A DNA stretch of 64,000 bases from Actinomycetota bacterium. GTDB taxonomy: Bacteria; Actinomycetota; Actinomycetes; S36-B12; CAIYMF01. The DNA is taken from positions 62,001 to 126,000 of the forward strand of contig JAPLAU010000012.1 of the NCBI GenBank assembly GCA_026393115.1, given 5' to 3'. The position numbers were made by a program, and so were the translations under genes. Below the pieces are notes generated by a model. It ran no database searches. It saw only the letters and a list, made by a program, of their open reading frames with translations, and was not told the origin of the DNA. Below, piece after piece: positions 1-64,000 of the stretch (position 1 is its first letter; each line of letters starts with the position of its first letter).

Positions 1-327
1 GTCGACCAGATCAGTCTTGGCGACTATGTGCTTGCCGGCGGTGAAGCGGCAGTACTGGTGATGGTCGAAGCACTCGCGCGACTACTCCCGGGTGTTCTGG
101 GCAACGTCGAGAGTGCTGTCGACGATTCGTTCAGCGACGGTCGCGAGGGCGCAGCCCTTGAGGGTCCGGTGTACACCAAGCCGCCGGAATGGCGAGGTTT
201 GACCGTTCCTGAGGTACTTCGCTCGGGCGATCACGGAGCCATTCGACGTTGGCGGCGTGAACAATCCCTTGAGCGCACTCAGGGAGTGCGCCCTGAGCTG
301 GTTGGTGGCGACGAGGAGCCTCGTTAG
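1..327 (+). CDS. trmD: tRNA (guanine37-N1)-methyltransferase, C-terminal part
   Basis: This is the 3' end of a gene that enters from the left edge in frame 1. TrmD uses SAM to methylate G37 of tRNAs and so prevents +1 frameshifting. The visible part begins with the conserved [12 protein letters not shown] segment of the SPOUT knot (SAM pocket). It continues with the C-terminal tRNA-binding domain, including the family pattern [11 protein letters not shown], the word [13 protein letters not shown] and a final RRW..EQSLERT helix. The start lies outside the window. Upstream rpsP and rimM, expected from the usual operon, cannot be seen. The stop codon sits inside a hairpin that begins the rplS leader. 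Confidence 0.95.
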
Positions 328-466
328 GAGCCACGCGAGGCTCTATGGCAGACTGTGCCTCAAGACGAACGTGGTCTGCGCCCCGCCGCAGGGGAGCCCG
401 CCCCTCGTTCGTACCCCCTGATCGCCGATGGCCGACCTGCGGCTGCCACGAAGGATGTGCCTGATC
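316..466 (+). promoter_or_regulatory. structured leader of rplS (candidate autoregulatory element)
   Basis: The trmD-rplS gap is rich in inverted repeats. An 8-bp stem (GAGCCTCG 316-323 with CGAGGCTC 336-343) spans the trmD stop. GCAGAC 348-353 can pair with GTCTGC 374-379. As an alternative, ACGAACG 365-371 pairs with CGTTCGT 406-412 around a C-rich/G-rich inner hairpin. Two mutually exclusive folds directly before an r-protein gene recall L19 leaders described in other phyla, but I do not recognise a known family here. The first hairpin could also attenuate read-through from trmD. Confidence 0.4.
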
Positions 467-889
467 ATGCAGACGCTCGACTTTCTCGATAACGCTTCCA
501 AGCGAAGCGACATCCCTAACTTCCGCCCCGGCGACACCGTGAAGGTGCACGTCAAGGTCGTTGAAGGTAACCGCTCCCGCATCCAGGTCTTCCAGGGTGT
601 TGTCATCGGTCGCCACGGCGGCGGCGTGCGCGAGACCTTCACGGTCCGCAAGATCTCCTTCGGTGTCGGTGTCGAGCGCACTTTCCCGGTGCACACTCCC
701 ATCATCGATCACATTGATGTGGTCACTCGTGGAGATGTGCGTCGCGCGAAGCTGTACTACTTGCGCGAACTGCGCGGTAAGAAGGCGAAGATCAAGGAGA
801 AGCGCGACGTCGTCGTCCGCACCACCGCGCCTGCTGCTGCAGTCTCCGACGCACCCGCTACCCCCGCCTCCGACGCACCCGCTGAGTAA
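467..889 (+). CDS. rplS: 50S ribosomal protein L19
   Basis: L19 lies at the interface of the two ribosomal subunits. The 140-residue product opens with [19 protein letters not shown] and has the family body ([56 protein letters not shown]). I chose ATG 467 because homology begins exactly there and AAGGA lies at 451-455; an in-frame ATG at 455 would abut that AAGGA. The last 25 or so residues are an Ala/Pro/Asp-rich tail (repeats of SDAPA), longer than in most bacteria but common in actinobacteria. It sits between trmD and lepB as usual. Confidence 0.97.
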
Positions 890-934
890 CCACAGCGCGC
901 CCGATTTCTGGTTGCGTACGGACAGGAGCCCTGC

Positions 935-1699
935 GTGAGCGAGTCCGTTGACGACTCCGCAACAAAGCGGGCTAGTGCCAAGCCTTCGGGTGGATTGTTC
1001 CGCGAGGTTGTCATCATCGTCGGTTCGGCGCTCATTCTGTCGATCTTGGTTCGCACCTTCTTGGTGCAGGCGTTCTATGTGCCGAGTGAGTCGATGGAAG
1101 ACACGCTGCAAATCAGCGACCGCATCATCGCCTCCAAGATCACCACGACCATCACCGGAGTCAACCGTGGTGACGTGGTGGTGTTCCGCGACCCAGGTGG
1201 CTGGTTACCTGATCCCGTGCCGGCCACGGGTGCGGCGGGAGTGCTTCGCGAGGGTCTGACGTTCATTGGCCTCCTGCCGAGTAATTCCGGTCAGGACCTC
1301 GTTAAGCGAGTCATCGGTGTCGCCGGCGATCACGTGAAGTGTTGCGATAACAAGGGCCGCATTGTGCTCAATGGTGTACCGCTGAACGAGTCATCGTTTA
1401 TCAAGCCGGGTGACTCCACCGATCAGGTCGACTTTGACATCGTCGTTCCGGAAGGAACGGTTTTCGTGATGGGTGACAATCGCAGTAACTCGCGCGACTC
1501 GCGCTACCACCTCGAAGACAATTCCGGAGGTGTCCCCGTCGGCAATGTCGTGGGCAAGGTTGTGGCAGTCGTGTGGCCGCTGTCGAAGTTCCACACCATC
1601 GGAACGCCGCCGGTTTTCGACAATCCTAAGATTTCGGCCGGTCAAACATCGGCACCCACCGTGGCTGCGACGCCGGGGGAGGCGGGGCAGGGCCCGTGA
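935..1699 (+). CDS. lepB: signal peptidase I
   Basis: This membrane serine protease removes signal peptides from exported proteins. An N-terminal cytoplasmic segment of about 20 residues is followed by one transmembrane helix (about 24-46). The catalytic serine is S53 in SESMEDTL, the general-base lysine is about K124 in [11 protein letters not shown], and the [11 protein letters not shown] box is near the C-terminal third. At 254 residues it has the single-span actinobacterial architecture. Start GTG 935 is supported by CAGGAG at 922-927. The C-terminal 30 residues are low complexity. The stop overlaps the GTG of rnhB (GTGA), indicating translational coupling. Confidence 0.95.
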
Positions 1700-2406
1700 A
1701 GCCTCCCACTCTGAGGTTTGAGCGCGAACTCTTGCGCGCTGGGGCACAGCGGGTGGCTGCGATCGACGAGGTCGGTCGCGGAGCGTTGGCCGGTCCCGTG
1801 AGCGTGGGCGTTGTGGTCGTCGACCGGGCCACGAAAGCGGCACCAACTGGGGTGCGCGATTCCAAGTTGCTCACTCCCGATGCGCGCGTGGCCCTTGTTC
1901 CTCGTATCCAACAGTGGAGCGTCGCGTGGGCAGTGGGCTCAGCCGGTTCCGATGAAATTGATGCGCTGGGGTTGACCGCGGCTTTGCGACTGGCAGGCGA
2001 GCGGGCATTGGCGCACCTTGATGTCGTGCCCACGGTGGTTCTGCTCGACGGAAGTCACGACTGGCTCACCAGGCCTGCGGTTCAGGGTGATTTGTTTGAC
2101 GACGTCGAGCCCGATCCGCTCGGATTCCAGGCTCCCCGTGTGGTCACCAAGGTGAAAGCCGATCTCACCTGCTCGGCGGTCGCCGCCGCATCAGTGCTGG
2201 CCAAGGTGCAACGCGATGCACTCATGGTCGAACTCTCGACCGGATTTCCCGAGTACGGCTGGGAAGTCAACAAGGGCTACGCGAGTCCCGACCACCTCGA
2301 CGCGCTGCGACGCCGTGGTCCCTGCGCGTTACATCGAGTGTCGTGGAACTTGCCGGGGTTAGAGCCTTCGGATGACGCGGACGTCAATCCCCAACTGCTG
2401 TTGTGA
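1696..2406 (+). CDS. rnhB: ribonuclease HII
   Basis: This enzyme cleaves RNA in RNA-DNA hybrids and starts removal of single ribonucleotides from DNA. The acidic active site is visible as [11 protein letters not shown] near the N-terminus and in LLDGSHDWL mid-protein. The [20 protein letters not shown] block and [17 protein letters not shown] near the end are typical of type 2 RNases H. At 236 residues it has normal length. The GTG start overlaps the lepB stop in a GTGA arrangement. The lepB-rnhB pair is standard in actinobacteria. Confidence 0.95.
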
Positions 2407-2412
2407 CCGACT

Positions 2413-2430
2413 GCTCCCGGCTTCGGGGGC
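2413..2430 (+). terminator. hairpin after rnhB
   Basis: GCTCCCG (2413-2419) pairs with CGGGGGC (2424-2430, one G-T wobble) across a GCTT loop, seven bases after the rnhB stop. There is no T-run, as is usual for terminators in GC-rich actinobacteria. The next gene (arsC) is convergent. Confidence 0.45.
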
Positions 2431-2490
2431 ATCGATTGACCGAAGAACCCTCAGACGGGTCTGTCTTGACCGAAGATGCCTGAGTCGAGA
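2427..2490 (+). repeat. two-copy 30-bp repeat, shared with 26692-26751
   Basis: The word TTGACCGAAGA occurs at 2436 and again at 2466, exactly 30 bases apart. The first copy is preceded by GGGCA plus four bases, and the second is followed by GAGTCGAGA at 2482-2490. The same two-copy, 30-bp-period structure, with the same flanking words, occurs on the minus strand at 26692-26751 upstream of the lrp gene. It lies between the convergent genes rnhB and arsC. Confidence 0.6.
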
Positions 2491-2504
2491 CGAGGGGTGG
2501 AAGG

Positions 2505-2924
2505 TTATGACGACGGAACGGCGGCCGGTTCAAGGTCGGCGATGAGAGCCTCAACGCGTCGGCGGATCTCGTCACGAATGGGCCGTACCGAGTCGATTCC
2601 TTGACCGGCCGGGTCGTCAAGAACCCAATCCTCGTAGCGCTTACCGGGGTAGAACTTGCAGGTGTCGCCGCAACCCATGGTAATGACGACGTCGGAATCC
2701 TGTACCGCATCGTCGGTCAGAATCTTCGGGGATTCCGCACTCATGTCGATGCCTTCTTCAAGCATCGCGGCTACTGCTGCCGGATTCACCTGATCTGCCG
2801 GCGCCGAACCTGCGGATCGCACTTCGATCCGGCCACCCCCGAGGTACTGAAGGTAGGCGGCAGCCATCTGCGAACGGCCAGCGTTGTGGATGCAGACGAA
2901 TAGGACGGACGGCTTGTCGCTCAT
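2505..2924 (-). CDS. arsC: arsenate reductase, low-molecular-weight phosphatase fold
   Basis: It reduces As(V) to As(III). The phosphate loop C-I-H-N-A-G-R-S is at residues 11-18. Two more cysteines lie in MGCGDTC (about 85 and 90), and the Asp-Pro catalytic acid is in LDDPAGQ. The three cysteines are the arrangement of thioredoxin-coupled ArsC, rather than the single-Cys mycothiol type (family knowledge). At 139 residues it is full length. A purine-rich AGAGAGA stretch precedes ATG 2924. It follows the aquaporin gene by 36 bases on the same strand, so the two form an operon facing away from the ArsR fusion. No ArsB or Acr3 pump is present. Confidence 0.9.
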   Translation of the reverse strand: MSDKPSVLFVCIHNAGRSQMAAAYLQYLGGGRIEVRSAGSAPADQVNPAAVAAMLEEGIDMSAESPKILTDDAVQDSDVVITMGCGDTCKFYPGKRYEDWVLDDPAGQGIDSVRPIRDEIRRRVEALIADLEPAAVPSS

Positions 2925-2960
2925 GGGATGTCTCTCTCTTGTCGTGAAGGGATTGAGGGA

Positions 2961-3680
2961 CTAGTTGTGTGAACCGTGATGGATGGGTCCGGGGAGGTCA
3001 AGCGGCTCGGGTGTGACTCCGCGGCGTGGGTAGAAGAATTCAGTGAGCACCGCACCGATTGCGGCACCGACGATCTGGAAAACGATGAACATCGGCACAG
3101 ACTCCGGCGCAATTCCTGAAAAAGTGTCGGTCAATGAGCGACCGATCGTGACAGCCGGGTTGGCGAACGATGTAGACGACGTGAAGAAGTAGGCGGCACC
3201 GATCCACGCGGGGACGAGCGCGGGACCGAGGTTGCCGCGCCCGGTGCGCGTGAGCGCGCCGATCACCAGAAGCAGGCCAGCTGTGGCAACTACTTCGCCG
3301 AGCCAGATGTTGCTTCCAGTTCGGACATGTGTCGATGCGGTGACTGCCGGGAGCCCGAACATGAGATTGGCCAAGATGGCGCCGGCGCACGCACCGACGA
3401 TCTGAACCACGATGTACAGCAGCCCTTCGCCGATCGGCATTTCCCGGCGGGCCATCTCGACACCGGAGACGACCGGGTTGAAGTGTGCGCCCGAGATTGG
3501 GCCGACGGCCCAGATGAGCACTGCCAGTGCAGCCACAGTGGCGAGGGCGTTGATCAGCAGGGTGACCGCGAGGTTGTCGCTCAGGGTCGCGCCCATGATT
3601 CCTGAGCCGACCACCGTCGCCACGAGGAGGCACGTGCCGAGGAACTCCGCACTCGCGCGGCGCAGCAAGGTGTGAGTCAT
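2961..3680 (-). CDS. aquaglyceroporin of the arsenic operon (AqpS-like)
   Basis: This MIP-family channel has six predicted membrane spans and two half-helix motifs: the first reads NPV (N68, in GAHFNPVV) instead of NPA, and the second is a normal NPA (N174, in SFANPAVTIGRS). I start it at ATG 3680 (239 residues), preceded by GGGAG; a longer frame up to 3746 would run through the operator. In Sinorhizobium meliloti, AqpS next to arsC lets As(III) made by ArsC leave the cell down its gradient. The position here beside arsC, without a pump gene, suggests the same role. General water/glycerol flux is the alternative. Confidence 0.85.
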   Translation of the reverse strand: MTHTLLRRASAEFLGTCLLVATVVGSGIMGATLSDNLAVTLLINALATVAALAVLIWAVGPISGAHFNPVVSGVEMARREMPIGEGLLYIVVQIVGACAGAILANLMFGLPAVTASTHVRTGSNIWLGEVVATAGLLLVIGALTRTGRGNLGPALVPAWIGAAYFFTSSTSFANPAVTIGRSLTDTFSGIAPESVPMFIVFQIVGAAIGAVLTEFFYPRRGVTPEPLDLPGPIHHGSHN

Positions 3681-3725
3681 CCGTCGCTCCCGATTGTTCG
3701 ATGCGGTACTTGACAGTAGCAAATA

Positions 3726-3743
3726 ATTCAATAAGCATTGAAT
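3726..3743. promoter_or_regulatory. ArsR-type operator in divergent ars promoter
   Basis: A perfect inverted repeat, ATTCAAT-AAGC-ATTGAAT, lies between the divergent aquaporin and ArsR-fusion genes, two bases before the chosen ATG of the fusion. A TTGACA box at 3710-3715 could be the -35 element of the rightward promoter. The transcript would then begin near the ATG itself (leaderless), and the palindrome would cover the -10 region. AT-rich dyads of this form are typical ArsR/SmtB sites. Confidence 0.7.
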
Positions 3744-3745
3744 CA

Positions 3746-4438
3746 ATGGTTACTGATCGAAAGGCTACTGCTGACTCGAAGGCCCGCGAACAGCGGGCTC
3801 GGGTTCTGGCAGCACTGGGCGACTCCACTCGGTTGGGTGTCGTCGAGTCGCTCGCGGCACAGGACATGTCGCCCGATGCGCTCAGCACACTTCTCGACGT
3901 TCCGGGCAATCTCCTCGCCCACCACCTCAAGGTGCTCGAAGCCGCGGGGCTGGTGCGGCGGGTTCACTCGCAGCACGACCGGCGCCGCACCTACGTTCAG
4001 GCAGTCGAGGGATCGTTGGAAGGGTTGCTGCCTGAACCTCGTCCGTTCACGGCCCCCCGAGTGGTTTTCGTTTGCACCCACAACTCGGCCCGCTCGGTAC
4101 TCGCTGAGGCACTCTGGCGGCAGGCCAGCACCGTGCCCAGCGCCTCAGCCGGCACTCATCCAGCGGCGGAGATCAATCCCCGGGCCCGTCGGGCGGCGCA
4201 ACGGTATGGGTTGAAACTTGCTGATCGACCACCGCAGAGCATCGACGACGTTCTTCGTGTCGATGACGTCGTGGTGTCGGTGTGCGACTCGGTCAACGAG
4301 GAACTTGGGGAGTTGGACAACCCTCGAATTCACTGGTCGATCCCTGATCCGGCTGCCGTCGGTACCGACGCTGCTTTCGACATCGCTGTTAACGAACTGC
4401 GTGAGCGAGTGATGCATCTTGCCTCACGTGTGGCGTGA
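3746..4438 (+). CDS. ArsR-type repressor fused to arsenate reductase-like phosphatase domain
   Basis: Residues 15-90 form a winged helix of the ArsR kind (ALGDSTRLGVVESLA, recognition region LLAHHLKVLEAAGLV, wing RRTYVQA). Residues 104-225 are a low-molecular-weight phosphatase/ArsC domain with P-loop C-T-H-N-S-A-R-S (C110) and Asp-Pro in SIPDPAA. Only two cysteines exist (C110, C180) and none lies in the ArsR domain, so the classic Cys-based arsenite sensor is missing and sensing may involve the fused domain (inference). Start ATG 3746 is chosen because upstream in-frame codons cover the operator; no Shine-Dalgarno is present, consistent with a leaderless mRNA. It is divergent from the aquaporin-arsC operon, which it probably represses along with itself. 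Confidence 0.85.
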   Translation: MVTDRKATADSKAREQRARVLAALGDSTRLGVVESLAAQDMSPDALSTLLDVPGNLLAHHLKVLEAAGLVRRVHSQHDRRRTYVQAVEGSLEGLLPEPRPFTAPRVVFVCTHNSARSVLAEALWRQASTVPSASAGTHPAAEINPRARRAAQRYGLKLADRPPQSIDDVLRVDDVVVSVCDSVNEELGELDNPRIHWSIPDPAAVGTDAAFDIAVNELRERVMHLASRVA

Positions 4439-4569
4439 GGCGACTTATCCCCAGCCTCAGTGAATGACTCATCATCCACAGATCCGATCAGTTTCCGTGA
4501 AGCGTTGAGTATTCGACGCATCGTGGGTGTCGATGCCGCGTCGCGTCATCGACCGATCGGAGGCTGTCG

Positions 4570-4926
4570 ATGGGATCAGCACAAGCGGTGGGGCGCTACG
4601 GCGAAGACATCGCGGCGCGGTATGTACAGCAGTGTGGTTGGCAGATACTTGCCCGCAACTGGCGTTCGGGGCGAGGCGAACTCGATGTCGTCGCGCTCGA
4701 TGGTGACTGCCTGGTTGTGATTGAAGTCAAAACTCGGCGCAGTGTCGAGTTCGGTGATCCGCTCGAAGCGATCACGCCCACGAAAGCAGCGCGACTGCGG
4801 CGGCTGACGGCGGCTTGGCTCGAGCAGGCAGGCACGGTGCGGCACTCCGTACGCATCGATGCCATTGGTGTCACCATTCCGCGCCGCGGTGCACCCGTGA
4901 TTGATCACCGTCGAGGAGTCGCCTGA
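4570..4926 (+). CDS. yraN: UPF0102 protein YraN, endonuclease-like
   Basis: A 118-residue protein with the restriction-endonuclease-like core of this family: GRYGEDIAARYV, then the ARNWRSGRGELDVVALDGD strand-turn and the VVIEVKTRRS catalytic-type motif (E-x-K). Its exact function is unproven; a link to recombination or DNA uptake is inferred from constant linkage with comM and dprA. GGAGG at 4559-4563 supports ATG 4570. The stop overlaps the ATG of comM by one base (TGATG). The 131-base gap before it shows no further gene. Confidence 0.9.
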   Translation: MGSAQAVGRYGEDIAARYVQQCGWQILARNWRSGRGELDVVALDGDCLVVIEVKTRRSVEFGDPLEAITPTKAARLRRLTAAWLEQAGTVRHSVRIDAIGVTIPRRGAPVIDHRRGVA

Positions 4927-6488
4927 TGGGTCACGCTCGAACCTCGACCGTTGTCGTCATTGGAGTTGAGGGGTATCTGGTTGAAGTTGAGGCTCACATC
5001 AGTCCGGGGCTTCCCTCAATGTCGATCGTCGGTCTGGCCGACACCGCTGTTGGCGAATCCCGCGACCGAGCCCGCTCGGCGATTCTCAATTCAAAACTTG
5101 AGTGGCCCAAGACGCGCCTTACTGTCGGGTTGTCGCCCGCTTGGCTTCCCAAGACTGGTTCGGGCCTCGATCTCGCGATCGCAATTGCGGCATTGGCGGC
5201 CGATGGGGCGGTACCGCGAGAGTCGGTTGCGCGCTGTGTCTACCTGGGCGAGCTCGGACTCGACGGTCGAATACGTCCCGTCCGTGGCGTTCTGGTGGCG
5301 GCCGTCACCGCGGCACGTGTCGGTCTCGAGCGCATCGTCGTGCCAGCGGCCAATCTGCGCGAGGCGTCGTTGGTGCCGGGCATCAACGTGGTGGGAGCAC
5401 GCACGCTGGCAGCCCTCGTTGCCCATCTGCGAGGTCAACCCGAACCCGACGACTCGCTCGCAGACTTCGAACTCATCGGCAACAGCACTGCCTCCCCACT
5501 GGGTGAGATGCAGGCCCCCGATTTGGTTGATGTACGCGGTCATGCGATGGGTCGATACGTACTCGAAGTGACGGCTGCAGGGGGGCACCATCTGGCGATG
5601 CTCGGCCCGCCTGGTGTCGGTAAGACATTGCTCGCCGAGAGGCTTCCAGGAATTCTTCCAGCGCTCGGTCATGACGAGGCTTTGGAAGTGACCGCCGTCC
5701 ACTCGGTTGCCGGCCGGCTTTCAGCAGAAGGAGTTCTGGTCGACCGCCCGCCCCTGTGCGCACCGCATCACTCCGCGACGTTCGCCGCCATGGTCGGTGG
5801 AGGTGGAGGTCGAACACCGCGCATCGGTTTGATCTCACTGGCGCATCGCGGTGTTCTCTTTCTCGACGAGTCACCCGAATTCGCTCCTCAGGTGCTTGAC
5901 GCGCTGCGCCAGCCGATGGAGTCCGGCGAAGTGACAGTTGCGCGTGTGGGATTCACCGCGAAACTGCCAGCGCGGTTCCAACTTGTGCTCGCTGCAAATC
6001 CCTGCCCATGCGGGCTCGGTGGGGCTGATCCCGCCGTGGGCGTCTGTACCTGTTCCTCGATGCAGCGGCGACGCTATTTGGCCCGCCTCAGCGGTCCGTT
6101 ACTCGACCGCGTCGATCTTCGCCTCGTTCTTGACCGACCCTCAGCAGCCGACTTGCTCACTGAGCTTCGTCCAGAGGCGTCGTCGGTCGTGGCAGGTCGT
6201 GTGCTGGAAGCGCGTTCGCGTGCCGCTGCGCGGCTGGTCGACACACCGTGGCACACCAATCAGGAGGTTCCGGGTGCTGCATTCCGGCGGCGGTATCCAC
6301 CCGACTCCGGTGGCGTGCGCGTATTGGACTCGTTGGCTCGCGAACCGGGCTGTTCGGCCCGCGGACTCGACCGCGTGGCTCGGGTGGCATGGACCGTTGC
6401 TGACCTGGCCGGTCGCGACCGGCCCAGTTCGGCCGACCTCATGATGGCCAAATCGCTGCGCGACAGCGAGGGGCGGTGGGCTGCATGA
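4926..6488 (+). CDS. comM: ComM/YifB family Mg-chelatase-like AAA+ ATPase
   Basis: In naturally competent bacteria ComM is a hexameric helicase that promotes branch migration during uptake of foreign DNA. The 520-residue protein has the N-terminal ChlI-like domain (about 1-165), a Walker A site GPPGVGKT near residue 227, Walker B FLDESPEF near 312, the Cys-rich insert with NPCPCG and CTCS, and a C-terminal helical lid domain. It is co-transcribed with yraN and dprA: its stop overlaps the dprA ATG (ATGA). No other competence genes are in view. Confidence 0.93.
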   Translation: MGHARTSTVVVIGVEGYLVEVEAHISPGLPSMSIVGLADTAVGESRDRARSAILNSKLEWPKTRLTVGLSPAWLPKTGSGLDLAIAIAALAADGAVPRESVARCVYLGELGLDGRIRPVRGVLVAAVTAARVGLERIVVPAANLREASLVPGINVVGARTLAALVAHLRGQPEPDDSLADFELIGNSTASPLGEMQAPDLVDVRGHAMGRYVLEVTAAGGHHLAMLGPPGVGKTLLAERLPGILPALGHDEALEVTAVHSVAGRLSAEGVLVDRPPLCAPHHSATFAAMVGGGGGRTPRIGLISLAHRGVLFLDESPEFAPQVLDALRQPMESGEVTVARVGFTAKLPARFQLVLAANPCPCGLGGADPAVGVCTCSSMQRRRYLARLSGPLLDRVDLRLVLDRPSAADLLTELRPEASSVVAGRVLEARSRAAARLVDTPWHTNQEVPGAAFRRRYPPDSGGVRVLDSLAREPGCSARGLDRVARVAWTVADLAGRDRPSSADLMMAKSLRDSEGRWAA

Positions 6489-7579
6489 GCGAGTCAAGAG
6501 TTGGTGGTGATGAGCGGGTCGCGCGCGCTGCCCTGAGCCGAGTGTGCGAACCGGCCGACGCTGCAGTCGGCCGCCTTGTTGCCCAGGAAGGAGCAAGGGT
6601 TGCACTTGAGCATGTCGATCGTGTCAGTCGTCGTCGCAACTGTTCCCTCGCTGAACTGCTCGACCGAGCGCACCAGGACCTGACAGGCATCAATGCCAGC
6701 GGAGGCCGGTTCATCGTGCCCGGCGATGACGAGTGGCCCACCCAACTCGACGACCTTGATGACGAAGCACCCTTCGGCATCTGGCTGAAGGGCGATGCCG
6801 ATCTTCGCCTTGTCGCTCTGAGGTCGGTTGCCATCGTGGGCGCTCGAGCGGCGACTAGCTACGGGGCGCGAATCGCAGCCAATCTTGCATCCGATCTGGC
6901 CGATCGGGGATGGTGCGTGGTGTCTGGGGGTGCCTACGGCGTTGATGCTGCGGCGCACCGAGGTTCGCTCGCCGTCGACGGTTACACAGTTGTGGTGCTG
7001 GCAAGCGGTGTCGACGTGGCGTACCCCGCGTCGCATGAGGGGCTGTTCGCGCGCTGTGCTGAGTCGGGAGTCCTGCTCTCGGAGGCGCCGCCCGGGGAAG
7101 TGGCGCGTCGCTGGAGGTTTCTCGATCGCAATCGTTTGATCGCTGCGCTCACTCGCGGAACGGTGGTGATTGAAGCCGCGCACCGCAGCGGTGCACTGAG
7201 CACGGCTCGCCGAGCTGCCGATCTCGGCCGTCAGATCATGGGTGTTCCTGGACCCGTGAACTCGATTGCGAGCGCAGGAGTGCATCGACTGATCCGCGAC
7301 GGAGCGACGCTCGTCACCTGTGCCGATGATGTGGTGCGTGAGGTTGATGGGGGAGTGGTCGTCATCGACCAAGGAGTAGCGATCGAACGGCTGTCGCAGT
7401 CCGCGTCGGAGGTACTTGCAGCCTTGAACACTCGAAAAGGTCAGTCGTCTGACCACATTGCTTTTCGCTGCAGCCGCCTCGTACCTGACACCCTCGCTGA
7501 TCTAGCCGAACTTGAACTCGCTCGACTCGCTCGGTGCACCCCTACCGGATGGGTCAGCATCGCTCGAAGCGAAACCTAA
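6485..7579 (+). CDS. dprA: DNA processing protein DprA
   Basis: DprA loads RecA onto incoming single-stranded DNA. The central Rossmann-like domain is clear: SVAIVGARAATSYG, VVSGGAYGVDAAAHRGSL, VVVLASGVDVAYPASH, then RNRLIAALTRGTVVIEA and GALSTARRAADLGR. An N-terminal helical domain (about 1-90) precedes it and a C-terminal winged-helix-like tail (about 300-364) follows. I use ATG 6485, which overlaps the comM stop as ATGA; an in-frame GTG nine bases upstream is possible. The 53-base gap to xerC is unremarkable. Confidence 0.93.
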   Translation: MSESRVGGDERVARAALSRVCEPADAAVGRLVAQEGARVALEHVDRVSRRRNCSLAELLDRAHQDLTGINASGGRFIVPGDDEWPTQLDDLDDEAPFGIWLKGDADLRLVALRSVAIVGARAATSYGARIAANLASDLADRGWCVVSGGAYGVDAAAHRGSLAVDGYTVVVLASGVDVAYPASHEGLFARCAESGVLLSEAPPGEVARRWRFLDRNRLIAALTRGTVVIEAAHRSGALSTARRAADLGRQIMGVPGPVNSIASAGVHRLIRDGATLVTCADDVVREVDGGVVVIDQGVAIERLSQSASEVLAALNTRKGQSSDHIAFRCSRLVPDTLADLAELELARLARCTPTGWVSIARSET

Positions 7580-7632
7580 GCGACACGCGCGAGGTGCTTG
7601 ACTGGCCGGCGCTGCGACCCCACGGTTGAGGA

Positions 7633-8580
7633 GTGAGCGTCGCGGAAACAGAGCCAGTCGAGGGCGAATTGCCCGGGTGGGCAGTCACTGTCGTCGATGG
7701 TTTCGCGACGTACCTCACCCTCGAACGGGGGCGGAGTCTCCACACGGTGCGCGCCTATCGGGGCGACGTGGAGAGGCTGCTGGCTACGGCCGTCGCTGAT
7801 GGAGCGCAGTCGTTGGCCGATATCGACGCCCGCACGATTCGAGCCTTCCTGGCCCGTGAGTATGCGCGTGGGCATTCGAGCAGCACGATGGCGCGCCGAT
7901 CGAGTTCAGTTCGTACCTTCACGGCGTGGGCGGAGGAACGGGGGTACGTTCCGCTTGACCCGGCGGCGGTACTGGCCAGTCCGAAGCGTTCACGAGCCTT
8001 GCCTTCGGTGTTGCGTGTCGACCAAGCCGCAGCGATGCTCGAAAGCGCGGCCGTCGCGGCCGACGATGGTGACCCAGTTGCCCTGCGTGATCGAGCGATG
8101 GCTGAACTCCTCTACGCCTCGGGCATTCGGGTGGGCGAGCTGGTCAGCATTGATCAAGCCGATTTTGACCCTCGACGACTCACCGTGCGGGTGATGGGGA
8201 AGGGCGCCAAGGAACGCACGGTTCCGTACGGAATACCCGCTCAGCGGGCGCTTGATGACTGGCTTACTGATGGGCGGCCCCACCTCGTGACCGCGGCCAG
8301 CGCCGATGCCCTCTTTCTCGGCCGCCGGGGTGGTCGCATCGATCAGCGGGCAGTGCGAGAGGCAGTTCATCGCATGGTGAGGCGCGTGCCGGATGCCCCG
8401 GACATCTCTCCGCACGCCCTGCGGCACTCGGCGGCCACCCATTTGGTTGAAGGTGGCGCGGACCTGCGGACCGTCCAAGAACTACTCGGGCACGCTAGTC
8501 TCGCTACTACTCAGATATATACCCATGTGTCGGTTGAACGATTGAGGGCCACGTATGAGCAGGCGCATCCGCGAGCCTGA
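7633..8580 (+). CDS. xerC: tyrosine recombinase XerC
   Basis: XerC acts at dif to resolve chromosome dimers. The SAM-like N-terminal domain spans about 15-110. The catalytic domain shows Arg in [10 protein letters not shown], the lysine hairpin in [13 protein letters not shown]-x-x-R in [10 protein letters not shown], the second His in [10 protein letters not shown] and the nucleophile in QIYTHV. Synteny between dprA and whiG (as Rv2894c in M. tuberculosis) identifies it as the housekeeping enzyme, not a phage integrase. GTG 7633 is the first possible start after an in-frame stop; GAGG is only one base away, so initiation may be weak or leaderless. Confidence 0.92.
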
Positions 8581-9562
8581 CGACTCGTCAGGTGACGACG
8601 TAGTGGATCCCGACGCGTTCGATGGTGAAACTGACGACGAAGTCGGCGACGATGCGCTCGAGGCCGACGGAGCCGACGATCTTGTTGCCCAGGCCGACGC
8701 GCTGCTGGCACAGGCCGATGCTCTGCTCGTGGAGGTCGAGGAGGTCGAGGTAGTTGACCTCGAAGTCATCGATCTCGAGCCGACAAAAGCCGAGGCCGAC
8801 GCTGCGATTCGCGAACTCTGGGTTGAGTACAAGAACACTGCGTCCGCGAGTTTGCGCGAGCGACTGATCCTGCATTACTCCCCGCTCGTCAAATACGTGG
8901 CTGGTCGTGTGGGTGTCGGATTGCCTCCCAACGTTGAGCAAGCTGACTTGGTCAGTTACGGGATCTTCGGGCTCATCGACGCCATCGAGAAATTCGACCC
9001 CGAGCGCGAGATCAAGTTTGAGACCTATGCGATCAACCGCATTCGCGGTGCCATCATCGACGAACTTCGCAGTATCGACTGGATTCCGCGCTCGGTTCGG
9101 TCGAAGGCCCGCGGTGTTGAGAAGGCCTACGCCATTCTGGGCGCCAAGCTTCAGCGCAGTCCGACGGAGAAGGAAGTCGCGGCCGAACTCGGGGTGACGC
9201 TGGATGAGTTGCACACGATCTTCAATCAGGTTTCATTCGTCAACGTGGTGGCACTCGACGAAATGATCGGCGGTGGCGGGGGTGAGAGCGATCGCGCCAC
9301 CCTTGGGGAGAGTCTGGCGGACAGTCGTGCCGATGACCCGGTGGCGCTGTTCGAAAACGAGGAAATGAAGTACATCCTCGCTCAGGCCATTAATACGCTG
9401 CCCGAACGCGAGAAGATCGTGGTCACCCTCTACTACTACGAGGGATTGACGTTGTCGGAAATTGGTCAGGTGCTGGGCGTCACAGAGAGTCGCATCAGTC
9501 AGATGCATACCAAGGCCGTACTGCAATTGCGGTCGAAGTTCGCCCACGCAAACGACGGGTAG
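8555..9562 (+). CDS. whiG: WhiG/FliA-family sigma-28 factor
   Basis: Residues from about 85 match WhiG closely: [42 protein letters not shown] (region 2), [29 protein letters not shown] (region 3), and a region 4 helix-turn-helix in [19 protein letters not shown]. In Streptomyces WhiG drives sporulation; in flagellated bacteria the homologue drives motility. No flagellar gene is in view. The unusual part is an acidic extension of about 80 residues that contains an exact tandem heptad (AQADALL twice, 45-58) and a Val/Glu/Asp run. ATG 8555 has GAGG at good spacing and lies inside the xerC end, overlapping it by 26 bases. Confidence 0.92.
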
Positions 9563-9573
9563 TTGACAGGCAG

Positions 9574-10062
9574 TTACGGCGCTTTGAGTACCGGGCGAAG
9601 CCCGAGTAGTAGGCGCGGGTCAAGGTAGTTGTCGTCGCGACGGAGACCCCAGTGCAGACACGATCCGTCTCCGCAATGCCCGGTGCCGGTCTCGATGGTG
9701 CCAAGTTCATCACCCGTGCTTACCCAGTCACCGACGGCGACGGTTGCGTGCACGGGTTCATAGGTAGTGCGCACGGAGCCGTGATCAACGACCACCACCC
9801 CTCGGCCGGCGAGTGAATTCGCGAAGGTCACGATGCCGTCGGCAGCGGACATCACCACGATTCCGGTCGACGTCGCCAGATCGATGCCGCGGTGACCGGA
9901 ATCCCAGTTCTCGGCCGGCGGGTCGAAACCGCTGATGACCTCATCGGGTCGCACGGGCCAGACGCCGTGCACTGAGCTATTCGACGACATGCTCGCCACC
10001 ACGACGGGGGCCTGATCGGCGGTGGGCAGCACAGAGATGGTGAACAGGAGTAGTGGCAGCAT
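9574..10062 (-). CDS. secreted M23 (LytM-like) peptidase domain protein
   Basis: It has a short hydrophobic signal segment (about 1-17), then a LytM fold. The first zinc-ligand motif H-x-x-x-D is present (GHRGID, H57 and D61). In the second motif the usual H-x-H is C-L-H (GSCLHWGLR), so the histidine thought to act in catalysis is Cys. Many actinobacterial homologues at this locus carry the same change, so it may be a wall-binding or divergent enzyme. It converges on whiG (11 bases apart) and is divergent from rpsB, the same place as Rv2891 in M. tuberculosis. Confidence 0.82.
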   Translation of the reverse strand: MLPLLLFTISVLPTADQAPVVVASMSSNSSVHGVWPVRPDEVISGFDPPAENWDSGHRGIDLATSTGIVVMSAADGIVTFANSLAGRGVVVVDHGSVRTTYEPVHATVAVGDWVSTGDELGTIETGTGHCGDGSCLHWGLRRDDNYLDPRLLLGLRPVLKAP

Positions 10063-10167
10063 GCGGCCAGCCTGCCCGTGTGCGTGACGTGATCGCGCCT
10101 TCGAGACAGTTCTGGGGACAAGCAGGAGGCCCGCGGGGGCTGTGGATAGCTACTCAATGACCTCGGC

Positions 10168-10381
10168 TACCCTTAAGACCAGCACCGGCTTGCCGGTGAC
10201 TCCATGCGAGCACAGCAGCGGTCTTCGGACCGCCGGGAATGCCCACGGTCCCCTTCGGGGGCGGGTTCACCCGGTGCACGCAGAGACGGTTCACCACCCG
10301 GTGGTCCGTCACGAACCGAGGCGCCTCGCGGTGCCAAGACACGTGTGTCTTGGCACAGGGCGCAGAAGGAGGACGTCCACA
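10168..10381 (+). promoter_or_regulatory. long structured 5' leader of rpsB
   Basis: The 319-base gap between the M23 gene and rpsB holds a run of stable hairpins on the plus strand. There is a TACCCT -10-like box (10168-10173). CACCGGC/GCCGGTG pair at 10183-10198. GCGGTC-TTCG-GACCGC (10218-10233) and CCCC-TTCG-GGGG (10250-10261) both have UUCG tetraloops. ACCAC/GTGGT pair near 10293-10305 inside CGGTTC/GAACCG. The last hairpin, at 10331-10356, has 11-12 bp arms (GTGCCAAGACA and its complement). AAGGAGG-type ribosome binding sequence follows at 10367-10372. An S2-responsive or transcription-attenuating leader is inferred. Confidence 0.55.
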
Positions 10382-11368
10382 ATGGCCGTCGTCACCATGA
10401 AGCAGCTGCTCGAGAGCGGCGTGCACTTCGGGCACCAGACCCGCCGCTGGAACCCGAAGATGAAGCGCTACATCTTCACCGAGCGCAATGGCATCTACAT
10501 CATCGACCTTCAGCAATCGCTGGAGTACATCAACCGCGCCTACGAGTTCCTTTCGGAGACCGTCGCGCATGGTGGTTCAGTGATGTTCGTCGGAACCAAG
10601 AAGCAGGCCCAAGAAGCGATCGCCGATCAGGCCACGCGCGTCGGAATGCCCTACGTCAACGAGCGCTGGCTCGGTGGAATGCTCACCAACTTCCAGACCG
10701 TGCACAAGAGGCTCGTTCGCCTGAAGGAACTTGAGCAGATCGACTTCACCGATGTCGCCGGCTCGGGCATGACCAAGAAGGAACTGCTGGTTCTTCAGCG
10801 CGAGAAGATCAAGCTTGAGCGCACCCTCGGTGGTATCCGCGACATGGTGCGCATTCCTAGCGCCATCTGGATCGTTGACACCAAGAAGGAGCACATTGCC
10901 GTCGCTGAGGCGCGCAAGCTCAAGATCCCCGTCATCGCGGTGCTCGACACCAACTGCGATCCAGACGAGGTCGACTTCCCGATTCCGGGTAACGACGACG
11001 CCATTCGTTCGGTCGCACTGCTGACCCGCGTTATTGCCGACGCCGTTGCCGATGGACTCATGGCTCGCGCTGGTCGTGCTGCTGCTGCCGCCGGTGTCGT
11101 TGCCGTCGACGAGCCGCTCAGCGACTGGGAGACCGAACTCCTCGCGACATCCGATGCTGCTTCAGCCGAAGCCGCAGTTGAAGGTGAAGCCGCAGTTGCA
11201 GTTGAAGCAGAAGTTGCGGCCGATGCACTGCCGTCAGCTGACGCGGTTGCCGAAGAGGCTGCTGATGCAGTCATGGACGAGGCTCCCGCCGAGGCGCTCG
11301 ACGCCGCTCAGGCAACCGACCCCTCAGTTGTCGAGAACATCACCGACGCTCCGTCGACTGACGCCTGA
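10382..11368 (+). CDS. rpsB: 30S ribosomal protein S2
   Basis: S2 binds the neck of the small subunit and recruits S1. The core ([83 protein letters not shown]) ends near residue 235. It is followed by an extension of about 90 residues rich in Ala, Glu and Val, so the protein is 328 residues against about 240-260 in other phyla. ATG 10382 is preceded by GAAGGAGG; in-frame codons back to 10142 belong to the leader. The rpsB-tsf-pyrH-frr order is the conserved operon. Confidence 0.97.
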
Positions 11369-11374
11369 CCCCTT

Positions 11375-11457
11375 CCCATCAACGACAGACGAAGTTCCCA
11401 TCCACGACAGACGAAGTTCCCATCCACGACGGACGAAGTTCCCATCCACGACGAAGG
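11375..11457 (+). repeat. 22-bp tandem repeat between rpsB and tsf
   Basis: Three full copies (11375-11396, 11397-11418, 11419-11440) and a partial fourth (from 11441) of a 22-bp unit that begins CCCATCCACGAC and ends GACGAAGTT. Only single-base differences separate the copies. The last, diverged copy reads ACGACGAAGGATT and supplies the ribosome binding site of tsf, so the array seems to be an expansion of the Shine-Dalgarno region. Confidence 0.85.
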
Positions 11458-11465
11458 ATTGATCC

Positions 11466-12284
11466 ATGGCGACTATTGCCGCTGCTGATGTCAAGAAGCT
11501 CCGCGACCTCACGGGTGCGGGAATGATGGAGTGCAAGCGCGCTCTTGAAGAGACTGACGGTGACTTCGACAAGTCCGTTGAAGTGCTGCGCATCTCGGGT
11601 TCGGCCAAGGCCGCCAAGCGTGGCGCCGAGCGCACCGCATCGAACGGCCTCGTGGCAGTCTCGGGCACCGCACTTGTTGAGGTGCTGTGCGAGACCGACT
11701 TCGTGGCCAAGAATGCCGACTTCCAGGCGCTGGCTGACCGCATCGTTGCGGCCGCCGACGCCCAGTCCCTCGGCGACCACGACGCGTTGCTTGCGGCGAC
11801 CCTCGATGACGGTGCCACGGTGGCGTCGGCTATTGACGGGCTCGCCGGAATCATTGGCGAGAAGATTGAACTCGGACGGGTCAGCCGCTTTGACGGCGAT
11901 GTTGCGATCTACCTTCACCGTCGCTCGGCCGATCTGCCCGCCCAGGTGGGCGTGCTTGTTGCCTACACCGGCTCGGAAGAGGCGGCTCGCGGCGCGGCAA
12001 TGCAGGTCGCCGCGATGCGCCCCGCCTACCTCGTGCGCGACGACGTTCCGGCCGATGTGGTCGAGAGTGAGCGTCGTATCGCAGAAGCCACGGCGGTTGA
12101 AGAGGGCAAGCCCGAAGCAGCTATTCCCAAGATCGTTGAGGGTCGCCTTAACGGATTCTTCAAGGACAATGTGCTGCTCGAGCAGTCGTCGGTTCAGGAT
12201 TCCAAGAAGTCGGTCGCGGCCGTCCTCAAGGATGCCGGAACCGAAGTGACCGGATTCGCGCGCTTCGAGATCGGCCAGAACTGA
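11466..12284 (+). CDS. tsf: translation elongation factor Ts
   Basis: EF-Ts is the nucleotide exchange factor of EF-Tu. The 272-residue protein has the N-terminal UBA-like domain ([22 protein letters not shown]), the core with the EF-Tu contact motif [10 protein letters not shown], and a second core subdomain with [10 protein letters not shown] and AMQVAAMRP. The C-terminal block [14 protein letters not shown] is also typical. GACGAAGG before ATG 11466 comes from the last copy of the tandem repeat. It follows rpsB as in nearly all bacteria. Confidence 0.97.
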
Positions 12285-12303
12285 CTCTTTCTGCCCAACT
12301 CAA

Positions 12304-12367
12304 CCCGGCTCGGGGCCGGGCGGTGGCAGACTTCAGTGAGGTGCCGGCGGGCCACAGGGCCCGTCGG
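12304..12367 (+). terminator. two hairpins between tsf and pyrH
   Basis: CCCGGC-TCGGG-GCCGGG at 12304-12320 is followed by a second stem, CGGGCC-ACAG-GGCCCG at 12348-12363, extendable to 12344-12367 with one wobble. Neither has a T-run. They probably terminate or attenuate read-through from rpsB-tsf into pyrH-frr, or process the mRNA. Confidence 0.45.
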
Positions 12368-12379
12368 ACAGGTGGATGA

Positions 12380-13204
<825 letters not shown>

Positions 13205-13253
13205 AGGCGCTGTCAGAAACTATGCGTCCCATGACCGAACACAAGGAGACCAC

Positions 13254-13811
13254 GTGATCGACGACATCCTCCTCGAAGCCCAGGAGAAGATGGACAAGGC
13301 GCTGGAGGTGGCGCGCGAAGACTTCGCGACCATTCGCACCGGGCGCGCAAACCCGTCGATGTTCCACCGGATCTCGGTCGACTACTACGGCACTCCGACG
13401 CCGGTGCAGCAACTTGCATCGTTCACCGTGCCCGAGGCGCGCATGATCATCATCACCCCCTACGACAAGGGCGCCTTCAATGCGGTTGAGAAGGCTATTC
13501 GCGACTCTGATCTCGGTGTCAACCCGAGTAATGATGGCAATGTCATCCGAGTGGTGCTGCCCGAGCTCACTGAGGAACGGCGCAAGGAATACATCAAGAT
13601 GGCCAAGCACAAGGCCGAAGAGTCCAAGGTATCGATTCGCAATATTCGTCGGCATGCCAAAGACAACATGGACAAGTTGGGCAAGGACGGCGAGGTCGGC
13701 GAAGACGATGTTCGTCGCGGCGAAAAATCACTCGACGACTTGACCTCGACACATGTGAATCACGTTGACGAGATGCTCAAGCACAAGGAAGCCGAGTTGC
13801 TCGAGGTCTGA
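13254..13811 (+). CDS. frr: ribosome recycling factor
   Basis: RRF splits post-termination ribosomes together with EF-G. From GTG 13254 the product is 185 residues, exactly the family length, with [55 protein letters not shown] and the C-terminal [19 protein letters not shown] segments. AAGGAG at 13244-13248 gives ideal spacing; longer in-frame sequence upstream overlaps pyrH and is not coding. cdsA begins 10 bases after the stop. Confidence 0.96.
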
Positions 13812-13821
13812 GCTATCCACG

Positions 13822-14682
13822 ATGTCGAACGAATCGTCGGCTGCGCCAGAGCAGCAGGTTGCTGAGGCCGGGCACGGACGTGCCGGCCGCAACCTTGCTG
13901 CTGCAGTTGCGGCGGGAGTGGTACTCGGCGCCATTTGCCTGATCAGCTTGTTCACCGTCAAGTGGGGCTTTGCGCTCGTTGCGGGTGTTGCACTGTTGAT
14001 TGCTGTACGCGAATTCGAATCGGCGCTCGCCCATCGCGATATCCGGCTCGACGCGATTCCGTTGTATATCGGAGTTGTGGGCGTCTCGACCGCAGCGTGT
14101 CTATGGGGCATTGAAGGACTAGCGGTCGCGTTCGGAATCCTTGTGTTGGCGCTGCTGTTCGCCGGGTTACGTCACGGTACCGACCATTACGTGCGCAATA
14201 CCTCGGCAAGTGTGATGGTGGCGGCGTACCTGCCGTTCATGATCGGCTTCGTCATGCTGATGCTGCGTAGCGATAACGGCGCGTTACGCATTGTTGCCTT
14301 CATCCTGTTGACCATCTGCAGCGATATCGGTGGATACATTGCCGGTGTACTTTTCGGTAAGCATCCGATTGCGCCGAGCATCTCACCGAAGAAGTCATGG
14401 GAAGGCTTGATCGGGTCGATTGTGTTGCAGTGCATCGCCGGTGCGGCAATCTTCACGTGGATGTTTCATGCTCCGGCGTGGCAAGGCGTGGTGACCGGTC
14501 TTGTGATGACGGCCGTGGCAACTCTCGGTGACTTCACCGAGTCGGCGATTAAGCGTGATCTCGGGGTGAAGGACATGGGGACGATTGTTCCCGGTCATGG
14601 AGGCATGATGGATCGTCTTGACTCGTTGATTCCGAACGCCTTTACATCGTGGGCGCTCTTCACGCTGTTTTTGGGGCCGTAG
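13822..14682 (+). CDS. cdsA: phosphatidate cytidylyltransferase (CDP-diacylglycerol synthase)
   Basis: This integral membrane enzyme makes CDP-diacylglycerol from phosphatidate and CTP, the branch point of phospholipid synthesis. Seven to eight hydrophobic segments are visible. The C-terminal family signature is intact: [12 protein letters not shown], then [17 protein letters not shown] and [14 protein letters not shown] with the metal-binding acids. I start it at ATG 13822 (286 residues) just after the frr stop; further in-frame codons upstream overlap frr. Confidence 0.93.
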
Positions 14683-14708
14683 TCGTGCCGGTACCTGGCG
14701 AGTTGCAG

Positions 14709-15818
14709 ATGGCCGCGCCCCGGCGTAAGAAGCCGCCGGTGCACCTCTCAGATCTCACGCTGGCGCAGCGCCGTGAACACATTGCCGAACTGGGACTTCC
14801 AGCATTTCGTGCTGACCAGATTTCGCGACAGTGGTTTGGTCGACTCGTCGACGATCCCGCTCGCTGGACTGATGTGCCCGAGGCCATGCGAGCCTCACTC
14901 GCTGACCAACTCACCCCTGCACTGTTGACGTTGGTGCGCAGTCAGGAAGCTGACAAGGGCCTCACGGTGAAGTCTCTGTGGCGACTGTTCGATGGCGCTC
15001 TCGTCGAGAGCGTGTTGATGCGCTACCCGGCCGATACTCGTTCGCGAGCGCGCAACACTGTGTGTATTTCCAGCCAAGCGGGGTGCGGCATGAACTGCCC
15101 GTTCTGCGCGACTGGTCAGGCCGGTCTGACTCGCAACATGTCGACGGCCGAAATTGTCGAGCAGGTGATGGCAGCGGCGCGATCCCTTGCGCGAGGCGAA
15201 GTGGTCGGTGGTCCCGGTCGCGTTGGGAACATCGTGTTCATGGGAATGGGTGAACCGATGGCCAATTACGACGCTGTGGCCGGAGCGCTGCATCGGCTCA
15301 CGTCTGAGGCTCCGGAGGGGCCAGGAATCTCAGCGCGCAGCATCACGGTTTCGACGGTGGGGCTTGTTCCTCGCATCGAGCAGTTGGCGACTGAAGGTCT
15401 GCCGGTGACGTTGGCAGTGTCGTTGCACGCTCCCGATGATGAGTTGCGCGACACCTTGGTTCCGATCAATACGCGGTGGAAGGTAGGCGAGGTTCTTGAT
15501 GCGGCGTTCGGTTATGCCCGTCAGACCCGTCGCCGGGTGAGCATTGAGTATGCGCTGATTCGCGATGTGAACGATCAAGCAGCGCGGGCCGATCTCCTCG
15601 GTCGGCTGCTTAAGGGCCGACTTGTTCACGTGAATCTCATTCCTCTCAATCCCACGCCGGGCTCGCAATGGACCGCGTCCAGACGAAAAGATGAGCAGGA
15701 GTTTGTGCGACGCTTGCAGAGTCATGGAGTTGCCGTCACAGTGCGCGATACTCGGGGACGCGATATTGATGGAGCGTGTGGGCAATTAGCGGCCAGTGAC
15801 GAGGGAATGGAGGGCTAA
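14709..15818 (+). CDS. rlmN: dual-specificity rRNA/tRNA adenine C2-methyltransferase RlmN
   Basis: This radical SAM enzyme methylates C2 of A2503 in 23S rRNA and A37 in some tRNAs. The cluster motif C-G-M-N-C-P-F-C is at about 125-132, with [28 protein letters not shown] and [11 protein letters not shown] following. The C-terminal cysteine needed for the methyl-transfer intermediate is in [12 protein letters not shown] 14709 is chosen; an in-frame GTG at 14685, just after cdsA, is an alternative start. prpE follows after two bases. Confidence 0.94.
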
Positions 15819-15820
15819 CG

Positions 15821-17701
15821 ATGGCCCCGGGTGATTACCAGCAGGCGTATCGGCGCAGTATCGACGACCCTGAAGGATTCTGGGGTGACGCAGCCGCACT
15901 GATCGACTGGGATGTAGCACCCACGCGCATCCTTGACCGCACGGATGCACCGTTCTTCCGATGGTTCTCCGACGGTCATCTCAATACGTCAGTGCAAGCG
16001 CTCGACCGGCACGTCGCCGCTGGCAATGGCGAACGAGTGGCCCTCATCCACGAGTCTGCAGTCACTGGAAGTACCACGCGCTTCACGTATGGCGAACTCA
16101 CCGATCTCGTTGCTCGGTTTGCAGGGGTGCTCGCCGATCAAGGCGTCGAACGTGGCGATCGCGTCATCATCTACATGCCGATGGTTCCTGAAGCACTCAT
16201 TGCCATGCTGGCAACGGCTCGTCTTGGCGCGGTGCACTCGGTGGTGTTCGGCGGATTCGCACCGAATGAGTTGGCGTTGCGCATTGATGACGCAAGTCCG
16301 AAGGTCATTGTGTCGGCATCGTGCGGTGTTGAGGGATCTCGCGTTATCGAATACAAGCCGATGCTCGATCGTGCACTGGAGATCGCCGGACATCGACCCG
16401 AGTGCAGCATCATCCTGCAGCGGCCGCAGGCGGTTGCCGAACTCGGTGCCAATGATCGTGACTGGCATGAACTGATGCAGGGTGCTCATCCGCACCCTCC
16501 GGTCAGCGTGAAGGCTACTGATCCGCTGTACATCCTCTACACCTCCGGAACTACTGGCAAACCCAAAGGCATTGTGCGCGACAACGGTGGCCATGCCGTG
16601 TCGTTGGCGTGGAGCATGCCCAACATCTACGACATTGGTCCTGGCGACGTCTGGTGGTCAGCATCAGATGTGGGTTGGGTCGTTGGACACTCGTACATCG
16701 TGTACGCGCCGCTGATCGTGGGCGCAACGACGGTGATGTATGAAGGCAAGCCGGTGGGAACTCCCGATGCCGGTGCTTTCTGGCGACTGATTGAAAAGCA
16801 TCGCGTGAAGTCACTGTTCACGGCTCCGACGGCCATTCGTGCCATCAAGAAGGAAGATCCTGACGGGACGTTCATTCAGGCCGCGGATCTTTCGTCGTTC
16901 CGCGCGCTCTTCCTCGCGGGTGAACGGCTCGACCCTGATACCTATCACTGGGCCACTGATGCGCTCGGTGCTCCCGTGATCGATAACTGGTGGCAGACCG
17001 AAACGGGATGGCCGATCGCATCGAATCTGCGTGGGCTCGACCCGATGCCGATCAAACCCGGATCGCCGACTGTTCCGGTTCCTGGATACGACGTGCGAAT
17101 CGTCGACGAGCGAGGCGAGGAAGTTCCTGCGGGTACCGACGGCAATATTGTCATTCGACTCCCGTTGCCTCCCGGAACGTTGCCCACTCTCTGGAACGAC
17201 GACGCGCGCTACGTCGATTCGTACCTGTCGGTGTTCAGTGGTTGCTATGCCACCGGTGACGGCGGATCGATCGACGCCGATGGCTATGTGTATGTCATGG
17301 GTCGTACCGACGACGTCATCAACGTCGCAGGGCACCGGCTGAGTACAGGCTCGATGGAAGCGGTCGTCGCGTCGCATTCGATGGTGGCTGAATGCGCGGT
17401 GATCGGTGTTCAGGATGCCATCAAGGGGCAGTTGCCACGCGCTTTCGTGGTGCTCAAGGCGGGTGCGGACATTGATCCGCTGGTGCTGCAGGCCGAGGTG
17501 GTGGCTGACGTGCGCGATCAGATCGGACCTGTTGCCGCGTTGAATTCGGTTGTCGTCGTGCCGGCTCTTCCTAAGACGCGGTCAGGCAAGATTCTGCGGC
17601 GCACCATGCGCGGCATCGCCGACGGACGTGAAGAAGCGGTGCCGAGCACTATTGAAGATGCTGGCGTTCTCGATGTGCTCAGGCCGTTGCTGCAGAGTTG
17701 A
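15821..17701 (+). CDS. prpE: propionyl-CoA synthetase (acyl-CoA ligase)
   Basis: It activates propionate with ATP and CoA. The AMP-binding signature YTSGTTGKPKG is at about 242-252, the acyl-pocket region reads WWQTETGWP (the Trp-Pro ending is the PrpE form, whereas acetyl-CoA synthetase has Gly-Gly-Ile), and the hinge GRTDDVINVAGHRLSTG follows. The acylation-controlled catalytic lysine is in PKTRSGKILRR. At 626 residues it has family length. GGAGGG precedes ATG 15821, two bases after rlmN. Propionyl-CoA would also come from MmsA acting on thymine breakdown products in the nearby operon. Acetate or acrylate as substrate cannot be excluded. Confidence 0.85.
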   Translation: MAPGDYQQAYRRSIDDPEGFWGDAAALIDWDVAPTRILDRTDAPFFRWFSDGHLNTSVQALDRHVAAGNGERVALIHESAVTGSTTRFTYGELTDLVARFAGVLADQGVERGDRVIIYMPMVPEALIAMLATARLGAVHSVVFGGFAPNELALRIDDASPKVIVSASCGVEGSRVIEYKPMLDRALEIAGHRPECSIILQRPQAVAELGANDRDWHELMQGAHPHPPVSVKATDPLYILYTSGTTGKPKGIVRDNGGHAVSLAWSMPNIYDIGPGDVWWSASDVGWVVGHSYIVYAPLIVGATTVMYEGKPVGTPDAGAFWRLIEKHRVKSLFTAPTAIRAIKKEDPDGTFIQAADLSSFRALFLAGERLDPDTYHWATDALGAPVIDNWWQTETGWPIASNLRGLDPMPIKPGSPTVPVPGYDVRIVDERGEEVPAGTDGNIVIRLPLPPGTLPTLWNDDARYVDSYLSVFSGCYATGDGGSIDADGYVYVMGRTDDVINVAGHRLSTGSMEAVVASHSMVAECAVIGVQDAIKGQLPRAFVVLKAGADIDPLVLQAEVVADVRDQIGPVAALNSVVVVPALPKTRSGKILRRTMRGIADGREEAVPSTIEDAGVLDVLRPLLQS

Positions 17702-17703
17702 CT

Positions 17704-19465
17704 CTATTGCGTCTGCAGGCAGAAGTAGCGCCAAGGCGCGTAGGTGAGCACGGTGGAGTGTGATGCGGGAACGACGGCACGCACTCGGTAGGTGCCGACA
17801 GTACGTGGTGTTGCTGATGCGCGGAAGTTTCCGGTGTCGGTGATGAACGAGGTGGTGCTGCTGCGGATCCATGCGCCGGCGGCATTTCGCCGTTCGAGCT
17901 GCACGATGACCCGCGGCGTGTTGTGCGCTTCCAGGGGCCATGCGTTTCCCATGTAGTACCAGCTGTTGACGGTACGGCACGCTGTCGCCAACGTTGTGCC
18001 ACAGATACGGAAGAGGCCTCCGGGGTTGCTCAAGCGGGCTTCGATCGTTGCTTTGCGAGGTGCGCTTGTTGAAGTGGTGTAGCTCAGAAGCACTGCCGTG
18101 TTGGTTGACTTGTCGTATCCAGTCGGGCCGCTAGCCGTCGATCCGGCAAACGTGAGACCACCGCTCAACCCCACCGCTATGCCCCAGAGAGCGGTTGAAG
18201 TGCCGGCGTCAGTGGATGCGCGCACGGTGAGGGTGCCGTTACTCCCATACCCGACGTCCGGAACACCCGAGGAAGAGAGGTGGTTGATGATGCCAGTCGT
18301 TGGTGTCGGATCGATCATCTCGGAGTTAGCGTCGGTGCCAGCGAAGAGCAGGGAGCCGTCGGACAGTCGCATTGCTCGTTCCGCGTGCATATGAAGGGCA
18401 ATGGCGAAGCCCTTGCCGCGGTTGAAACTCGCGTCGGCCGTCCCGGAATTTTTGAACCGCACGACTGCCATGTCGAAGTATGCGTCAACTTGGTCGGGCG
18501 CGGTCCACAGACCCGCCGCAACGACGACACGGCCCCCCCGACTGCAAGAGAACTGTGGCCGTGCCTTTGCCTGCCCACCCTGCGATGGGGCGGCGGGAGG
18601 CGATTCCGTCACTGCTGAAACTCGTATCTCTGCGGCCGTTCGGTAGAACGCGAACAGCGCCGAACGTGGCACCGTCGAGGTACACGCCAACCACCACTTT
18701 GCCATCGGCTGCGATGGCAGTTTGTCCTGATGGAGCGAAGTGGCTATCGGTGACCCCTGGAAGGCCAATGAAGACCACGCCGGTTGATCCGCCGAAGGAT
18801 GCCGCAGGCTGTCCGTGAAAATCGACCATGATGAGTACGGGGCCGTGCGAGGGATCGGATTTTCCGCTTGCCATCTTCCAGCACGTAGACACAATCCGTC
18901 CATCGGGCAGAACGGCTCCATCCATTCGAGGGGGTTCGTATGCGCCACTTCGGGTTCCGCACCTCACTGCACTTCCGAGCGAACGCAGGAGGATGCCGCC
19001 CGTTGCGAAAGTTGGGTCGAGTTGACCAGTAGTGGCATTGATGCGAACCAGGGCAAGACCGGTGATGCCTGACGATGACGTGTATCCGCCGAATGCAACG
19101 AGGGTGCCGCGTGGTCCGTGTTCAAGGTGGTCGAGCACGATGGTGTAGCCGGACCGAGCCAGCGTGACCGTGCCATGGCTGCCGAACCCCGGTAGTTCGG
19201 TGCCCGTCCGGTCGTAGCGAATGATGACGCTGTTGGTTGCCTTGTTCACTGAAGTCCAGCGACTTCCGGTGGCGACAACACCGCCGTCGGGCATGGAGAT
19301 GACGTCGGTAAACGCGTTGACCGCGGGATTCGAGACCACTCCGTTAGTGCCGAACTGCGGATTCAACACGGGCGCAGTGGTGGTTGCTGACACCACCGTG
19401 CATGCCAGCAATGTGGCCAATGTCAGACCGGCTGTGGCCGCGGTTGGCATACGCGGAGCCCCCAT
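17704..19465 (-). pseudogene. secreted delta-60/beta-propeller-like repeat protein, frameshifted
   Basis: Two overlapping reading frames together make one protein. The first (from ATG 19465) has a signal peptide ending near VVSA, then repeats of the delta-60 kind (LNPQFGTNGVV, ISMPDGGVVATG, VIIRYDRTGTELPGFGSHGTV). It continues to LLQSGG and then shifts out of frame at a run of seven C (18533-18539 on the plus strand). Removing one C joins it to GRVVVAAGLWTAPDQVD and to a C-terminal beta-rich domain of about 115 residues ending at 17704. The joined product would be about 586 residues. The cause may be a sequencing error in the homopolymer, slipped-strand variation, or true decay. It converges on prpE with two bases between. 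Function unknown. Confidence 0.75.
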
Positions 19466-19541
19466 GAATACCACGCTAGGCGCATTCGATGGCGTCAGCG
19501 GTCGATGAAGTTCTCTCCCGCGTGGATGTCTGCTTTCGCTG

Positions 19542-19564
19542 AGCCACCCGAGTGACGCGTGGCT
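19542..19564 (-). terminator. hairpin at end of the gcdH-CoA transferase-gntR operon
   Basis: AGCCACCCG (19542-19550) pairs with CGCGTGGCT (19556-19564), with one C-C mismatch, across AGTGA. It overlaps the stop of the GntR gene. There is no T-run; modest support. Confidence 0.3.
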
Positions 19565-20210
19565 AGAGCACCAGACTGGCGAGTTCGGCCACGGCATGCT
19601 CGCGATGCGCATCGAGTTCGCCGATGAGAGTTGTGGCATTGCGGTTCCGGATTGCGGCCATGATCGACGCATGCTCGTGGTCGACGCGCTCACGATTGGT
19701 CGCTGAGCCGTAGTATACCGAGCGGTAAACGTCGGTGGCATCCCAGAGTGATGCCACGAGTCGTGACAGGCGTGGCATTGCAGCTGCGTCGATGAGAGTG
19801 AAATGGAACGCGCGGTTCGCCTCGATCATCGCGCCGACCTCGCCCGCTTCGGACGCGTCCTCAATTCGCGCGGCCAACTCGGCGAGTGCCTCGACATCGT
19901 CGTCGGTGAGAAGTGGCACGGCGACCCGTGCGGCCTCGGCTTCCAGTACGGCGCGCAGGCGGTAAACCTCGATGAGGTCGGGCAGGCTCAATTCGGTGAT
20001 GAAGTAGCCGCGGTGTACTTGGTGTACGACTTGGCCTTCGGCCTCAAGAACCTGAAGGGCCTCGCGTAGTGGAACTCTGCTCACTCCGAAGCGTTCGGCG
20101 AGTGACTCCTGCACTAACTGTTGGCCGGGCGCCAACTCTCCTGTGGCGATTGCGCGCCGCAATTCGGCGAGCACGACCGACCCCGCCGTGATGTGCGTTG
20201 CGTGGCTCAC
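19563..20210 (-). CDS. GntR family regulator, FadR/FCD subfamily
   Basis: The N-terminal winged helix (about 8-75) reads VVLAELRRAIATGELAPGQ, LAERFGVSRVPLREALQVLEAEG and GYFITELS. The C-terminal all-helical FCD ligand domain (85-205) has the metal/acid ligands in RAVLEAEA, ANRAFHFTLI and DHEHASIM. The GTG start overlaps the stop of the CoA-transferase gene (GTGA), so it is the last gene of the gcdH operon. A likely operator, AGGATTG-TATC-CAATCCT, lies on the gcdH promoter, suggesting local autoregulation with glutarate or a CoA-ester as effector (inference). Confidence 0.88.
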   Translation of the reverse strand: MSHATHITAGSVVLAELRRAIATGELAPGQQLVQESLAERFGVSRVPLREALQVLEAEGQVVHQVHRGYFITELSLPDLIEVYRLRAVLEAEAARVAVPLLTDDDVEALAELAARIEDASEAGEVGAMIEANRAFHFTLIDAAAMPRLSRLVASLWDATDVYRSVYYGSATNRERVDHEHASIMAAIRNRNATTLIGELDAHREHAVAELASLVL

Positions 20211-21325
20211 CTGACACCTCCGTTAAGTGGAGGGGGCGTCAAGCGGTAGGTCGCGGGCGTTGCGGAAAGACGGATGGGGTGAGCAACCGTGGGAACGTCG
20301 GCCGCACCCTCAAACGTGGCGATCGGTTCGAGCCCGACCCTCGCGGCCAGCGCGAACGCATCGGCAATGTCGTTGATCGGCCCGCACGGAACTCCGGCCG
20401 GTGTGAGCAGCGACCACCATTCATCAGCACTGCGCTGTCGCAGGGTCGTGGCCATCATGCCGCCCAGTTCGTGACGGTGTGAAACGCGGTTGAGGTTCGT
20501 AGTGAAGCGTTCGTCGTCGGCCCACTCGGGATGGCCGAGCACCGCACACAACGAGCGGAACTGCCCGTCGTTGCCGACGGCAATCACAAGATCGCGATCA
20601 GCGGTGGGATAGGTCTCGTACGGAACGATCGACGGATGCGCGTTTCCCATGATTCCAGGAATGACACCAGCGTTGACGTAACTCGTTGACTGGTTGACCA
20701 TTGCCGACAGCAAACTCGAGAGCAGTGCGACCTCGACGTGCTGGCCCTCGCCCGTGCGGTCGCGGTGGCGGAGGGCGGCAAGGATTCCGATCGTGCAGTG
20801 CAATCCGGTGATGACGTCGACCAGAGCGACGCCTGCCTTGGTGGGGTGGCCTGGCCCAGAACCTGTGACCGACATCAAGCCGCCGCTGGCCTGCACGAGC
20901 AGGTCGTACCCCGGAAGGTCGCGACCCTCGGGAGCAGAACCGAACCCGCTGATGGAGGCGTAGACCAAGCCGGGGTTTACAGCGTGGAGTTGCTCGTACC
21001 CGAGGCCGTACCGATCGAAGGTTCCTGGAGCAAAGTTTTCAACCAGGACGTCAGCGCTCAGAGCCAGTTCGCGTGCGCGCTCCTGGCCTTCCCGTGAGCG
21101 AAGGTCAATGGCGACCGAATGCTTATTGCGGTTGATTGCTTCGAAATACGTTGCCTTGCCCTCGGAGTCAAACGGCGGACCCCATGTACGGGTGTCGTCA
21201 CCGACGCCCGGTCGTTCAACCTTGATCACGTCGGCTCCGAGATCGCCGAGCAGCATCGTGGCGTAGGGACCGGCCAACACCCGGGTGAAGTCGGCGACGA
21301 TGATTCCGTCGAGAGCCCCGCTCAT
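20207..21325 (-). CDS. class III CoA-transferase, probable succinyl-CoA:glutarate CoA-transferase
   Basis: CaiB/BaiF family: GIIVADFTRVLAGPYATMLLGDLGADVIKVE, FEAINRNKHSVAIDL, VLVENFAPGTFDRYGLGYE, ISGFGSAPEGRDLPGYDLLVQA (with the catalytic Asp in PGYD) and VALVDVITGLHCTIGILAAL. At 372 residues it has normal length. ATG 21325 overlaps the gcdH stop (ATGA), so the two are translated together. Pairing with glutaryl-CoA dehydrogenase is the basis for naming glutarate as acceptor; the sequence alone only supports a CaiB/BaiF transferase. Codons upstream of 21325 overlap gcdH. Confidence 0.8.
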   Translation of the reverse strand: MSGALDGIIVADFTRVLAGPYATMLLGDLGADVIKVERPGVGDDTRTWGPPFDSEGKATYFEAINRNKHSVAIDLRSREGQERARELALSADVLVENFAPGTFDRYGLGYEQLHAVNPGLVYASISGFGSAPEGRDLPGYDLLVQASGGLMSVTGSGPGHPTKAGVALVDVITGLHCTIGILAALRHRDRTGEGQHVEVALLSSLLSAMVNQSTSYVNAGVIPGIMGNAHPSIVPYETYPTADRDLVIAVGNDGQFRSLCAVLGHPEWADDERFTTNLNRVSHRHELGGMMATTLRQRSADEWWSLLTPAGVPCGPINDIADAFALAARVGLEPIATFEGAADVPTVAHPIRLSATPATYRLTPPPLNGGVR

Positions 21326-22494
21326 CGGTAGGCGCTGATACCGGTGACTGCCTCGCCCACAACGAGCGTGTGAATCTCGTTGGTGCCTTCGTAGGTGAAC
21401 ACCGACTCGAGGTTGTTCATGTGGCGAATGATCGGGTACTCGAGGGTGATGCCGTTTCCGCCGAGAATGGAGCGGCATTCGCGGGCGGTCTCAAGTGCCA
21501 TGCGTGCGTTGTTCAACTTGCCCACACTGACTTGCTGCGGCGTGAGGAGGTGCTGGTCTTTGAGGCGCCCGAGGTGAAGGGCGAGGAGCATGCCGTTTCC
21601 GACCGCGAGAGTCATGTCGGCCAACTTCTTCTGCGTCAGTTGGAAGCCCGCGATCGGTCGGTCGAACTGCGTGCGTGAGACCGAGTAGTCGATCGCGGTC
21701 TCGAGGCAGTCGAGTGCCGCACCGACAGTTCCGAACAGAATGCCAAAGCGTGCTTCCGAGAGGCAGCCAAGTGGTCCTTTAAGCCCGCGCACGTTGGGAA
21801 GAATGGCGTCTGCTGGAAGGCGCACGCCGTCGAACACGAGTTCAGCGGTGACCGATGCGCGCAATGACATCTTCTTGTGGATGACTGAGGCGCTGAATCC
21901 GGGGGAGTCGGTGGGCACGATGAACCCGCGGATTCCGTCGTCGGTTTGCGCCCACACCACGGCCACGTCGGCGATGGTGCCGTTGGTGATCCACATCTTG
22001 GTGCCGTCGAGAATCCAGTCATCGCCATCGCGCGTGGCGTGGGTGCGCATGCCTGAAGGGTTCGAACCAAAATCGGCCTCGGTGAGTCCGAAGCAGCCGA
22101 GAAGTTCACCCGTGGCCATCCGGGGAAGCCACTGTTGACGCTGCTCCTCAGAGCCGTAGGCATAAATGGCGAACATGGCCAGCGAGCCGGTAACACTCAC
22201 CAGCGATCGAATACCGGAGTCACCCGCTTCGAGTTCAAGGCAGGCCAGGCCGTACGACGTGGCGTCGGTTCCGGCGCACCCGTAGCCGTCGAGATGCATT
22301 CCGAGCAGGCCGAGTTCGCCCATTTCCTTGGCAAGTTCACGTGCCGGAAGCTCACCGCTCTCGAACCATTCGGCGACATCGGGCTTGATGCGGTCATTGA
22401 CGTATCGACGCACTGTGTCGCGGATCGCGCGCTGCTCTTCGGTGAGAAGTGAGTCGATGGCGTAGAGCTCGAAGGGGTGCTGGGCCGTGGGCAT
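21322..22494 (-). CDS. gcdH: glutaryl-CoA dehydrogenase
   Basis: This acyl-CoA dehydrogenase oxidises and decarboxylates glutaryl-CoA to crotonyl-CoA, using FAD and an electron-transfer flavoprotein. The pattern is that of GcdH rather than short-chain dehydrogenases: GDSGIRSLVSV, GCFGLTEADFGSNPSGM, WITNGTIADV, and near the end GGNGITLEYPIIRHMNNLESVFTYEGTNEIH, with the catalytic Glu in YEGTNE. At 390 residues it is full length. ATG 22494 has AGGAG five bases upstream. It leads the three-gene operon gcdH-CoA transferase-gntR. Confidence 0.88.
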   Translation of the reverse strand: MPTAQHPFELYAIDSLLTEEQRAIRDTVRRYVNDRIKPDVAEWFESGELPARELAKEMGELGLLGMHLDGYGCAGTDATSYGLACLELEAGDSGIRSLVSVTGSLAMFAIYAYGSEEQRQQWLPRMATGELLGCFGLTEADFGSNPSGMRTHATRDGDDWILDGTKMWITNGTIADVAVVWAQTDDGIRGFIVPTDSPGFSASVIHKKMSLRASVTAELVFDGVRLPADAILPNVRGLKGPLGCLSEARFGILFGTVGAALDCLETAIDYSVSRTQFDRPIAGFQLTQKKLADMTLAVGNGMLLALHLGRLKDQHLLTPQQVSVGKLNNARMALETARECRSILGGNGITLEYPIIRHMNNLESVFTYEGTNEIHTLVVGEAVTGISAYR

Positions 22495-22527
22495 GGGGGC
22501 TCCTGAAGGCGCTAATGTGTCGGTTCA

Positions 22528-22545
22528 AGGATTGTATCCAATCCT
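22528..22545. promoter_or_regulatory. GntR-type operator on the gcdH promoter
   Basis: A perfect dyad, AGGATTG-TATC-CAATCCT, 33 bases upstream of the gcdH ATG. Its core TTGTATCCAA is close to the TTGTATACAA-like sites bound by FCD-type GntR regulators. On the minus strand the dyad contains TACAAT, a good -10 box, with TTGGCC 18 bases upstream as a poor -35, so a bound repressor would block the promoter. Confidence 0.65.
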
Positions 22546-22602
22546 GAGTAGTTCGGCCAATGAGGTGCTGGGTACCGATAACTGCTTCTATGCGCGCTTA
22601 CT

Positions 22603-22625
22603 GACCCCCATGCGGAAAGGGGGTC
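22603..22625 (-). terminator. terminator hairpin of the lrp-aminotransferase-oxidase operon
   Basis: GACCCCC (22603-22609) and GGGGGTC (22619-22625) form a perfect 7-bp stem with a 9-base loop, one base past the stop codon of the FAD oxidoreductase gene. There is no T-run. Confidence 0.5.
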
Positions 22626-22626
22626 T

Positions 22627-24015
22627 TCAGTGGCCGATGAAGCGGCCGAAGAACGTCGCGCGTCGAGAGTCCTTGCCGGTACGTGCTTCGACGGCGTCGG
22701 CGGTGGTGAAAGCCCAGCTGCCCGCCCGAACACCGATCCAGCGCAGCGGCTCGGGTTCCCATTGCCGTGACCGGTGGTTGACCCAAGGCAGGTGAGTGAT
22801 CGGTGAATCATTGCTGAGGATGAGGTCAGCGAGAGTGCGTCCACCGAGGTTGGCGGTCGCCACTCCATCGCCGACGTAGCCGCCGCTCCAACCCATTCCT
22901 GTCACGGGGTCAAGGCCGACTGACGAGAACCAGTCGCGCGGAACGCCGAGTGGTCCACCCCAGGTGTGTGTGACTCGGAAGTCGGCGACGGCCGGAAAGA
23001 GTTCGACCAAACGTGACCAAATAGCCCCGTGAATCTCAGGGCTGCGTTCTTGATGGGGATCGATACTTGAGCCGAACTTGTAGCGCGCGCCGCGCCCGCC
23101 GAAGGCGAGTCGACCGTCGGCCGTTCGTTGGCCGTAAATGATCAAGTGCTGGTGATCGCCGAACGTCTGCCGATCGCGCAACCCGATCGATTCCCACACC
23201 TGGTCAGGCAGTGGCTCGGTCGCGAGCATCAGTGAGTACACGGGAGCCAGAACACGTTCATAGCCGGGCAATGCCGGGGTGTAGCCCTCGGTGGCACGTA
23301 CGACGTAGCGCGCACGCACTTCACCTTCGGCCGTGCGCACCAGTCCAGGGCCCATTGACGTGACGCGGCTACCCTCGTGGATCGTCGCGCCCTTGCTTTC
23401 AACTGCGAGTGCGAGACCGCGCACCAAGCGTGCTGGGTGGATGGCTGCCACCATCGGTGTGAACGAGGCGCCGAGCACGTCAGTCGCTGCGACGGCGGCG
23501 CGTGCTTCCTCTTGTTCGAGCAGGCGGTACTCGTCGGCGCCCCAGCTGTGCATCAACTCAACGTCATCGCGGGCCCGCTGCATCTGCAGGGGACTGCGCG
23601 CGAGTTGGAGGGCGCCACCTAGTTGCCAGTCGCAGTCAATTCCTTCTGCTTGTGCGACTCGGCCCACTTCGAGCACGGTGGCATTCATCGCGCGGTGCAT
23701 GGCGATCGCACCTTCGCGTGATGAAGCCTTGGCAAGAGCGTCCATTGACGGTGGGAAGTACGACGAACACCAGCCGCCGTTTCGTCCGCTGGCACCGAAG
23801 CCTGCTACGTCGGCTTCCAGTACAACCACTCGTAGCGACGGGTCGGCCGACATGAGGTAATACGCGGTCCACAATCCGGTGTAACCGGCTCCCACGATCG
23901 CGACATCGGCGTCGTGAGTACCGGAAAGCGGGGGCCGATCAGCGGTGCGTAGTTCAGCAGGCAGGGTGTCCCACCACAGCGACAGTCGTCGAAGGGCGTT
24001 GTCATCGGGGGTCAT
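22627..24015 (-). CDS. FAD-dependent amine/amino-acid oxidase (DAO family, PuuB-like)
   Basis: N-terminal FAD site GAGYTGLWTAYYL (about 42-54) with the acidic strand end VVVLEAD, then GFGASGRNGGW, a signature of the DAO/gamma-glutamylputrescine oxidase group. The C-terminal part has FTHTWGGPLG-like (VTHTWGGP) and GWSGGYVGDGVATANLGG for FAD and substrate. At 462 residues it has family length. It directly abuts the FMN-binding gene upstream, in an operon with an omega-aminotransferase and an Lrp regulator. Substrate is unknown; an amine or N-methyl amino acid is likely. A second, distant relative lies at 43083-44501 in the polyamine transport operon. Confidence 0.8.
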   Translation of the reverse strand: MTPDDNALRRLSLWWDTLPAELRTADRPPLSGTHDADVAIVGAGYTGLWTAYYLMSADPSLRVVVLEADVAGFGASGRNGGWCSSYFPPSMDALAKASSREGAIAMHRAMNATVLEVGRVAQAEGIDCDWQLGGALQLARSPLQMQRARDDVELMHSWGADEYRLLEQEEARAAVAATDVLGASFTPMVAAIHPARLVRGLALAVESKGATIHEGSRVTSMGPGLVRTAEGEVRARYVVRATEGYTPALPGYERVLAPVYSLMLATEPLPDQVWESIGLRDRQTFGDHQHLIIYGQRTADGRLAFGGRGARYKFGSSIDPHQERSPEIHGAIWSRLVELFPAVADFRVTHTWGGPLGVPRDWFSSVGLDPVTGMGWSGGYVGDGVATANLGGRTLADLILSNDSPITHLPWVNHRSRQWEPEPLRWIGVRAGSWAFTTADAVEARTGKDSRRATFFGRFIGH

Positions 24016-24672
24016 TCAGCGAGTCCACTTTCGCACGTAGTCGGGCACGGGCTGGTCGGTCACAAACTCATCGGAAACGGGTTCGCCCAAGACTTCGCGA
24101 ATGGGAACGTGACCGCCCCACGCTGGCCACGTCTCGTCACCCTCAGCCTCTTCGGGGCCACCCTCTCCGACTTTGACTGAACACTCTTCGAGCGAGAGTG
24201 CCAGCACGAGTGTGGCTGCGGTTTCCTTCTTAGTGGGAGGACGAATATCGTCCCAGCGATCGGGAAGAAGGTGATCGCTGATGACTCTTAGCGCCCGGTC
24301 CTTCTCCTCGCCTTTGAGCACCACACACGATCCGAGGACCATTACCGAGCGGTAATTGATGCTCGACTCAAACGCACTGCGCGCGAGGACGAGTCCGTCG
24401 ATCAGCGTGACGGTCAGACAGGTGGAGTCACCCGTAGCGAGTCCCCGAAAGAGGCGAGATGCGGTGGAACCATGAAAGAGAACTCGATCGCCATCGCGTG
24501 CGTAAGCGACGCTCACCACGTACGGCTGACCGTCAGTGACGACAGCTACATGTGCGACGAGGCCCGCGTCGAGTATCGCGTTGAGCACGTTGCGATCGAC
24601 GACGGTCTTGTCGGCGAGCCGCCGTACGCGTGTGCGTTCGGTAGAACCAGGTGCGGGCAGTTCGTTGCTCAT
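24016..24672 (-). CDS. FMN-binding split-barrel protein (pyridoxamine 5'-phosphate oxidase family)
   Basis: A 218-residue flavin-reductase/PNPOx-like beta-barrel: GLVAHVAVVTDGQPYVVSVAYARDGDRVLFHGS, SRLFRGLATGDSTCLTVTLIDGLVLARSAFESSINYRSVMVLG. This layout is common in small proteins annotated as NimA or PNPOx-like. The C-terminal third is acidic and ends in RKWTR. Its ATG overlaps the aminotransferase stop (ATGA) and its stop abuts the oxidase ATG. Because both neighbours are PLP- or flavin-dependent amine enzymes, a role in cofactor supply or in detoxifying an imine or aldehyde is possible, but nothing in the sequence proves it. Confidence 0.75.
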   Translation of the reverse strand: MSNELPAPGSTERTRVRRLADKTVVDRNVLNAILDAGLVAHVAVVTDGQPYVVSVAYARDGDRVLFHGSTASRLFRGLATGDSTCLTVTLIDGLVLARSAFESSINYRSVMVLGSCVVLKGEEKDRALRVISDHLLPDRWDDIRPPTKKETAATLVLALSLEECSVKVGEGGPEEAEGDETWPAWGGHVPIREVLGEPVSDEFVTDQPVPDYVRKWTR

Positions 24673-26066
24673 AGAATCGTCGACGCCTCGGTGAGTACCG
24701 AACGCAAGATCTGTTCGATCTCATCGAACCCGGACTGGTCCATGATCAGCGGGGGTGAGATTTGAATCACCGGGTCGCCGCGGTCGTCGGCGCGGCAGTA
24801 GAGACCGGCGTCGAACAATGCCTTGGACATGAAGCCGCGCAGCAGGCGCTCGGATTCGTCGTCGTCGAACGTTTCTTTAGTGACCTTGTCCTTGACGAGT
24901 TCGATTCCGTAAAAGAATCCGGCACCGCGAACGTCTCCGACAATCGGCAGGTCACGCAACTTCGACAAGGTCGACATGAAGGCGCCCTCGTTATCGCGCA
25001 CATGCTGGTTGATGCCCTCGCGTTCGAAGATGTTGAGGTTCGCGACAGCGACGGCCGCCGAGACGGGGTGACCCCCAAAGGTGTATCCATGAGCGAAGTA
25101 GTTCGTTCCGTGTGCGAAGGGTTCGAACAGGCGATCGCTGACAATCATCGCGCCGATGGGGGCGTATCCCGAACTCAATCCCTTGGCGCAGGTGATGATG
25201 TCGGGTGTCACGCCGAATCGGTTCATCGCGAACATGTCGCCGATACGTCCGAATGCGCAGATGGTCTCGTCTGCGACGAAGAGTACGTCGTACTGATCGC
25301 AGATCTCGCGGACGCGTTCGAGATAGCCAGGTGGGGGAGTGAAACATCCCCCGGAGTTCTGTACCGGTTCGAGGAAGACGGCGGCAACTGTCTCGGGTCC
25401 TTCAAACTCGATCGCTTCGGCGATGCGATTAGCGGCCCACTGACCGAATGCGTACTCGTCGTCGGCGTGTTCTTCTGCGCGGTAGAAGTTCGTGTTCGGA
25501 ACTTTGTGCGCACCGGGCACGAGAGGTTCAAAGAACTTCTTAGCATCGGGAATGCCGGTAATCGACAAGGCTCCCTGCGGGGTGCCGTGGTACGCCACAT
25601 TGCGACTGATCACCTTGTGCTTCATCGGCTTGTTAGTGAGCTTGAAGTACTGTTTGGCCAACTTCCATGCCGATTCAACAGCCTCACCGCCACCGGTGGT
25701 GAAGAAGACACGGTTCAGGTCGCCGGGTGCGTAGTTTGCCAACATCTCTGCGAGTTCGATCGCCTTGGGGTGTGCGTACGACCACAGCGGGAAGTAGGCG
25801 AGTTGCGACATCTGCTTGGCTGCGGCCTCGGCAAGTTCGGTGCGCCCGTGTCCCAGTTGCACGGTGAACAGGCCAGCCAGGGCGTCGATGTAACGCTTGC
25901 CCGAGTCGTCGTAGATGTAACAGCCGTCACCGCGCACGATGACTGGAACATGACCGCCTTGCTCGTACACGGAGTGGCGGGTGAAGTGCATCCAGAGGTG
26001 ATCGCGTGCCGTTTCGGCGAGCAGGTCGGCGCCGGGCTCACTGACGTATTGAGGCGTGGTGGTCAT
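24669..26066 (-). CDS. class III omega-aminotransferase (putrescine/beta-alanine-pyruvate type)
   Basis: PLP enzyme, 465 residues: FTTGGGEAVESAWKLAKQYF (phosphate pocket), ISRNVAYHGTPQGALSITG, VFLEPVQNSGGCFTPPPGYL, FVADETICAFGRIGDMFAM and the Schiff-base lysine in CAKGLSSGYAPIGAM. The ETICAFGR and TNYFAHGYTFGGHP words are typical of putrescine/beta-alanine:pyruvate aminotransferases. It probably converts beta-alanine and 3-aminoisobutyrate, the products of the neighbouring pyrimidine operon, into semialdehydes for MmsA; putrescine is the alternative. It overlaps lrp upstream (ATGA) and the FMN gene downstream. Confidence 0.85.
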   Translation of the reverse strand: MTTTPQYVSEPGADLLAETARDHLWMHFTRHSVYEQGGHVPVIVRGDGCYIYDDSGKRYIDALAGLFTVQLGHGRTELAEAAAKQMSQLAYFPLWSYAHPKAIELAEMLANYAPGDLNRVFFTTGGGEAVESAWKLAKQYFKLTNKPMKHKVISRNVAYHGTPQGALSITGIPDAKKFFEPLVPGAHKVPNTNFYRAEEHADDEYAFGQWAANRIAEAIEFEGPETVAAVFLEPVQNSGGCFTPPPGYLERVREICDQYDVLFVADETICAFGRIGDMFAMNRFGVTPDIITCAKGLSSGYAPIGAMIVSDRLFEPFAHGTNYFAHGYTFGGHPVSAAVAVANLNIFEREGINQHVRDNEGAFMSTLSKLRDLPIVGDVRGAGFFYGIELVKDKVTKETFDDDESERLLRGFMSKALFDAGLYCRADDRGDPVIQISPPLIMDQSGFDEIEQILRSVLTEASTIL

Positions 26067-26536
26067 CGTGTTCCCCAGGTGTAGATCTGCTTGCGCAGTT
26101 GAAGGTAGATGAATGTCTCTGTGTGACTAACCCCAGCGACGTTCCGGATCTTGTTGTTGAGCGTTTCGAGCAAGTGCTCGTCGTCTTCGCACACAACCTC
26201 GGCAAGCAGGTCGTAGCTGCCGGCGGTGATCACCAGGTAGTCGACTTCAGGGAAGCGTTCAATCTCGTCTGCCGCCCGCACCAAGTCGCCGGTCACGCGG
26301 ATACCAATCATGGCCGCTCGTGGAAAACCGACCTGCATGGGGTCGGTGACCGCCACCACTTGCATGACGCCCATATCGATCAGACGCTGCACTCGCTGCC
26401 GCACCGCGGCCTCGGAAAGTCCGACGGCCCGACCGATCGCCGAATATGGTCGACGTCCGTCTTGCTGAAGCTGCTCGATGATGGCCCGAGAGACGTCATC
26501 AAGACCGCTGGAGGTGGGCCGATCTCGCGTGGGCAT
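26063..26536 (-). CDS. Lrp/AsnC family regulator
   Basis: Helix-turn-helix at about 12-60 (DVSRAIIEQLQQDGRRPYSAIGRAVGLSEAAVRQRVQRLIDMGVM), then a RAM ligand/oligomerisation domain (VTDPMQVGFPRAAMIGIRV, EVDYLVITAGSYDLLAEVVC, THTETFIYLQ-like end). From ATG 26536 it is 157 residues, the family norm; in-frame sequence further upstream is low complexity and overlaps repeats. GGAGG lies only one base before the ATG, which is unusually close. It overlaps the aminotransferase gene and probably controls this operon in response to an amino acid. Confidence 0.87.
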   Translation of the reverse strand: MPTRDRPTSSGLDDVSRAIIEQLQQDGRRPYSAIGRAVGLSEAAVRQRVQRLIDMGVMQVVAVTDPMQVGFPRAAMIGIRVTGDLVRAADEIERFPEVDYLVITAGSYDLLAEVVCEDDEHLLETLNNKIRNVAGVSHTETFIYLQLRKQIYTWGTR

Positions 26537-26691
26537 TCCTCCATGGTGCGCGACGAAGAGCCACTTTGGCAAGTGAATCAGTGGCAAATCGGTCAATTCG
26601 GCATGGAATCCGCAGTTTACCTTCGTATTCGCTGCGGGCCCGCGAGTTGTCGGTACTTCGACCCAGCTTCGGCGCATCAGGTCTTTCTCGA

Positions 26692-26751
26692 CTCGTGCTT
26701 CTTCGGTCAAGGGGTGCCCATCCGGGGCTTCTTCGGTCAAGGGGTGCCCAT
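26692..26751 (-). repeat. two-copy 30-bp repeat upstream of lrp
   Basis: A perfect 25-bp direct repeat (26697-26721 and 26727-26751) with 30-bp period. Read on the minus strand each copy contains TTGACCGAAGAAGC preceded by GGGCACCCC, and the last copy continues into GAGTCGAGA. The same arrangement is found at 2427-2490 on the plus strand, so this is a dispersed element rather than a local slip. In this orientation TTGACC could serve as a -35 box. Confidence 0.75.
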
Positions 26752-26757
26752 GGATGT

Positions 26758-26800
26758 GGGGGGGGGATGCGGGGGCGGATGCGGGGGCGGGATGTCTGGG
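26758..26800 (+). repeat. G-rich 12-bp tandem repeat, G-quadruplex-like
   Basis: GGATGCGGGGGC occurs twice in tandem (26765-26776 and 26777-26788). G-runs of 9, 5, 5, 3 and 3 bases lie within 43 bases on the plus strand, enough for a quadruplex. It sits in the 321-base gap 26537-26857 between lrp and the importer gene. That gap also holds the 30-bp repeat and the terminator below, and no gene. Confidence 0.75.
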
Positions 26801-26808
26801 TGGATGCA

Positions 26809-26844
26809 GGCGGGCGCCCACCCCGTGAGGGATGGACGCCCGCC
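26809..26844 (-). terminator. strong terminator of the pyrimidine degradation operon
   Basis: GGCGGGCG (26809-26816) pairs with CGCCCGCC (26837-26844), and the stem continues inwards with wobbles to about 16 bp around a four-base loop. It begins 13 bases after the stop of the substrate-binding protein gene. No T-run, but the stability is high. Confidence 0.75.
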
Positions 26845-26857
26845 TGGCGTACTGGAG

Positions 26858-28048
26858 TTACTTGCCGCCCTCAGCGAGGACGACGGTCTGCGGAGCGAAG
26901 CTGGTGCCGTTGACGTCGGCGCCTTCCGCCTTGAGCTGGTCGAGCGCCTTCTGTGCGTACGTGTTGTCGTACGCACCCTTCTCGGGCTCAGCCTTGAGCA
27001 GTCCCGTTGACGTTGCGACAGCAACGGTGCGGGCCCAGTCAGCTTCCTGAACCAGACCAATGCCACCGGGCGACGGCCAGATCAACTTGTTGACCTCGTT
27101 GAGCTGCCACTCCTGGTGGGACTTGCCCAATGTCGGGCCGGCCTTGAGAACGATGTCAACACACGGCTGGAAGTTGTCGCGGCAGTAGGCCCATCCGGCC
27201 ATTGCACCCTTGAGCAGGCGAACGGAGGTGTCCTGGTAGGCCGGGTCACTCGTCAACTTCTCGGTGTTGGCCCAGATCGAGTCCTGAAGCATCGCGGTGC
27301 CAACGTCGTTCCAGTTGATGACGCCGATTTCTTCAGGGGTGTAGAGCTTGCCGGTCTTCGGGTTCATGGTCTCGAGAACCTGTGCGTACTCGTTGTACGT
27401 CATCGCCTGAGCTGCGTCGATCTGGCCGGCGAGGAGTGCCGACTCGTCGAACTGCTGCTGGATGAGGTCCTTGGGACCGGGGTTGGTGACGCCGGCCTTG
27501 GTGAGTCCGGCGAGAAGCTCGAACTCGTTTCCGTAGCCCCAGCTACCGACCTTCTTACCCGACAACTGCTCGGGCTTGGTGATGTCGTTATTGGCCTTCA
27601 GCGAGATCTGGAGAGTTCCGGAACGCTGGTAGATCTGGCCGATGTCGGTGATACCGGCACCTTCTTGGCGCGATGCGAGGGCCTTGGGCACCCACGCGAT
27701 GGCGAAGTCGACAGCGCCGGTGGCGAGCTGAGTCTGCGGCACGATGTCGACCGCGCCCTCGACGATGGTGACGTCAAGGCACTCCTTCTCCCACAGGCCT
27801 TGGTCCTTGGCTGCGTAGTAACCCGCGAATTGAGCCTGGGCAACCCACTGCAACTGCAACTTGACCGGTGTCAGGCTGGCGCAGGCCGTTGCCGACGGCG
27901 ACGCTGCGGACTCTGATGCCGAGGCGCTCGCTGAACCCGAGGCCGACGCGGCACTACTGGCCGTTCCGCTGCCAGAGCCGCCGCAGGCGGCGAGCAGCAA
28001 TGCCGAGGTGGCGGCAACCGCGGCCACTCCCCATGTGCTTTTCCTCAT
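26858..28048 (-). CDS. ABC importer substrate-binding lipoprotein, NMT1/THI5 family
   Basis: Signal peptide with lipobox LLAAC (C22), a Ser/Ala-rich linker (about 25-55), then an NMT1/THI5-like domain: VKLQLQWVAQAQFAGYYAAKDQGLW, QLATGAVDFAIAWVPKAL, KVGSWGYGNEFELLAGL. Members of this group bind thiamine-precursor or other pyrimidines. Linkage to dihydropyrimidinase and beta-ureidopropionase argues for uptake of uracil/thymine, dihydropyrimidines or hydantoins. ATG 28048 follows GGAAGGA. Last gene of an operon that runs leftwards from 35594; the 97-base gap before it may give it separate expression. Confidence 0.85.
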   Translation of the reverse strand: MRKSTWGVAAVAATSALLLAACGGSGSGTASSAASASGSASASASESAASPSATACASLTPVKLQLQWVAQAQFAGYYAAKDQGLWEKECLDVTIVEGAVDIVPQTQLATGAVDFAIAWVPKALASRQEGAGITDIGQIYQRSGTLQISLKANNDITKPEQLSGKKVGSWGYGNEFELLAGLTKAGVTNPGPKDLIQQQFDESALLAGQIDAAQAMTYNEYAQVLETMNPKTGKLYTPEEIGVINWNDVGTAMLQDSIWANTEKLTSDPAYQDTSVRLLKGAMAGWAYCRDNFQPCVDIVLKAGPTLGKSHQEWQLNEVNKLIWPSPGGIGLVQEADWARTVAVATSTGLLKAEPEKGAYDNTYAQKALDQLKAEGADVNGTSFAPQTVVLAEGGK

Positions 28049-28145
28049 CTGCACTGTCCTTCCTCGATGCGCAAGCGCACCTCGTTCACGATCCACGAGC
28101 CGGCTGACTGGTGGAGATTCATCGGTGGAACAGGGAAGTTAAGGG

Positions 28146-28973
28146 TCATCGTCTCGCGTCTGCGCGCTCCCACGGTATGAATGTACGTTCCAAGACGACA
28201 ACGATTGCGTAAAGCACGATGCCGAGCAGTGCGGCCATCAGCACCGCGGCCCAAGCGCGGTCGTACCGGGAAAGCCCTGCCGACTGCGTGATGATTGATC
28301 CGAGAGTGCCCTGCTGGCCGCCGAAATACTCAGCCACGATTGCCGCGATCACCGCCAGCGAGGACGCAACCTTGAGTGACGTGAAGAAGAAAGGCAGCGC
28401 ATTGGGCAGGCGCACCTCGCGCAAAATGGCCCAGTCGCCAACGCCGTAGGTGTGCATGAGTTCGATTTGCACGTTTTGCACCTCGAGTAATCCTCGCGCG
28501 GTGTTGATGAACACCGGGAAGATCACGACTGACACCACCACGCATTGCTTGGCGGTGGCATCGGTCGCGCCGAACCACTTGAAGTAGATGGGCGCGAGGG
28601 CAACGATCGGTGTCGCCGCGAGGGCGGCGGCCATCGGGGTGAGGGCGTCGGCCATGAAGTGAAAGCGAGTGCAGAGCAAGGCCAGAGCAACGGCAATGAT
28701 GACACCGACGATCAAACCAGACACTGCGACGTAACCGGTGCGTTTGGTTCCTTCCAGGATGTCAGCCCACGATGTGCTGAGTGCGGCGATGATCGATGAG
28801 GGACGCGGGATGAGGAACTTCTGAATGTTGAAGACCCGCACCAAGACTTCCCAGGCAACCACCGCGACAACTCCGACGATGAGCGGAGGTATGAGCGAGC
28901 GCCCTCGTCCGGGATTGGTCGACGGAGTCTTCGGTTTAGGCGCCTGCGTCTGGGGCGCTTCAACGGTGCTCAC
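28146..28973 (-). CDS. ABC importer permease (SsuC/TauC-like)
   Basis: 275 residues with about six membrane spans and the cytoplasmic loop that contacts the ATPase (GVGDWAILREVRLPNALPFFFTSLKV, the EAA motif). The N-terminal 28 residues are Pro/Thr/Lys-rich and cytoplasmic. The GTG start overlaps the stop of the ATPase gene (GTGA). It probably forms a heterodimer with the permease at 29791-30744, which is less usual for this transporter type, where one permease gene often suffices. Confidence 0.87.
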   Translation of the reverse strand: MSTVEAPQTQAPKPKTPSTNPGRGRSLIPPLIVGVVAVVAWEVLVRVFNIQKFLIPRPSSIIAALSTSWADILEGTKRTGYVAVSGLIVGVIIAVALALLCTRFHFMADALTPMAAALAATPIVALAPIYFKWFGATDATAKQCVVVSVVIFPVFINTARGLLEVQNVQIELMHTYGVGDWAILREVRLPNALPFFFTSLKVASSLAVIAAIVAEYFGGQQGTLGSIITQSAGLSRYDRAWAAVLMAALLGIVLYAIVVVLERTFIPWERADARR

Positions 28974-29794
28974 GAAATGTCCACCGAGTTCGAGCCGGTC
29001 ACAGCCGGCGCTGGTGCACCGCGCAGAGCTTCGCGCACTGTGGTGATCGAAGCGAAGAAGGTCGGATCTTCGCGGGTGTCTTCATTGCGCTCACCGAGTG
29101 CGACAGGAATGACGTCAGTGATCTGGCCAGGGCGGGCGGACATCACGACGACGCGGTCGCTGAGATACACCGCCTCAGGAATGGAGTGCGTCACGAAAAT
29201 GACCGTCGCGCCAGTCTCGGCGCAGATGCGCACCAACTCTCCCTGCATCCGTTCGCGCGTCATTTCATCCAACGCACCAAATGGCTCATCCATGAGTAGC
29301 AACCCCGGTGAAGCGGCCAGCGCACGCGCGATCGCCACGCGCTGCTGCATGCCGCCCGAAAGTTCCCACGGACGCATCGCACCGAAGTCCGCTAGGTGTA
29401 CGAGATCGAGCAATTCACTCGAGCGCGTCTGCCTGCGGGCCTTGTTCCACTTCATTAACTCAAGTGGGAGTTCAATATTGGCCGAAACGGTGCGCCAATC
29501 GAACAGGCCGGCCTGCTGAAAAGCCATACCGTAATCGTGGTCAAGTCGCGCCTGTCGGGGGTCTTTGCCGTTGACGCGCACCGCGCCCGAGGTCGGGGTC
29601 TCAAGATCTCCGACGATGCGCATGAGCGTTGACTTGCCGCAACCAGAGGGACCAATCAGCGAGATGAACTCCCCGGCCTGCACTGTGAGATCAATGTCGG
29701 TGAGTGCGGTGACCTCGTTAGGCCGCCCGCCGTTGAACACCATTCCGACCCCCTGAATCTCAATGGCGGGGGTAGTGGTGTCGGCGGTGGTCAT
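28970..29794 (-). CDS. ABC importer ATP-binding protein
   Basis: Nucleotide-binding subunit, 274 residues: Walker A GPSGCGKST near residue 49, Q-loop FQQAGLFDW, signature LSGGMQQRVAIARAL, Walker B LLLMDEPFGALD, switch His in VTHSIPEAVYLSDRVVVMS. This is the TauB/SsuB pattern. It is coupled by four-base overlaps to the permease genes on both sides. Confidence 0.9.
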   Translation of the reverse strand: MTTADTTTPAIEIQGVGMVFNGGRPNEVTALTDIDLTVQAGEFISLIGPSGCGKSTLMRIVGDLETPTSGAVRVNGKDPRQARLDHDYGMAFQQAGLFDWRTVSANIELPLELMKWNKARRQTRSSELLDLVHLADFGAMRPWELSGGMQQRVAIARALAASPGLLLMDEPFGALDEMTRERMQGELVRICAETGATVIFVTHSIPEAVYLSDRVVVMSARPGQITDVIPVALGERNEDTREDPTFFASITTVREALRGAPAPAVTGSNSVDIS

Positions 29795-30744
29795 CGGGCC
29801 TCCCGGGGACGGTTACGCATGAGCAGAAGGTCAGTCACGTTAATGAGTGCGACGAATAGGACACCCAAGAGGGCGGCTCCGATCACGACGCAATATAGCC
29901 GCGATGGATCGCTGAGATACTGAGCGGAGTAGTCGATCAGGAGTCGACCGAGGCCACCGCGCACGCCCGCTGAAATCTCACCGACAATCGCGCCGACCAC
30001 CGAGGCGGTCGCAGCAAGTTTGAGTGCGGGGATGAGGAAGGGCACAGCAGCAGGCATGCGCAACTTCCACAACGTGGCATTACCTGAGGCGGCATTAGTG
30101 CGCATGAAGTCGAGAGCAAGCGGGGTGGGCGACTTGAGGCCACGTAATCCGTTGACTGCAACGGGGAAGAAGGTGAGGTAGGTCGCGATCAGTGCCACCG
30201 ACATCCACTGTTGCCACGAGAACAGAGGAACCTTGATCTGGTTACCAAACGCAACAACCACCGGGGCAAGAGCGATCAGCGGCACAGTCTGAGACACGAT
30301 CACCCAGGGCATCACGCCGCGCTCGAGCCAGCGAGTGCGCAGCATGATCAGCGCAATGGCCATTCCGATGATGATGCCGATGATGAATCCGACGAAGGCC
30401 TCTCGGAAGGTGAAGAGCATCGCCTCGAGAATCCACATCGTGAGGTTCTTCGGGTCACCAGTGCGCTGGGGTTGGCCAAAGCGCAACACGATGTCCATCA
30501 CGGGTGGCATCGTGACGTCGTCGGTCGAAAAGGGCAGAGGCATTGAGGTGAAAGGCCACGTACCTCCGGTGGCGTGCCCCATTGCCTTCACGGCCGTGTA
30601 GATCAGCGCCACCGCCACAATGCCGCCGATGATAAACACCGTGCGACGGGCGAATCTGCTCAATGCCGAGGGACCAGAGCGCCCCGAATTCGAGCGCGCG
30701 GGATCTACCGGCTTCTGAAGAAACGTGGGGGCAGTGGTCGCCAT
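29791..30744 (-). CDS. ABC importer permease, second subunit
   Basis: 317 residues with about seven hydrophobic segments and the EAA-type loop (ASGNATLWKLRMPAAVPFLIPALKL). Longer than its partner at 28146 because of an N-terminal cytoplasmic stretch and an additional periplasmic loop before the core. ATG 30744 overlaps the stop of the LLM oxidoreductase gene by one base, so transport and enzyme genes are translated as one unit. Confidence 0.87.
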   Translation of the reverse strand: MATTAPTFLQKPVDPARSNSGRSGPSALSRFARRTVFIIGGIVAVALIYTAVKAMGHATGGTWPFTSMPLPFSTDDVTMPPVMDIVLRFGQPQRTGDPKNLTMWILEAMLFTFREAFVGFIIGIIIGMAIALIMLRTRWLERGVMPWVIVSQTVPLIALAPVVVAFGNQIKVPLFSWQQWMSVALIATYLTFFPVAVNGLRGLKSPTPLALDFMRTNAASGNATLWKLRMPAAVPFLIPALKLAATASVVGAIVGEISAGVRGGLGRLLIDYSAQYLSDPSRLYCVVIGAALLGVLFVALINVTDLLLMRNRPREAR

Positions 30745-31775
30745 CAGCTCTTGGCAGCTACGTGGTCGCGGATGGCTGGGATGATCTTCTGTCCGTACGT
30801 CGCGAGAACTTCATCTTGGGCGTCGTGCTGGAGGTAGATCGCGAACTGATCGACTCCGAGTGCCTTCAACTGTTCAAGTTTGGCCACGTGCTGCTCGACT
30901 GTGCCGATGATGCAGAAGCGATCGACAATCGCGTCGGGAACGAACTCTGTGTGCGTGTTTCCGGCGCGGCCGTGCTCGTTGTAGTCGTAGTCCTGACGGC
31001 CCTTGATGTACTCGGTCAGATCCTGCGGAACCGCTGCCCCCTGATCGCCGTAGCGGGCAACGATTTCTGCCACGTGGTTTCCGACCATGCCGCCAAACCA
31101 CCGGCATTGGTCGTAGGCGTGCGCTTGTTGTTCGGCGGAACCATCGGTGATGTAGGCCGGAGCCGCCACACAAATGGAGATGTCGTCGGGGTTGCGCCCG
31201 GCTGCGGCGGCTGCCGAACGAACGGCGGCGATGCTCCACTCAGCGATCGATAGGTCGGCGAGCTGAAGAATGAACCCGTCAGCCACTTCGCCAGCAAGGG
31301 CAAGAACCTTGGGGCCATAGGCCGCCACCCATACGGGTGTGCGCGACGTGGGGTTCCAAGGGAATCGCAGCATGCTGCCCTTGTACTCAACCTCGCGACC
31401 ATTGGCCAACCCGCTGATGACGCCTACTGACTCACGAAGATCGGCAACGGTGACCGGCTTGCCATTGGTGACGCGTACGGCTGAGTCACCTCGCCCGATA
31501 CCGCAGACAGTGCGGTTTCCGTACATCTCATTGAGGGTGGCGAAGACCGATGCCGTGACGGTCCAGTCGCGCGTTGCGGGATTAGTCACCATGGGTCCAA
31601 CGACGATATTGCGGGTCGCCGCCAACATCGCGCTGTGCACGACGTACGGCTCCTCCCACAGCAGATGCGAGTCGAAAGTCCACGCGTGGGAGAAGCCCCA
31701 TTGCTCGGCTTGACGCGTGAGTTCAATCACTCGTGCTGCGGGGGGATTGCACTGAAGAACGATGCCGATATCCAT
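30744..31775 (-). CDS. LLM-class flavin/F420-dependent oxidoreductase (TIGR03842-like)
   Basis: Luciferase-like TIM-barrel, 343 residues, opening MDIGIVLQCNPPAARVIEL with WTFDSHLLWEEPYV, VGPMVTNPATRDWTVTASVFATLNEMYG and GIGRGDSAVRV. The last motif resembles the F420 site of methylenetetrahydromethanopterin reductase relatives. It is most like a group of predicted F420-dependent enzymes often found with pyrimidine catabolism genes (recalled, not searched). It lies between mmsA and the importer genes in the operon. No dihydropyrimidine dehydrogenase gene is in the window, so this protein might supply the ring-reduction step; a monooxygenase role is the alternative. GGAGGATTC precedes the ATG. 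Confidence 0.82.
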   Translation of the reverse strand: MDIGIVLQCNPPAARVIELTRQAEQWGFSHAWTFDSHLLWEEPYVVHSAMLAATRNIVVGPMVTNPATRDWTVTASVFATLNEMYGNRTVCGIGRGDSAVRVTNGKPVTVADLRESVGVISGLANGREVEYKGSMLRFPWNPTSRTPVWVAAYGPKVLALAGEVADGFILQLADLSIAEWSIAAVRSAAAAAGRNPDDISICVAAPAYITDGSAEQQAHAYDQCRWFGGMVGNHVAEIVARYGDQGAAVPQDLTEYIKGRQDYDYNEHGRAGNTHTEFVPDAIVDRFCIIGTVEQHVAKLEQLKALGVDQFAIYLQHDAQDEVLATYGQKIIPAIRDHVAAKS

Positions 31776-31786
31776 GAATCCTCCGA

Positions 31787-33274
31787 TTAGCGGGTGCGCG
31801 GGAAGCCGAGATCAACTGACGATGTTGAAGGATCGGGCCAACGCGAGGTGACCACTTTGGTGCGTGTGTAGAAGTCGACGCCGGATGGTCCGTAGATCGA
31901 CGTGTCGCCGAAAATCGAGGCCTTCCAGCCGCCAAAACTGTAGTACGACACCGGAACCGGAATCGGCACGTTGACACCGACCATGCCCACACTCACATCG
32001 AACTGAAACTGACGGGCCGCGCCACCATCACGAGTGAAGATCGCGGTGCCGTTTCCGTACTTGTTCGAGTTGATCAGTGCGAGCCCTTCGTCGTAAGTGT
32101 CGACGCGAACGACGGTGAGAACAGGTCCGAAGATTTCGTCGTCATACACCGACATACCCGGGGCCGCGTGATCGACGAGAGAGACGCCGAGGAAGAAGCC
32201 TTGGGCAGGAAGGTCGCCTTCGCGACCATCAACGACAACCGTCGCTCCTTGGCTGGCAGCCGATGCGAGGTAGCCGGCGACCTTGTCGCGGTGCTCGGCG
32301 GTAATGAGCGGACCCATCTCTGCAGTGGGATCGGTGCCCGGGCCAACACGCACCTTGGGAAGTCGGGCGGCGATTGCCTCAACCAGCGGATCGGCAACGG
32401 AGCCCACGGCGACCACCACTGAGACGGCCATGCACCGCTCGCCAGCCGAACCGTACGCTGCGCTGACCGCGGAGTCGGCGGCCAGATCAACGTCAGCGTC
32501 GGGGAGTACGAGCATGTGGTTCTTAGCGCCGCCGAGAGCCTGAACGCGCTTGCCGTTGGCAGTTCCGGTGGAGTACACGTACTGCGCAATCGGCGTTGAC
32601 CCCACGAAACTCACCGCGGCGATGTCGGGGTGTTCGAGGATGCGGTCGACAGCCACCTTGTCACCCATGAGGACGTTGAAGACGCCGTCGGGGAGGCCCG
32701 CTTCCTTGAGCATCTGCGCGATCAGGAGGGCAACGGACGGGTCTTTCTCACTGGGCTTGAGGATGAACGTGTTTCCGCAGGCGATGGCATTGGCGAACAT
32801 CCACATCGGAACCATGGCTGGGAAGTTGAACGGCGTGATGCCGGCCACAACCCCGAGCGGCTGACGAATCGAGTAAACGTCAACTCCGGTGGACACCTGC
32901 TCGCTGTAGCCGCCCTTGAGCAAAGGTGCGATACCGCAGGCGAACTCGATGTTCTCGATTCCGCGAGCCAATTCACCTGCGGCATCAGAGGGAACCTTGC
33001 CGTGCTCAATGCTGACCAGTTCTGAGATCTCAGCGCGGCGCGAGTCGACGATCTGGCGGAACTTGAACATCACCTCGGTGCGCCGTGATACCGAGGCTGA
33101 GCGCCACGACTGGAAGGCCGTGAGCGCGGAAGCGACGGCGGCGTCAACCTCGTCGATGCTGGCCAGCGCGACTTCGGCCTGCACCTCACCGGTTGCCGGG
33201 TTGTAGACAGGGGATGTACGACCCGACGCGGAGGGACTTGAGGCCCCGTCGATCCAGTGGGTGATGGTGCGCAT
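31787..33274 (-). CDS. mmsA: CoA-acylating methylmalonate-semialdehyde dehydrogenase
   Basis: It converts malonate or methylmalonate semialdehyde to acetyl-CoA or propionyl-CoA with NAD+ and CoA. 495 residues with THWIDG, TPFNFPAMVPMWMFANAIACGNTFILKPSEKDP (the family-specific stretch), FVGSTPIAQYVY, the catalytic Cys in GSAGERCMAVS, and VGVNVPIPVPVSYYSFGGWKAS near the end. In this operon it closes the beta-alanine and 3-aminoisobutyrate branches of uracil and thymine degradation. AAGGAGACGATCA before the ATG is a good ribosome site. Confidence 0.93.
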   Translation of the reverse strand: MRTITHWIDGASSPSASGRTSPVYNPATGEVQAEVALASIDEVDAAVASALTAFQSWRSASVSRRTEVMFKFRQIVDSRRAEISELVSIEHGKVPSDAAGELARGIENIEFACGIAPLLKGGYSEQVSTGVDVYSIRQPLGVVAGITPFNFPAMVPMWMFANAIACGNTFILKPSEKDPSVALLIAQMLKEAGLPDGVFNVLMGDKVAVDRILEHPDIAAVSFVGSTPIAQYVYSTGTANGKRVQALGGAKNHMLVLPDADVDLAADSAVSAAYGSAGERCMAVSVVVAVGSVADPLVEAIAARLPKVRVGPGTDPTAEMGPLITAEHRDKVAGYLASAASQGATVVVDGREGDLPAQGFFLGVSLVDHAAPGMSVYDDEIFGPVLTVVRVDTYDEGLALINSNKYGNGTAIFTRDGGAARQFQFDVSVGMVGVNVPIPVPVSYYSFGGWKASIFGDTSIYGPSGVDFYTRTKVVTSRWPDPSTSSVDLGFPRTR

Positions 33275-33317
33275 TGATCGTCTCCTTGACTTAGGTGCAG
33301 TGATACTAGATCGGGTA

Positions 33318-34736
33318 CTAGATCAGGTACTGGGACAGGCCACGCGGGACGAACTGGCCGTGACCGGCGTGGCCGTGGAACTCATCGTTGGCGACGACAA
33401 CCGAGCCACGCGAAATGACGGTGTCGACCTTGCCGTCGATCTCGTAACCCTCCCACGCGGAGTGATCCATGTTCATGTGGTGGGTCTTCTCGAGTCCGAT
33501 GCTGGTGTGACCAGCGGGATCGTAGATCACGATGTCGGCGTCGGCGCCTGGTGCGATGACTCCCTTGCGACCATAAAGACCGAACATGCGGGCCGGCGTC
33601 GTCGAACACAACTCGACCCAGCGCTCAACCGAGATGCGACCGTCAACGACGCCTTGGTAAATGAGGTCCATGCGGTGCTCAACCGAGCCAATTCCATTGG
33701 GAATCTTGGAGAAGTTGCCGACGCCAAGTTCCTTTTGCTCCTTGAAACAGAAGGGGCAGTGGTCGGTGCTGATAACCGACAGGTCGTTGGTGGCCAAGTA
33801 GCGCCACAGTTCCTCTTGGTGGCCCTCAGCGCGCGATCGCAACGGGGTCGAGCACACCCACTTGGCTCCTTCGAAACCTGCCGCCGCGAGGTTCTCTTCC
33901 AGTGAGAGGTACAGGTACTGCGGGCACGTTTCGCCGAAGACGTTCAGGCCCTCGTTGCGCGCAATGGCAAGAGTTCCGACGGCCTGCTTGGCGCTCATAT
34001 GCACGATGTAGAGCGGTGCGCCAGTCAGTCGCGCCAGCATGATCGCGCGATGCGTGGCTTCTTCCTCGGTTTCCCACGGACGCGTGAGCCCGTGGTAAAC
34101 GGGATCTGTTTCACCGCGGGCCAATGCCTGTGCCACCAGCACGTCGATCGCAATGCCGTTTTCGGCATGCATCATGATCATCGCGCCATTGTCAGACGCT
34201 TTCTGCATCGCTTTGAGAATCTGGCCGTCATCAGAGTAAAAGACTCCGGGGTAGGCCATGAAGAGTTTGAAGCTGGTGATGCCCTCAGCGACGAGTTCGT
34301 CCATCGCCTTGAGCGAATCGTCGTCGACGCCACCGATGATCTGGTGGAACGCGTAGTCGATCGCGCAGTTGCCGCGGGCCTTCTCGTGCCACGCCGCCAA
34401 GCCATCCTGAACTCTCGCGCCTTGAACTTGAACGGCGAAGTCAATGATCGTCGTCGTGCCACCCCAAGCGGCAGCGCGCGTTCCGGTCTCAAACGTGTCG
34501 GACGCGAAGGTGCCGCCGAAGGGCAACTCCATGTGGGTGTGGCAGTCAATACCGCCGGGAATGACGTACTTGCCCGCGGCATCAATCACCACGTCGGCCG
34601 AGGCGGCGAGGTCAACCCCGAGCGACGTATCGCCCGGGGTGACCAGTGCCACGATTTTTTCGCCGTCGACCAGTACATCCGCCTGTGTGCGCCCCGTGGG
34701 CGACACGACTGTTCCGTTCTTAATCAGGGTGGTCAC
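33318..34736 (-). CDS. hydA: dihydropyrimidinase (D-hydantoinase)
   Basis: It opens dihydrouracil/dihydrothymine rings, or hydantoins, to N-carbamoyl-beta-amino acids. Amidohydrolase fold, 472 residues: metal ligands in GGIDCHTHMELPF, the carboxylated lysine in GITSFKLFMAYPG, His in MMHAENG and IVHMSAKQ, Asp in ISTDHCPF. GTG 34736 has GGAGG five bases upstream. It is second in the operon, 21 bases after beta-ureidopropionase. The substrate-binding loops cannot separate hydantoin from dihydropyrimidine by eye; the neighbours favour pyrimidines. Confidence 0.92.
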   Translation of the reverse strand: MTTLIKNGTVVSPTGRTQADVLVDGEKIVALVTPGDTSLGVDLAASADVVIDAAGKYVIPGGIDCHTHMELPFGGTFASDTFETGTRAAAWGGTTTIIDFAVQVQGARVQDGLAAWHEKARGNCAIDYAFHQIIGGVDDDSLKAMDELVAEGITSFKLFMAYPGVFYSDDGQILKAMQKASDNGAMIMMHAENGIAIDVLVAQALARGETDPVYHGLTRPWETEEEATHRAIMLARLTGAPLYIVHMSAKQAVGTLAIARNEGLNVFGETCPQYLYLSLEENLAAAGFEGAKWVCSTPLRSRAEGHQEELWRYLATNDLSVISTDHCPFCFKEQKELGVGNFSKIPNGIGSVEHRMDLIYQGVVDGRISVERWVELCSTTPARMFGLYGRKGVIAPGADADIVIYDPAGHTSIGLEKTHHMNMDHSAWEGYEIDGKVDTVISRGSVVVANDEFHGHAGHGQFVPRGLSQYLI

Positions 34737-34757
34737 GTCAGCCTCCGTGTCAGTCGT

Positions 34758-35594
34758 TCAGGGGCGAACTAGGTCGTCGTAGGCGTCGGGGCGACGATCG
34801 CGGTAGAACGCCCAACGCTCGCGCACCTCGAACAGTAGGTCAAGATCCAAGTCGCGGATGATGAGCTCCTCCTTGTAAGGGTCTCCCTTCTCCCCGACGT
34901 ACGAACCCTCGGGATCGACGAAGTACGACTGCCCGTAGAAGTCGTCGTCGCCGAGTTCCTCGATACCGACGCGGTTGATCGCACCGACGTAATACTCGTT
35001 CGCGACCGCGGCTGCGGGCTGCTCAATGCTCCACAGGTACTGCGACAGTCCGCGCGACGTTGCCGACGGATTGAACACGATTTGGGCTCCATTGAGGCCA
35101 AGAGCGCGCCAACCTTCGGGGAAGTGGCGGTCGTAACAGATGTACACCCCCACCTTGCCGACTGCGGTGTCGAACACCGGGTACCCACCGTTGCCGGGAC
35201 GGAAGTAGAACTTCTCCCAGAAACCGCTCACGTGAGGAATGTGCTGCTTGCGGTACTTGCCGAGGTAGCTGCCATCGGCATCGACCACCGCCGCCGTGTT
35301 GTAGAGGAATCCAGGACCGTCGAGCTCGTACATGGGAAGAATCATCACCATGCCCAGTTCCTTGGCCAGGGCCTGGAAGCGTTCGGTGGTAGGACCGGGA
35401 ATCGACTCGGCGTATTCGTAGTAGGCCTTGTCTTGCACCTGGCAGAAGTAGGGGCCGTAGAAGAGTTCTTGGAAACACATCACCTGGGCACCTTGAGCGG
35501 CGGCCTCTCGGGCCTTCTGCTCATGTACCTGGATCATGGACTCCTTGTCCCCGGTCCATGGGGTCTGCAAGAGAGCTGCCCTGACAATCGGCAT
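34758..35594 (-). CDS. beta-ureidopropionase / N-carbamoyl amidohydrolase (nitrilase superfamily)
   Basis: It releases CO2 and NH3 from N-carbamoyl-beta-alanine. The catalytic triad is Glu in CFQELFYGPYF, Lys in YRKQHIPH, Cys in YICYDRHFPEGWRALGL, followed by FNPSATSRGLSQYLW. From ATG 35594 (GAGGA at five bases) it is 278 residues; an in-frame GTG 12 bases earlier is less likely. This is the first gene of the long leftward operon and is divergent from the MocR regulator. The sequence pattern also fits N-carbamoylputrescine amidase, which would connect to the agmatine genes at 46-47 kb, but the hydA linkage argues for pyrimidine products. Confidence 0.88.
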   Translation of the reverse strand: MPIVRAALLQTPWTGDKESMIQVHEQKAREAAAQGAQVMCFQELFYGPYFCQVQDKAYYEYAESIPGPTTERFQALAKELGMVMILPMYELDGPGFLYNTAAVVDADGSYLGKYRKQHIPHVSGFWEKFYFRPGNGGYPVFDTAVGKVGVYICYDRHFPEGWRALGLNGAQIVFNPSATSRGLSQYLWSIEQPAAAVANEYYVGAINRVGIEELGDDDFYGQSYFVDPEGSYVGEKGDPYKEELIIRDLDLDLLFEVRERWAFYRDRRPDAYDDLVRP

Positions 35595-35830
35595 TGCCGT
35601 CCTCACTTCCGCTCAGGCCGCCGAAGGTTCGGCTGGCTCGCAGTGAACTTGTGTCGTGAACTCAATCTTGTACCTCGTGGTGGATCTTTTCGCTTTGTGC
35701 CCCACACACTAGGCAACCCGCGATACGTTACGCAGCGATTTGAACATTGTTTCGGGCAGGTCGCAGCGCCGCGCAGTCTGCTAGGCGATGTGGGTGCGGT
35801 TCGGCTGGGCCCTGAGGGGAGGAGAAGACC
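35595..35830. promoter_or_regulatory. divergent control region with 13-bp-spaced direct repeat
   Basis: The 236-base gap between the pyrimidine operon and the MocR gene contains GTGAACT twice in direct orientation (35643-35649 and 35656-35662), 13 bases apart. MocR regulators such as GabR and PdxR bind direct repeats, so this is a candidate site. No clear -10/-35 pair stands out. GGGAGGAGAAGACC is the ribosome site of the MocR gene. Confidence 0.35.
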
Positions 35831-37162
35831 ATGGAGCGCGTTGCTGCATCCATTGGTGACCGTTCACCTCAGGGAATTGCCGCCGCACTTGGTCGGCTGA
35901 TCGGTTCAGGGGACATTGCGGCCGGTGAACGACTCCCGACGGTCCGAGATCTTGCGCGGGAGCTGGGAGTCAGTCCGGGCACCGTCGCCGAGGCGTGGCG
36001 AATGCTCACAGTGGTAGGGGCGATCGAGGCGCGAGGGCGAGCGGGCACTTTCGCGCTGCGCACGTCCGGCCTGGCGCATCGGTATCGCAGCTTGGCGTCC
36101 GGCGGTGGTGCATTAGCTCTCGATCTCTCCACGGGTATTCCGGACCCGGCCTTACTTCCAGAACTGGGGCCACTGCTGCGCCGCGTGGGGGGCAAGGCAT
36201 TGTCGGGAAGTTATCTCGATCGGCCGGTGCTGCCCCAGTTGGAAGAACTGCTGGTCAACTCGTGGCCTTTTGCCCCTGGTGGTTTTACCGTCGTCGACGG
36301 CGCTCTTGATGCACTGTCACGGGTGGCAGACCTGATCGTTGGGTTCGGAGATCGGGTGCTCATCGAGAACCCTGCATTTCCTCCACTCATCGACCTGCTG
36401 GAGCGTCAGGGCGCCGAACTCATCGCACTTCCCCTCGACAGCGAAGGTATTGTGCCGAGCGCACTGTCCGACGCATTGCAACTGCGACCGTCGACTCTGT
36501 TCTTGCAGCCGAGGGCGCACAACCCGACGGGCATCAGCATGAGTGAGCCACGGGCCCGTGAACTTTCACTTCTGTTGCGCGATCATCCGATTACCGTTGT
36601 TGAAGACGATCACTGTGGCGACATTTCGATTGCCGACGATGTGAGTCTGGGTCGGTACCTTGATAACCGCGTCATCCACATCCGCAGCTTTTCGAAGTCC
36701 CACGGACCTGACTTACGCATTGCTGCTGTGGGTGGACCCGCCGAACTTATCGATCGGCTGGTTGAGCGACGGCTTCTCGGCCCTGGGTGGACCAGTCGCA
36801 TGGTGCAGTCGCTGCTGGTCGAGTTGCTCACCGATCCTGACTCGATTGATGTCGTCGCGCAGGCACGCCGTACCTACGCGCAGCGGCAACGTGAACTGGC
36901 GGGTGCACTCGCATCGTGTGGGCTGCCGCTGGCAGCTGGCGACGGCATCAATCAGTGGGTGCCGGTCGTTGACGAGCGGTTGGCACTCGTACGGGCGGCC
37001 GCCGCGGGCATTGGTGTTGCTCCGGGTGCCCCCTTCGTACTACCGGGGCTCGCCGGCGATCACGTGCGTGTCACAGTCGGGCTGATCTCCTCTGGGGCGG
37101 AGCATGTGGCGCAGTGCCTTGCAGCTGCGGCACTGCCTGCGCCACAGTCACGGGCGGTGTAA
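35831..37162 (+). CDS. MocR-type transcription factor (GntR domain + aminotransferase-like domain)
   Basis: Residues 1-75 are a GntR winged helix (GIAAALGRLIGSGDIAAGERLPTVRDLARELGVSPGTVAEAWRML). Residues 95-440 are a fold-type I aminotransferase domain with the PLP lysine in SFSKSHGPDLRIA, PRAHNPTG-type word QPRAHNPTGIS and VVEDDHCGDI. Such proteins sense PLP plus an amino compound (GabR: GABA; PdxR: PLP). It sits between the divergent pyrimidine operon and the co-directional aldehyde dehydrogenase/polyamine genes, and could regulate either; GABA or beta-alanine as effector is inferred. Confidence 0.87.
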   Translation: MERVAASIGDRSPQGIAAALGRLIGSGDIAAGERLPTVRDLARELGVSPGTVAEAWRMLTVVGAIEARGRAGTFALRTSGLAHRYRSLASGGGALALDLSTGIPDPALLPELGPLLRRVGGKALSGSYLDRPVLPQLEELLVNSWPFAPGGFTVVDGALDALSRVADLIVGFGDRVLIENPAFPPLIDLLERQGAELIALPLDSEGIVPSALSDALQLRPSTLFLQPRAHNPTGISMSEPRARELSLLLRDHPITVVEDDHCGDISIADDVSLGRYLDNRVIHIRSFSKSHGPDLRIAAVGGPAELIDRLVERRLLGPGWTSRMVQSLLVELLTDPDSIDVVAQARRTYAQRQRELAGALASCGLPLAAGDGINQWVPVVDERLALVRAAAAGIGVAPGAPFVLPGLAGDHVRVTVGLISSGAEHVAQCLAAAALPAPQSRAV

Positions 37163-37192
37163 CGACGGCGCCGGTCGCTCTGCCGCCCTCTG

Positions 37193-37232
37193 CCCCATAG
37201 CCCCATAGCCCCATAGCCCCATAGCCCCATCT
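37193..37232. repeat. 8-bp simple repeat, quadruplex-forming on the minus strand
   Basis: CCCCATAG is repeated four times in perfect tandem (37193-37224) and followed by a fifth, partial copy, CCCCAT. On the minus strand this gives five GGGG runs with CTAT loops, a textbook G-quadruplex pattern. It lies 65 bases before the start of the aldehyde dehydrogenase gene, in its promoter/leader region. Copy-number slippage is possible. Confidence 0.9.
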
Positions 37233-37296
37233 TTGTCTGCGTTCACGTACCCATGACACCATCGCGACTACAGCGAGCTGACCGACAGGAGTTCTC

Positions 37297-38790
37297 ATGA
37301 CCGAGCGAATCGCCGCCCAGCGAATCGGTGGGGTTGTCGCCGAAGGCACCTCGGGTGACGACTTTAATGTCGTCAACCCCGCCGACGGATCAGTAGTCGC
37401 CACCCTTGAGTTGGCCTCGCCTGCCGATGTGAACGCCGCTGTCGAGGCGGCCGTGCACGCGCAGAAGGAGTGGGGAAGTGCCACTCCGGCAGAGCGATCG
37501 GCAGCCCTCCATCGACTCGCGGGCATTCTCGAGGCGAAGGCGGAGGAGTACGCACAGACCGAAACCCTTCAAACGGGAAAGCCGATCAAGCTCAGTCGTG
37601 AGTTCGATGTACCCGGATCGATCGACAACGTTGCGTACTTTGCAGGAGCAGCGAGGCACCTGCAAGGCTCTGCCGCCGCTGAGTGGGATGGCGCACACAC
37701 GTCGATGATTCGTCGTGAGCCCGTGGGTGTGGTTGGTTCTATCGCGCCGTGGAATTACCCACTACAGATGGCCATGTGGAAGATTCTGCCGGCGATTGCT
37801 GCAGGCAACGCCATCGTGCTCAAGCCTTCAGAGATGACACCGCTCACGACCCTGATGCTCGCGGATGACTGCCTCGCCGCAGGTATTCCGGCCGGCGTGG
37901 TCAATGTCATCACCGGCGCCGGACCAGTGGCTGGCGAGGCGCTGGTGTCGCATCCAAGAGTTGGAATGGTGTCGTTCACCGGGTCGACTCCGGTAGGCCG
38001 TCGAGTTGCCAGTCTGGCGATCGACGGGCTGAAGCGGGTGCACATGGAACTCGGCGGCAAGGCGCCGTTCGTCGTGTTTGACGATGCCGACCTCGAAGCC
38101 GCCGTGCACGGTGCGGTTGCCGCGAGTGTGATCAATTGCGGTCAGGACTGCACCGCTGCCACGCGCGCCTATGTGCAGCGTCCGCTCTATGCAGACTTCA
38201 TCGCCGGGGTAGCCGAGTTGATGGCCTCGATGCGAATCGGTGACCCGCGTGATGAGCACACCGATCTCGGACCGCTCATCAGTAAGCGTCAGCAGGAGCG
38301 AGTCGGAGGCTTTGTCGAACGCGCGGTTGCCGATGGTGCGCGAGTCGCAACTGGTGGGCGCATTCCCGCGACAACACCTGAGTCCGGTGCCTATTACGAG
38401 CCGACGCTCATTGTCGACGCCCGGCAGGATTCAGAGATCGTTCAACACGAGGTGTTCGGGCCGGTGCTCGTCGCCCTTCCCTTTGACAGTGATGACGAGG
38501 GCTTGAACCTCGCGAACGACACTCCTTATGGTCTGGCGGCTTCTGCCTGGACAACCGACGTCGTGCGGGCGCTGCGAGCGAGCCGCGAGATCACGGCGGG
38601 ATGTGTCTGGATCAACGATCACATCCCGATCGTGTCTGAAATGCCGCACGGGGGAGTGAAGGCGTCAGGCTTTGGCAAGGACATGAGTCCCTACTCCTTC
38701 GAGGAGTACACGATCGTCAAGCACGTGTCGATTGACACCGCCGGACTGGCGCGCAAGGACTGGCACCGCACCATCTTCGGCGATAGGTGA
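37297..38790 (+). CDS. gamma-aminobutyraldehyde dehydrogenase (aldehyde dehydrogenase family)
   Basis: It oxidises 4-aminobutyraldehyde (from putrescine) to GABA with NAD+. 497 residues: PWNYPLQMAMWKILPAIAAGNAIVLKPSE, MVSFTGSTPVGRRV, MELGGKAPFVVFDDADLEAAV, the nucleophile in NCGQDCTAATRAYVQ and the C-terminal GFGKDMSPYSFEEYTIVKHV, typical of PatD/YdcW-like enzymes. AGGAG precedes ATG 37297. Genes for PotD, A, B, C and an amine oxidase follow on the same strand, supporting the putrescine assignment. Betaine aldehyde or other omega-aminoaldehydes are alternatives. Confidence 0.85.
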   Translation: MTERIAAQRIGGVVAEGTSGDDFNVVNPADGSVVATLELASPADVNAAVEAAVHAQKEWGSATPAERSAALHRLAGILEAKAEEYAQTETLQTGKPIKLSREFDVPGSIDNVAYFAGAARHLQGSAAAEWDGAHTSMIRREPVGVVGSIAPWNYPLQMAMWKILPAIAAGNAIVLKPSEMTPLTTLMLADDCLAAGIPAGVVNVITGAGPVAGEALVSHPRVGMVSFTGSTPVGRRVASLAIDGLKRVHMELGGKAPFVVFDDADLEAAVHGAVAASVINCGQDCTAATRAYVQRPLYADFIAGVAELMASMRIGDPRDEHTDLGPLISKRQQERVGGFVERAVADGARVATGGRIPATTPESGAYYEPTLIVDARQDSEIVQHEVFGPVLVALPFDSDDEGLNLANDTPYGLAASAWTTDVVRALRASREITAGCVWINDHIPIVSEMPHGGVKASGFGKDMSPYSFEEYTIVKHVSIDTAGLARKDWHRTIFGDR

Positions 38791-38895
38791 CAGTCGGTTA
38801 CGCCGATCCCACCCCGAGTGACGTTTGCAGGCATAGGGTTGCTGTCAGAGTTGAACGTGTTCGCTTTCGCGAGCGCGAATCATAAGGAGAACCCC

Positions 38896-40158
38896 GTGGA
38901 CCCGATGAATGACCCTCGACTGGAAATGCTCCGGCAGGCAATGTCACGTCGCGGCTTCATGGCTGCCACAGGTGCAGTGGGCGCTGCGGCGGCCTTGGCT
39001 GCCTGTGGAACGGGTAGCAAGGGGGGTTCGTCCTCGGCCTCGGGATCTGCCGCGGCTTCGAGCGGCAATGCGGCGCCAGTCGCGACGCCGAGCGACAAGT
39101 CCGACTCGGAGAAGTCGCTCGTGTGGGCGAACTGGACCCTGTATCTGGACTACGACCAAGAAAAGAAGGTCTACCCCTCGCTCGTCGCGTTCGAGAAAGA
39201 GTCCGGAATCAATGTCGAATATAAGGAAGACATTGAAGACAATCAGACCTTCTACGGCAAGGTCAGCGGACAGCTCGGAAACGGTCAAGACATTGGTTAC
39301 GACCTGGTGACTCCCACCGACTGGATGGCCGGTCGGTGGATCCGGCAGGGTTTTGCCGCGCCGATTGACGAAGCCAACGTTCCGAACAAGAAGAACATTC
39401 TTGACACGCTGAACAATGTCGGGTTCGACCCCGGTCGCAAGTACTCCCTTACCTGGCAATCCGGTTTTTCCGGCCTGGTGTGGAACAAAGAGAAGATTCC
39501 GAACGGGCTGAAGTCAATCAACGATCTATGGGCTCCTGAACTCAAGGGCAAGGTCGTGGTGTTGTCTGAAATGCGCGACACCATCGGGCTGATCATGATG
39601 AGTCAGGGTGTGCGAATTGACGGCCCCTTCACTAACGACCAGTTCAACGCGGCACTGAACGTGCTGCAGCAGCAGGTTGACAGTGGCCAAATCAAGCAGG
39701 TGAAGGGCAACTCCTACAAAGAAGACCTCATCAACGGGCAGGCATACGCAGCCATCGGTTGGAGTGGAGACATCTTTCAGATTAACGCCGAGAACGGTGA
39801 CAAGTGGGGCTTTGCCCTGCCCGACACCGACGGTGTCCTGTGGTCCGACAACCTACTTATCCCGGCCACCTCCGCACACAAGAAGAACGCCGAAGAGTTG
39901 ATGAACTACTACTACCAACCCGAGGTCGCTGCAATCGTCGCCGCGTATGTCAACTACATCTGTCCGGTGAAGGGTGCCAAGGAAGCAATGGCGAAGATTG
40001 ACCCGAAGTTGGCCGCGAGTGAATTTATCTTTCCCGACCGATGCGACTCTTGCGAATACCCAGGTGTTCAGGCCGTTGACTCCACAAGAGGAGCAGGAAT
40101 ACCTGGCGGCATTCGGCAAGGTCATTCAGGGCTGATCGGGGATGGCTCGCAGCACTGA
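38896..40158 (+). CDS. polyamine ABC importer substrate-binding Tat-lipoprotein, frameshifted near C-terminus
   Basis: It binds putrescine or spermidine outside the membrane (PotD-like). The signal is unusual: S-R-R-G-F-M (17-22) is a twin-arginine motif, followed by a lipobox LAAC (C37), so it is exported folded and then lipidated. The mature part has LVWANWTLYLDYD, YDLVTPTDWMAGRW and AAIGWSGDIFQIN. At 40038-40039 a CC should be a single C: as written the frame ends abnormally at 40158, inside potA. Removing one C restores ANTQVFRPLTPQEEQEYLAA and a stop at 40135. GTG 38896 follows AAGGAGA; ATG 38905 is also possible. Confidence 0.85.
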   Translation: MDPMNDPRLEMLRQAMSRRGFMAATGAVGAAAALAACGTGSKGGSSSASGSAAASSGNAAPVATPSDKSDSEKSLVWANWTLYLDYDQEKKVYPSLVAFEKESGINVEYKEDIEDNQTFYGKVSGQLGNGQDIGYDLVTPTDWMAGRWIRQGFAAPIDEANVPNKKNILDTLNNVGFDPGRKYSLTWQSGFSGLVWNKEKIPNGLKSINDLWAPELKGKVVVLSEMRDTIGLIMMSQGVRIDGPFTNDQFNAALNVLQQQVDSGQIKQVKGNSYKEDLINGQAYAAIGWSGDIFQINAENGDKWGFALPDTDGVLWSDNLLIPATSAHKKNAEELMNYYYQPEVAAIVAAYVNYICPVKGAKEAMAKIDPKLAASEFIFPDRCDSCEYPGVQAVDSTRGAGIPGGIRQGHSGLIGDGSQH

Positions 40159-41314
40159 CGTGACGCAGGCCGATGGTGATCTCACACTCACCAACCTCAC
40201 GAAGCGTTTTGGCGACTTCACCGCAGTCGACGATCTTGTTCTGACGGTTCCGCAGGGCTCGTTCTTCGCACTGTTGGGTCCGAGCGGATGCGGCAAGACA
40301 ACGACGCTTCGCATGGTTGCCGGGCTTGAGGAACCCACCGCGGGCTCAATCGCCATCGGTGACGCCGACATCACCTACAGCCGGCCCTATCAGCGTCCGG
40401 TCAACACGGTGTTTCAGAACTATGCACTCTTCCCGCACCTCGACATCTACGAAAACGTAGCGTTCGGCCTACGCCGACGTAAGGACGCTGAGGTCGATCG
40501 CAAGGTGAAGGAAGCGCTCGAACTCGTTGAGTTGCACCACGTCATGCGCCGCAAGCCCGGTCAGTTGTCGGGTGGCCAGCAGCAGCGAATCGCACTCGCG
40601 CGGGCCATCGTCAACCGTCCGGCGGTGCTGCTCCTTGATGAGCCGCTCGGCGCGCTTGACTTGAAACTGCGTCGACAGATGCAGCTTGAACTCAAGCGCA
40701 TTCAAACCGAAGTCGGAATCACGTTCATTCACGTGACTCACGATCAGGAAGAGGCCATGACGATGGCCGACACGGTCGCGGTCATGAACGCGGGTGTCAT
40801 CGAGCAAATGGGTTCTCCGATAGACCTGTACGAGTCACCCAACACCGCGTTTGTCGCGAACTTCCTCGGTCAGTCCAATCTGCTGCCTGCCACCGTGACC
40901 GGCGCCGACGGCGATGATGTGTTACTCAGCGATGCCGATGGAGCATTCCGAGTACCGCGTGCGCGAGTGGCGCCGGGTGTTGATGTGAGCGCCGGTCGTC
41001 GAGTGCTCGTGGGGGTTCGCCCCGAAAAGATCCATGCGGAACTTCTCGCGACCGCCGGAGATGCCCCCTCACATGGCAACTTCGTCGAGGGCACAGTCGC
41101 CAGTGCACTGTTCACAGGTGTCTCGACCCAGTATGAAGTTGCCACCCGCGGGGGAGATGTCATCGGGGTCTTTGTGCAGAACCTTCGCCCCGGAGCTGTT
41201 TTCGATCCGGGCACGGCAGTGCGGCTGAGCTGGGACGCAGGATTTGCGTTCATCCTCGACGGCAGTGAGGACCCCAATGCCGGAGCGCACGTCGATGACG
41301 AGGCGGCGGACTAA
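40142..41314 (+). CDS. potA: polyamine ABC importer ATP-binding protein (PotA-like)
   Basis: 390 residues: Walker A GPSGCGKTT, Q-loop FQNYALFPHLDIYENVAFGL, signature LSGGQQQRIALARAI, Walker B VLLLDEPLGALD, His switch VTHDQEEAMTMAD, then a C-terminal TOBE regulatory domain (about 285-380) as in PotA. It begins seven bases after the corrected stop of the binding-protein gene. Its own stop overlaps the ATG of the next gene by one base. Confidence 0.9.
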   Translation: MARSTDVTQADGDLTLTNLTKRFGDFTAVDDLVLTVPQGSFFALLGPSGCGKTTTLRMVAGLEEPTAGSIAIGDADITYSRPYQRPVNTVFQNYALFPHLDIYENVAFGLRRRKDAEVDRKVKEALELVELHHVMRRKPGQLSGGQQQRIALARAIVNRPAVLLLDEPLGALDLKLRRQMQLELKRIQTEVGITFIHVTHDQEEAMTMADTVAVMNAGVIEQMGSPIDLYESPNTAFVANFLGQSNLLPATVTGADGDDVLLSDADGAFRVPRARVAPGVDVSAGRRVLVGVRPEKIHAELLATAGDAPSHGNFVEGTVASALFTGVSTQYEVATRGGDVIGVFVQNLRPGAVFDPGTAVRLSWDAGFAFILDGSEDPNAGAHVDDEAAD

Positions 41315-42237
41315 TGTCGATCGCGGCAGCTCTAGGCGACGTCCAGCGCGACAACCTGCAAGGCTCACCTCAGCCGCAGCGTCGCGGACGCTTTGTGCCG
41401 TACCTGCTGATGCTCCCGGGGCTCTTGTGGCTCGGAGTCTTCTTCGTGATTCCCCTCGTCACGCTCTTCATGATGTCGCTTCAAACAGCGGTGCCAGGCG
41501 GAGAGATCGGTGAGTACGAGCAGACCTTCCACTTCGCCAATTACGTCGAGGTTCTGACTGATCCGTCCTACTACACGCCGCTCTTCCGGTCATTCGTGTA
41601 CGCGGCATGTGCCACGGTACTTGCATTGCTGATCGGCTACCCGCTTGCGTATTTCATTGCTTTCAAGTCAGGTCGGTTCCGCAACGTCTTCCTGATCATG
41701 GTGATCGCTCCGTTCTTCGTGTCGTTCATCCTGCGCACCATTGCGTGGCGTCAGATTCTGGCAGATGAAGGTCCCGTTGTTGCGGCCATGAAGTGGGTGG
41801 GCTTCTTCAGCGACGGCATCGGTGGAATATATCCGTCGGCGCTTGCCGTGGTTCTGGGTCTCACTTACAACTTCCTGCCATTCATGACGTTGCCTATTTA
41901 CGCCAGCCTCGAACGCGTTGATCCCAAACTTGTTGAAGCGGCGGGCGATCTCTACGCGCCTGGCTTCACCGGCTTTCGCAAAGTGACCCTTCCGCTGTCG
42001 ATGCCGGGAGTTGTGGCAGGCACATTGCTGACGTTCATTCCGGCAGCTGGTGACTACGTCAATGCGGCACTGCTCGGAAATTCCAAGAACACCATGATCG
42101 GTAACCGCATCGATTACGCATTCCTCAACACCAACGACTATCCGACTGCTGCTGTGCTGTCGTTCGTGCTGATGGCCTGCATCTTGGCTGTAGTGCTCGT
42201 CTACGTGCGCCGCGTGGGAACGGAGGACCTGCTGTGA
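41314..42237 (+). CDS. potB: polyamine ABC importer permease (PotB-like)
   Basis: 307 residues, about six membrane spans and the EAA loop (VEAAGDLYAPGFTGFRKVTLPLSMPGVVAGTLL). GNRIDYAFLNTNDYPTAAVLSF near the end is typical of PotB-type subunits (TMIGNxIxxQF region). One-base overlap with potA and GTGA overlap with potC. Confidence 0.9.
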   Translation: MSIAAALGDVQRDNLQGSPQPQRRGRFVPYLLMLPGLLWLGVFFVIPLVTLFMMSLQTAVPGGEIGEYEQTFHFANYVEVLTDPSYYTPLFRSFVYAACATVLALLIGYPLAYFIAFKSGRFRNVFLIMVIAPFFVSFILRTIAWRQILADEGPVVAAMKWVGFFSDGIGGIYPSALAVVLGLTYNFLPFMTLPIYASLERVDPKLVEAAGDLYAPGFTGFRKVTLPLSMPGVVAGTLLTFIPAAGDYVNAALLGNSKNTMIGNRIDYAFLNTNDYPTAAVLSFVLMACILAVVLVYVRRVGTEDLL

Positions 42238-43079
42238 GCGCGGTCGTTGAGAGCCCAGTTGCCGCTCCGAGAAAGTTGTCTGCTCCGACGCGGGTGTGGC
42301 GTTGGTTCGGCTCCAATGTGCTGCGTTTGTACGCGGTGATCGCGTTTGCGTATCTTCTACTGCCAGTCGTGTACACATTCGTCTTCTCGTTTAACGACGC
42401 CGGTAAGAGCAATCTGGTGTGGCGTGGTTTCACACTCGACAACTGGCTCAACCCATGTGGTGCTCCTGAGGTGTGCGGGTCGCTGCTGAATTCGCTGGCC
42501 ATTGGGTTCATCGCAACAGCAATCGCCACGGCTCTCGGAACCCTCATCGCGCTGTCATTGGTGCGCTATCGATTCCGCGGCCGGTCTAGCACGAACCTGT
42601 TGATCTTCCTACCGATGGCCACACCGGAGGTTGTCCTTGGTTCATCGCTGTTGGCGTTGTTTCTTAACCTGTTCGTGCCGCTGGGTTTCTGGACAATCGT
42701 GGTTGCCCACATCATGTTCTGCATCAGTTTCGTGGTCGTCACCGTGAAAGCTCGTTTGGCCAGTCTTGATCCGCGACTCGAGCAGGCCGCCATGGACCTG
42801 TACGCCAACGAGCGCGAGGCATTCCGTCGCATCACGTTGCCCCTGTTGGCTCCGGGAATCGCGGCGGCCGCACTGTTGGCGTTCTCGTTGAGTTTCGATG
42901 ACTTCATCATTACGAACTTCAACTCAGGGCAGGTCAACACCTTCCCGAAATTCGTGTACGTTTCGGCCAACCGTGGAATTCCGCCGCAGGCCAATGTCAT
43001 CGCCTCGGCGATGTTCATCATCTCCTTGGCTATCGTGCTGATTGCCCAGCTGGTTGGCCGGGCTCGACGTAAGGGCTGA
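42234..43079 (+). CDS. potC: polyamine ABC importer permease (PotC-like)
   Basis: 281 residues, about six spans. The EAA loop reads EQAAMDLYANEREAFRRITLPLLAPGIAAAALLAF, followed by SLSFDDFIITNFNSG, a strong PotC-type signature. The GTG start overlaps the potB stop (GTGA). The FAD oxidase gene begins three bases after the stop, so uptake and oxidation are in one operon. Confidence 0.9.
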   Translation: MSAVVESPVAAPRKLSAPTRVWRWFGSNVLRLYAVIAFAYLLLPVVYTFVFSFNDAGKSNLVWRGFTLDNWLNPCGAPEVCGSLLNSLAIGFIATAIATALGTLIALSLVRYRFRGRSSTNLLIFLPMATPEVVLGSSLLALFLNLFVPLGFWTIVVAHIMFCISFVVVTVKARLASLDPRLEQAAMDLYANEREAFRRITLPLLAPGIAAAALLAFSLSFDDFIITNFNSGQVNTFPKFVYVSANRGIPPQANVIASAMFIISLAIVLIAQLVGRARRKG

Positions 43080-43082
43080 GCA

Positions 43083-44501
43083 ATGCCATTTGCACGTCAC
43101 GGACGACCGCGCGATGCCGATTCCTTACGCGACACTGCCCTGACCCCCTTTTGGCTCGACGATGCAAGGCGCCCTGAACCTGCGCCGACCCTTGAGGGAG
43201 ACAGTACGGCGGACCTCGTGGTGGTCGGCGGTGGCTTTACCGGCCTCTGGACGGCCCTGCTGGCAGCTGAGCGTGATCCACGGCGTGACGTGCTGCTCGT
43301 TGAGGGCGATTCAGTGGCACAGGGGGCCAGTGGCCGCAATGGCGGTTTCATGGCCGACTCGTTGACCCACGGACTCGGCAATGGCGTGTCACGGTGGCCC
43401 GAGCAGATGCCGACCTTGTTGAGGATGGGGCAAGCCAATCTCGATGCCATCGTAGCCACGATCAACGAGCACTCCATCGACTGCGATTTCCATCGATCGG
43501 GGGGTCTTGATGTGGCGGTCGATCCGCATCACGTCGATGATCTGCGCGAGGCGGTCGACGTCGGTAACGATCTTGGCCTGGAGTTGGAGTTTCTCGATCG
43601 CGAGGCGCTGCGGTCGCTCGTCGATTCACCGACGTATCTTGCTGGCGTGCTCGATCGTCGAGGAACGGCGCTGGTCAATCCCGCGAGGCTAGCGTGGGGT
43701 TTGCGTCAAGCCTGTCTCGATCGTGGGGTGCGCATCCACGAAGGCACGAGGGTGACGGGAGTCGACGCCGACGGAGCCGGGATGCGCCTCACGACGGCTG
43801 GCGGTTCGGTGCGTGCTGCACAGGTTGCGCTCGCAACCAACGCTTTCCCGCCGTTGCTGCGGCGGATCAGTCAGTATGTGGTGCCCGTGTACGACTACGT
43901 GCTTGTCACCGAACCACTCACGGCACAACAGCGTGCGGCCATCGGGTGGAGCGGCGAACAGGGCATCGGCGACGCGGGCAATCAGTTCCACTACTACCGC
44001 GTTACTGCGGACGGTCGTATTCTGTGGGGCGGATACGACGCCGAATACCACTGGAATAACGGGTTTGGGCCGCATCTCGAGAACGACCACGAGTCATATC
44101 TTCGATTGGCGACCCACTTCTTCGACACATTTCCGCAGCTGCGTGGTGTCCGCTTTACCCATGCGTGGGGCGGTGCCATCGATACCTGCTCCCGGTTCTG
44201 CGCCTATTGGGGGAGTGCCTTCGGCGGACGACTGTCGTACGTCGTCGGGTTCACCGGCCTTGGAGTCGCCGCGTCACGATTTGGTGCCGAGGTCATGCTC
44301 GATCACCTCGAATCACGCGATACCGAACGCACCCGCCTTGAGATGGTGCGAACCAAGCCACTGCCGTTCCCTCCCGAGCCCTTTCGTTCCGTCGGCATTT
44401 CATGGACACGGGCATCGCTTGACCGTTCTGATCGTTTGGGTGGGAAGCGCAACCTCTGGCTGCGATCACTTGACCGGCTCGGGCTTGGCTTCGATTCCTA
44501 G
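43083..44501 (+). CDS. FAD-dependent oxidoreductase, probable polyamine (gamma-glutamylputrescine-type) oxidase
   Basis: DAO fold, 472 residues: VVVGGGFTGLWTALLAAE (FAD site, about 46-63), VLLVEGDSVAQGASGRNGGF, YVVPVYDYVLVTEPL, and FTHAWGGAIDTCSRF near the substrate face. Related to PuuB and to the oxidase at 22627-24015. No gamma-glutamylputrescine synthetase (PuuA) gene is in the window, so direct oxidation of putrescine or another amine is possible. It closes the operon that starts with the aldehyde dehydrogenase. Confidence 0.82.
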   Translation: MPFARHGRPRDADSLRDTALTPFWLDDARRPEPAPTLEGDSTADLVVVGGGFTGLWTALLAAERDPRRDVLLVEGDSVAQGASGRNGGFMADSLTHGLGNGVSRWPEQMPTLLRMGQANLDAIVATINEHSIDCDFHRSGGLDVAVDPHHVDDLREAVDVGNDLGLELEFLDREALRSLVDSPTYLAGVLDRRGTALVNPARLAWGLRQACLDRGVRIHEGTRVTGVDADGAGMRLTTAGGSVRAAQVALATNAFPPLLRRISQYVVPVYDYVLVTEPLTAQQRAAIGWSGEQGIGDAGNQFHYYRVTADGRILWGGYDAEYHWNNGFGPHLENDHESYLRLATHFFDTFPQLRGVRFTHAWGGAIDTCSRFCAYWGSAFGGRLSYVVGFTGLGVAASRFGAEVMLDHLESRDTERTRLEMVRTKPLPFPPEPFRSVGISWTRASLDRSDRLGGKRNLWLRSLDRLGLGFDS

Positions 44502-44550
44502 GTTGGCTACCGCCGTGAGCCTCCGGATTGCCACTATGCGGGAATTGGCA

Positions 44551-44566
44551 TGTGACGTGAGTCACA
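44551..44566. promoter_or_regulatory. perfect CRP/GlxR-type binding site
   Basis: TGTGA-CGTGAG-TCACA matches the consensus TGTGA-N6-TCACA at every position. It lies 87 bases upstream of the ATG of the Rpf-like gene. In M. tuberculosis rpfA is under CRP (Rv3676) control and in Corynebacterium glutamicum rpf2 is a GlxR target, so a cAMP-responsive control of this wall enzyme is plausible. Confidence 0.8.
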
Positions 44567-44590
44567 AGATTGTGGCCGCCACCCCCGGGA

Positions 44591-44637
44591 GCGACCACTA
44601 TCTGGACATTTGGGCCTGACGCTCTCGCGGTGGTCGC
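44591..44637. repeat. inverted repeat before the Rpf-like gene
   Basis: GCGACCAC (44591-44598) and GTGGTCGC (44630-44637) are perfect complements with 31 bases between. The repeat could end transcripts of the oxidase operon (90 bases earlier) or fold in the leader of the following gene. Confidence 0.35.
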
Positions 44638-44652
44638 CGTTAGCGTCAACCT

Positions 44653-45414
44653 ATGCAGTCTGGCCTTCCGCTTCGTCGCCTCGCGACTGCCTCTGTCGGG
44701 CTGTCCGTGATAGCGGGTGCCCTTCTAGGGGCAGCAACGCCAGCTACGGCGATTCCGGCGTCAACCTCGACTCCCAGCGTCGTGCGCACCTCCAACCCGC
44801 CATTCCCGGGCAACCTCATTATCGGATCCCGCGGGGCCGCTGTTACGGCCGTGCAAAGGGGATTGTTGAGCAAGGGCTACCGCATCCCCGGAATCTCAGT
44901 GCGGAGTTCAACAGCGAGGTTCGGGTACCTCAGCTCTTCGACGATGGCGACCATCATGCGGTTTAAGGCGTCGCACAACCTAGGCCCCAGCCGTGCTGTC
45001 GGACCGAAGACGTATGCCGCGATCACCGGATTCGGAGTGTCAAAGCCGGCACCCAAGCCGTCGGCACCGTCGAGTTCGCCGCGCTACACCAGTCTTGACC
45101 AATGCTCGGGCCTGGCTGATCCCACGGTGACGGCGCGTACCCGCTCGGCGCGTGCCGGGGTGAGTGTTTTCGCCTTCGTGCATTCGCGCATGGGTTGCAA
45201 GGTCACTGTGCGCGAGTCCGGTGGTAACTGCTCGGTATCGAATCCGTCAGGGAAGTACATGGGTAAGTGGCAACTGGACATGTGGGAGTGGCCCAACTAC
45301 GGCGGTCTGGCCTTTGCCCCCCGACCCAACCTCGCCTCGTGTGCTCAGCAGGATGTGATCGCCTACCGCAACTGGCGCGATCGTGGCTGGGAACCCTGGA
45401 CAACGGCGTACTGA
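44653..45414 (+). CDS. secreted peptidoglycan-binding, Rpf/transglycosylase-like protein
   Basis: Signal peptide (about 1-33), then a peptidoglycan-binding-like domain (about 52-126: GNLIIGSRGAAVTAVQRGLL, ARFGYLSSSTMATIMRFKAS), a Pro/Ser linker, and a lysozyme-like C-terminal domain (about 145-253). The last has RESGGNCSVSNPSGKYMGKW with candidate catalytic E188 and ends QDVIAYRNWRDRGWEPW, the pattern of Rpf/actinobacterial transglycosylases. Four cysteines in the C-domain could form disulfides. It probably cleaves peptidoglycan glycan strands outside the cell. Its neighbour at 45418 is a tandem paralogue in the binding domain only. Confidence 0.8.
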   Translation: MQSGLPLRRLATASVGLSVIAGALLGAATPATAIPASTSTPSVVRTSNPPFPGNLIIGSRGAAVTAVQRGLLSKGYRIPGISVRSSTARFGYLSSSTMATIMRFKASHNLGPSRAVGPKTYAAITGFGVSKPAPKPSAPSSSPRYTSLDQCSGLADPTVTARTRSARAGVSVFAFVHSRMGCKVTVRESGGNCSVSNPSGKYMGKWQLDMWEWPNYGGLAFAPRPNLASCAQQDVIAYRNWRDRGWEPWTTAY

Positions 45415-45417
45415 CCG

Positions 45418-46203
45418 ATGCGCACTCGAACTCTGGGCGTAGCCCTCGCGGCGCTCGTCGTTGCGGCCAGCCCGCTCGCTTCCGCGACGACCGTAGGTGC
45501 CGCTCCTCACGCGGGGGTCATCGCCCGCGCGTCTGTTCCGGCATTCCCTGGCAATCTGATCGTTGGCTCAAAGGGCGCTGCCGTTGTCGCCGTGCAAAAG
45601 GGCCTGTTGAGCAAGGGATATCGCATCTCGGGTCTGACGACCAGTAGTTCAGGATCGAGATTTGGTTTCCTTGGCGCTGCGACGATGGCGACGATCATGC
45701 GATTCAAGGCATCGCACGATCTCGGTCCTAGTCGTGCGGTAGGCCCCAAGACCTACGCCGCAATCACGGGTTGGCAGTCGGGATCAAGTGCGGGCGCCAG
45801 TTCGGGCTCAAAGTGGTCGAAGGTGCGAGCGGCTTCCCCCTATTCGTGGAGTTCTCCGTCGTATGCCAAGTGGTACGCAAGCCGCCGGATGAGTGCTTAC
45901 GGCTGGAATGCTGCCCAACAGATGGCCTGTTTACGGCCCATGTGGATTGGCGAGTCGCACTGGCAGTACAAAGAGATCACCGGCCAGTACGTCGGGATTC
46001 CGCAGACCACGATCGGCGTGGCAAACGACTATGGCTACAGCGAATCGGCCTACCGAGGAACTCCCGAGGTACAGGTTGAAGTAGGTATGCGCTACATACG
46101 TGATCGCTACGGCAGTCCGTGTAAGGCGTGGGCCTTCTGGAAGGCACAGGGTGCCTGGCAAGACAGTCAAGATTCCACCCAGTGGTGGGGCGGCTGGTAC
46201 TGA
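45418..46203 (+). CDS. secreted peptidoglycan-binding protein with lysozyme-like (APF-type) domain
   Basis: Signal peptide (about 1-29). The binding domain (about 44-118) is nearly identical to that of the preceding gene (GNLIVGSKGAAVVAVQKGLL, MATIMRFKASHDLGPSRAVG). The catalytic part differs: MWIGESHWQYKEI with candidate E179, GIPQTTI, and VQVEVGMRYIRDRYGSPCKAW, the aggregation-promoting-factor/lytic-transglycosylase layout. It follows the previous stop by three bases, so the two are one transcript. Shared binding domain with different hydrolase ends suggests domain duplication and swapping. Confidence 0.78.
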   Translation: MRTRTLGVALAALVVAASPLASATTVGAAPHAGVIARASVPAFPGNLIVGSKGAAVVAVQKGLLSKGYRISGLTTSSSGSRFGFLGAATMATIMRFKASHDLGPSRAVGPKTYAAITGWQSGSSAGASSGSKWSKVRAASPYSWSSPSYAKWYASRRMSAYGWNAAQQMACLRPMWIGESHWQYKEITGQYVGIPQTTIGVANDYGYSESAYRGTPEVQVEVGMRYIRDRYGSPCKAWAFWKAQGAWQDSQDSTQWWGGWY

Positions 46204-46288
46204 CATCGTGGGCGCACCTCGCGCCCTGCTGTCCCAGACTCGCGGGGAGTTCAACAAAGCCGCGCGGGGCCTGACTACTCTGAAGCCC

Positions 46289-47305
46289 ATGCCCCGTTAT
46301 GGAACTCAGTTCGGCCCTGACATCACCTTTCTGGGAGTGCCACGATGCACTCTTGATGAGCCCGAAACGTGGGCCGACGCGCAGGTCGTGATTCTAGGTG
46401 CGCCCTTTGATGGCGGAACCTCCTACCGCGCCGGAGCCCGGTTCGGTCCGAAGGCGATGCGTGAGACCGACAACAATCCACACGATGGTTCGCGGCCGTC
46501 GATGGCGATGCGAACTGATGGATTGGTTGACCTCGCGGTGATGGACGCCGGCGACGTCGAAATGTACTCGGGTGACGCCGCTCGCTCGTGCGCTGACTTG
46601 GAGAAGGCCGTCGAGACGGTTGCGGCAGCTGGAAAGATTCCGCTCATCCTCGGAGGCGACCACACAATCACCTGGCCTGATGTAACGGGCGTGGCCCGTG
46701 GTTCAGGGAAGTGGGGTCGCGTGGCTGTGCTCCATTTCGATGCCCACGCCGACACCGGAGATATCGAGTTCGGCTCGTTGATCGGGCACGGACAGCCCAT
46801 GCGTCGTTTGATTGAAAGTGGCGCAGCCCGTGGTGATCGCTTTCTGCAGATTGGCTTGCGTGGCTACTGGCCGCCGCCGGACATCCTCGAGTGGATGGCG
46901 CAGCAGGGAATGCGTTCGTATGAGATGACCGAAATCGTCGCTCGCGGCCTCGACGAGTGTTTGACGGAAGCATTCGCCATCGCGCTTGATGACTGTGATG
47001 GCATCTTCCTGAGCGTCGACATCGATGTCGTCGATCCAGCCCATGCACCCGGAACGGGAACGCCTGAGCCGGGAGGACTGTCGTCGCGACAACTTCTCGA
47101 CGCGGTGCGTCGGATCGCCTATGAGTTGCCGATTCTCGGCATGGATGTTGTCGAAGTGGCGCCGCCGTATGACCACGCCGATATCACCGCCGTGCTGGGC
47201 AACCGCGTCGTACTGGAAGCCCTCTCGGCCATGTCGCGCCGCCAGCGCGATCTACGTGAAGGATCGACGTGGGATCCGAGCCAGCCCTTGCTGGACGGGC
47301 GTTAG
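46289..47305 (+). CDS. agmatinase / ureohydrolase family protein
   Basis: It hydrolyses agmatine (or another guanidino acid) to putrescine plus urea. Manganese-binding motifs are intact: GGDHTITWP, HFDAHADTGD, and SVDIDVVDPAHAPGTGTPEPGG. From ATG 46289 it is 338 residues and begins MPRYGTQFGPDITFLGVPR as in many agmatinases; no clear Shine-Dalgarno, and an in-frame GTG at 46208 is an alternative. Guanidinobutyrase and guanidinopropionase share these motifs. Placement beside polyamine transport and GABA genes favours agmatine or guanidinobutyrate. The stop overlaps the convergent permease gene by four bases. Confidence 0.83.
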   Translation: MPRYGTQFGPDITFLGVPRCTLDEPETWADAQVVILGAPFDGGTSYRAGARFGPKAMRETDNNPHDGSRPSMAMRTDGLVDLAVMDAGDVEMYSGDAARSCADLEKAVETVAAAGKIPLILGGDHTITWPDVTGVARGSGKWGRVAVLHFDAHADTGDIEFGSLIGHGQPMRRLIESGAARGDRFLQIGLRGYWPPPDILEWMAQQGMRSYEMTEIVARGLDECLTEAFAIALDDCDGIFLSVDIDVVDPAHAPGTGTPEPGGLSSRQLLDAVRRIAYELPILGMDVVEVAPPYDHADITAVLGNRVVLEALSAMSRRQRDLREGSTWDPSQPLLDGR

Positions 47306-49089
47306 TCGTCACCCTCGGGCTTTTCGCCTGCCGACTGGGGCGGAGCTTCGGCTTCCTCCTCGATTGCCTCAACTTCCTCTTCAGACAGAATGCGGTCGGC
47401 AACCGGGTCGTAGACCTGAGCACCCTCGGGCAAGTTCGACAGGTCGGGTGCGAGCACCGTGGGAACGAGTGCGGAGTCAGGCTGCGGCGACCCTTCAAAG
47501 AGGGGCTCGTTGCCGGCGGGAACGAGGATGAGGTCGTGACTCTTCAGGGGTAGCGTTTCGCCCTTGAAGAATGCAGGTGTGGTGACGCGCTGCCACACCA
47601 TCAGAATGACCCCCAGGATCAGGGCGCCAACACCGACGACGGCCACCGCGCCGATTCCGAAGATGGTGATGGGCTCATCGTTCTCGTCAGTGATCCACGT
47701 GGGGTCGGCGTACACCTTGAGCGCGTAGAAGAATGCGACGAACAAGATGATGCCTCCGAGTAACGGCAAGAGGAAGCGCATCACGAAATCGCGGCCATTC
47801 TTCATGAAGGTCTTGCGATAGAACCATGCACACGCGAATCCGGTAAGCCCGTAGTAGAACGCGATCATCAGGCCGACCGAACTGATCAAGGCCAGCAGCA
47901 GGTTCTGGCTGACCAGCGTGAAGAGCAGGTAGAAGGCCGCTGACACCACGCCCATGCCGATGGTGGCCCACGTGGGGGTGAGGTACTTGTCGTGAATTCG
48001 AGCAAACTTCTGAGGAATGGCCCGGTAGGCGGCCATCGACAATGCCGTACGTGCGGTGGGAAGAATCGTGGTCTGTGTCGATGCCGACGCGGAGGTCAGG
48101 ATCGATGCTGACAAGAGCAGCAGTCCGATCTTGCCCAGGGTACTGTCGCCGAAGAGGTCAGGGCCAATAGCCCCGAACACGTCAGCCGAGTTTTCCGGGT
48201 TGCCCAGTCCGACTCCTTCGGTGCCAATGCCGGCGAATGCAACTGCGGCAACAGTCACTAGCGCGTACGTCACGAGCAGCAGCACAGTGGAAATGACAGC
48301 GGCGCGACCTGGCGTGGTGCTGGGGTCTTCGGCTTCTTCGTTGCAGGCGACGGCAGTGTCCCAGCCCCAATAGATGAAGACCGCAGCAAGAAGTGCCGGC
48401 GCCACGACCGTGCCGATGTCGAGGCCTCCGGGCCAGAACCACGACAGTTCAGGAGTGAGTGAGTACGACTCGGCGTCGCCGGTGTAGACCTTGACGAGGG
48501 CCACGACCGCGAACAGAACCAGCACGATCACTTCGATGCCCAGCAGTGCGTATTGGACCCGCGCTGAGACTTCGATGCCGCGGAAACAGATCCAGGTCAT
48601 GACAGCGATCCAGATCAGGCCAGCCACTGTTGACCAGAACACGCTGTCGCCAAGTTCAGCGATGTTGGTAAACCCAATTTCACCGAGGAAGTAAAAACTG
48701 TACGAACCGGCGACTTGGGCGAGGTTGGCCATGACGATGACGTCGGCGGCGATGATTCCCCAGCCACCCATCCAGCCCACCCACGGGCCGAAGGTGCGGG
48801 TTGCCCACGTGAAGGTGGTGCCGCAGTCGGGCTCTGCCTTGTTCATCTCTTGATACGCGACCGCAATGAAGTACATCGGGATGAAGGCGACCAGCATGAT
48901 GGCCGGCGCTTTCATTCCATCGGGGCCGAGTGCCACCACCACGAGGCCGAGGCTGGCGGCCAGCGAGTACGCGGGCGCCGTCGACGCCATTCCAACGACG
49001 ATGCTCGACACGAGGCCGAGTGAGCCGCCTTTGAGTCCTTTTTCGCCCGGTGCGCTTCCGTGTGTTGCCTCGTTCGATGTGGTCGACAT
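47302..49089 (-). CDS. APC-superfamily amino acid/polyamine permease
   Basis: 595 residues with about 12 membrane spans: GGSLGLVSSIVVGMASTAPAYSL opens the core, and FIYWGWDTAVACNEEAEDP is the helix-6/7 region with conserved acidic residues. A hydrophilic tail of about 100 residues, ending in a very acidic stretch (SEEEVEAIEEEAEAP), is longer than usual. ATG 49089 is preceded by GGGAAG. Substrate cannot be read from sequence; the neighbours suggest an amino acid or amine linked to agmatine/GABA metabolism. Confidence 0.85.
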   Translation of the reverse strand: MSTTSNEATHGSAPGEKGLKGGSLGLVSSIVVGMASTAPAYSLAASLGLVVVALGPDGMKAPAIMLVAFIPMYFIAVAYQEMNKAEPDCGTTFTWATRTFGPWVGWMGGWGIIAADVIVMANLAQVAGSYSFYFLGEIGFTNIAELGDSVFWSTVAGLIWIAVMTWICFRGIEVSARVQYALLGIEVIVLVLFAVVALVKVYTGDAESYSLTPELSWFWPGGLDIGTVVAPALLAAVFIYWGWDTAVACNEEAEDPSTTPGRAAVISTVLLLVTYALVTVAAVAFAGIGTEGVGLGNPENSADVFGAIGPDLFGDSTLGKIGLLLLSASILTSASASTQTTILPTARTALSMAAYRAIPQKFARIHDKYLTPTWATIGMGVVSAAFYLLFTLVSQNLLLALISSVGLMIAFYYGLTGFACAWFYRKTFMKNGRDFVMRFLLPLLGGIILFVAFFYALKVYADPTWITDENDEPITIFGIGAVAVVGVGALILGVILMVWQRVTTPAFFKGETLPLKSHDLILVPAGNEPLFEGSPQPDSALVPTVLAPDLSNLPEGAQVYDPVADRILSEEEVEAIEEEAEAPPQSAGEKPEGDD

Positions 49090-49178
49090 GTCGACTTCCC
49101 CTCGCTGTGTCACCCGCCCCCGGGTAGAGGGCCCCGATAGTGGGACACTATCCCCAGAACCGAACTCAGGGAGACGGT

Positions 49179-50438
49179 ATGCGAATCCTCATCGTGGGTG
49201 CAGGCGGAGTTGGCTCGTCGATGGCCCTCATTGCGGCGCGGCGCGACTTCTTCGAGCAGGTGGTGATTGCCGATTACGACCGCGCACGTGCCCAGACGCT
49301 GGTCGAGCGGCTCAACGATTCACGGTTTATCGCGGCTGAAATTGATGCCTCGGAGTCTGAATCAATCGTTGAACTGGCCAGAGCGTTTGGAATCACACAT
49401 GTGGTCAATGCGGTCGATCCGAGATTTGTGCTGCCGATCTTCCGGGGCGCCCTGTTGGCCGGAGCCGACTACCTCGATACGGCGATGAGTTTGTCGAGCA
49501 AGCATGCCGAGCGGCCCTATGAAGACGTCGGAATCAAACTCGGTGATGCGCAGTTCGACGACGCCGTCGAGTGGGAAGTTGCTGGTCGACTGGCGCTCGT
49601 CGGCATGGGCGTTGAACCCGGACTTGCCGACGTGTTCGGCCGCTACGCGGCAGACCACCTGTTTAGCTCAATCGATGAACTTGGTGTGCGTGACGCTTCA
49701 AACCTCGTCGTCGAAGGCTACGAATTCGCGCCGTCGTTCTCGATCTGGACCACCATTGAGGAGTGCCTGAACCCGCCGGTGATTTGGGAGAAGGATCGCG
49801 GCTGGTTCACGACGCCCCCATTTAGTGAGCCCGAGGTGTTCGACTTCCCCGAAGGCATTGGCCCCGTCGAGTGCGTCAATGTCGAGCACGAAGAAGTGCT
49901 GCTGATGCCGCGCTGGATTGATGCCAAGCGCGTCACGTTCAAGTTCGGTCTCGGTGACGAATTCATCGAGGTACTCAAGACGCTCAACAAGTTGGGCCTT
50001 GACCGTGTTGAGACGGTAAAGGTAAAGGGCGTCAAGGGCGTCAAGGGAGTCGAGGGAGTTGAGGTCAGCCCCCGCGATGTGGTGGCGGCATGCCTGCCCG
50101 ATCCGCTGACCCTCGGCGACAAGATGAGTGGTAAGACGTGCGCAGGTCTGTGGGTGACTGGAACCGGCAAGGATGGTTCACCTCGTGAGGTCTACCTGTA
50201 TCACGTGGCCGACAACGACTGGACGATGCGTGAGTACGGAGCTCAGGCCGTCGTGTGGCAAACAGCCATGAACCCGGTGGTCGCCCTTGAGCTGCTCGCG
50301 ACGGGTGCGTGGTCAGGCTCGGGGGTGCTTGGCCCCGAGGCCTTCGATGCCGTGCCGTTCCTCGACCTACTGCGCGATGGTTATGGCCAGCAGTGGGTCG
50401 TTCAGGAACGCGACCCGGTAACGCACCAGCCGTTGTGA
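49179..50438 (+). CDS. saccharopine-dehydrogenase-like NAD(P)-binding protein
   Basis: Rossmann motif GAGGVGSSMALIAARR at residues 7-22, followed by IADYDRARAQTLVERL and VVNAVDPRFVLPIFRGALLAGADYLDTAM, typical of the LYS9/saccharopine reductase group, which also includes carboxynorspermidine dehydrogenase. 419 residues. An internal low-complexity stretch near residue 285 (KVKGVKGVKGVEGVEV) comes from 9-bp repeats in the DNA (about 50022-50068). A role in lysine, cadaverine or polyamine metabolism fits the setting but the substrate is not determined. ATG 49179 has GGGAGA upstream. Confidence 0.75.
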   Translation: MRILIVGAGGVGSSMALIAARRDFFEQVVIADYDRARAQTLVERLNDSRFIAAEIDASESESIVELARAFGITHVVNAVDPRFVLPIFRGALLAGADYLDTAMSLSSKHAERPYEDVGIKLGDAQFDDAVEWEVAGRLALVGMGVEPGLADVFGRYAADHLFSSIDELGVRDASNLVVEGYEFAPSFSIWTTIEECLNPPVIWEKDRGWFTTPPFSEPEVFDFPEGIGPVECVNVEHEEVLLMPRWIDAKRVTFKFGLGDEFIEVLKTLNKLGLDRVETVKVKGVKGVKGVEGVEVSPRDVVAACLPDPLTLGDKMSGKTCAGLWVTGTGKDGSPREVYLYHVADNDWTMREYGAQAVVWQTAMNPVVALELLATGAWSGSGVLGPEAFDAVPFLDLLRDGYGQQWVVQERDPVTHQPL

Positions 50439-50440
50439 AA

Positions 50441-50471
50441 GCCCGCCTCGCAGGTAACCGCCGAGGCGGGC
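50441..50471. terminator. bidirectional terminator
   Basis: GCCCGCCTCG (50441-50450) and CGAGGCGGGC (50462-50471) form a perfect 10-bp stem with an 11-base loop, flanked by AAA on the left and CTTT on the right. It separates the convergent saccharopine-dehydrogenase-like and sulfatase genes and should work in both directions. Confidence 0.85.
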
Positions 50472-50481
50472 CTTTACCCGG

Positions 50482-52365
50482 TTAGGACGAGACGGGGTCA
50501 GGGATGTCGGGCGTGGGTCGCTGACAGACCGCGCCCTTGCAGTCCTTCATGCGAGACCATTCGGCGATCAGCGCGAGCCTGGTCTTGAGGTAGGCGGGGT
50601 CGTTCGCCACCGAGGACAACTCGTAAGGATCGGCGCTCAGGTCGTACATTTCCTCGAAGCCGTCTTCGTAGACCCACCATGCGTAGCCAGCGGTACGAAC
50701 TCCATCAAACAGTGGGAGTGGGGTTCCGTTGGCCGACTGTTGAGGCCCACTGGAGAGCAGGATGGTTCGCGAAGGAAGGGCCTTCTTCTTGGTCATGACA
50801 CCCAGAAGTGAGATTCCGTCGATTGGACGTGTGGCCTTCACCTTCGCGAGTTCGAGGATGGTGGGAGTGATGTCCATTTCCGACGTAATGCCACCAATCA
50901 CGGTGTGGGCTGGGATGCCCGGCCCACGCATCATCATCGGAATACGGAGCGCTGGTTCGTACGGGAAGTATTTGCCGTAGGTGATGGCGTGCTGGCCCAA
51001 CATGTAGCCGTTGTCGCCTGTGAAGACGATGTAGGTGTTATCAAGTTGGCCGGTCGCTTTGAGGCGCGCGACGATGGCGCCAACTCCTTCAGTGACGGCG
51101 AACAGCGAGCGCTTCCGGGCAATGTTGTCCAGACGCAACTCCTCGATCTTGTCTGAGGTGAGGGCCGGCAGGTTACGCACGACCGACTGCTTGTCGGAGC
51201 GGTCAGCCTCATTGAAACTGGGGTCTTGCGGAAGGGCAATGCCGTCGAGATTCATCGCCTGGTGGCGCAGTGCGGCTCGCGGGGGTATGGACGTAATGTC
51301 AATGCCCGAACCGGCTTCGGGCTTGTCGACGTCGGCCCAACTGTCCTTCCATGTGCCGTCGGTGAGAGGCAGGGTTTCGACGTGCGGAGCGAGGTAGGCG
51401 AGTTGGATGAGGAACGGCGCGCGCTGGCGCGCCTGTTGATCAATGACACGCAGTGCCTTGCCCGTGTAGACATCGGTGCCGTAATTCTTCGCTTCTTCGG
51501 TGTAGAAATCGCCGTACACCGTGCTGGAGAAAGGATTGACGCGACTTGGCTCGTTGAGGCGGTAGCCGTACATCTGATAGGTCGACGGGTCGGCTGATCC
51601 GTGCCATTCACTCCAACCGGAAGGAACGCGCACCGTCGGTCGGTTGTACATGCCGTAACCGTTGATGTACTTGCCAATGTGCACGGTGTGGTAGCCCGCG
51701 CTCTGCATCCAGTAAGCCCCGAAACTGGTGCCGTTGTTCTTCTCCCACGGTACGTAGCCACCCGATGGAGGGAAGTTTGACTGCACCCTGTTGTTGTGTG
51801 GATAGCAACCAGTCATCATGGCTGCTCGCGAGGGACAACACAGCGCAAAGGGAGTGAGTGCCTGAGTGAACGTGGCACCCGCATCACCGATGAGTTTCTT
51901 GATCTCAGGCGTCGCCATGAGGTCATCAACGATCATGTCGTCGGTCTGAATGACGATGAAGTTGGGGCGCGGATCGGCCGCTTTGAGAATTGACTGATAA
52001 ACCGCGTCGGTGACTACCGGTGCATTGCCGAGTCCATTGTCCTTCTTGTACTTCACAATCGCTGCCATCGTCGCTGCGTCGAGGTGACCGAATCGCGCCG
52101 GGCCGCCACGAATCGTCATGCCCTTGATCTGGTAACCACGCGAGAGCAGTGCTTGCTGAATGCGAGTGACTGCGGGTCCGTTTACTCCGATACGCAGATC
52201 ACGGCTGAGCGCCGAAGTAGTAATTGACTTCGGCGTGAGGTGCGTTGCCGCAACCGGCTGCGGTTGCTCGCCGGGGGCTCTCGCGGAGGCCAATTGAGGG
52301 CTGAGGACGGTGACGCTGAGTCCAACCGCCAAGGTTGCGATCAGAATCTTCCTAGAAGCGCGCAT
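50482..52365 (-). CDS. secreted sulfatase with N-terminal peptidoglycan-binding domain
   Basis: Signal peptide (1-30), then a peptidoglycan-binding-like domain (about 56-127: LRIGVNGPAVTRIQQALLSR, RFGHLDAATMAAIVKYKK) that matches those of the genes at 44653 and 45418, then a type I sulfatase (about 133-600). The modification site is C176-C-P-S-R, where C176 would become formylglycine. Metal ligands are in FIVIQTDDM and VFTGDNGYMLGQH. The domain resembles N-acetylglucosamine-6-sulfatases. 627 residues. A sulfatase joined to a wall-binding module is uncommon. No formylglycine-generating enzyme gene is in the window. Confidence 0.85.
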   Translation of the reverse strand: MRASRKILIATLAVGLSVTVLSPQLASARAPGEQPQPVAATHLTPKSITTSALSRDLRIGVNGPAVTRIQQALLSRGYQIKGMTIRGGPARFGHLDAATMAAIVKYKKDNGLGNAPVVTDAVYQSILKAADPRPNFIVIQTDDMIVDDLMATPEIKKLIGDAGATFTQALTPFALCCPSRAAMMTGCYPHNNRVQSNFPPSGGYVPWEKNNGTSFGAYWMQSAGYHTVHIGKYINGYGMYNRPTVRVPSGWSEWHGSADPSTYQMYGYRLNEPSRVNPFSSTVYGDFYTEEAKNYGTDVYTGKALRVIDQQARQRAPFLIQLAYLAPHVETLPLTDGTWKDSWADVDKPEAGSGIDITSIPPRAALRHQAMNLDGIALPQDPSFNEADRSDKQSVVRNLPALTSDKIEELRLDNIARKRSLFAVTEGVGAIVARLKATGQLDNTYIVFTGDNGYMLGQHAITYGKYFPYEPALRIPMMMRGPGIPAHTVIGGITSEMDITPTILELAKVKATRPIDGISLLGVMTKKKALPSRTILLSSGPQQSANGTPLPLFDGVRTAGYAWWVYEDGFEEMYDLSADPYELSSVANDPAYLKTRLALIAEWSRMKDCKGAVCQRPTPDIPDPVSS

Positions 52366-52460
52366 GCCCCAACCCCTTGATGTTCTCCACACGCGACGAT
52401 GCTGGCGGAGTGCTGGTGACGTTACCTCACGGATGGAGCGCCGCGGACCACGACGGGTCG

Positions 52461-53819
52461 CTAGAGCGCCAGTTCGGCAATGAACGCGGCTTCAAGCACG
52501 TCGAGCCCCTCGTTGAGGAGGTCGTCGCCAATCACAAGCGGCGGAAGGAGTCGGATGACATTGCCGTACGTTCCGGCAGTGAGCACTACGACACCCTGAG
52601 CGTGGCATGCCTTGGCCACCCGACTGGTGAGGTCGGGGTCGGCTGTTGACGAATTCGGCTTCACGATCTCGGCGGCCATCATGGCACCTCGTCCGCGGAT
52701 ATCTCCAATGACGCCGGTTGCGGCGGCAATCGCTTCGAGCCGCGTGCGCATGATCGATTCAATGCGCCGAGCGGCCGCGGTGAGATCAAGTTCGGTCATC
52801 GTTTCGATGGCAGCGAGTGCTGCGGCGCAGGCGAGGGGGTTTCCGCCATAGGTTCCGCCGAGGCCGCCCACGTGGGCGCTGTCCATGATGTCGGCGCGAC
52901 CAGTTACGGCTGCGAGGGGAAGACCGCCAGCGATTCCCTTGGCGGTCGTCATCAGGTCGGGAACGATGCCTTCGTCATCACAGGCGAACCAGTCACCCGT
53001 ACGGCAAAAACCCGTTTGAATCTCGTCTGCCACAAAGACAATTCCGTTGTCAGTGGCGAATTCGCGAAGTGCCCCGAGGAAACCGGGAGCAGGCACGATG
53101 AAGCCGCCTTCCCCCTGAATCGGTTCGATGACGATCGCTGCCACATTCTGGGCGCCGAGTTCCTTATCGATGCGGGAGATCACATCGAGTGCCACTTCAG
53201 GGCCCTTGCGACCGCCGTCATGGAATGGGTACGACATCGGAAGGCGATAGATTTCGGGGGCAAACGGGCCGAATGAGTTCTTGTACGGCATGTTCTTTGC
53301 GGTCATCGCCATGGTGAGGTTGGTGCGGCCGTGATAGGCGTGTTCGAACACGACCACCATCTGACGGCCGGTGTGGGCTCGGGCGATCTTGATCGCGTTC
53401 TCGACGGCCTCGGCGCCTGAATTGAACAGCGCCGACTTCTTTGCGTAGTTGCCAGGGGTGAGTCGGTTGAGTTCCTCGCAGACGGCGACGTAACCCTCGT
53501 AGGGAGTCACCATGAAGCAGGTGTGCGTGAACGCCGCAACTTGCTCGGAGACGGCGTCAACAACTCGAGGCGCAGAGTTTCCGACGTTAACGACCGCGAT
53601 TCCCGCGCCAAGGTCGATGAGATGATTCCCGTCGACATCGACCAAGATTCCTCCCCCGGCTGCGGTGATGTACGCAGCGAGTGTTCCGCCCACTGCGGAA
53701 CTGACAGCTGCTGTCCGTCGCGCCTGAAGTTCAAGGCTGAGGGGGCCGGGGATCTCAGTGACGAGTCGGCGCTCCTGAGGGACGGAGGTGATTGAGTGAT
53801 CGGTCATGGCGATCAGCAT
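52461..53819 (-). CDS. gabT: 4-aminobutyrate aminotransferase
   Basis: It transfers the amino group of GABA to 2-oxoglutarate, giving succinate semialdehyde. Class III PLP enzyme, 452 residues: FNSGAEAVENAIKIARAHTGR, FEHAYHGRTNLTMAMTAKNMP, VIEPIQGEGGFIVPAPGF, FVADEIQTGFCRTGDWFA and the PLP lysine in TTAKGIAGGLPLAAVTG. The EIQTGFCRTG word and 5-aminovalerate-like tolerance are typical of GabT. ATG 53819 has AAGGG four bases upstream; ATG 53807 is an alternative. Divergent from dxr. Succinate-semialdehyde dehydrogenase is not in the window. Confidence 0.88.
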   Translation of the reverse strand: MLIAMTDHSITSVPQERRLVTEIPGPLSLELQARRTAAVSSAVGGTLAAYITAAGGGILVDVDGNHLIDLGAGIAVVNVGNSAPRVVDAVSEQVAAFTHTCFMVTPYEGYVAVCEELNRLTPGNYAKKSALFNSGAEAVENAIKIARAHTGRQMVVVFEHAYHGRTNLTMAMTAKNMPYKNSFGPFAPEIYRLPMSYPFHDGGRKGPEVALDVISRIDKELGAQNVAAIVIEPIQGEGGFIVPAPGFLGALREFATDNGIVFVADEIQTGFCRTGDWFACDDEGIVPDLMTTAKGIAGGLPLAAVTGRADIMDSAHVGGLGGTYGGNPLACAAALAAIETMTELDLTAAARRIESIMRTRLEAIAAATGVIGDIRGRGAMMAAEIVKPNSSTADPDLTSRVAKACHAQGVVVLTAGTYGNVIRLLPPLVIGDDLLNEGLDVLEAAFIAELAL

Positions 53820-53848
53820 AGAACCCTTGCAGCAAGTAGGTTGGGGGG

Positions 53849-55057
53849 ATGCGCCGCGTTGTGATCCTTGGATCAACAGGGAGCATTGGCACGCAGGCCC
53901 TCGAGGTCATCTCGCGCAATCCTGAACTGTTCACCGTGGTCGGTGTGGCGGCAGGCGGTACCACCGATGCGAGTGTGCGGTTATTGGCCGAACAAGCGGT
54001 GCAGTGCCGCGCCGAGGTCGTCGCCGTGCACAGCGCTACGGCGTCTCAGGAACTGCAACTGGCACTTTTTGCGGCCGCTCGCGAACAGGGGTACGAAGCA
54101 GGTAACTTTCGGATGCCGGCGATTCTGGCCGGCCCCGACGCGGCCACGAAGGTTGCTGCGTGGGACTGCGATGTCGTCCTCAACGGAATTACTGGATCGA
54201 TCGGATTGGCGCCGACATTGGCGGCACTGAAATCTGGTCGACTCTTGGCTCTGGCGAACAAAGAGTCGCTGATCGTCGGCGGACCCCTGGTGACCGCCAT
54301 CGCGGCACCGGGCCAGATCGTTCCGGTCGACTCCGAACACAGCGCGCTCGCTCAGTGCCTGCGCGGCGGTTCGGATCGCGAAGTACGACGACTGATTCTC
54401 ACCGCGAGTGGCGGCCCATTCCGCGGCCGCACTCGTGAGGAACTCACAACGGTCACTCCCGAACAGGCGCTCACCCATCCGACCTGGGCGATGGGACCTG
54501 TTGTCACGACGAATTCGGCAACCTTGATGAACAAGGGCCTCGAACTCATCGAGGCACACCTGCTGTTCGGAATTCCATTCGCCCGCATCGACGTGGTGGT
54601 GCATCCCCAATCAGTGGTGCATTCGATGGTCGAGTTCACCGACGGCTCAGTACTGGCTCAGGCGAGCCCCCCGGATATGCGTCTTCCGATTGCACTGGGA
54701 TTGGGATGGCCCGATCGGGTTGCCGACGCGGTTCCAGCGTGCGACTGGACGACGCCGACCGCGTGGACCTTCGAACCGGTTGACCATGAAGCATTCCCGG
54801 CCCTCGGGCTGGCGCGCACGGCTGGTGAGATCGGTGGCACCGCTCCCGCCGTTCTCAATGCGGCGAATGAGGTATGCGTCGAGGCTTTTCTTGGCGGCCG
54901 ACTGCCATTTCTGGCGATCGTCGACTCGGTGGCGCGTGTGCTCACAGAGCACACCGAGAGCGGTACGGTCAGGGAGGGGAACGAACTGACGCTCGAGGAC
55001 GTTCTTTCTGCTGACGATTGGGCTCGCACTCGGGCCCGCGAGATCGCTGGGACGTGA
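53849..55057 (+). CDS. dxr: 1-deoxy-D-xylulose 5-phosphate reductoisomerase
   Basis: Second step of the MEP isoprenoid pathway, NADPH-dependent. 402 residues with [14 protein letters not shown] (NADPH site), [28 protein letters not shown] (metal-binding Asp/Glu), [35 protein letters not shown] and [14 protein letters not shown]. It begins the conserved dxr-rseP-ispG group. The rseP start lies within five bases of its stop. Confidence 0.96.
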
Positions 55058-55059
55058 TC

Positions 55060-56370
55060 ATGCTTTTTGCACTCGGAGTATTGCTTCTGTTGGCCTTCAT
55101 CGCCCTGTCGATCGGCCTGCACGAAGTGGGTCACTTGCTGCCCGCCAAGCACTTCGGGGTCAAGGTCACCCAGTACATGGTCGGTTTCGGGCCGACCATC
55201 TGGTCGCGTGAGGGCGGCGAGACCGAGTACGGCCTCAAGGCGGTGCCCCTCGGTGGTTACATCCGCATGATCGGCATGTACCCGCCCGCGGCCGACGGAA
55301 CCGTGCGGGCCAGTAGTACCGGTCGCATGAGTGCCCTCATTGACGAAGCGCGCAAAGCCAACGCCGAGGAAATCGGCCTCCATGACGACTCGCGCACGTT
55401 CTACCGACTCACCGTGCCGCGCAAGCTGGCCGTGATGCTCGGCGGACCGGTGATGAATCTCGTCCTCGCCACCATCTTCTTCACTCTGCTTGTTGTGGGC
55501 GTCGGGTTGCCGACGCTCACCGCGACGGCCAGCGCTGTCGTTCCGTGCACCCCGACTGCCAGCAACCTTACGGGTGGTGCCGATGCGGCGGGGCTATGCG
55601 TGGGTTCACCGGCATCGCCCGCCGCGGCTGCCGGGCTGAAAGTGGGCGACACCATCACCTCGGTGGGTGGCGCGCCGATCTCAACGTGGGATGACGTGAG
55701 TGCGGCCATTGCGGCAGCCGGAGCCGGACCCACCACCATTGTGGTCAACCGTGACGGTGTGACCTCCACGCTCAATGCCACGCTCATCACGGTTCCACGG
55801 CCGGTCATTACTGACAGCGGTAAGCCGACGGGCGAAATCCAGCAAAAGCCTTTCTTGGGTGTCGGTCCCACCACGCAATTCATTCCGCAGTCGATCACGG
55901 CTGTTCCGGGGCAGATGTGGGATATCACCACGAGGTCGGTCAGCGCGCTTGTGACCCTTCCGGTGCGCATGTACGAACTCACGCGCACGTTGATCTCGGG
56001 CGGAGAGCGTGATCCCGAATCACCGGTCAGTGTGGTGGGGGTGACGCGACTGGGCGGAGAGGCGCTCAGTATCGATGAGCCGTGGCGTACCAAGGCAGCG
56101 CTCATTTTGAGCTTGGTGGCCGGGTTGAACCTCTTCCTGTTCCTGTTCAACCTCCTTCCGATCCTGCCGCTTGACGGCGGCCATGTCGCGGGAGCGCTCT
56201 ACGAGGGTGGGCGTCGTCGCATCGCGAAGATGCGCGGTCGTCCCGATCCCGGTCCCGTCGACCTCACCAAGGCCCTGCCCCTTGCATATGGCGTTTCGAT
56301 AGCGCTGATAGTGGTGTCGGCTGTGGTTATCTACGCCGATATCTTCAAACCCATCACCTTCGGCGGATAG
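55060..56370 (+). CDS. rseP: site-2 intramembrane zinc protease (RseP/Rip1)
   Basis: It cleaves membrane-bound anti-sigma factors and related proteins. Active-site HEVGH is near residue 20 in the first helix, a PDZ domain follows (about 170-250: GSPASPAAAAGLKVGDTITSVGG), and NLLPILPLDGGH gives the third zinc ligand. Four membrane segments. 436 residues from ATG 55060; GTG 55054, which overlaps the dxr stop, is the alternative. In M. tuberculosis Rip1 at this position processes several anti-sigma factors including RskA, and an RskA homologue lies 3 kb downstream here. Confidence 0.93.
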   Translation: MLFALGVLLLLAFIALSIGLHEVGHLLPAKHFGVKVTQYMVGFGPTIWSREGGETEYGLKAVPLGGYIRMIGMYPPAADGTVRASSTGRMSALIDEARKANAEEIGLHDDSRTFYRLTVPRKLAVMLGGPVMNLVLATIFFTLLVVGVGLPTLTATASAVVPCTPTASNLTGGADAAGLCVGSPASPAAAAGLKVGDTITSVGGAPISTWDDVSAAIAAAGAGPTTIVVNRDGVTSTLNATLITVPRPVITDSGKPTGEIQQKPFLGVGPTTQFIPQSITAVPGQMWDITTRSVSALVTLPVRMYELTRTLISGGERDPESPVSVVGVTRLGGEALSIDEPWRTKAALILSLVAGLNLFLFLFNLLPILPLDGGHVAGALYEGGRRRIAKMRGRPDPGPVDLTKALPLAYGVSIALIVVSAVVIYADIFKPITFGG

Positions 56371-56379
56371 GAGTTGGGG

Positions 56380-57207
56380 TTGTCCGACCCTACGAGAGCA
56401 CTGCGACTGATCGCGGGAGTCTGGGACAACGCCGACCTGCTGCCTCGCTGGCTCGAACACCACCGGTCGATGGGAGTCGCCAGCGTCGTTGCGATGGATT
56501 TCGGATCGACTGATGGCTCGCAGCAAATCCTTACCGATCCGCAGTGGCGGGATTTCGTTGACGTCATCGATTTCAGTGGGCTGACCACTGATACCAACCA
56601 GGTGATGCTCGACTACGCCCGCGCCACGTGGAATCGAGGGTGGGTTCACTACATCGACCCGGATGAGTTTCTCTTCACGCCGAGCGGTGGCGTCGATGAG
56701 CTCGTCGAACGCGGAATCGCCGCGGCGGCAGATGTGGTCGTCGTGCCGCGGTTTCACATGACCGGTGAACGGTCGTTGGCCGCCGGTGCGGTGCCCGTCG
56801 ACGTTCCCGATCTGACTCTGCGCTGGTGCGAGCAGGACATGACCAAGGTGATGGTCGATCTGGCGTCGTCAGCAAGGGCCGACAATCCAGGCCACGAGGG
56901 AATCGGAGGCTCGCAACTGGAGCTGACGGGCATTGAGTCCTGCCTCTTGCACTATCCGACCCGCTCGTATGCCAAGTTCGCCGAGAAGGTCGATCACGCG
57001 GATCTGACGATGAGCGTCAATGACTATCCGGAAGGTTTCGCCTTCCACTGGGTGCGTTGGATTGAGATTAGGAACGCTGGTGGGCTCCGCGAGGAATACC
57101 TCGATCAATTCCTCGCCGATGGCGACGTACCGCAGCTCATTACTGACGGTGAATACGCACGCGAGTACCGACTTGCGACAGTGAAACCCTCCGAACCCGT
57201 GGCGTGA
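56380..57207 (+). CDS. glycosyltransferase family 2-like protein
   Basis: 275 residues. RLIAGVWDNADLLPRWLEHHRSMGVASVVAMDFGSTDGS is the start of the GT2_4-type domain, and HYIDPDEFLF carries the acidic sugar-nucleotide/metal motif. The C-terminal third has conserved aromatic words (LLHYPTRSYAKFAEKV, GFAFHWVRWIE). No membrane segment or signal peptide: likely cytosolic. TTG 56380 is chosen because GGAG at 56369-56372 is then seven bases away. It interrupts the rseP-ispG adjacency seen in most actinobacteria, so it is probably an insertion. Acceptor unknown. Confidence 0.72.
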   Translation: MSDPTRALRLIAGVWDNADLLPRWLEHHRSMGVASVVAMDFGSTDGSQQILTDPQWRDFVDVIDFSGLTTDTNQVMLDYARATWNRGWVHYIDPDEFLFTPSGGVDELVERGIAAAADVVVVPRFHMTGERSLAAGAVPVDVPDLTLRWCEQDMTKVMVDLASSARADNPGHEGIGGSQLELTGIESCLLHYPTRSYAKFAEKVDHADLTMSVNDYPEGFAFHWVRWIEIRNAGGLREEYLDQFLADGDVPQLITDGEYAREYRLATVKPSEPVA

Positions 57208-57243
57208 GTCGCCGCAGCCACGCTCAACGGAGATAATGGCGAG

Positions 57244-58401
57244 GTGACCGTACCCCTTGGAATGCCAGCAGCCCCCAAGCCAGTTTTGGCCCCGCGTCGT
57301 GTTTCGCGGCCGATCGTGCTGCGTCACCCTACGCATCCGGTCACCGTAGGAGGCGATGCGCCAGTCAGTGTGCAGTCGATGGCTACCTCAGTGACGGCCG
57401 ATGTCAATGCCACGCTCCAGCAGATCGCCGAACTCACCGCGTCGGGTTGCCAGGTCGTACGAGTGGCCGTGCCAAGCCAAGACGACGCAGACGCACTTCC
57501 AGAAATCGCCCGCAAGAGCGGCATCCCCGTCATCGCCGATATTCACTTCCAGCCCAAGTACGTCTTTGCCGCCATTGAGGCCGGATGCGCAGGTGTGCGG
57601 GTCAACCCGGGCAACATCAAAGCGTTCGACGACAAGGTGGGCGACATTGCGCGGGCCGCACGCGACGCTGGAATTCCGATTCGCATCGGGGTGAACGCTG
57701 GTTCGCTCGACAAGCGCCTGCTCGAGAAGTACGGCCGGGCCACTCCCGAGGCTCTCGTTGAGTCAGCGCTCTGGGAGTGTTCGCTATTCGAGGAGCACGA
57801 CTTCCGCGACATCAAGATTTCGGTCAAGCACCATGACCCGGTTGTGATGGTCGAGGCGTATCGCCTGTTGGCCGCTCAGTGCGACTACCCCTTGCACCTC
57901 GGAGTAACCGAGGCGGGTCCGCAATTCCAAGGAACGATTAAGTCGGCCGTTGCATTTGGCGCATTGCTCAGCCAGGGAATTGGCGACACTATCCGGGTGT
58001 CACTGTCAGCACCTCCGGTTGAAGAGGTCAAGGTCGGTATCGGAATCCTCGAGTCGCTCAACCTGCGTGAGCGCGGCCTTGAAATCGTGTCGTGTCCCTC
58101 ATGTGGCCGTGCTCAGGTTGATGTGTACAAGTTGGCTAACGAGGTCACTGCAGGTCTTGAAGGTTTGGATGTTCCACTGCGCGTTGCTGTGATGGGTTGT
58201 GTCGTCAACGGGCCTGGCGAAGCGCGCGAAGCTGACTTGGGAGTTGCCAGCGGTAATGGCAAGGGTCAGATTTTCGTTCGTGGCGTCGTCATTAAGACGG
58301 TGCCGGAGGCGCAGATCGTTGAGACGTTGATCGAAGAAGCGATGCGTCTTGCCGAACAGATCACCGGCGAGTCCGGTGCACCCTCGGTGACTGTGGGCTG
58401 A
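57244..58401 (+). CDS. ispG: (E)-4-hydroxy-3-methylbut-2-enyl-diphosphate synthase
   Basis: Penultimate step of the MEP pathway; a 4Fe-4S enzyme. 385 residues with [76 protein letters not shown] and the cluster ligands in SCPSCGR and [13 protein letters not shown] 57244 is chosen; the first 25 residues before [12 protein letters not shown] are non-conserved. The 36-base gap from the glycosyltransferase has GATAAT, a possible -10 box. Confidence 0.96.
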
Positions 58402-58409
58402 GTAAGCAC

Positions 58410-59282
58410 ATGACCGATCTGGAGGAGCGAGTGTTGGACACGGCCGATAGTGGCCGGGTCCGAGTGCTTGGTCCCCACGATCTGCCACGCACACGCGAGT
58501 TACTCGACCGTGATCCAGTCTCACACTGCTTTGTGTCCTCGCGCGTTGCCGCGTCGGGTATGGATACCTGGCGCATGGGCGGCGAGATGTGGGGCTACGA
58601 AGTCGACGGGCAGATCGAGTCGCTGCTGCACGCGGGCGCCAACCTCGTCCCCGTCGAAACCACGGTCGAGGCTCGAGATGCCTTTGCGGTAAGGGCTCGC
58701 GCTCTAGGTCGGCGTTGCTCATCGATCGTCGGCTCGCGGGATGAAGTGTTGCATCTGTGGTCGCTTCTTGAGCACACGTGGGGTCGCCCGCGCGATACGC
58801 GACTGAGTCAGCCGTTGATGCGCATCGACGGTGCTCCCCTTGTTGAGCCCGATCCTCTGGTACGACGTGTGCGCGACGAGGAGATTGACTTATTGCTGCC
58901 GGCTGCGATCGAAATGTTCACCGAAGAGGTGGGTGTGTCTCCCGTTTCCGGCGGGTCGTCAAGCGCCTATCGCGCGCGCATCGCCGAGATGATTCGTGCC
59001 GGTCGCGCCTTCGCACGTATCGAGAATGGCGCTGTGGTGTTTAAGGCCGAAATCGGTGCCGCGACGTCGGCCGCCTGCCAGGTACAGGGTGTGTGGGTTG
59101 CTAGGAATCGGCGTGGGGAAGGGTTATCGGTAGCGGGGATGGCCGCCGTCGTCACTGCGGCTCGCCGCGACATTGCGCCCACCGTGTCGCTCTACGTCAA
59201 CGATTTCAACATCCCTGCACGTCGTTCGTACGAGCGCGTAGGGTTCGTGCAGTCAGGTGAATTCGCGACGATCTTCTTTTAA
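58410..59282 (+). CDS. GNAT acetyltransferase with N-terminal DUF4081-type domain
   Basis: 290 residues in two halves. The first (about 10-140) contains RVLGPHDLPRTRELLDRDPVSHCFVSSRV, the start of a domain usual in the actinobacterial gene after ispG (Rv2867c in M. tuberculosis). The second (about 150-290) is a GNAT fold with acetyl-CoA motif VWVARNRRGEGLSVAGMAAVV and the tail YVNDFNIPARRSYERVGF. Substrate unknown. It starts eight bases after ispG, so it is in the dxr operon. Confidence 0.87.
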   Translation: MTDLEERVLDTADSGRVRVLGPHDLPRTRELLDRDPVSHCFVSSRVAASGMDTWRMGGEMWGYEVDGQIESLLHAGANLVPVETTVEARDAFAVRARALGRRCSSIVGSRDEVLHLWSLLEHTWGRPRDTRLSQPLMRIDGAPLVEPDPLVRRVRDEEIDLLLPAAIEMFTEEVGVSPVSGGSSSAYRARIAEMIRAGRAFARIENGAVVFKAEIGAATSAACQVQGVWVARNRRGEGLSVAGMAAVVTAARRDIAPTVSLYVNDFNIPARRSYERVGFVQSGEFATIFF

Positions 59283-59315
59283 GCAGTGGCGTGGCTACAC
59301 GCTCAATGCGCAGTT

Positions 59316-59999
59316 TCACACGGCGAACTGACCGCGGAGAAGACTGACCGCGGAGTGACCCGGGTTGCCATCGATTGGCTCGTCTGAAATGTCGACGTTG
59401 GTGTAAACCGCAAGCGGAAGGCCATCGGGTACCGGGAAGGTTGCATGCGTCTGGCCACCGGACATCGTGCCCAGCGACACGAGGCCGCTGTCGTCGGGGC
59501 TCATGAGCCACACTTCGTAGAAGCCTTGGGGGTCTGCAAGTCCCACGGTGTCGACCTCAACAGTGCGACTGTTTCCGCGCTGTTGCAGTGAGGCGCTTCC
59601 AGATGCGGTCTGAGGGGCGCCGGGCAGCGTCGTGAGGGTCGCGACGGCGACAGTGGTCGGTGACGGACCCTGAGCAATGGATCGGCCAATCGTCACGCTG
59701 CCAGCGATAACCAACAGTCCCGCGGCGACCGCCACCGCGGCGAGCCAGCGCGGTCGCCTTCGGTCGAGCGGCAGCGGTACAGGCTCAGACGCAAGAGTTG
59801 CTTGCACGCCCTGCCAGACGCTTTCGGGAGGCAGCACGAGAGGAGCCTGACCGGTGCGAGCTACGCGCACGGTGGTGGCAAGGCTCTCGAGTTCGCCACG
59901 GCACTCAACGCAACCGGCGAGATGTTCAACATCGGTGGCGTCGGTGATCGGTTCGCCGAGGGCTGCCAAGGCCAGCACGTCGGGGTCACAGTGCGCCAT
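59316..59999 (-). CDS. rskA: anti-sigma-K factor (RskA family)
   Basis: N-terminal anti-sigma domain with the zinc-type motif H-L-A-G-C-V-E-C (about 26-33), one membrane helix (about 86-108: WLAAVAVAAGLLVIAGSVTI), and an extracytoplasmic C-terminal domain (TVEVDTVGLADPQGFYEVWL, TFPVPDGLPLAVYTNVDISDEP) typical of RskA. 227 residues. The gene overlaps the sigma factor gene by 14 bases. A duplicated CCGCGGTCAGT occurs near its 3' end. RseP encoded nearby is the probable protease that releases the sigma factor. Confidence 0.88.
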   Translation of the reverse strand: MAHCDPDVLALAALGEPITDATDVEHLAGCVECRGELESLATTVRVARTGQAPLVLPPESVWQGVQATLASEPVPLPLDRRRPRWLAAVAVAAGLLVIAGSVTIGRSIAQGPSPTTVAVATLTTLPGAPQTASGSASLQQRGNSRTVEVDTVGLADPQGFYEVWLMSPDDSGLVSLGTMSGGQTHATFPVPDGLPLAVYTNVDISDEPIDGNPGHSAVSLLRGQFAV

Positions 60000-60534
60000 G
60001 GGTCACCTCCAATCGGTCGCGCAGCTTGAGCAATGAACGGCGGATATGGCTCTTGACCGTGCCCAGCGGTATTCCGAGCCCTTCGGAAATCTGCTGGTGA
60101 GTGAGATCTGAGTAGAAGGCGAGTCTCATAATGGCGCCGGCCGGCTCGCCAAGGCAATTCAGTTCATCGGTCACAGTTAACTCATTGATGGCGTCGATTG
60201 TGGGATCAGGGGACGGCGAGTCGTGGTAGTCCAATTCGAGGGCCAAGGTGGGTGGCTGTCGGGCCTTGCTGCGGTGGTAGTCGGCTACCCGTCGGCGGGT
60301 GATTCCCATGAGCCATGCGGGCGGGTTGCCCGCATGGGGATCGAAACTCGTTCGCGAGTGCCATGCCGACACGAACACGGCCTGGGTCACATCTTCAGCA
60401 TCTGCAGGTGACGGGAGTGAGCGCAATGCAACCGAATAGACCAGTGGGCTCCAGCGTCGGAACATCTCCTCGAGCGCACCCTCTTCACCGGCGACCAGCC
60501 GGTGTCCGAGAGCGCGGAGCTCTGAGTCGATCAC
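59986..60534 (-). CDS. sigK: ECF RNA polymerase sigma factor, SigK-like
   Basis: 182 residues. Region 2: MFRRWSPLVYSVALRSLPSPADAEDVTQAVFVSAWHS, RRRVADYHR; region 4: DLTHQQISEGLGIPLGTVKSHIRRSLLKLRDRL. GTG 60534 is chosen, because codons further upstream fall in a hairpin region. The pairing with an RskA anti-sigma and a fasciclin-domain target gene matches the SigK-RskA-MPT70/MPT83 system of M. tuberculosis. No good Shine-Dalgarno is visible. Confidence 0.85.
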   Translation of the reverse strand: MIDSELRALGHRLVAGEEGALEEMFRRWSPLVYSVALRSLPSPADAEDVTQAVFVSAWHSRTSFDPHAGNPPAWLMGITRRRVADYHRSKARQPPTLALELDYHDSPSPDPTIDAINELTVTDELNCLGEPAGAIMRLAFYSDLTHQQISEGLGIPLGTVKSHIRRSLLKLRDRLEVTHGAL

Positions 60535-60560
60535 GTCAGTAGTGTCACATGGACACCGGC

Positions 60561-60621
60561 GAGCCCGCGACTCCTGGGGGATCCCATCCATCGTGGGAAA
60601 CCACACGGGAGTCGCGGACTC
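60561..60621 (-). terminator. 14-bp stem between fasciclin gene and sigK
   Basis: GAGCCCGCGACTCC (60561-60574) pairs with GGAGTCGCGGACTC (60608-60621), with one G-T wobble, around a 33-base loop. It starts 22 bases past the fasciclin stop. It probably ends most transcripts so that only a fraction reads into sigK-rskA. Confidence 0.7.
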
Positions 60622-60643
60622 GACCAGCATTACCAACTACCTG

Positions 60644-61309
60644 TCAGCCTGCGATGGGCGAGGGAAGGTTCGCGGGCAGAAGCACGCGGCTAATACCGTG
60701 CGCGATCTGCTTGTTTCCCTTGTTGATGTCTGCCTGCACTACCCACGGGTTGGTGTAGAGCAAACCCTTGTCGTACAGGTAGATGCGGCCGTTCATCACC
60801 TTGACGCGGACGGCGCCGCCGTTGAACATGCGCAGTACCACGTTGTTGGCCTTCGATGCAGCGCTTGAATCGATGGTGCCGGCGGTGCAGTGGTAGAGAA
60901 CGATGGCCTCAAGGGTGTTGATTCCGCCGGGGGTCTTGGTGGCCAACGCGGTGAAGACTGACTTCTCAGTGGGGTAGCCGTGTGCCTTCGGGAACGCCTG
61001 GATGGCGAACTTGCGGAACGCACTGTCGGTCGGGATGAAGCACGTCGCGGCCACCTTGCCGTTGGCGAGGGTGCCCACCGGCGAATCCGGCTTTGCCTTG
61101 AGAATGGCGTCGATGGTGTCGGTCAGAATGTCGTAGTCCGACCAGTTGTGGTCGAACGTGGGTGCAGCGCTGGGGTTCACTCCGAGCACGGTTGCCAACG
61201 AGCGCGTGCCCATAGGTGCGGCTTGCGTGGCAGGGGCGATGACGGTGGCCGCGAGGGCGGCCAGAGCGAGCGAACCGGTCAGCCCGGCGATCAGTCGTGA
61301 GCGACGCAT
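60644..61309 (-). CDS. secreted fasciclin-domain protein (MPT70/MPT83-like)
   Basis: Signal peptide (about 1-30, [20 protein letters not shown]), no lipobox, then a single fasciclin (FAS1) domain: [44 protein letters not shown] and a final HGISRVLLP. Two cysteines in the domain could bond. 221 residues from ATG 61309, with AAGGAG upstream. Fasciclin domains mediate adhesion; MPT70 and MPT83 are the main SigK targets in mycobacteria. In M. tuberculosis those genes also lie near dxr. Confidence 0.86.
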
Positions 61310-61361
61310 GGGGTCTCCTTCTCGGTGTCGGGATCCCCTTGTCAGGATCCTCACTCCCCTT

Positions 61362-61388
61362 GTCGTCGGGGAGACCACCTCTGGATGC
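61362..61388 (-). promoter_or_regulatory. candidate SigK-type promoter of the fasciclin gene
   Basis: On the minus strand GCATCC (61388-61383) is followed after 17 bases by CGAC (61365-61362). This resembles the mycobacterial SigK consensus (CCATCC, 17-18 bases, CGAA) recalled from the MPT70/83 promoters. The transcript would start about 45 bases before the ATG. Confidence 0.45.
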
Positions 61389-61490
61389 ACTCGGCGACAC
61401 ATTTCTCAAAATCGTGTGTGCGAGGCCGACCCCGGCCGTTCGGAGGGCCGCGGACTATCCTCGGACCACCGACGACGAAGGGTTTCACCC

Positions 61491-63254
61491 GTGCTGCTAC
61501 GCATGTCAACGCTTTTCCTACGCACCTTGCGCGAGGACCCGGCTGACGCTGAGGTTCCGAGCCACCGCTTGCTCGTGCGTGCGGGGCTGGTGCGTCGGGT
61601 TGCTCCGGGTGTCTTTAGTTGGTTGCCGTTGGGATACATCGTCTACCGCAACGTCGAGCGCATCGTGCGTGAGGAAATGGACGCCGCTGGCTTCCAGGAA
61701 GTGCATTTCCCTTCGCTGCTTCCTCGCGAACCGTACGAGATCACGGGCCGCTGGACCGAATACGGCGACAATCTCTTCCGATTGCACGACCGCAGGCAGG
61801 GCGACTACCTCCTCGGACCCACTCACGAGGAAATGTTCACGCTGATGGTGAAGGGCGAGTACTCGTCCTACAAGGACTTGCCCTTGGTGATCTACCAAAT
61901 TCAGGCCAAGTTCCGCGATGAAGCGCGCCCTCGCGCGGGAATCCTGCGCGGCCGCGAGTTCATGATGAAAGATTCGTACTCGTTCGACCTTGACGATGCT
62001 GGCTTGGCGGTGTCGTACCAGCGACACCGTGATGCCTACGTCAGTACGTTCGATCGATTGGCCTTGGGCTATGTGATCGTGTCGGCGATGGCGGGCGCGA
62101 TGGGCGGAAGCGCCAGCGAGGAGTTTCTTGCGACCGCCGAACATGGCGAAGACACGTACGTACGCTGCACGTCATGCGATTACGCCGCCAACGTCGAAGC
62201 GGTCACGACACCGGTTCCTGAGGCGATCGCACTCGAAGGACTTCCGGTGGCACATGTCGAAGACACCCCTGACACTCCCACCATCGACTCGCTGGTGGCG
62301 CACGCCAACGCACACCAGTCACGCGACGATCGTCAGTGGACCGGTGCCGACACGCTCAAGAACGTGGTGCTCACGGTCACTCGTCCCGACGGCACCACCT
62401 ACCCGTTGGCGGTGGGGCTCGCCGGTGATCGTGAGGTTGACCTCAAGCGCCTCGAGGCTGTGCTGCACCCCGATTCGCCCACTCCCATGGATGAAGCCAC
62501 GTTCGCCTCACATCCGGCACTGGTCAAGGGCTACATCGGTCCGCAGTCACTCGGCGAAGAGTCTGCGTCTGGCATTCGATTCCTGGTCGACCCACGCGTC
62601 GTCGATGGCACCCGGTGGATCACCGGAGCCAACCAGCCCGGTCGCCACGTCTTCGATCTGGTGATGGGTCGTGACTTCACCGCTGATGGCACGATCGAGG
62701 CTGCGGAAGTTGTGGCTGGTGACTCCTGTCCGCGCTGTGGTTCGGAAGTGGAGATGGCGCGTGGCATCGAGATCGGCCACATCTTCCAACTCGGTCGCAA
62801 GTTCGCCGAAGCGCTTGATCTCACGGTGCTCGACGAGAACGGCAAATCACGCGTGGTCACGATGGGGTCGTACGGAATTGGTGTGTCGCGCGCAGTAGCG
62901 GCAATCGCCGAGCAGCACCACGATGACAAGGGGCTGGTGTGGCCGCGTGAGGTAGCGCCCGCCGACATTCACCTTGTTGCCACCGGTAAGGACGATGCAG
63001 TATTCGAAGCGGCCGAGTCGTTGGCAGTGTCGCTCGAAGCTGCAGGTGTGCGCGTGTTGTACGACGATCGTCGTGGCGTGTCGCCCGGTGTGAAATTCAA
63101 TGACTCCGAGTTGCTCGGTGTTCCCACGATCGTTGTCGTGGGTAAGCGCCTCGTCGACGGTGTGGTTGAGGTGAAGGACCGAGCCACGGGAGAGCGCATC
63201 GATGTCGTGCTTGACGAGGCCGTATCCACGCTGATTGCCCTCTGCCGGGGATGA
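61491..63254 (+). CDS. proS: prolyl-tRNA synthetase (bacterial type)
   Basis: Class II aminoacyl-tRNA synthetase, 587 residues. Motif 1 is in [31 protein letters not shown], motif 2 in [27 protein letters not shown], motif 3 in [16 protein letters not shown]. An editing (INS) domain of about 180 residues lies between motifs 2 and 3, and CPRCG/CTSCD pairs may bind zinc. The C-terminal anticodon domain starts at [17 protein letters not shown] 61491 is chosen (AAGG nine bases upstream; homologues start three to five residues before RMS); ATG 61503 is possible. Sequence upstream to 61146 overlaps the fasciclin gene. Confidence 0.95.
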
Positions 63255-63979
63255 GCAGCCAGAAGGCGATTGAGGTTGTCATCTTCGATTGGGGTGGCAC
63301 CCTCACCCCATGGGCTGACATCGACGTGCTCGATTCTTGGCGCGCCTATTCGCGCGTCGTGCGTCCTGACGATGCCGAATCGCTTGCGCAAACACTTGCG
63401 ACGGCGGAAGTTGCTCGGTGGGCAGAGCAGCGACGTACGGCCGGGCACGCTGGCACCGGACGCCTCGACCAACTTCTATCCGAACACGGCATCGACACTG
63501 AGTCGGAGGTCCACCGCTACGCGCTGGCAGCCTATGACCAATGGTGGACTCCATACACGCTGTGCGATCCGCAGGCTGCCCCGCTCATGCTGGCGTTGCG
63601 CGAGCGTGGGTTGCGTATCGGCGTGTTGAGCAACACTCAGTGGCCGGTGGGTGTTCACGACGCCGTTCTCGTGCGCGATGGGCTGCAGAACCTCATCGAC
63701 GGCGCTGTTTATACGTCGGAATTGCGTGTCGGCAAGCCGCATCCCGACGCATTCCGCGCGGCCCTCGATTCAGTGGGTGTCGAAAGCCCTGCCAGTGCTG
63801 TTTTTGTTGGAGACCGTCCCTACGACGATGTGCACGGCGCCCAGATGTTCGGGATGCGTGCGATCTTGCTCGCCCACGGAGGCATTGCGGCATCCGAACT
63901 CGTTGCGGTTGAAACGGAGCCGGACGCCGTGGTGAGCGAATTGGCCGACGTACTCGGTGTCATTGATAGCTGGCTCTGA
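63251..63979 (+). CDS. HAD-superfamily hydrolase
   Basis: 242 residues. Motif I is FDWGGTLTP: the nucleophile Asp is present and the second Asp of the usual D-x-D is Gly (D-W-G), a variant seen in some HAD enzymes. Motif II is GVLSNTQW, motif III K in [12 protein letters not shown], motif [18 protein letters not shown] helical cap lies between motifs I and II. Probably a small-molecule phosphatase; substrate unknown. ATG 63251 overlaps the proS stop (ATGA). The final 21 bases of the window hold no feature. Confidence 0.83.
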
Positions 63980-64000
63980 TGCTGACCGGTGATTTACCCC

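Follow-up and report, generated by a model that had tools for sequence, protein, structure and literature searches.

Operon organization

How does a bacterium reduce the pyrimidine ring when an operon apparently devoted to reductive pyrimidine degradation encodes no dihydropyrimidine dehydrogenase? This question is raised by eight genes on the minus strand (35606 to 26858) of the window, the 64,000-nucleotide stretch of Actinomycetota DNA analyzed here, which run in the order beta-ureidopropionase, dihydropyrimidinase, MmsA, LLM protein, and then an ABC importer, with intergenic gaps of 21, 43, 11, -1, -4, -4, and 49 bp (range, -4 to 49 bp). Profile and domain matches bore out the three enzymes and the importer (two permeases, an ATPase, and an NMT1/THI5 protein) proposed in the initial annotation, and every gene that it had named was recovered in place. 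The operon and its flanking genes are as follows.

35831..37162, plus strand: MocR-type regulator (GntR plus aminotransferase; PF00392, PF00155), candidate operon regulator, divergent, 224 bp from the operon
34758..35606, minus strand: beta-ureidopropionase, nitrilase fold, CN_hydrolase (PF00795, E 7e-67; PDB relatives)
33318..34736, minus strand: dihydropyrimidinase HydA (TIGR02033, 546.1 bits; cut-off, 393.25)
31787..33274, minus strand: MmsA, CoA-acylating (methyl)malonate-semialdehyde dehydrogenase (TIGR01722, 711.1 bits; cut-off, 448.5)
30744..31775, minus strand: LLM protein, proposed F420H2-dependent uracil/thymine reductase (TIGR03842, 561.6 bits; Mer-like model; co-occurrence)
29791..30744, minus strand: ABC transporter permease (weak SaoP/SsuC-like matches), 1-bp overlap with the LLM gene
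28970..29794, minus strand: ABC transporter ATPase (SaoA/PhnT/NtrCD/TauB-like; among the matches listed, none above cut-off)
28146..28973, minus strand: ABC transporter permease (SaoP/SsuC-like, below cut-off)
26858..28096, minus strand: substrate-binding lipoprotein, NMT1/THI5 family (PF09084, 98.1 bits)
26063..26821, minus strand: Lrp/AsnC regulator, uncertain part (PF13404, PF01037)
24669..26066, minus strand: omega-aminotransferase, for beta-alanine or polyamines, uncertain (NF005102, 814.4 bits; cut-off, 574)

Since no NCBIfam equivalog model matched the nitrilase-fold protein above its cut-off (the highest score was for AguB, 244.9 versus 410.25) and its best solved relatives comprise CG3027-PA (2vhh, E 2e-55), N-carbamoylputrescine amidohydrolase (5h8i, 2e-53), and beta-ureidopropionase (8pt4 and 6ftq, 3e-50), it is called beta-ureidopropionase by homology and by context. 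An omega-aminotransferase gene does lie in the next operon, as had been noted, while its role in the pyrimidine pathway is uncertain, because polyamine-catabolism genes are nearby. The Lrp/AsnC gene has an alternative start at 26536 and could therefore have its own promoter.

We consider it likely that the LLM protein is an F420H2-dependent uracil/thymine reductase that replaces dihydropyrimidine dehydrogenase, and that the operon serves reductive pyrimidine degradation. The ABC importer would take up a pyrimidine base or a closely related compound, and the LLM protein would transfer a hydride from F420H2 onto C6 of the uracil or thymine ring while C5 is protonated, to give dihydrouracil or dihydrothymine. 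HydA would then open the ring and the nitrilase-fold enzyme would remove the carbamoyl group, both by the known chemistry of their families. A tentatively assigned omega-aminotransferase would yield malonate or methylmalonate semialdehyde, and MmsA, again in keeping with its family, would convert this to acetyl-CoA or propionyl-CoA.

Reductases and F420 genes in the genome

The initial annotation had remarked that the ring-reducing enzyme (PreT/PreA or PydA) is missing. This held genome-wide: neither PreA nor PreT was found in the operon or in the whole genome (95.3% complete), and the PreA model NF006183 had no match there at an E value of 1e-60. The DHO_dh matches were accounted for by class-1 PyrD, a DHODH-like protein (PRK07565), and FabK, and the sole Fer4_20 match was GltD rather than PreT. 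An oxidative pathway of the RutA type was likewise rejected, the best TIGR03612 score in the genome being 23 bits (cut-off, 498.3). A search for F420 biosynthesis genes recovered FbiA (TIGR01819), FbiB (NF009810), and FbiC; a CofD match on contig C10 proved to be YvcK, which does not belong to F420 synthesis, and no NpdG in the genome exceeded the cut-off (41.9 versus 149.8 bits).

Family and fold of the LLM protein

The LLM protein is a full-length member of TIGR03842 (cut-off, 295.45 bits), a model (F420_CPS_4043) that is classed as a hypothetical equivalog and names no function. In the literature searched, we found neither a mention of the term CPS_4043 nor an enzyme assay of the proposed function. 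PF00296 is the only domain in the protein, which did not match the RutA model TIGR03612 at an E value of 0.001 and scored 125.1 bits against the Mer model TIGR03555, below the cut-off of 348.7.

As modeled, the LLM fold is nearest to those of F420-dependent enzymes. These made up all of the best 21 Foldseek rows (8qpl, E 1.2e-22) and all of the best 15 rows from VIA-align (Z 29.0 to 35.2, some being apo or mutant forms), which re-ranks Foldseek's list and covers the folds on that list only. The closest solved fold is that of Mer (8qpl and 1z69; VIA Z 34 to 35, 24 to 29% identity), with which the LLM protein shares the cis-peptide Val, Asp96, and a carboxamide at position C. Unlike Mer, the LLM family has a nearly invariant WFGGMVGNHVA and YDY..HG region of its own, and the catalytic Glu6 of Mer (position A) is replaced by Val6; among 93 aligned sequences, position A is V in 85, T in 7, and C in 1, and never Glu. 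Conserved residues that are candidates for the proton donor are Cys288, His234, Tyr153, Gln171, and Asp97.

Co-occurrence in Actinomycetota

Among 226 Actinomycetota genomes, counted as raw genome numbers with relatives included, 49 encode a TIGR03842 LLM. The initial annotation had named co-occurrence of this clade with hydA in genomes lacking preTA as a check, and the association is strong: HydA is present in 48/49 LLM genomes versus 22/177 genomes without the LLM, and PreA in 0/49. PreA is so rare in Actinomycetota (2/396 genomes, the larger draw containing the same two as the smaller) that little can be concluded from its absence by itself. Of the 22 genomes that have HydA but no LLM, 21 are likewise devoid of PreA, so that HydA often occurs without PreA in this phylum and may mean a hydantoinase.

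The F420 genes follow a similar pattern. CofE was detected in 48/49 LLM genomes versus 79/177 without the LLM, and CofH in 42/49. Among the seven genomes missing CofH, one consists of a single contig (G206) and has its LLM match split across frames, and another (G115) is the one that also lacks CofE. One genome, G196, carries a PreT-PreA-carbamoylase-HydA cluster and no LLM above cut-off, and has CofE as well; there, PreT-PreA occupies the place that the LLM takes in other genomes, next to HydA and a carbamoylase relative.

Neighborhood of the LLM gene

HydA lies within 10 kb of the LLM in 38 of the 49 genomes. Eight of the other 11 were inspected; five have an M20-type carbamoylase relative, one a nitrilase-type enzyme, and one MmsA near the LLM, and in one the contig is too short. 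Within 5 kb upstream of the LLM, both HydA and beta-ureidopropionase occur in 58/59 loci with that much sequence. MmsA is upstream on the same strand in 37/59, which is the stricter count, since a looser one (64/83 loci) takes in distant aldehyde dehydrogenases. In all 83 LLM loci, tblastn detected neither PreA nor PreT; a relative of the MocR-type regulator was present in 28.

Genes for F420 synthesis or reduction were found in 10 of the 36 loci that extend at least 10 kb in either direction from the LLM, cofD scoring above cut-off in three of these and Fgd in one. Five long open reading frames of loci L036 and L084, candidates for FbiB or FbiC, gave no match; gene calling from open reading frames frequently selected antisense frames. 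In two genomes of another family, an NCS1 nucleobase symporter directly precedes the LLM, with gaps of 10 and 3 bp; the NCS1 domain also includes hydantoin carriers. Ten open reading frames neighboring the LLM, taken from loci most of which lack the ABC importer, included no nucleobase transporter.

Plasmid cassettes

One Leisingera and one Paracoccus plasmid carry cofG-H-D-C-E-npdG followed by the LLM, npdG encoding NADPH:F420 reductase. The Leisingera plasmid additionally encodes HydA, a Zn hydrolase, an aminotransferase, and a transhydrogenase (pntBA); on the Paracoccus plasmid, the annotation of the 12 kb around the LLM contains neither a dihydropyrimidinase nor a carbamoylase nor an aminotransferase. 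It seems likely that TIGR03842 is an F420H2-dependent dihydropyrimidine dehydrogenase non-homologous to PreA, that reductive pyrimidine breakdown in Actinomycetota mainly begins with it, and that in Rhodobacterales it forms part of a mobile module made self-sufficient by genes for F420 synthesis, NADPH:F420 reductase, and transhydrogenase, a module known from the one Leisingera plasmid and in part from the Paracoccus plasmid.

More distant LLM relatives (28 to 35% identity) are found on other plasmids, including haloarchaeal, Variovorax, Rhodococcus, and Streptomyces NBC_01643 plasmids. The haloarchaeal relatives were rejected as evidence on uracil, their neighbors being acyl-CoA or hydantoinase/oxoprolinase-type genes. 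As a separate lead, the Variovorax plasmid combines a different LLM and an allantoinase/dihydropyrimidinase-like enzyme (both below cut-off) with full F420 synthesis.

Alternative readings

MmsA and the aminotransferase suit beta-alanine and beta-aminoisobutyrate, which are the products of uracil and thymine, and the frequency of MmsA upstream of the LLM agrees with this. Both points weigh against an alternative that we regard as unlikely: that the LLM protein is F420 dependent and acts in the pathway but reduces another ring (a 5-substituted pyrimidine, the thiamine pyrimidine, or an unsaturated hydantoin), the operon serving a different cyclic ureide. What speaks for it is that a formylaminopyrimidine-binding protein is among the weak PDB relatives of the operon's NMT1/THI5-like lipoprotein, that the NCS1 domain also spans thiamine and allantoin carriers (PF02133 description), and that the Variovorax plasmid has the gene combination described above.

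It is highly improbable that the cofactor of the LLM protein is FMN (together with NAD(P)H or O2), as in RutA and other luciferase-like enzymes, the link to F420 genes being secondary. RutA, a uracil monooxygenase that opens the ring oxidatively, shares the general LLM fold and has been crystallized with uracil (the complex 6sgl is in the VIA-align list, Z about 25), and some LLM genomes are missing CofH; however, F420 enzymes are closer in fold (Z 29 to 35 versus at most 27.8), CofE is nearly constant in LLM genomes, F420 genes lie beside the LLM in two phyla, and HydA would not accept the product of a RutA-type reaction. There is equally little to recommend the view that another protein reduces the ring and the LLM performs an accessory step. 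The genome does encode the PRK07565 DHODH-like protein (407.8 bits), and dihydrouracil oxidases are described in a fungal family of DHODH-like proteins (PMC9585004), but no relative of the PRK07565 protein was detected in the 83 LLM loci or in 18 further regions (tblastn, E 1e-15), and the LLM nearly always adjoins pathway genes. An operon for hydantoins only, which would have spoken against the pathway, was considered improbable, since such a pathway has no use for MmsA, and the NCS1 symporter beside the LLM in two relatives and the Leisingera cassette argue against it as well. The proposal of an F420H2-dependent uracil reduction as the first step is supported, in that none of the refuting outcomes named in the initial annotation (a dihydropyrimidine dehydrogenase elsewhere in the genome, no F420 biosynthesis, or a hydantoin-only operon) turned up in the searches and the co-occurrence was strong. 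Counting against it are the frequency of HydA without PreA in the phylum, the seven LLM genomes missing CofH, the Paracoccus neighborhood, CofE in the PreA genome G196, the lack of an NpdG match above cut-off in this genome, the ten open reading frames without a nucleobase transporter, and Val in place of the catalytic Glu6 of Mer.

Relation to known systems

The proposed reaction and the downstream enzymes resemble those of the PreT-PreA (PydA) system, whereas the LLM fold is unrelated, without DHO_dh or iron-sulfur domains, and the proposed donor is F420H2 instead of NAD(P)H. With RutA, which was not found in this genome, the LLM protein shares the fold and, as proposed, action on uracil. 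If correct, the assignment would supply the first step that pyrimidine catabolism has lacked in roughly one-fifth of the sampled Actinomycetota (49/226), a phylum in which PreA is almost absent, and would give a function to an F420 family so far listed as a hypothetical equivalog. It would also explain F420 biosynthesis on an alphaproteobacterial plasmid and provide a concrete job for F420 in Alphaproteobacteria; according to a 2021 review (PMC8498797), experimental work on F420H2-dependent reductases of bacteria had not reached beyond Actinobacteria. The assignment would further suggest a second type of bacterial enzyme with the potential to reduce fluoropyrimidines.

Three systems can be likened to ours by description. 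In Chloroflexota uric acid clusters, a putative F420-dependent "yanthine" reductase of the luciferase family is proposed to act on a nitrogen heterocycle in place of YgfK or of UacX, a PF01180 reductase (PMC12507026); its substrate and pathway differ from those considered here. SSGG-03002/NpsU, a putative F420/FMN oxidoreductase of nucleoside antibiotic synthesis, is required, as judged by gene disruption, to saturate C5-C6 of the uracil ring, with no in vitro activity obtained (PMC10714638). In Haloferax, a luciferase-family gene, likened by its family description, is co-induced with dpyS, amaB2, and mmsA on alanine versus ammonium (PMC6801745).

Gene content of the operon

The reductive pathway of pyrimidine degradation requires reduction of uracil to dihydrouracil. 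The initial annotation had described a pyrimidine operon lacking the enzyme for this step, and its gene content was confirmed in full on the minus strand, including the importer with two permeases, an ATPase, and an NMT1/THI5 protein:

35606 to 26858, minus strand: eight co-directional genes, in order nitrilase-fold beta-ureidopropionase, dihydropyrimidinase (HydA), CoA-acylating (methyl)malonate-semialdehyde dehydrogenase (MmsA), luciferase-like (LLM) protein of family TIGR03842 (30744-31775), permease, ATPase, permease, NMT1/THI5 binding lipoprotein
Divergent from the operon, 224 bp apart: MocR-type regulator
Minus strand, next after the binding protein: Lrp regulator (longest open reading frame begins 36 bp from the binding-protein gene; likelier start, 26536)
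Minus strand, after Lrp: omega-aminotransferase, pyridoxamine-phosphate-oxidase-like protein, FAD oxidoreductase
From 37297, plus strand: aminobutyraldehyde dehydrogenase, polyamine-type ABC system, another FAD oxidoreductase

The intergenic spacings (21, 43, 11, -1, -4, -4, and 49 bp, in order) are short or overlapping, as expected for a single operon. The omega-aminotransferase assigned to the next operon does lie downstream on the same strand, but it could serve polyamine instead of beta-alanine metabolism, given the aminobutyraldehyde dehydrogenase, polyamine-type ABC system, and FAD oxidoreductase on the plus strand nearby. The flanks at 37297-44501 (plus) and 22627-24672 (minus), which encode the aminobutyraldehyde dehydrogenase, the polyamine-type ABC transporter, and two DAO-family FAD oxidoreductases, are probably a polyamine-catabolism cluster.

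We searched all 34 contigs of the genome (95.3% complete) for a first enzyme. The PreA model had no match at an E value of 1e-60. All three DHO_dh family matches were otherwise assigned (class-1 dihydroorotate dehydrogenase, a PRK07565 DHODH-like protein, and FabK), as was the single Fer4_20 match (GltD); thus, neither PreA nor PreT, the subunits of dihydropyrimidine dehydrogenase (PreTA), was found genome-wide. The uracil monooxygenase RutA was likewise not found (best match, 23 bits; cut-off, 498.3). Three F420 biosynthesis genes were present: FbiA (TIGR01819, 381.6 bits), FbiB (NF009810, 606.1 bits), and FbiC (TIGR03551, 533.7 bits). A second CofD-family match was rejected as an F420 gene, being YvcK, and the best match to the profile of the NADPH:F420 reductase NpdG scored 41.9 bits against a cut-off of 149.8.

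The LLM protein is most likely an F420H2-dependent reductase of uracil and thymine, and most likely a non-homologous substitute for PreTA; both roles are putative. It would act like dihydropyrimidine dehydrogenase while lying outside that family. This proposal, raised in the initial annotation, is supported by the searches for PreA and RutA, the F420 genes, and the co-occurrence, neighborhood, and structural data presented below.

Co-occurrence across Actinomycetota

We analyzed 226 evenly drawn Actinomycetota genomes (90% completeness requested). The LLM family was over cut-off in 49, CofE was found in 127, HydA in 70 (leaving out two more genomes with sub-cut-off matches), and PreA in 2. HydA was present in 48/49 LLM genomes versus 22/177 without LLM (Fisher P = 1e-30), and CofE in 48/49 versus 79/177 (P = 3e-13); among CofE genomes, HydA accompanied LLM in 47/48 and occurred in 12/79 without it (P = 3e-22), relatedness being ignored in all three tests. 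None of the 49 LLM genomes carried PreA, so the expected co-occurrence of LLM with hydA in genomes without preTA was borne out. A larger draw of 396 genomes yielded the identical two PreA genomes; absence of PreA is therefore the rule in the phylum and by itself no evidence, and PreA was also missing from 21 of the 22 HydA genomes without LLM.

CofH was detected in 42 LLM genomes, over cut-off in 41. It was not found in G115, G168, G178, G194, G200, G206, and G224, all of which have CofE except G115, a 220-contig assembly in which the LLM match ends at a contig end. G206 is a one-contig genome with an LLM match broken across two frames. The same split was seen in G208 (C1:121370-122355; G206, C1:2193491-2194476); both genomes are otherwise well assembled, and the split reflects either sequencing error or gene decay.

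Gene neighborhoods of LLM relatives

At 83 LLM loci (80 genome and 3 plasmid loci), tblastn detected HydA in 72 cases and a nitrilase-type enzyme in 63; it detected neither PreA nor PreT at any of them. In 59 genome loci the sequence extends 5 kb or more upstream of LLM; 58 of these encode both HydA and a beta-ureidopropionase within those 5 kb, on the same strand, and 37 encode MmsA there. In the 226-genome set, LLM was at most 10 kb from HydA in 38/49 LLM genomes. We examined 8 of the remaining 11 loci (G106, G135, and G031 were left out). In five genomes of one family (G194, G208, G115, G184, and G084), an aminotransferase and an M20-type carbamoylase relative adjoin LLM; the two carbamoylases scanned, from G194 and G084, pass TIGR01879, and in these genomes an NCS1 nucleobase:cation symporter over cut-off directly precedes LLM, 10 and 3 bp away, respectively. 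A nitrilase-type enzyme directly precedes LLM in G059, MmsA is near it in G044, and the G164 contig is too short to show its surroundings. Since LLM accompanies two unrelated kinds of beta-ureidopropionase as well as a base importer, this variety points to a link with the pathway rather than with a single inherited gene block. G196 has a PreT-PreA-carbamoylase-HydA cluster and CofE, with no LLM over cut-off; here PreT-PreA is an alternative reductase occupying the equivalent place.

In G083 (contig 142, locus positions 6099-9568), the gene after HydA encodes a distant LLM protein, with 26% identity and a score under the TIGR03842 cut-off; it may represent a further LLM clade associated with dihydropyrimidinase.

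An F420 gene was present in 10 of the 36 genome loci having 10 kb on both sides. By record titles, eight of these are from Galbitalea, Naasia, or Agromyces, all of the family Microbacteriaceae, and hence are not independent events. Confirmed cases are CofD in L036, L069, and L084 and Fgd in L050; the cofD gene of L069 lies ~185 bp from the pyrimidine operon, in divergent orientation. The npdG match in L068 was weak (40% identity).

The Leisingera caerulea plasmid NZ_CP081074 (Alphaproteobacteria) carries HydA, a Zn hydrolase, an aminotransferase, and pntBA facing cofG-cofH-cofD-cofC-cofE-npdG-LLM. Read as a circuit, the transhydrogenase would supply NADPH, NpdG would generate F420H2, and LLM would reduce the pyrimidine. 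LLM is also on nine further Leisingera plasmids. The cof-npdG-LLM run recurs in Paracoccus alcaliphilus, where an ABC transporter comes next; no dihydropyrimidinase or carbamoylase is annotated there within 12 kb of LLM.

Caballeronia sp. SBC2 plasmid pSBC2-6 (locus positions 8001-11994) has a TIGR03842 gene fragment beside a Zn hydrolase, ald, and a short pntB, and appears to hold a degraded relative of the Leisingera cassette. A second candidate F420 catabolic island, also including a cyclic-amide hydrolase, lies on Variovorax sp. PBL-E5 plasmid 3 (7348-20915). Its LLM protein is distinct from that of the window (31% identity) and is accompanied by an allantoinase/dihydropyrimidinase-like amidohydrolase, a CN hydrolase, an ABC transporter, npdG, and cofG-H-D-C-E.

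Predicted structure of the LLM protein

An AlphaFold model (27 sequences; mean pLDDT, 83.5; pTM, 0.86; weak at residues 231-280) had as its nearest fold in Foldseek the F420-dependent methylene-H4MPT reductase Mer with F420 (8qpl; E = 1.2e-22); each of the top 21 rows was an F420 enzyme. VIA-align Z scores were 34 to 35 for Mer, 32.7 for F420-dependent alcohol dehydrogenase, and 29 to 31 for FGD-type enzymes, versus 27.8 for the top flavin monooxygenase and about 25 for RutA. Relative to the Mer residues described in excerpts of PMC11094777, cis-peptide Val62 and Asp96 correspond to Val63 and Asp97 in LLM and the carboxamide position (residue 178) to Gln171, whereas catalytic Glu6 is replaced by Val6; residue 178 is named Gln in those excerpts and is, by our count, Asn in the deposited sequence used for alignment. 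Trp226, Phe227, Met230, Asn233, His234, Tyr263, Asp264, Tyr265, His268, and Cys288 are invariant in 93 aligned members. The acid in dihydropyrimidine dehydrogenase is a cysteine; as speculation by analogy, a Cys or His of LLM donating a proton to C5 would be a parallel.

Related literature

In the one open library searched, no paper mentions 'CPS_4043,' and none was found that pairs 'LLM class' or 'cofactor F420' with dihydropyrimidinase; F420 and dihydropyrimidinase together matched a single gut paper, which has F420 outside its main text. The NCBI note on TIGR03842 presumably mentions a dihydropyrimidinase neighbor in proteobacteria, in which case the link had already been noticed, without a function being given.

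According to the available portions of the respective papers, saturation of the mureidomycin uracil ring needs a putative F420/FMN oxidoreductase in vivo, assays having failed (PMC10714638), and a luciferase-family reductase, putatively F420-dependent, has been proposed for Chloroflexota uric acid clusters (PMC12507026). In the available text of PMC6801745, uracil reductase is assigned to none of the genes of Haloferax volcanii induced on L-alanine versus ammonium as the nitrogen source, with uracil present under both; HVO_A0295A, a 'luciferase family protein,' was induced there (log2, 5.57) together with dihydropyrimidinase, beta-ureidopropionase, mmsA, an aminotransferase, and an ABC transporter. 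On three haloarchaeal plasmids (L108, L110, and L112), the gene for an LLM protein comes immediately after those for hydantoinase/oxoprolinase A and B.
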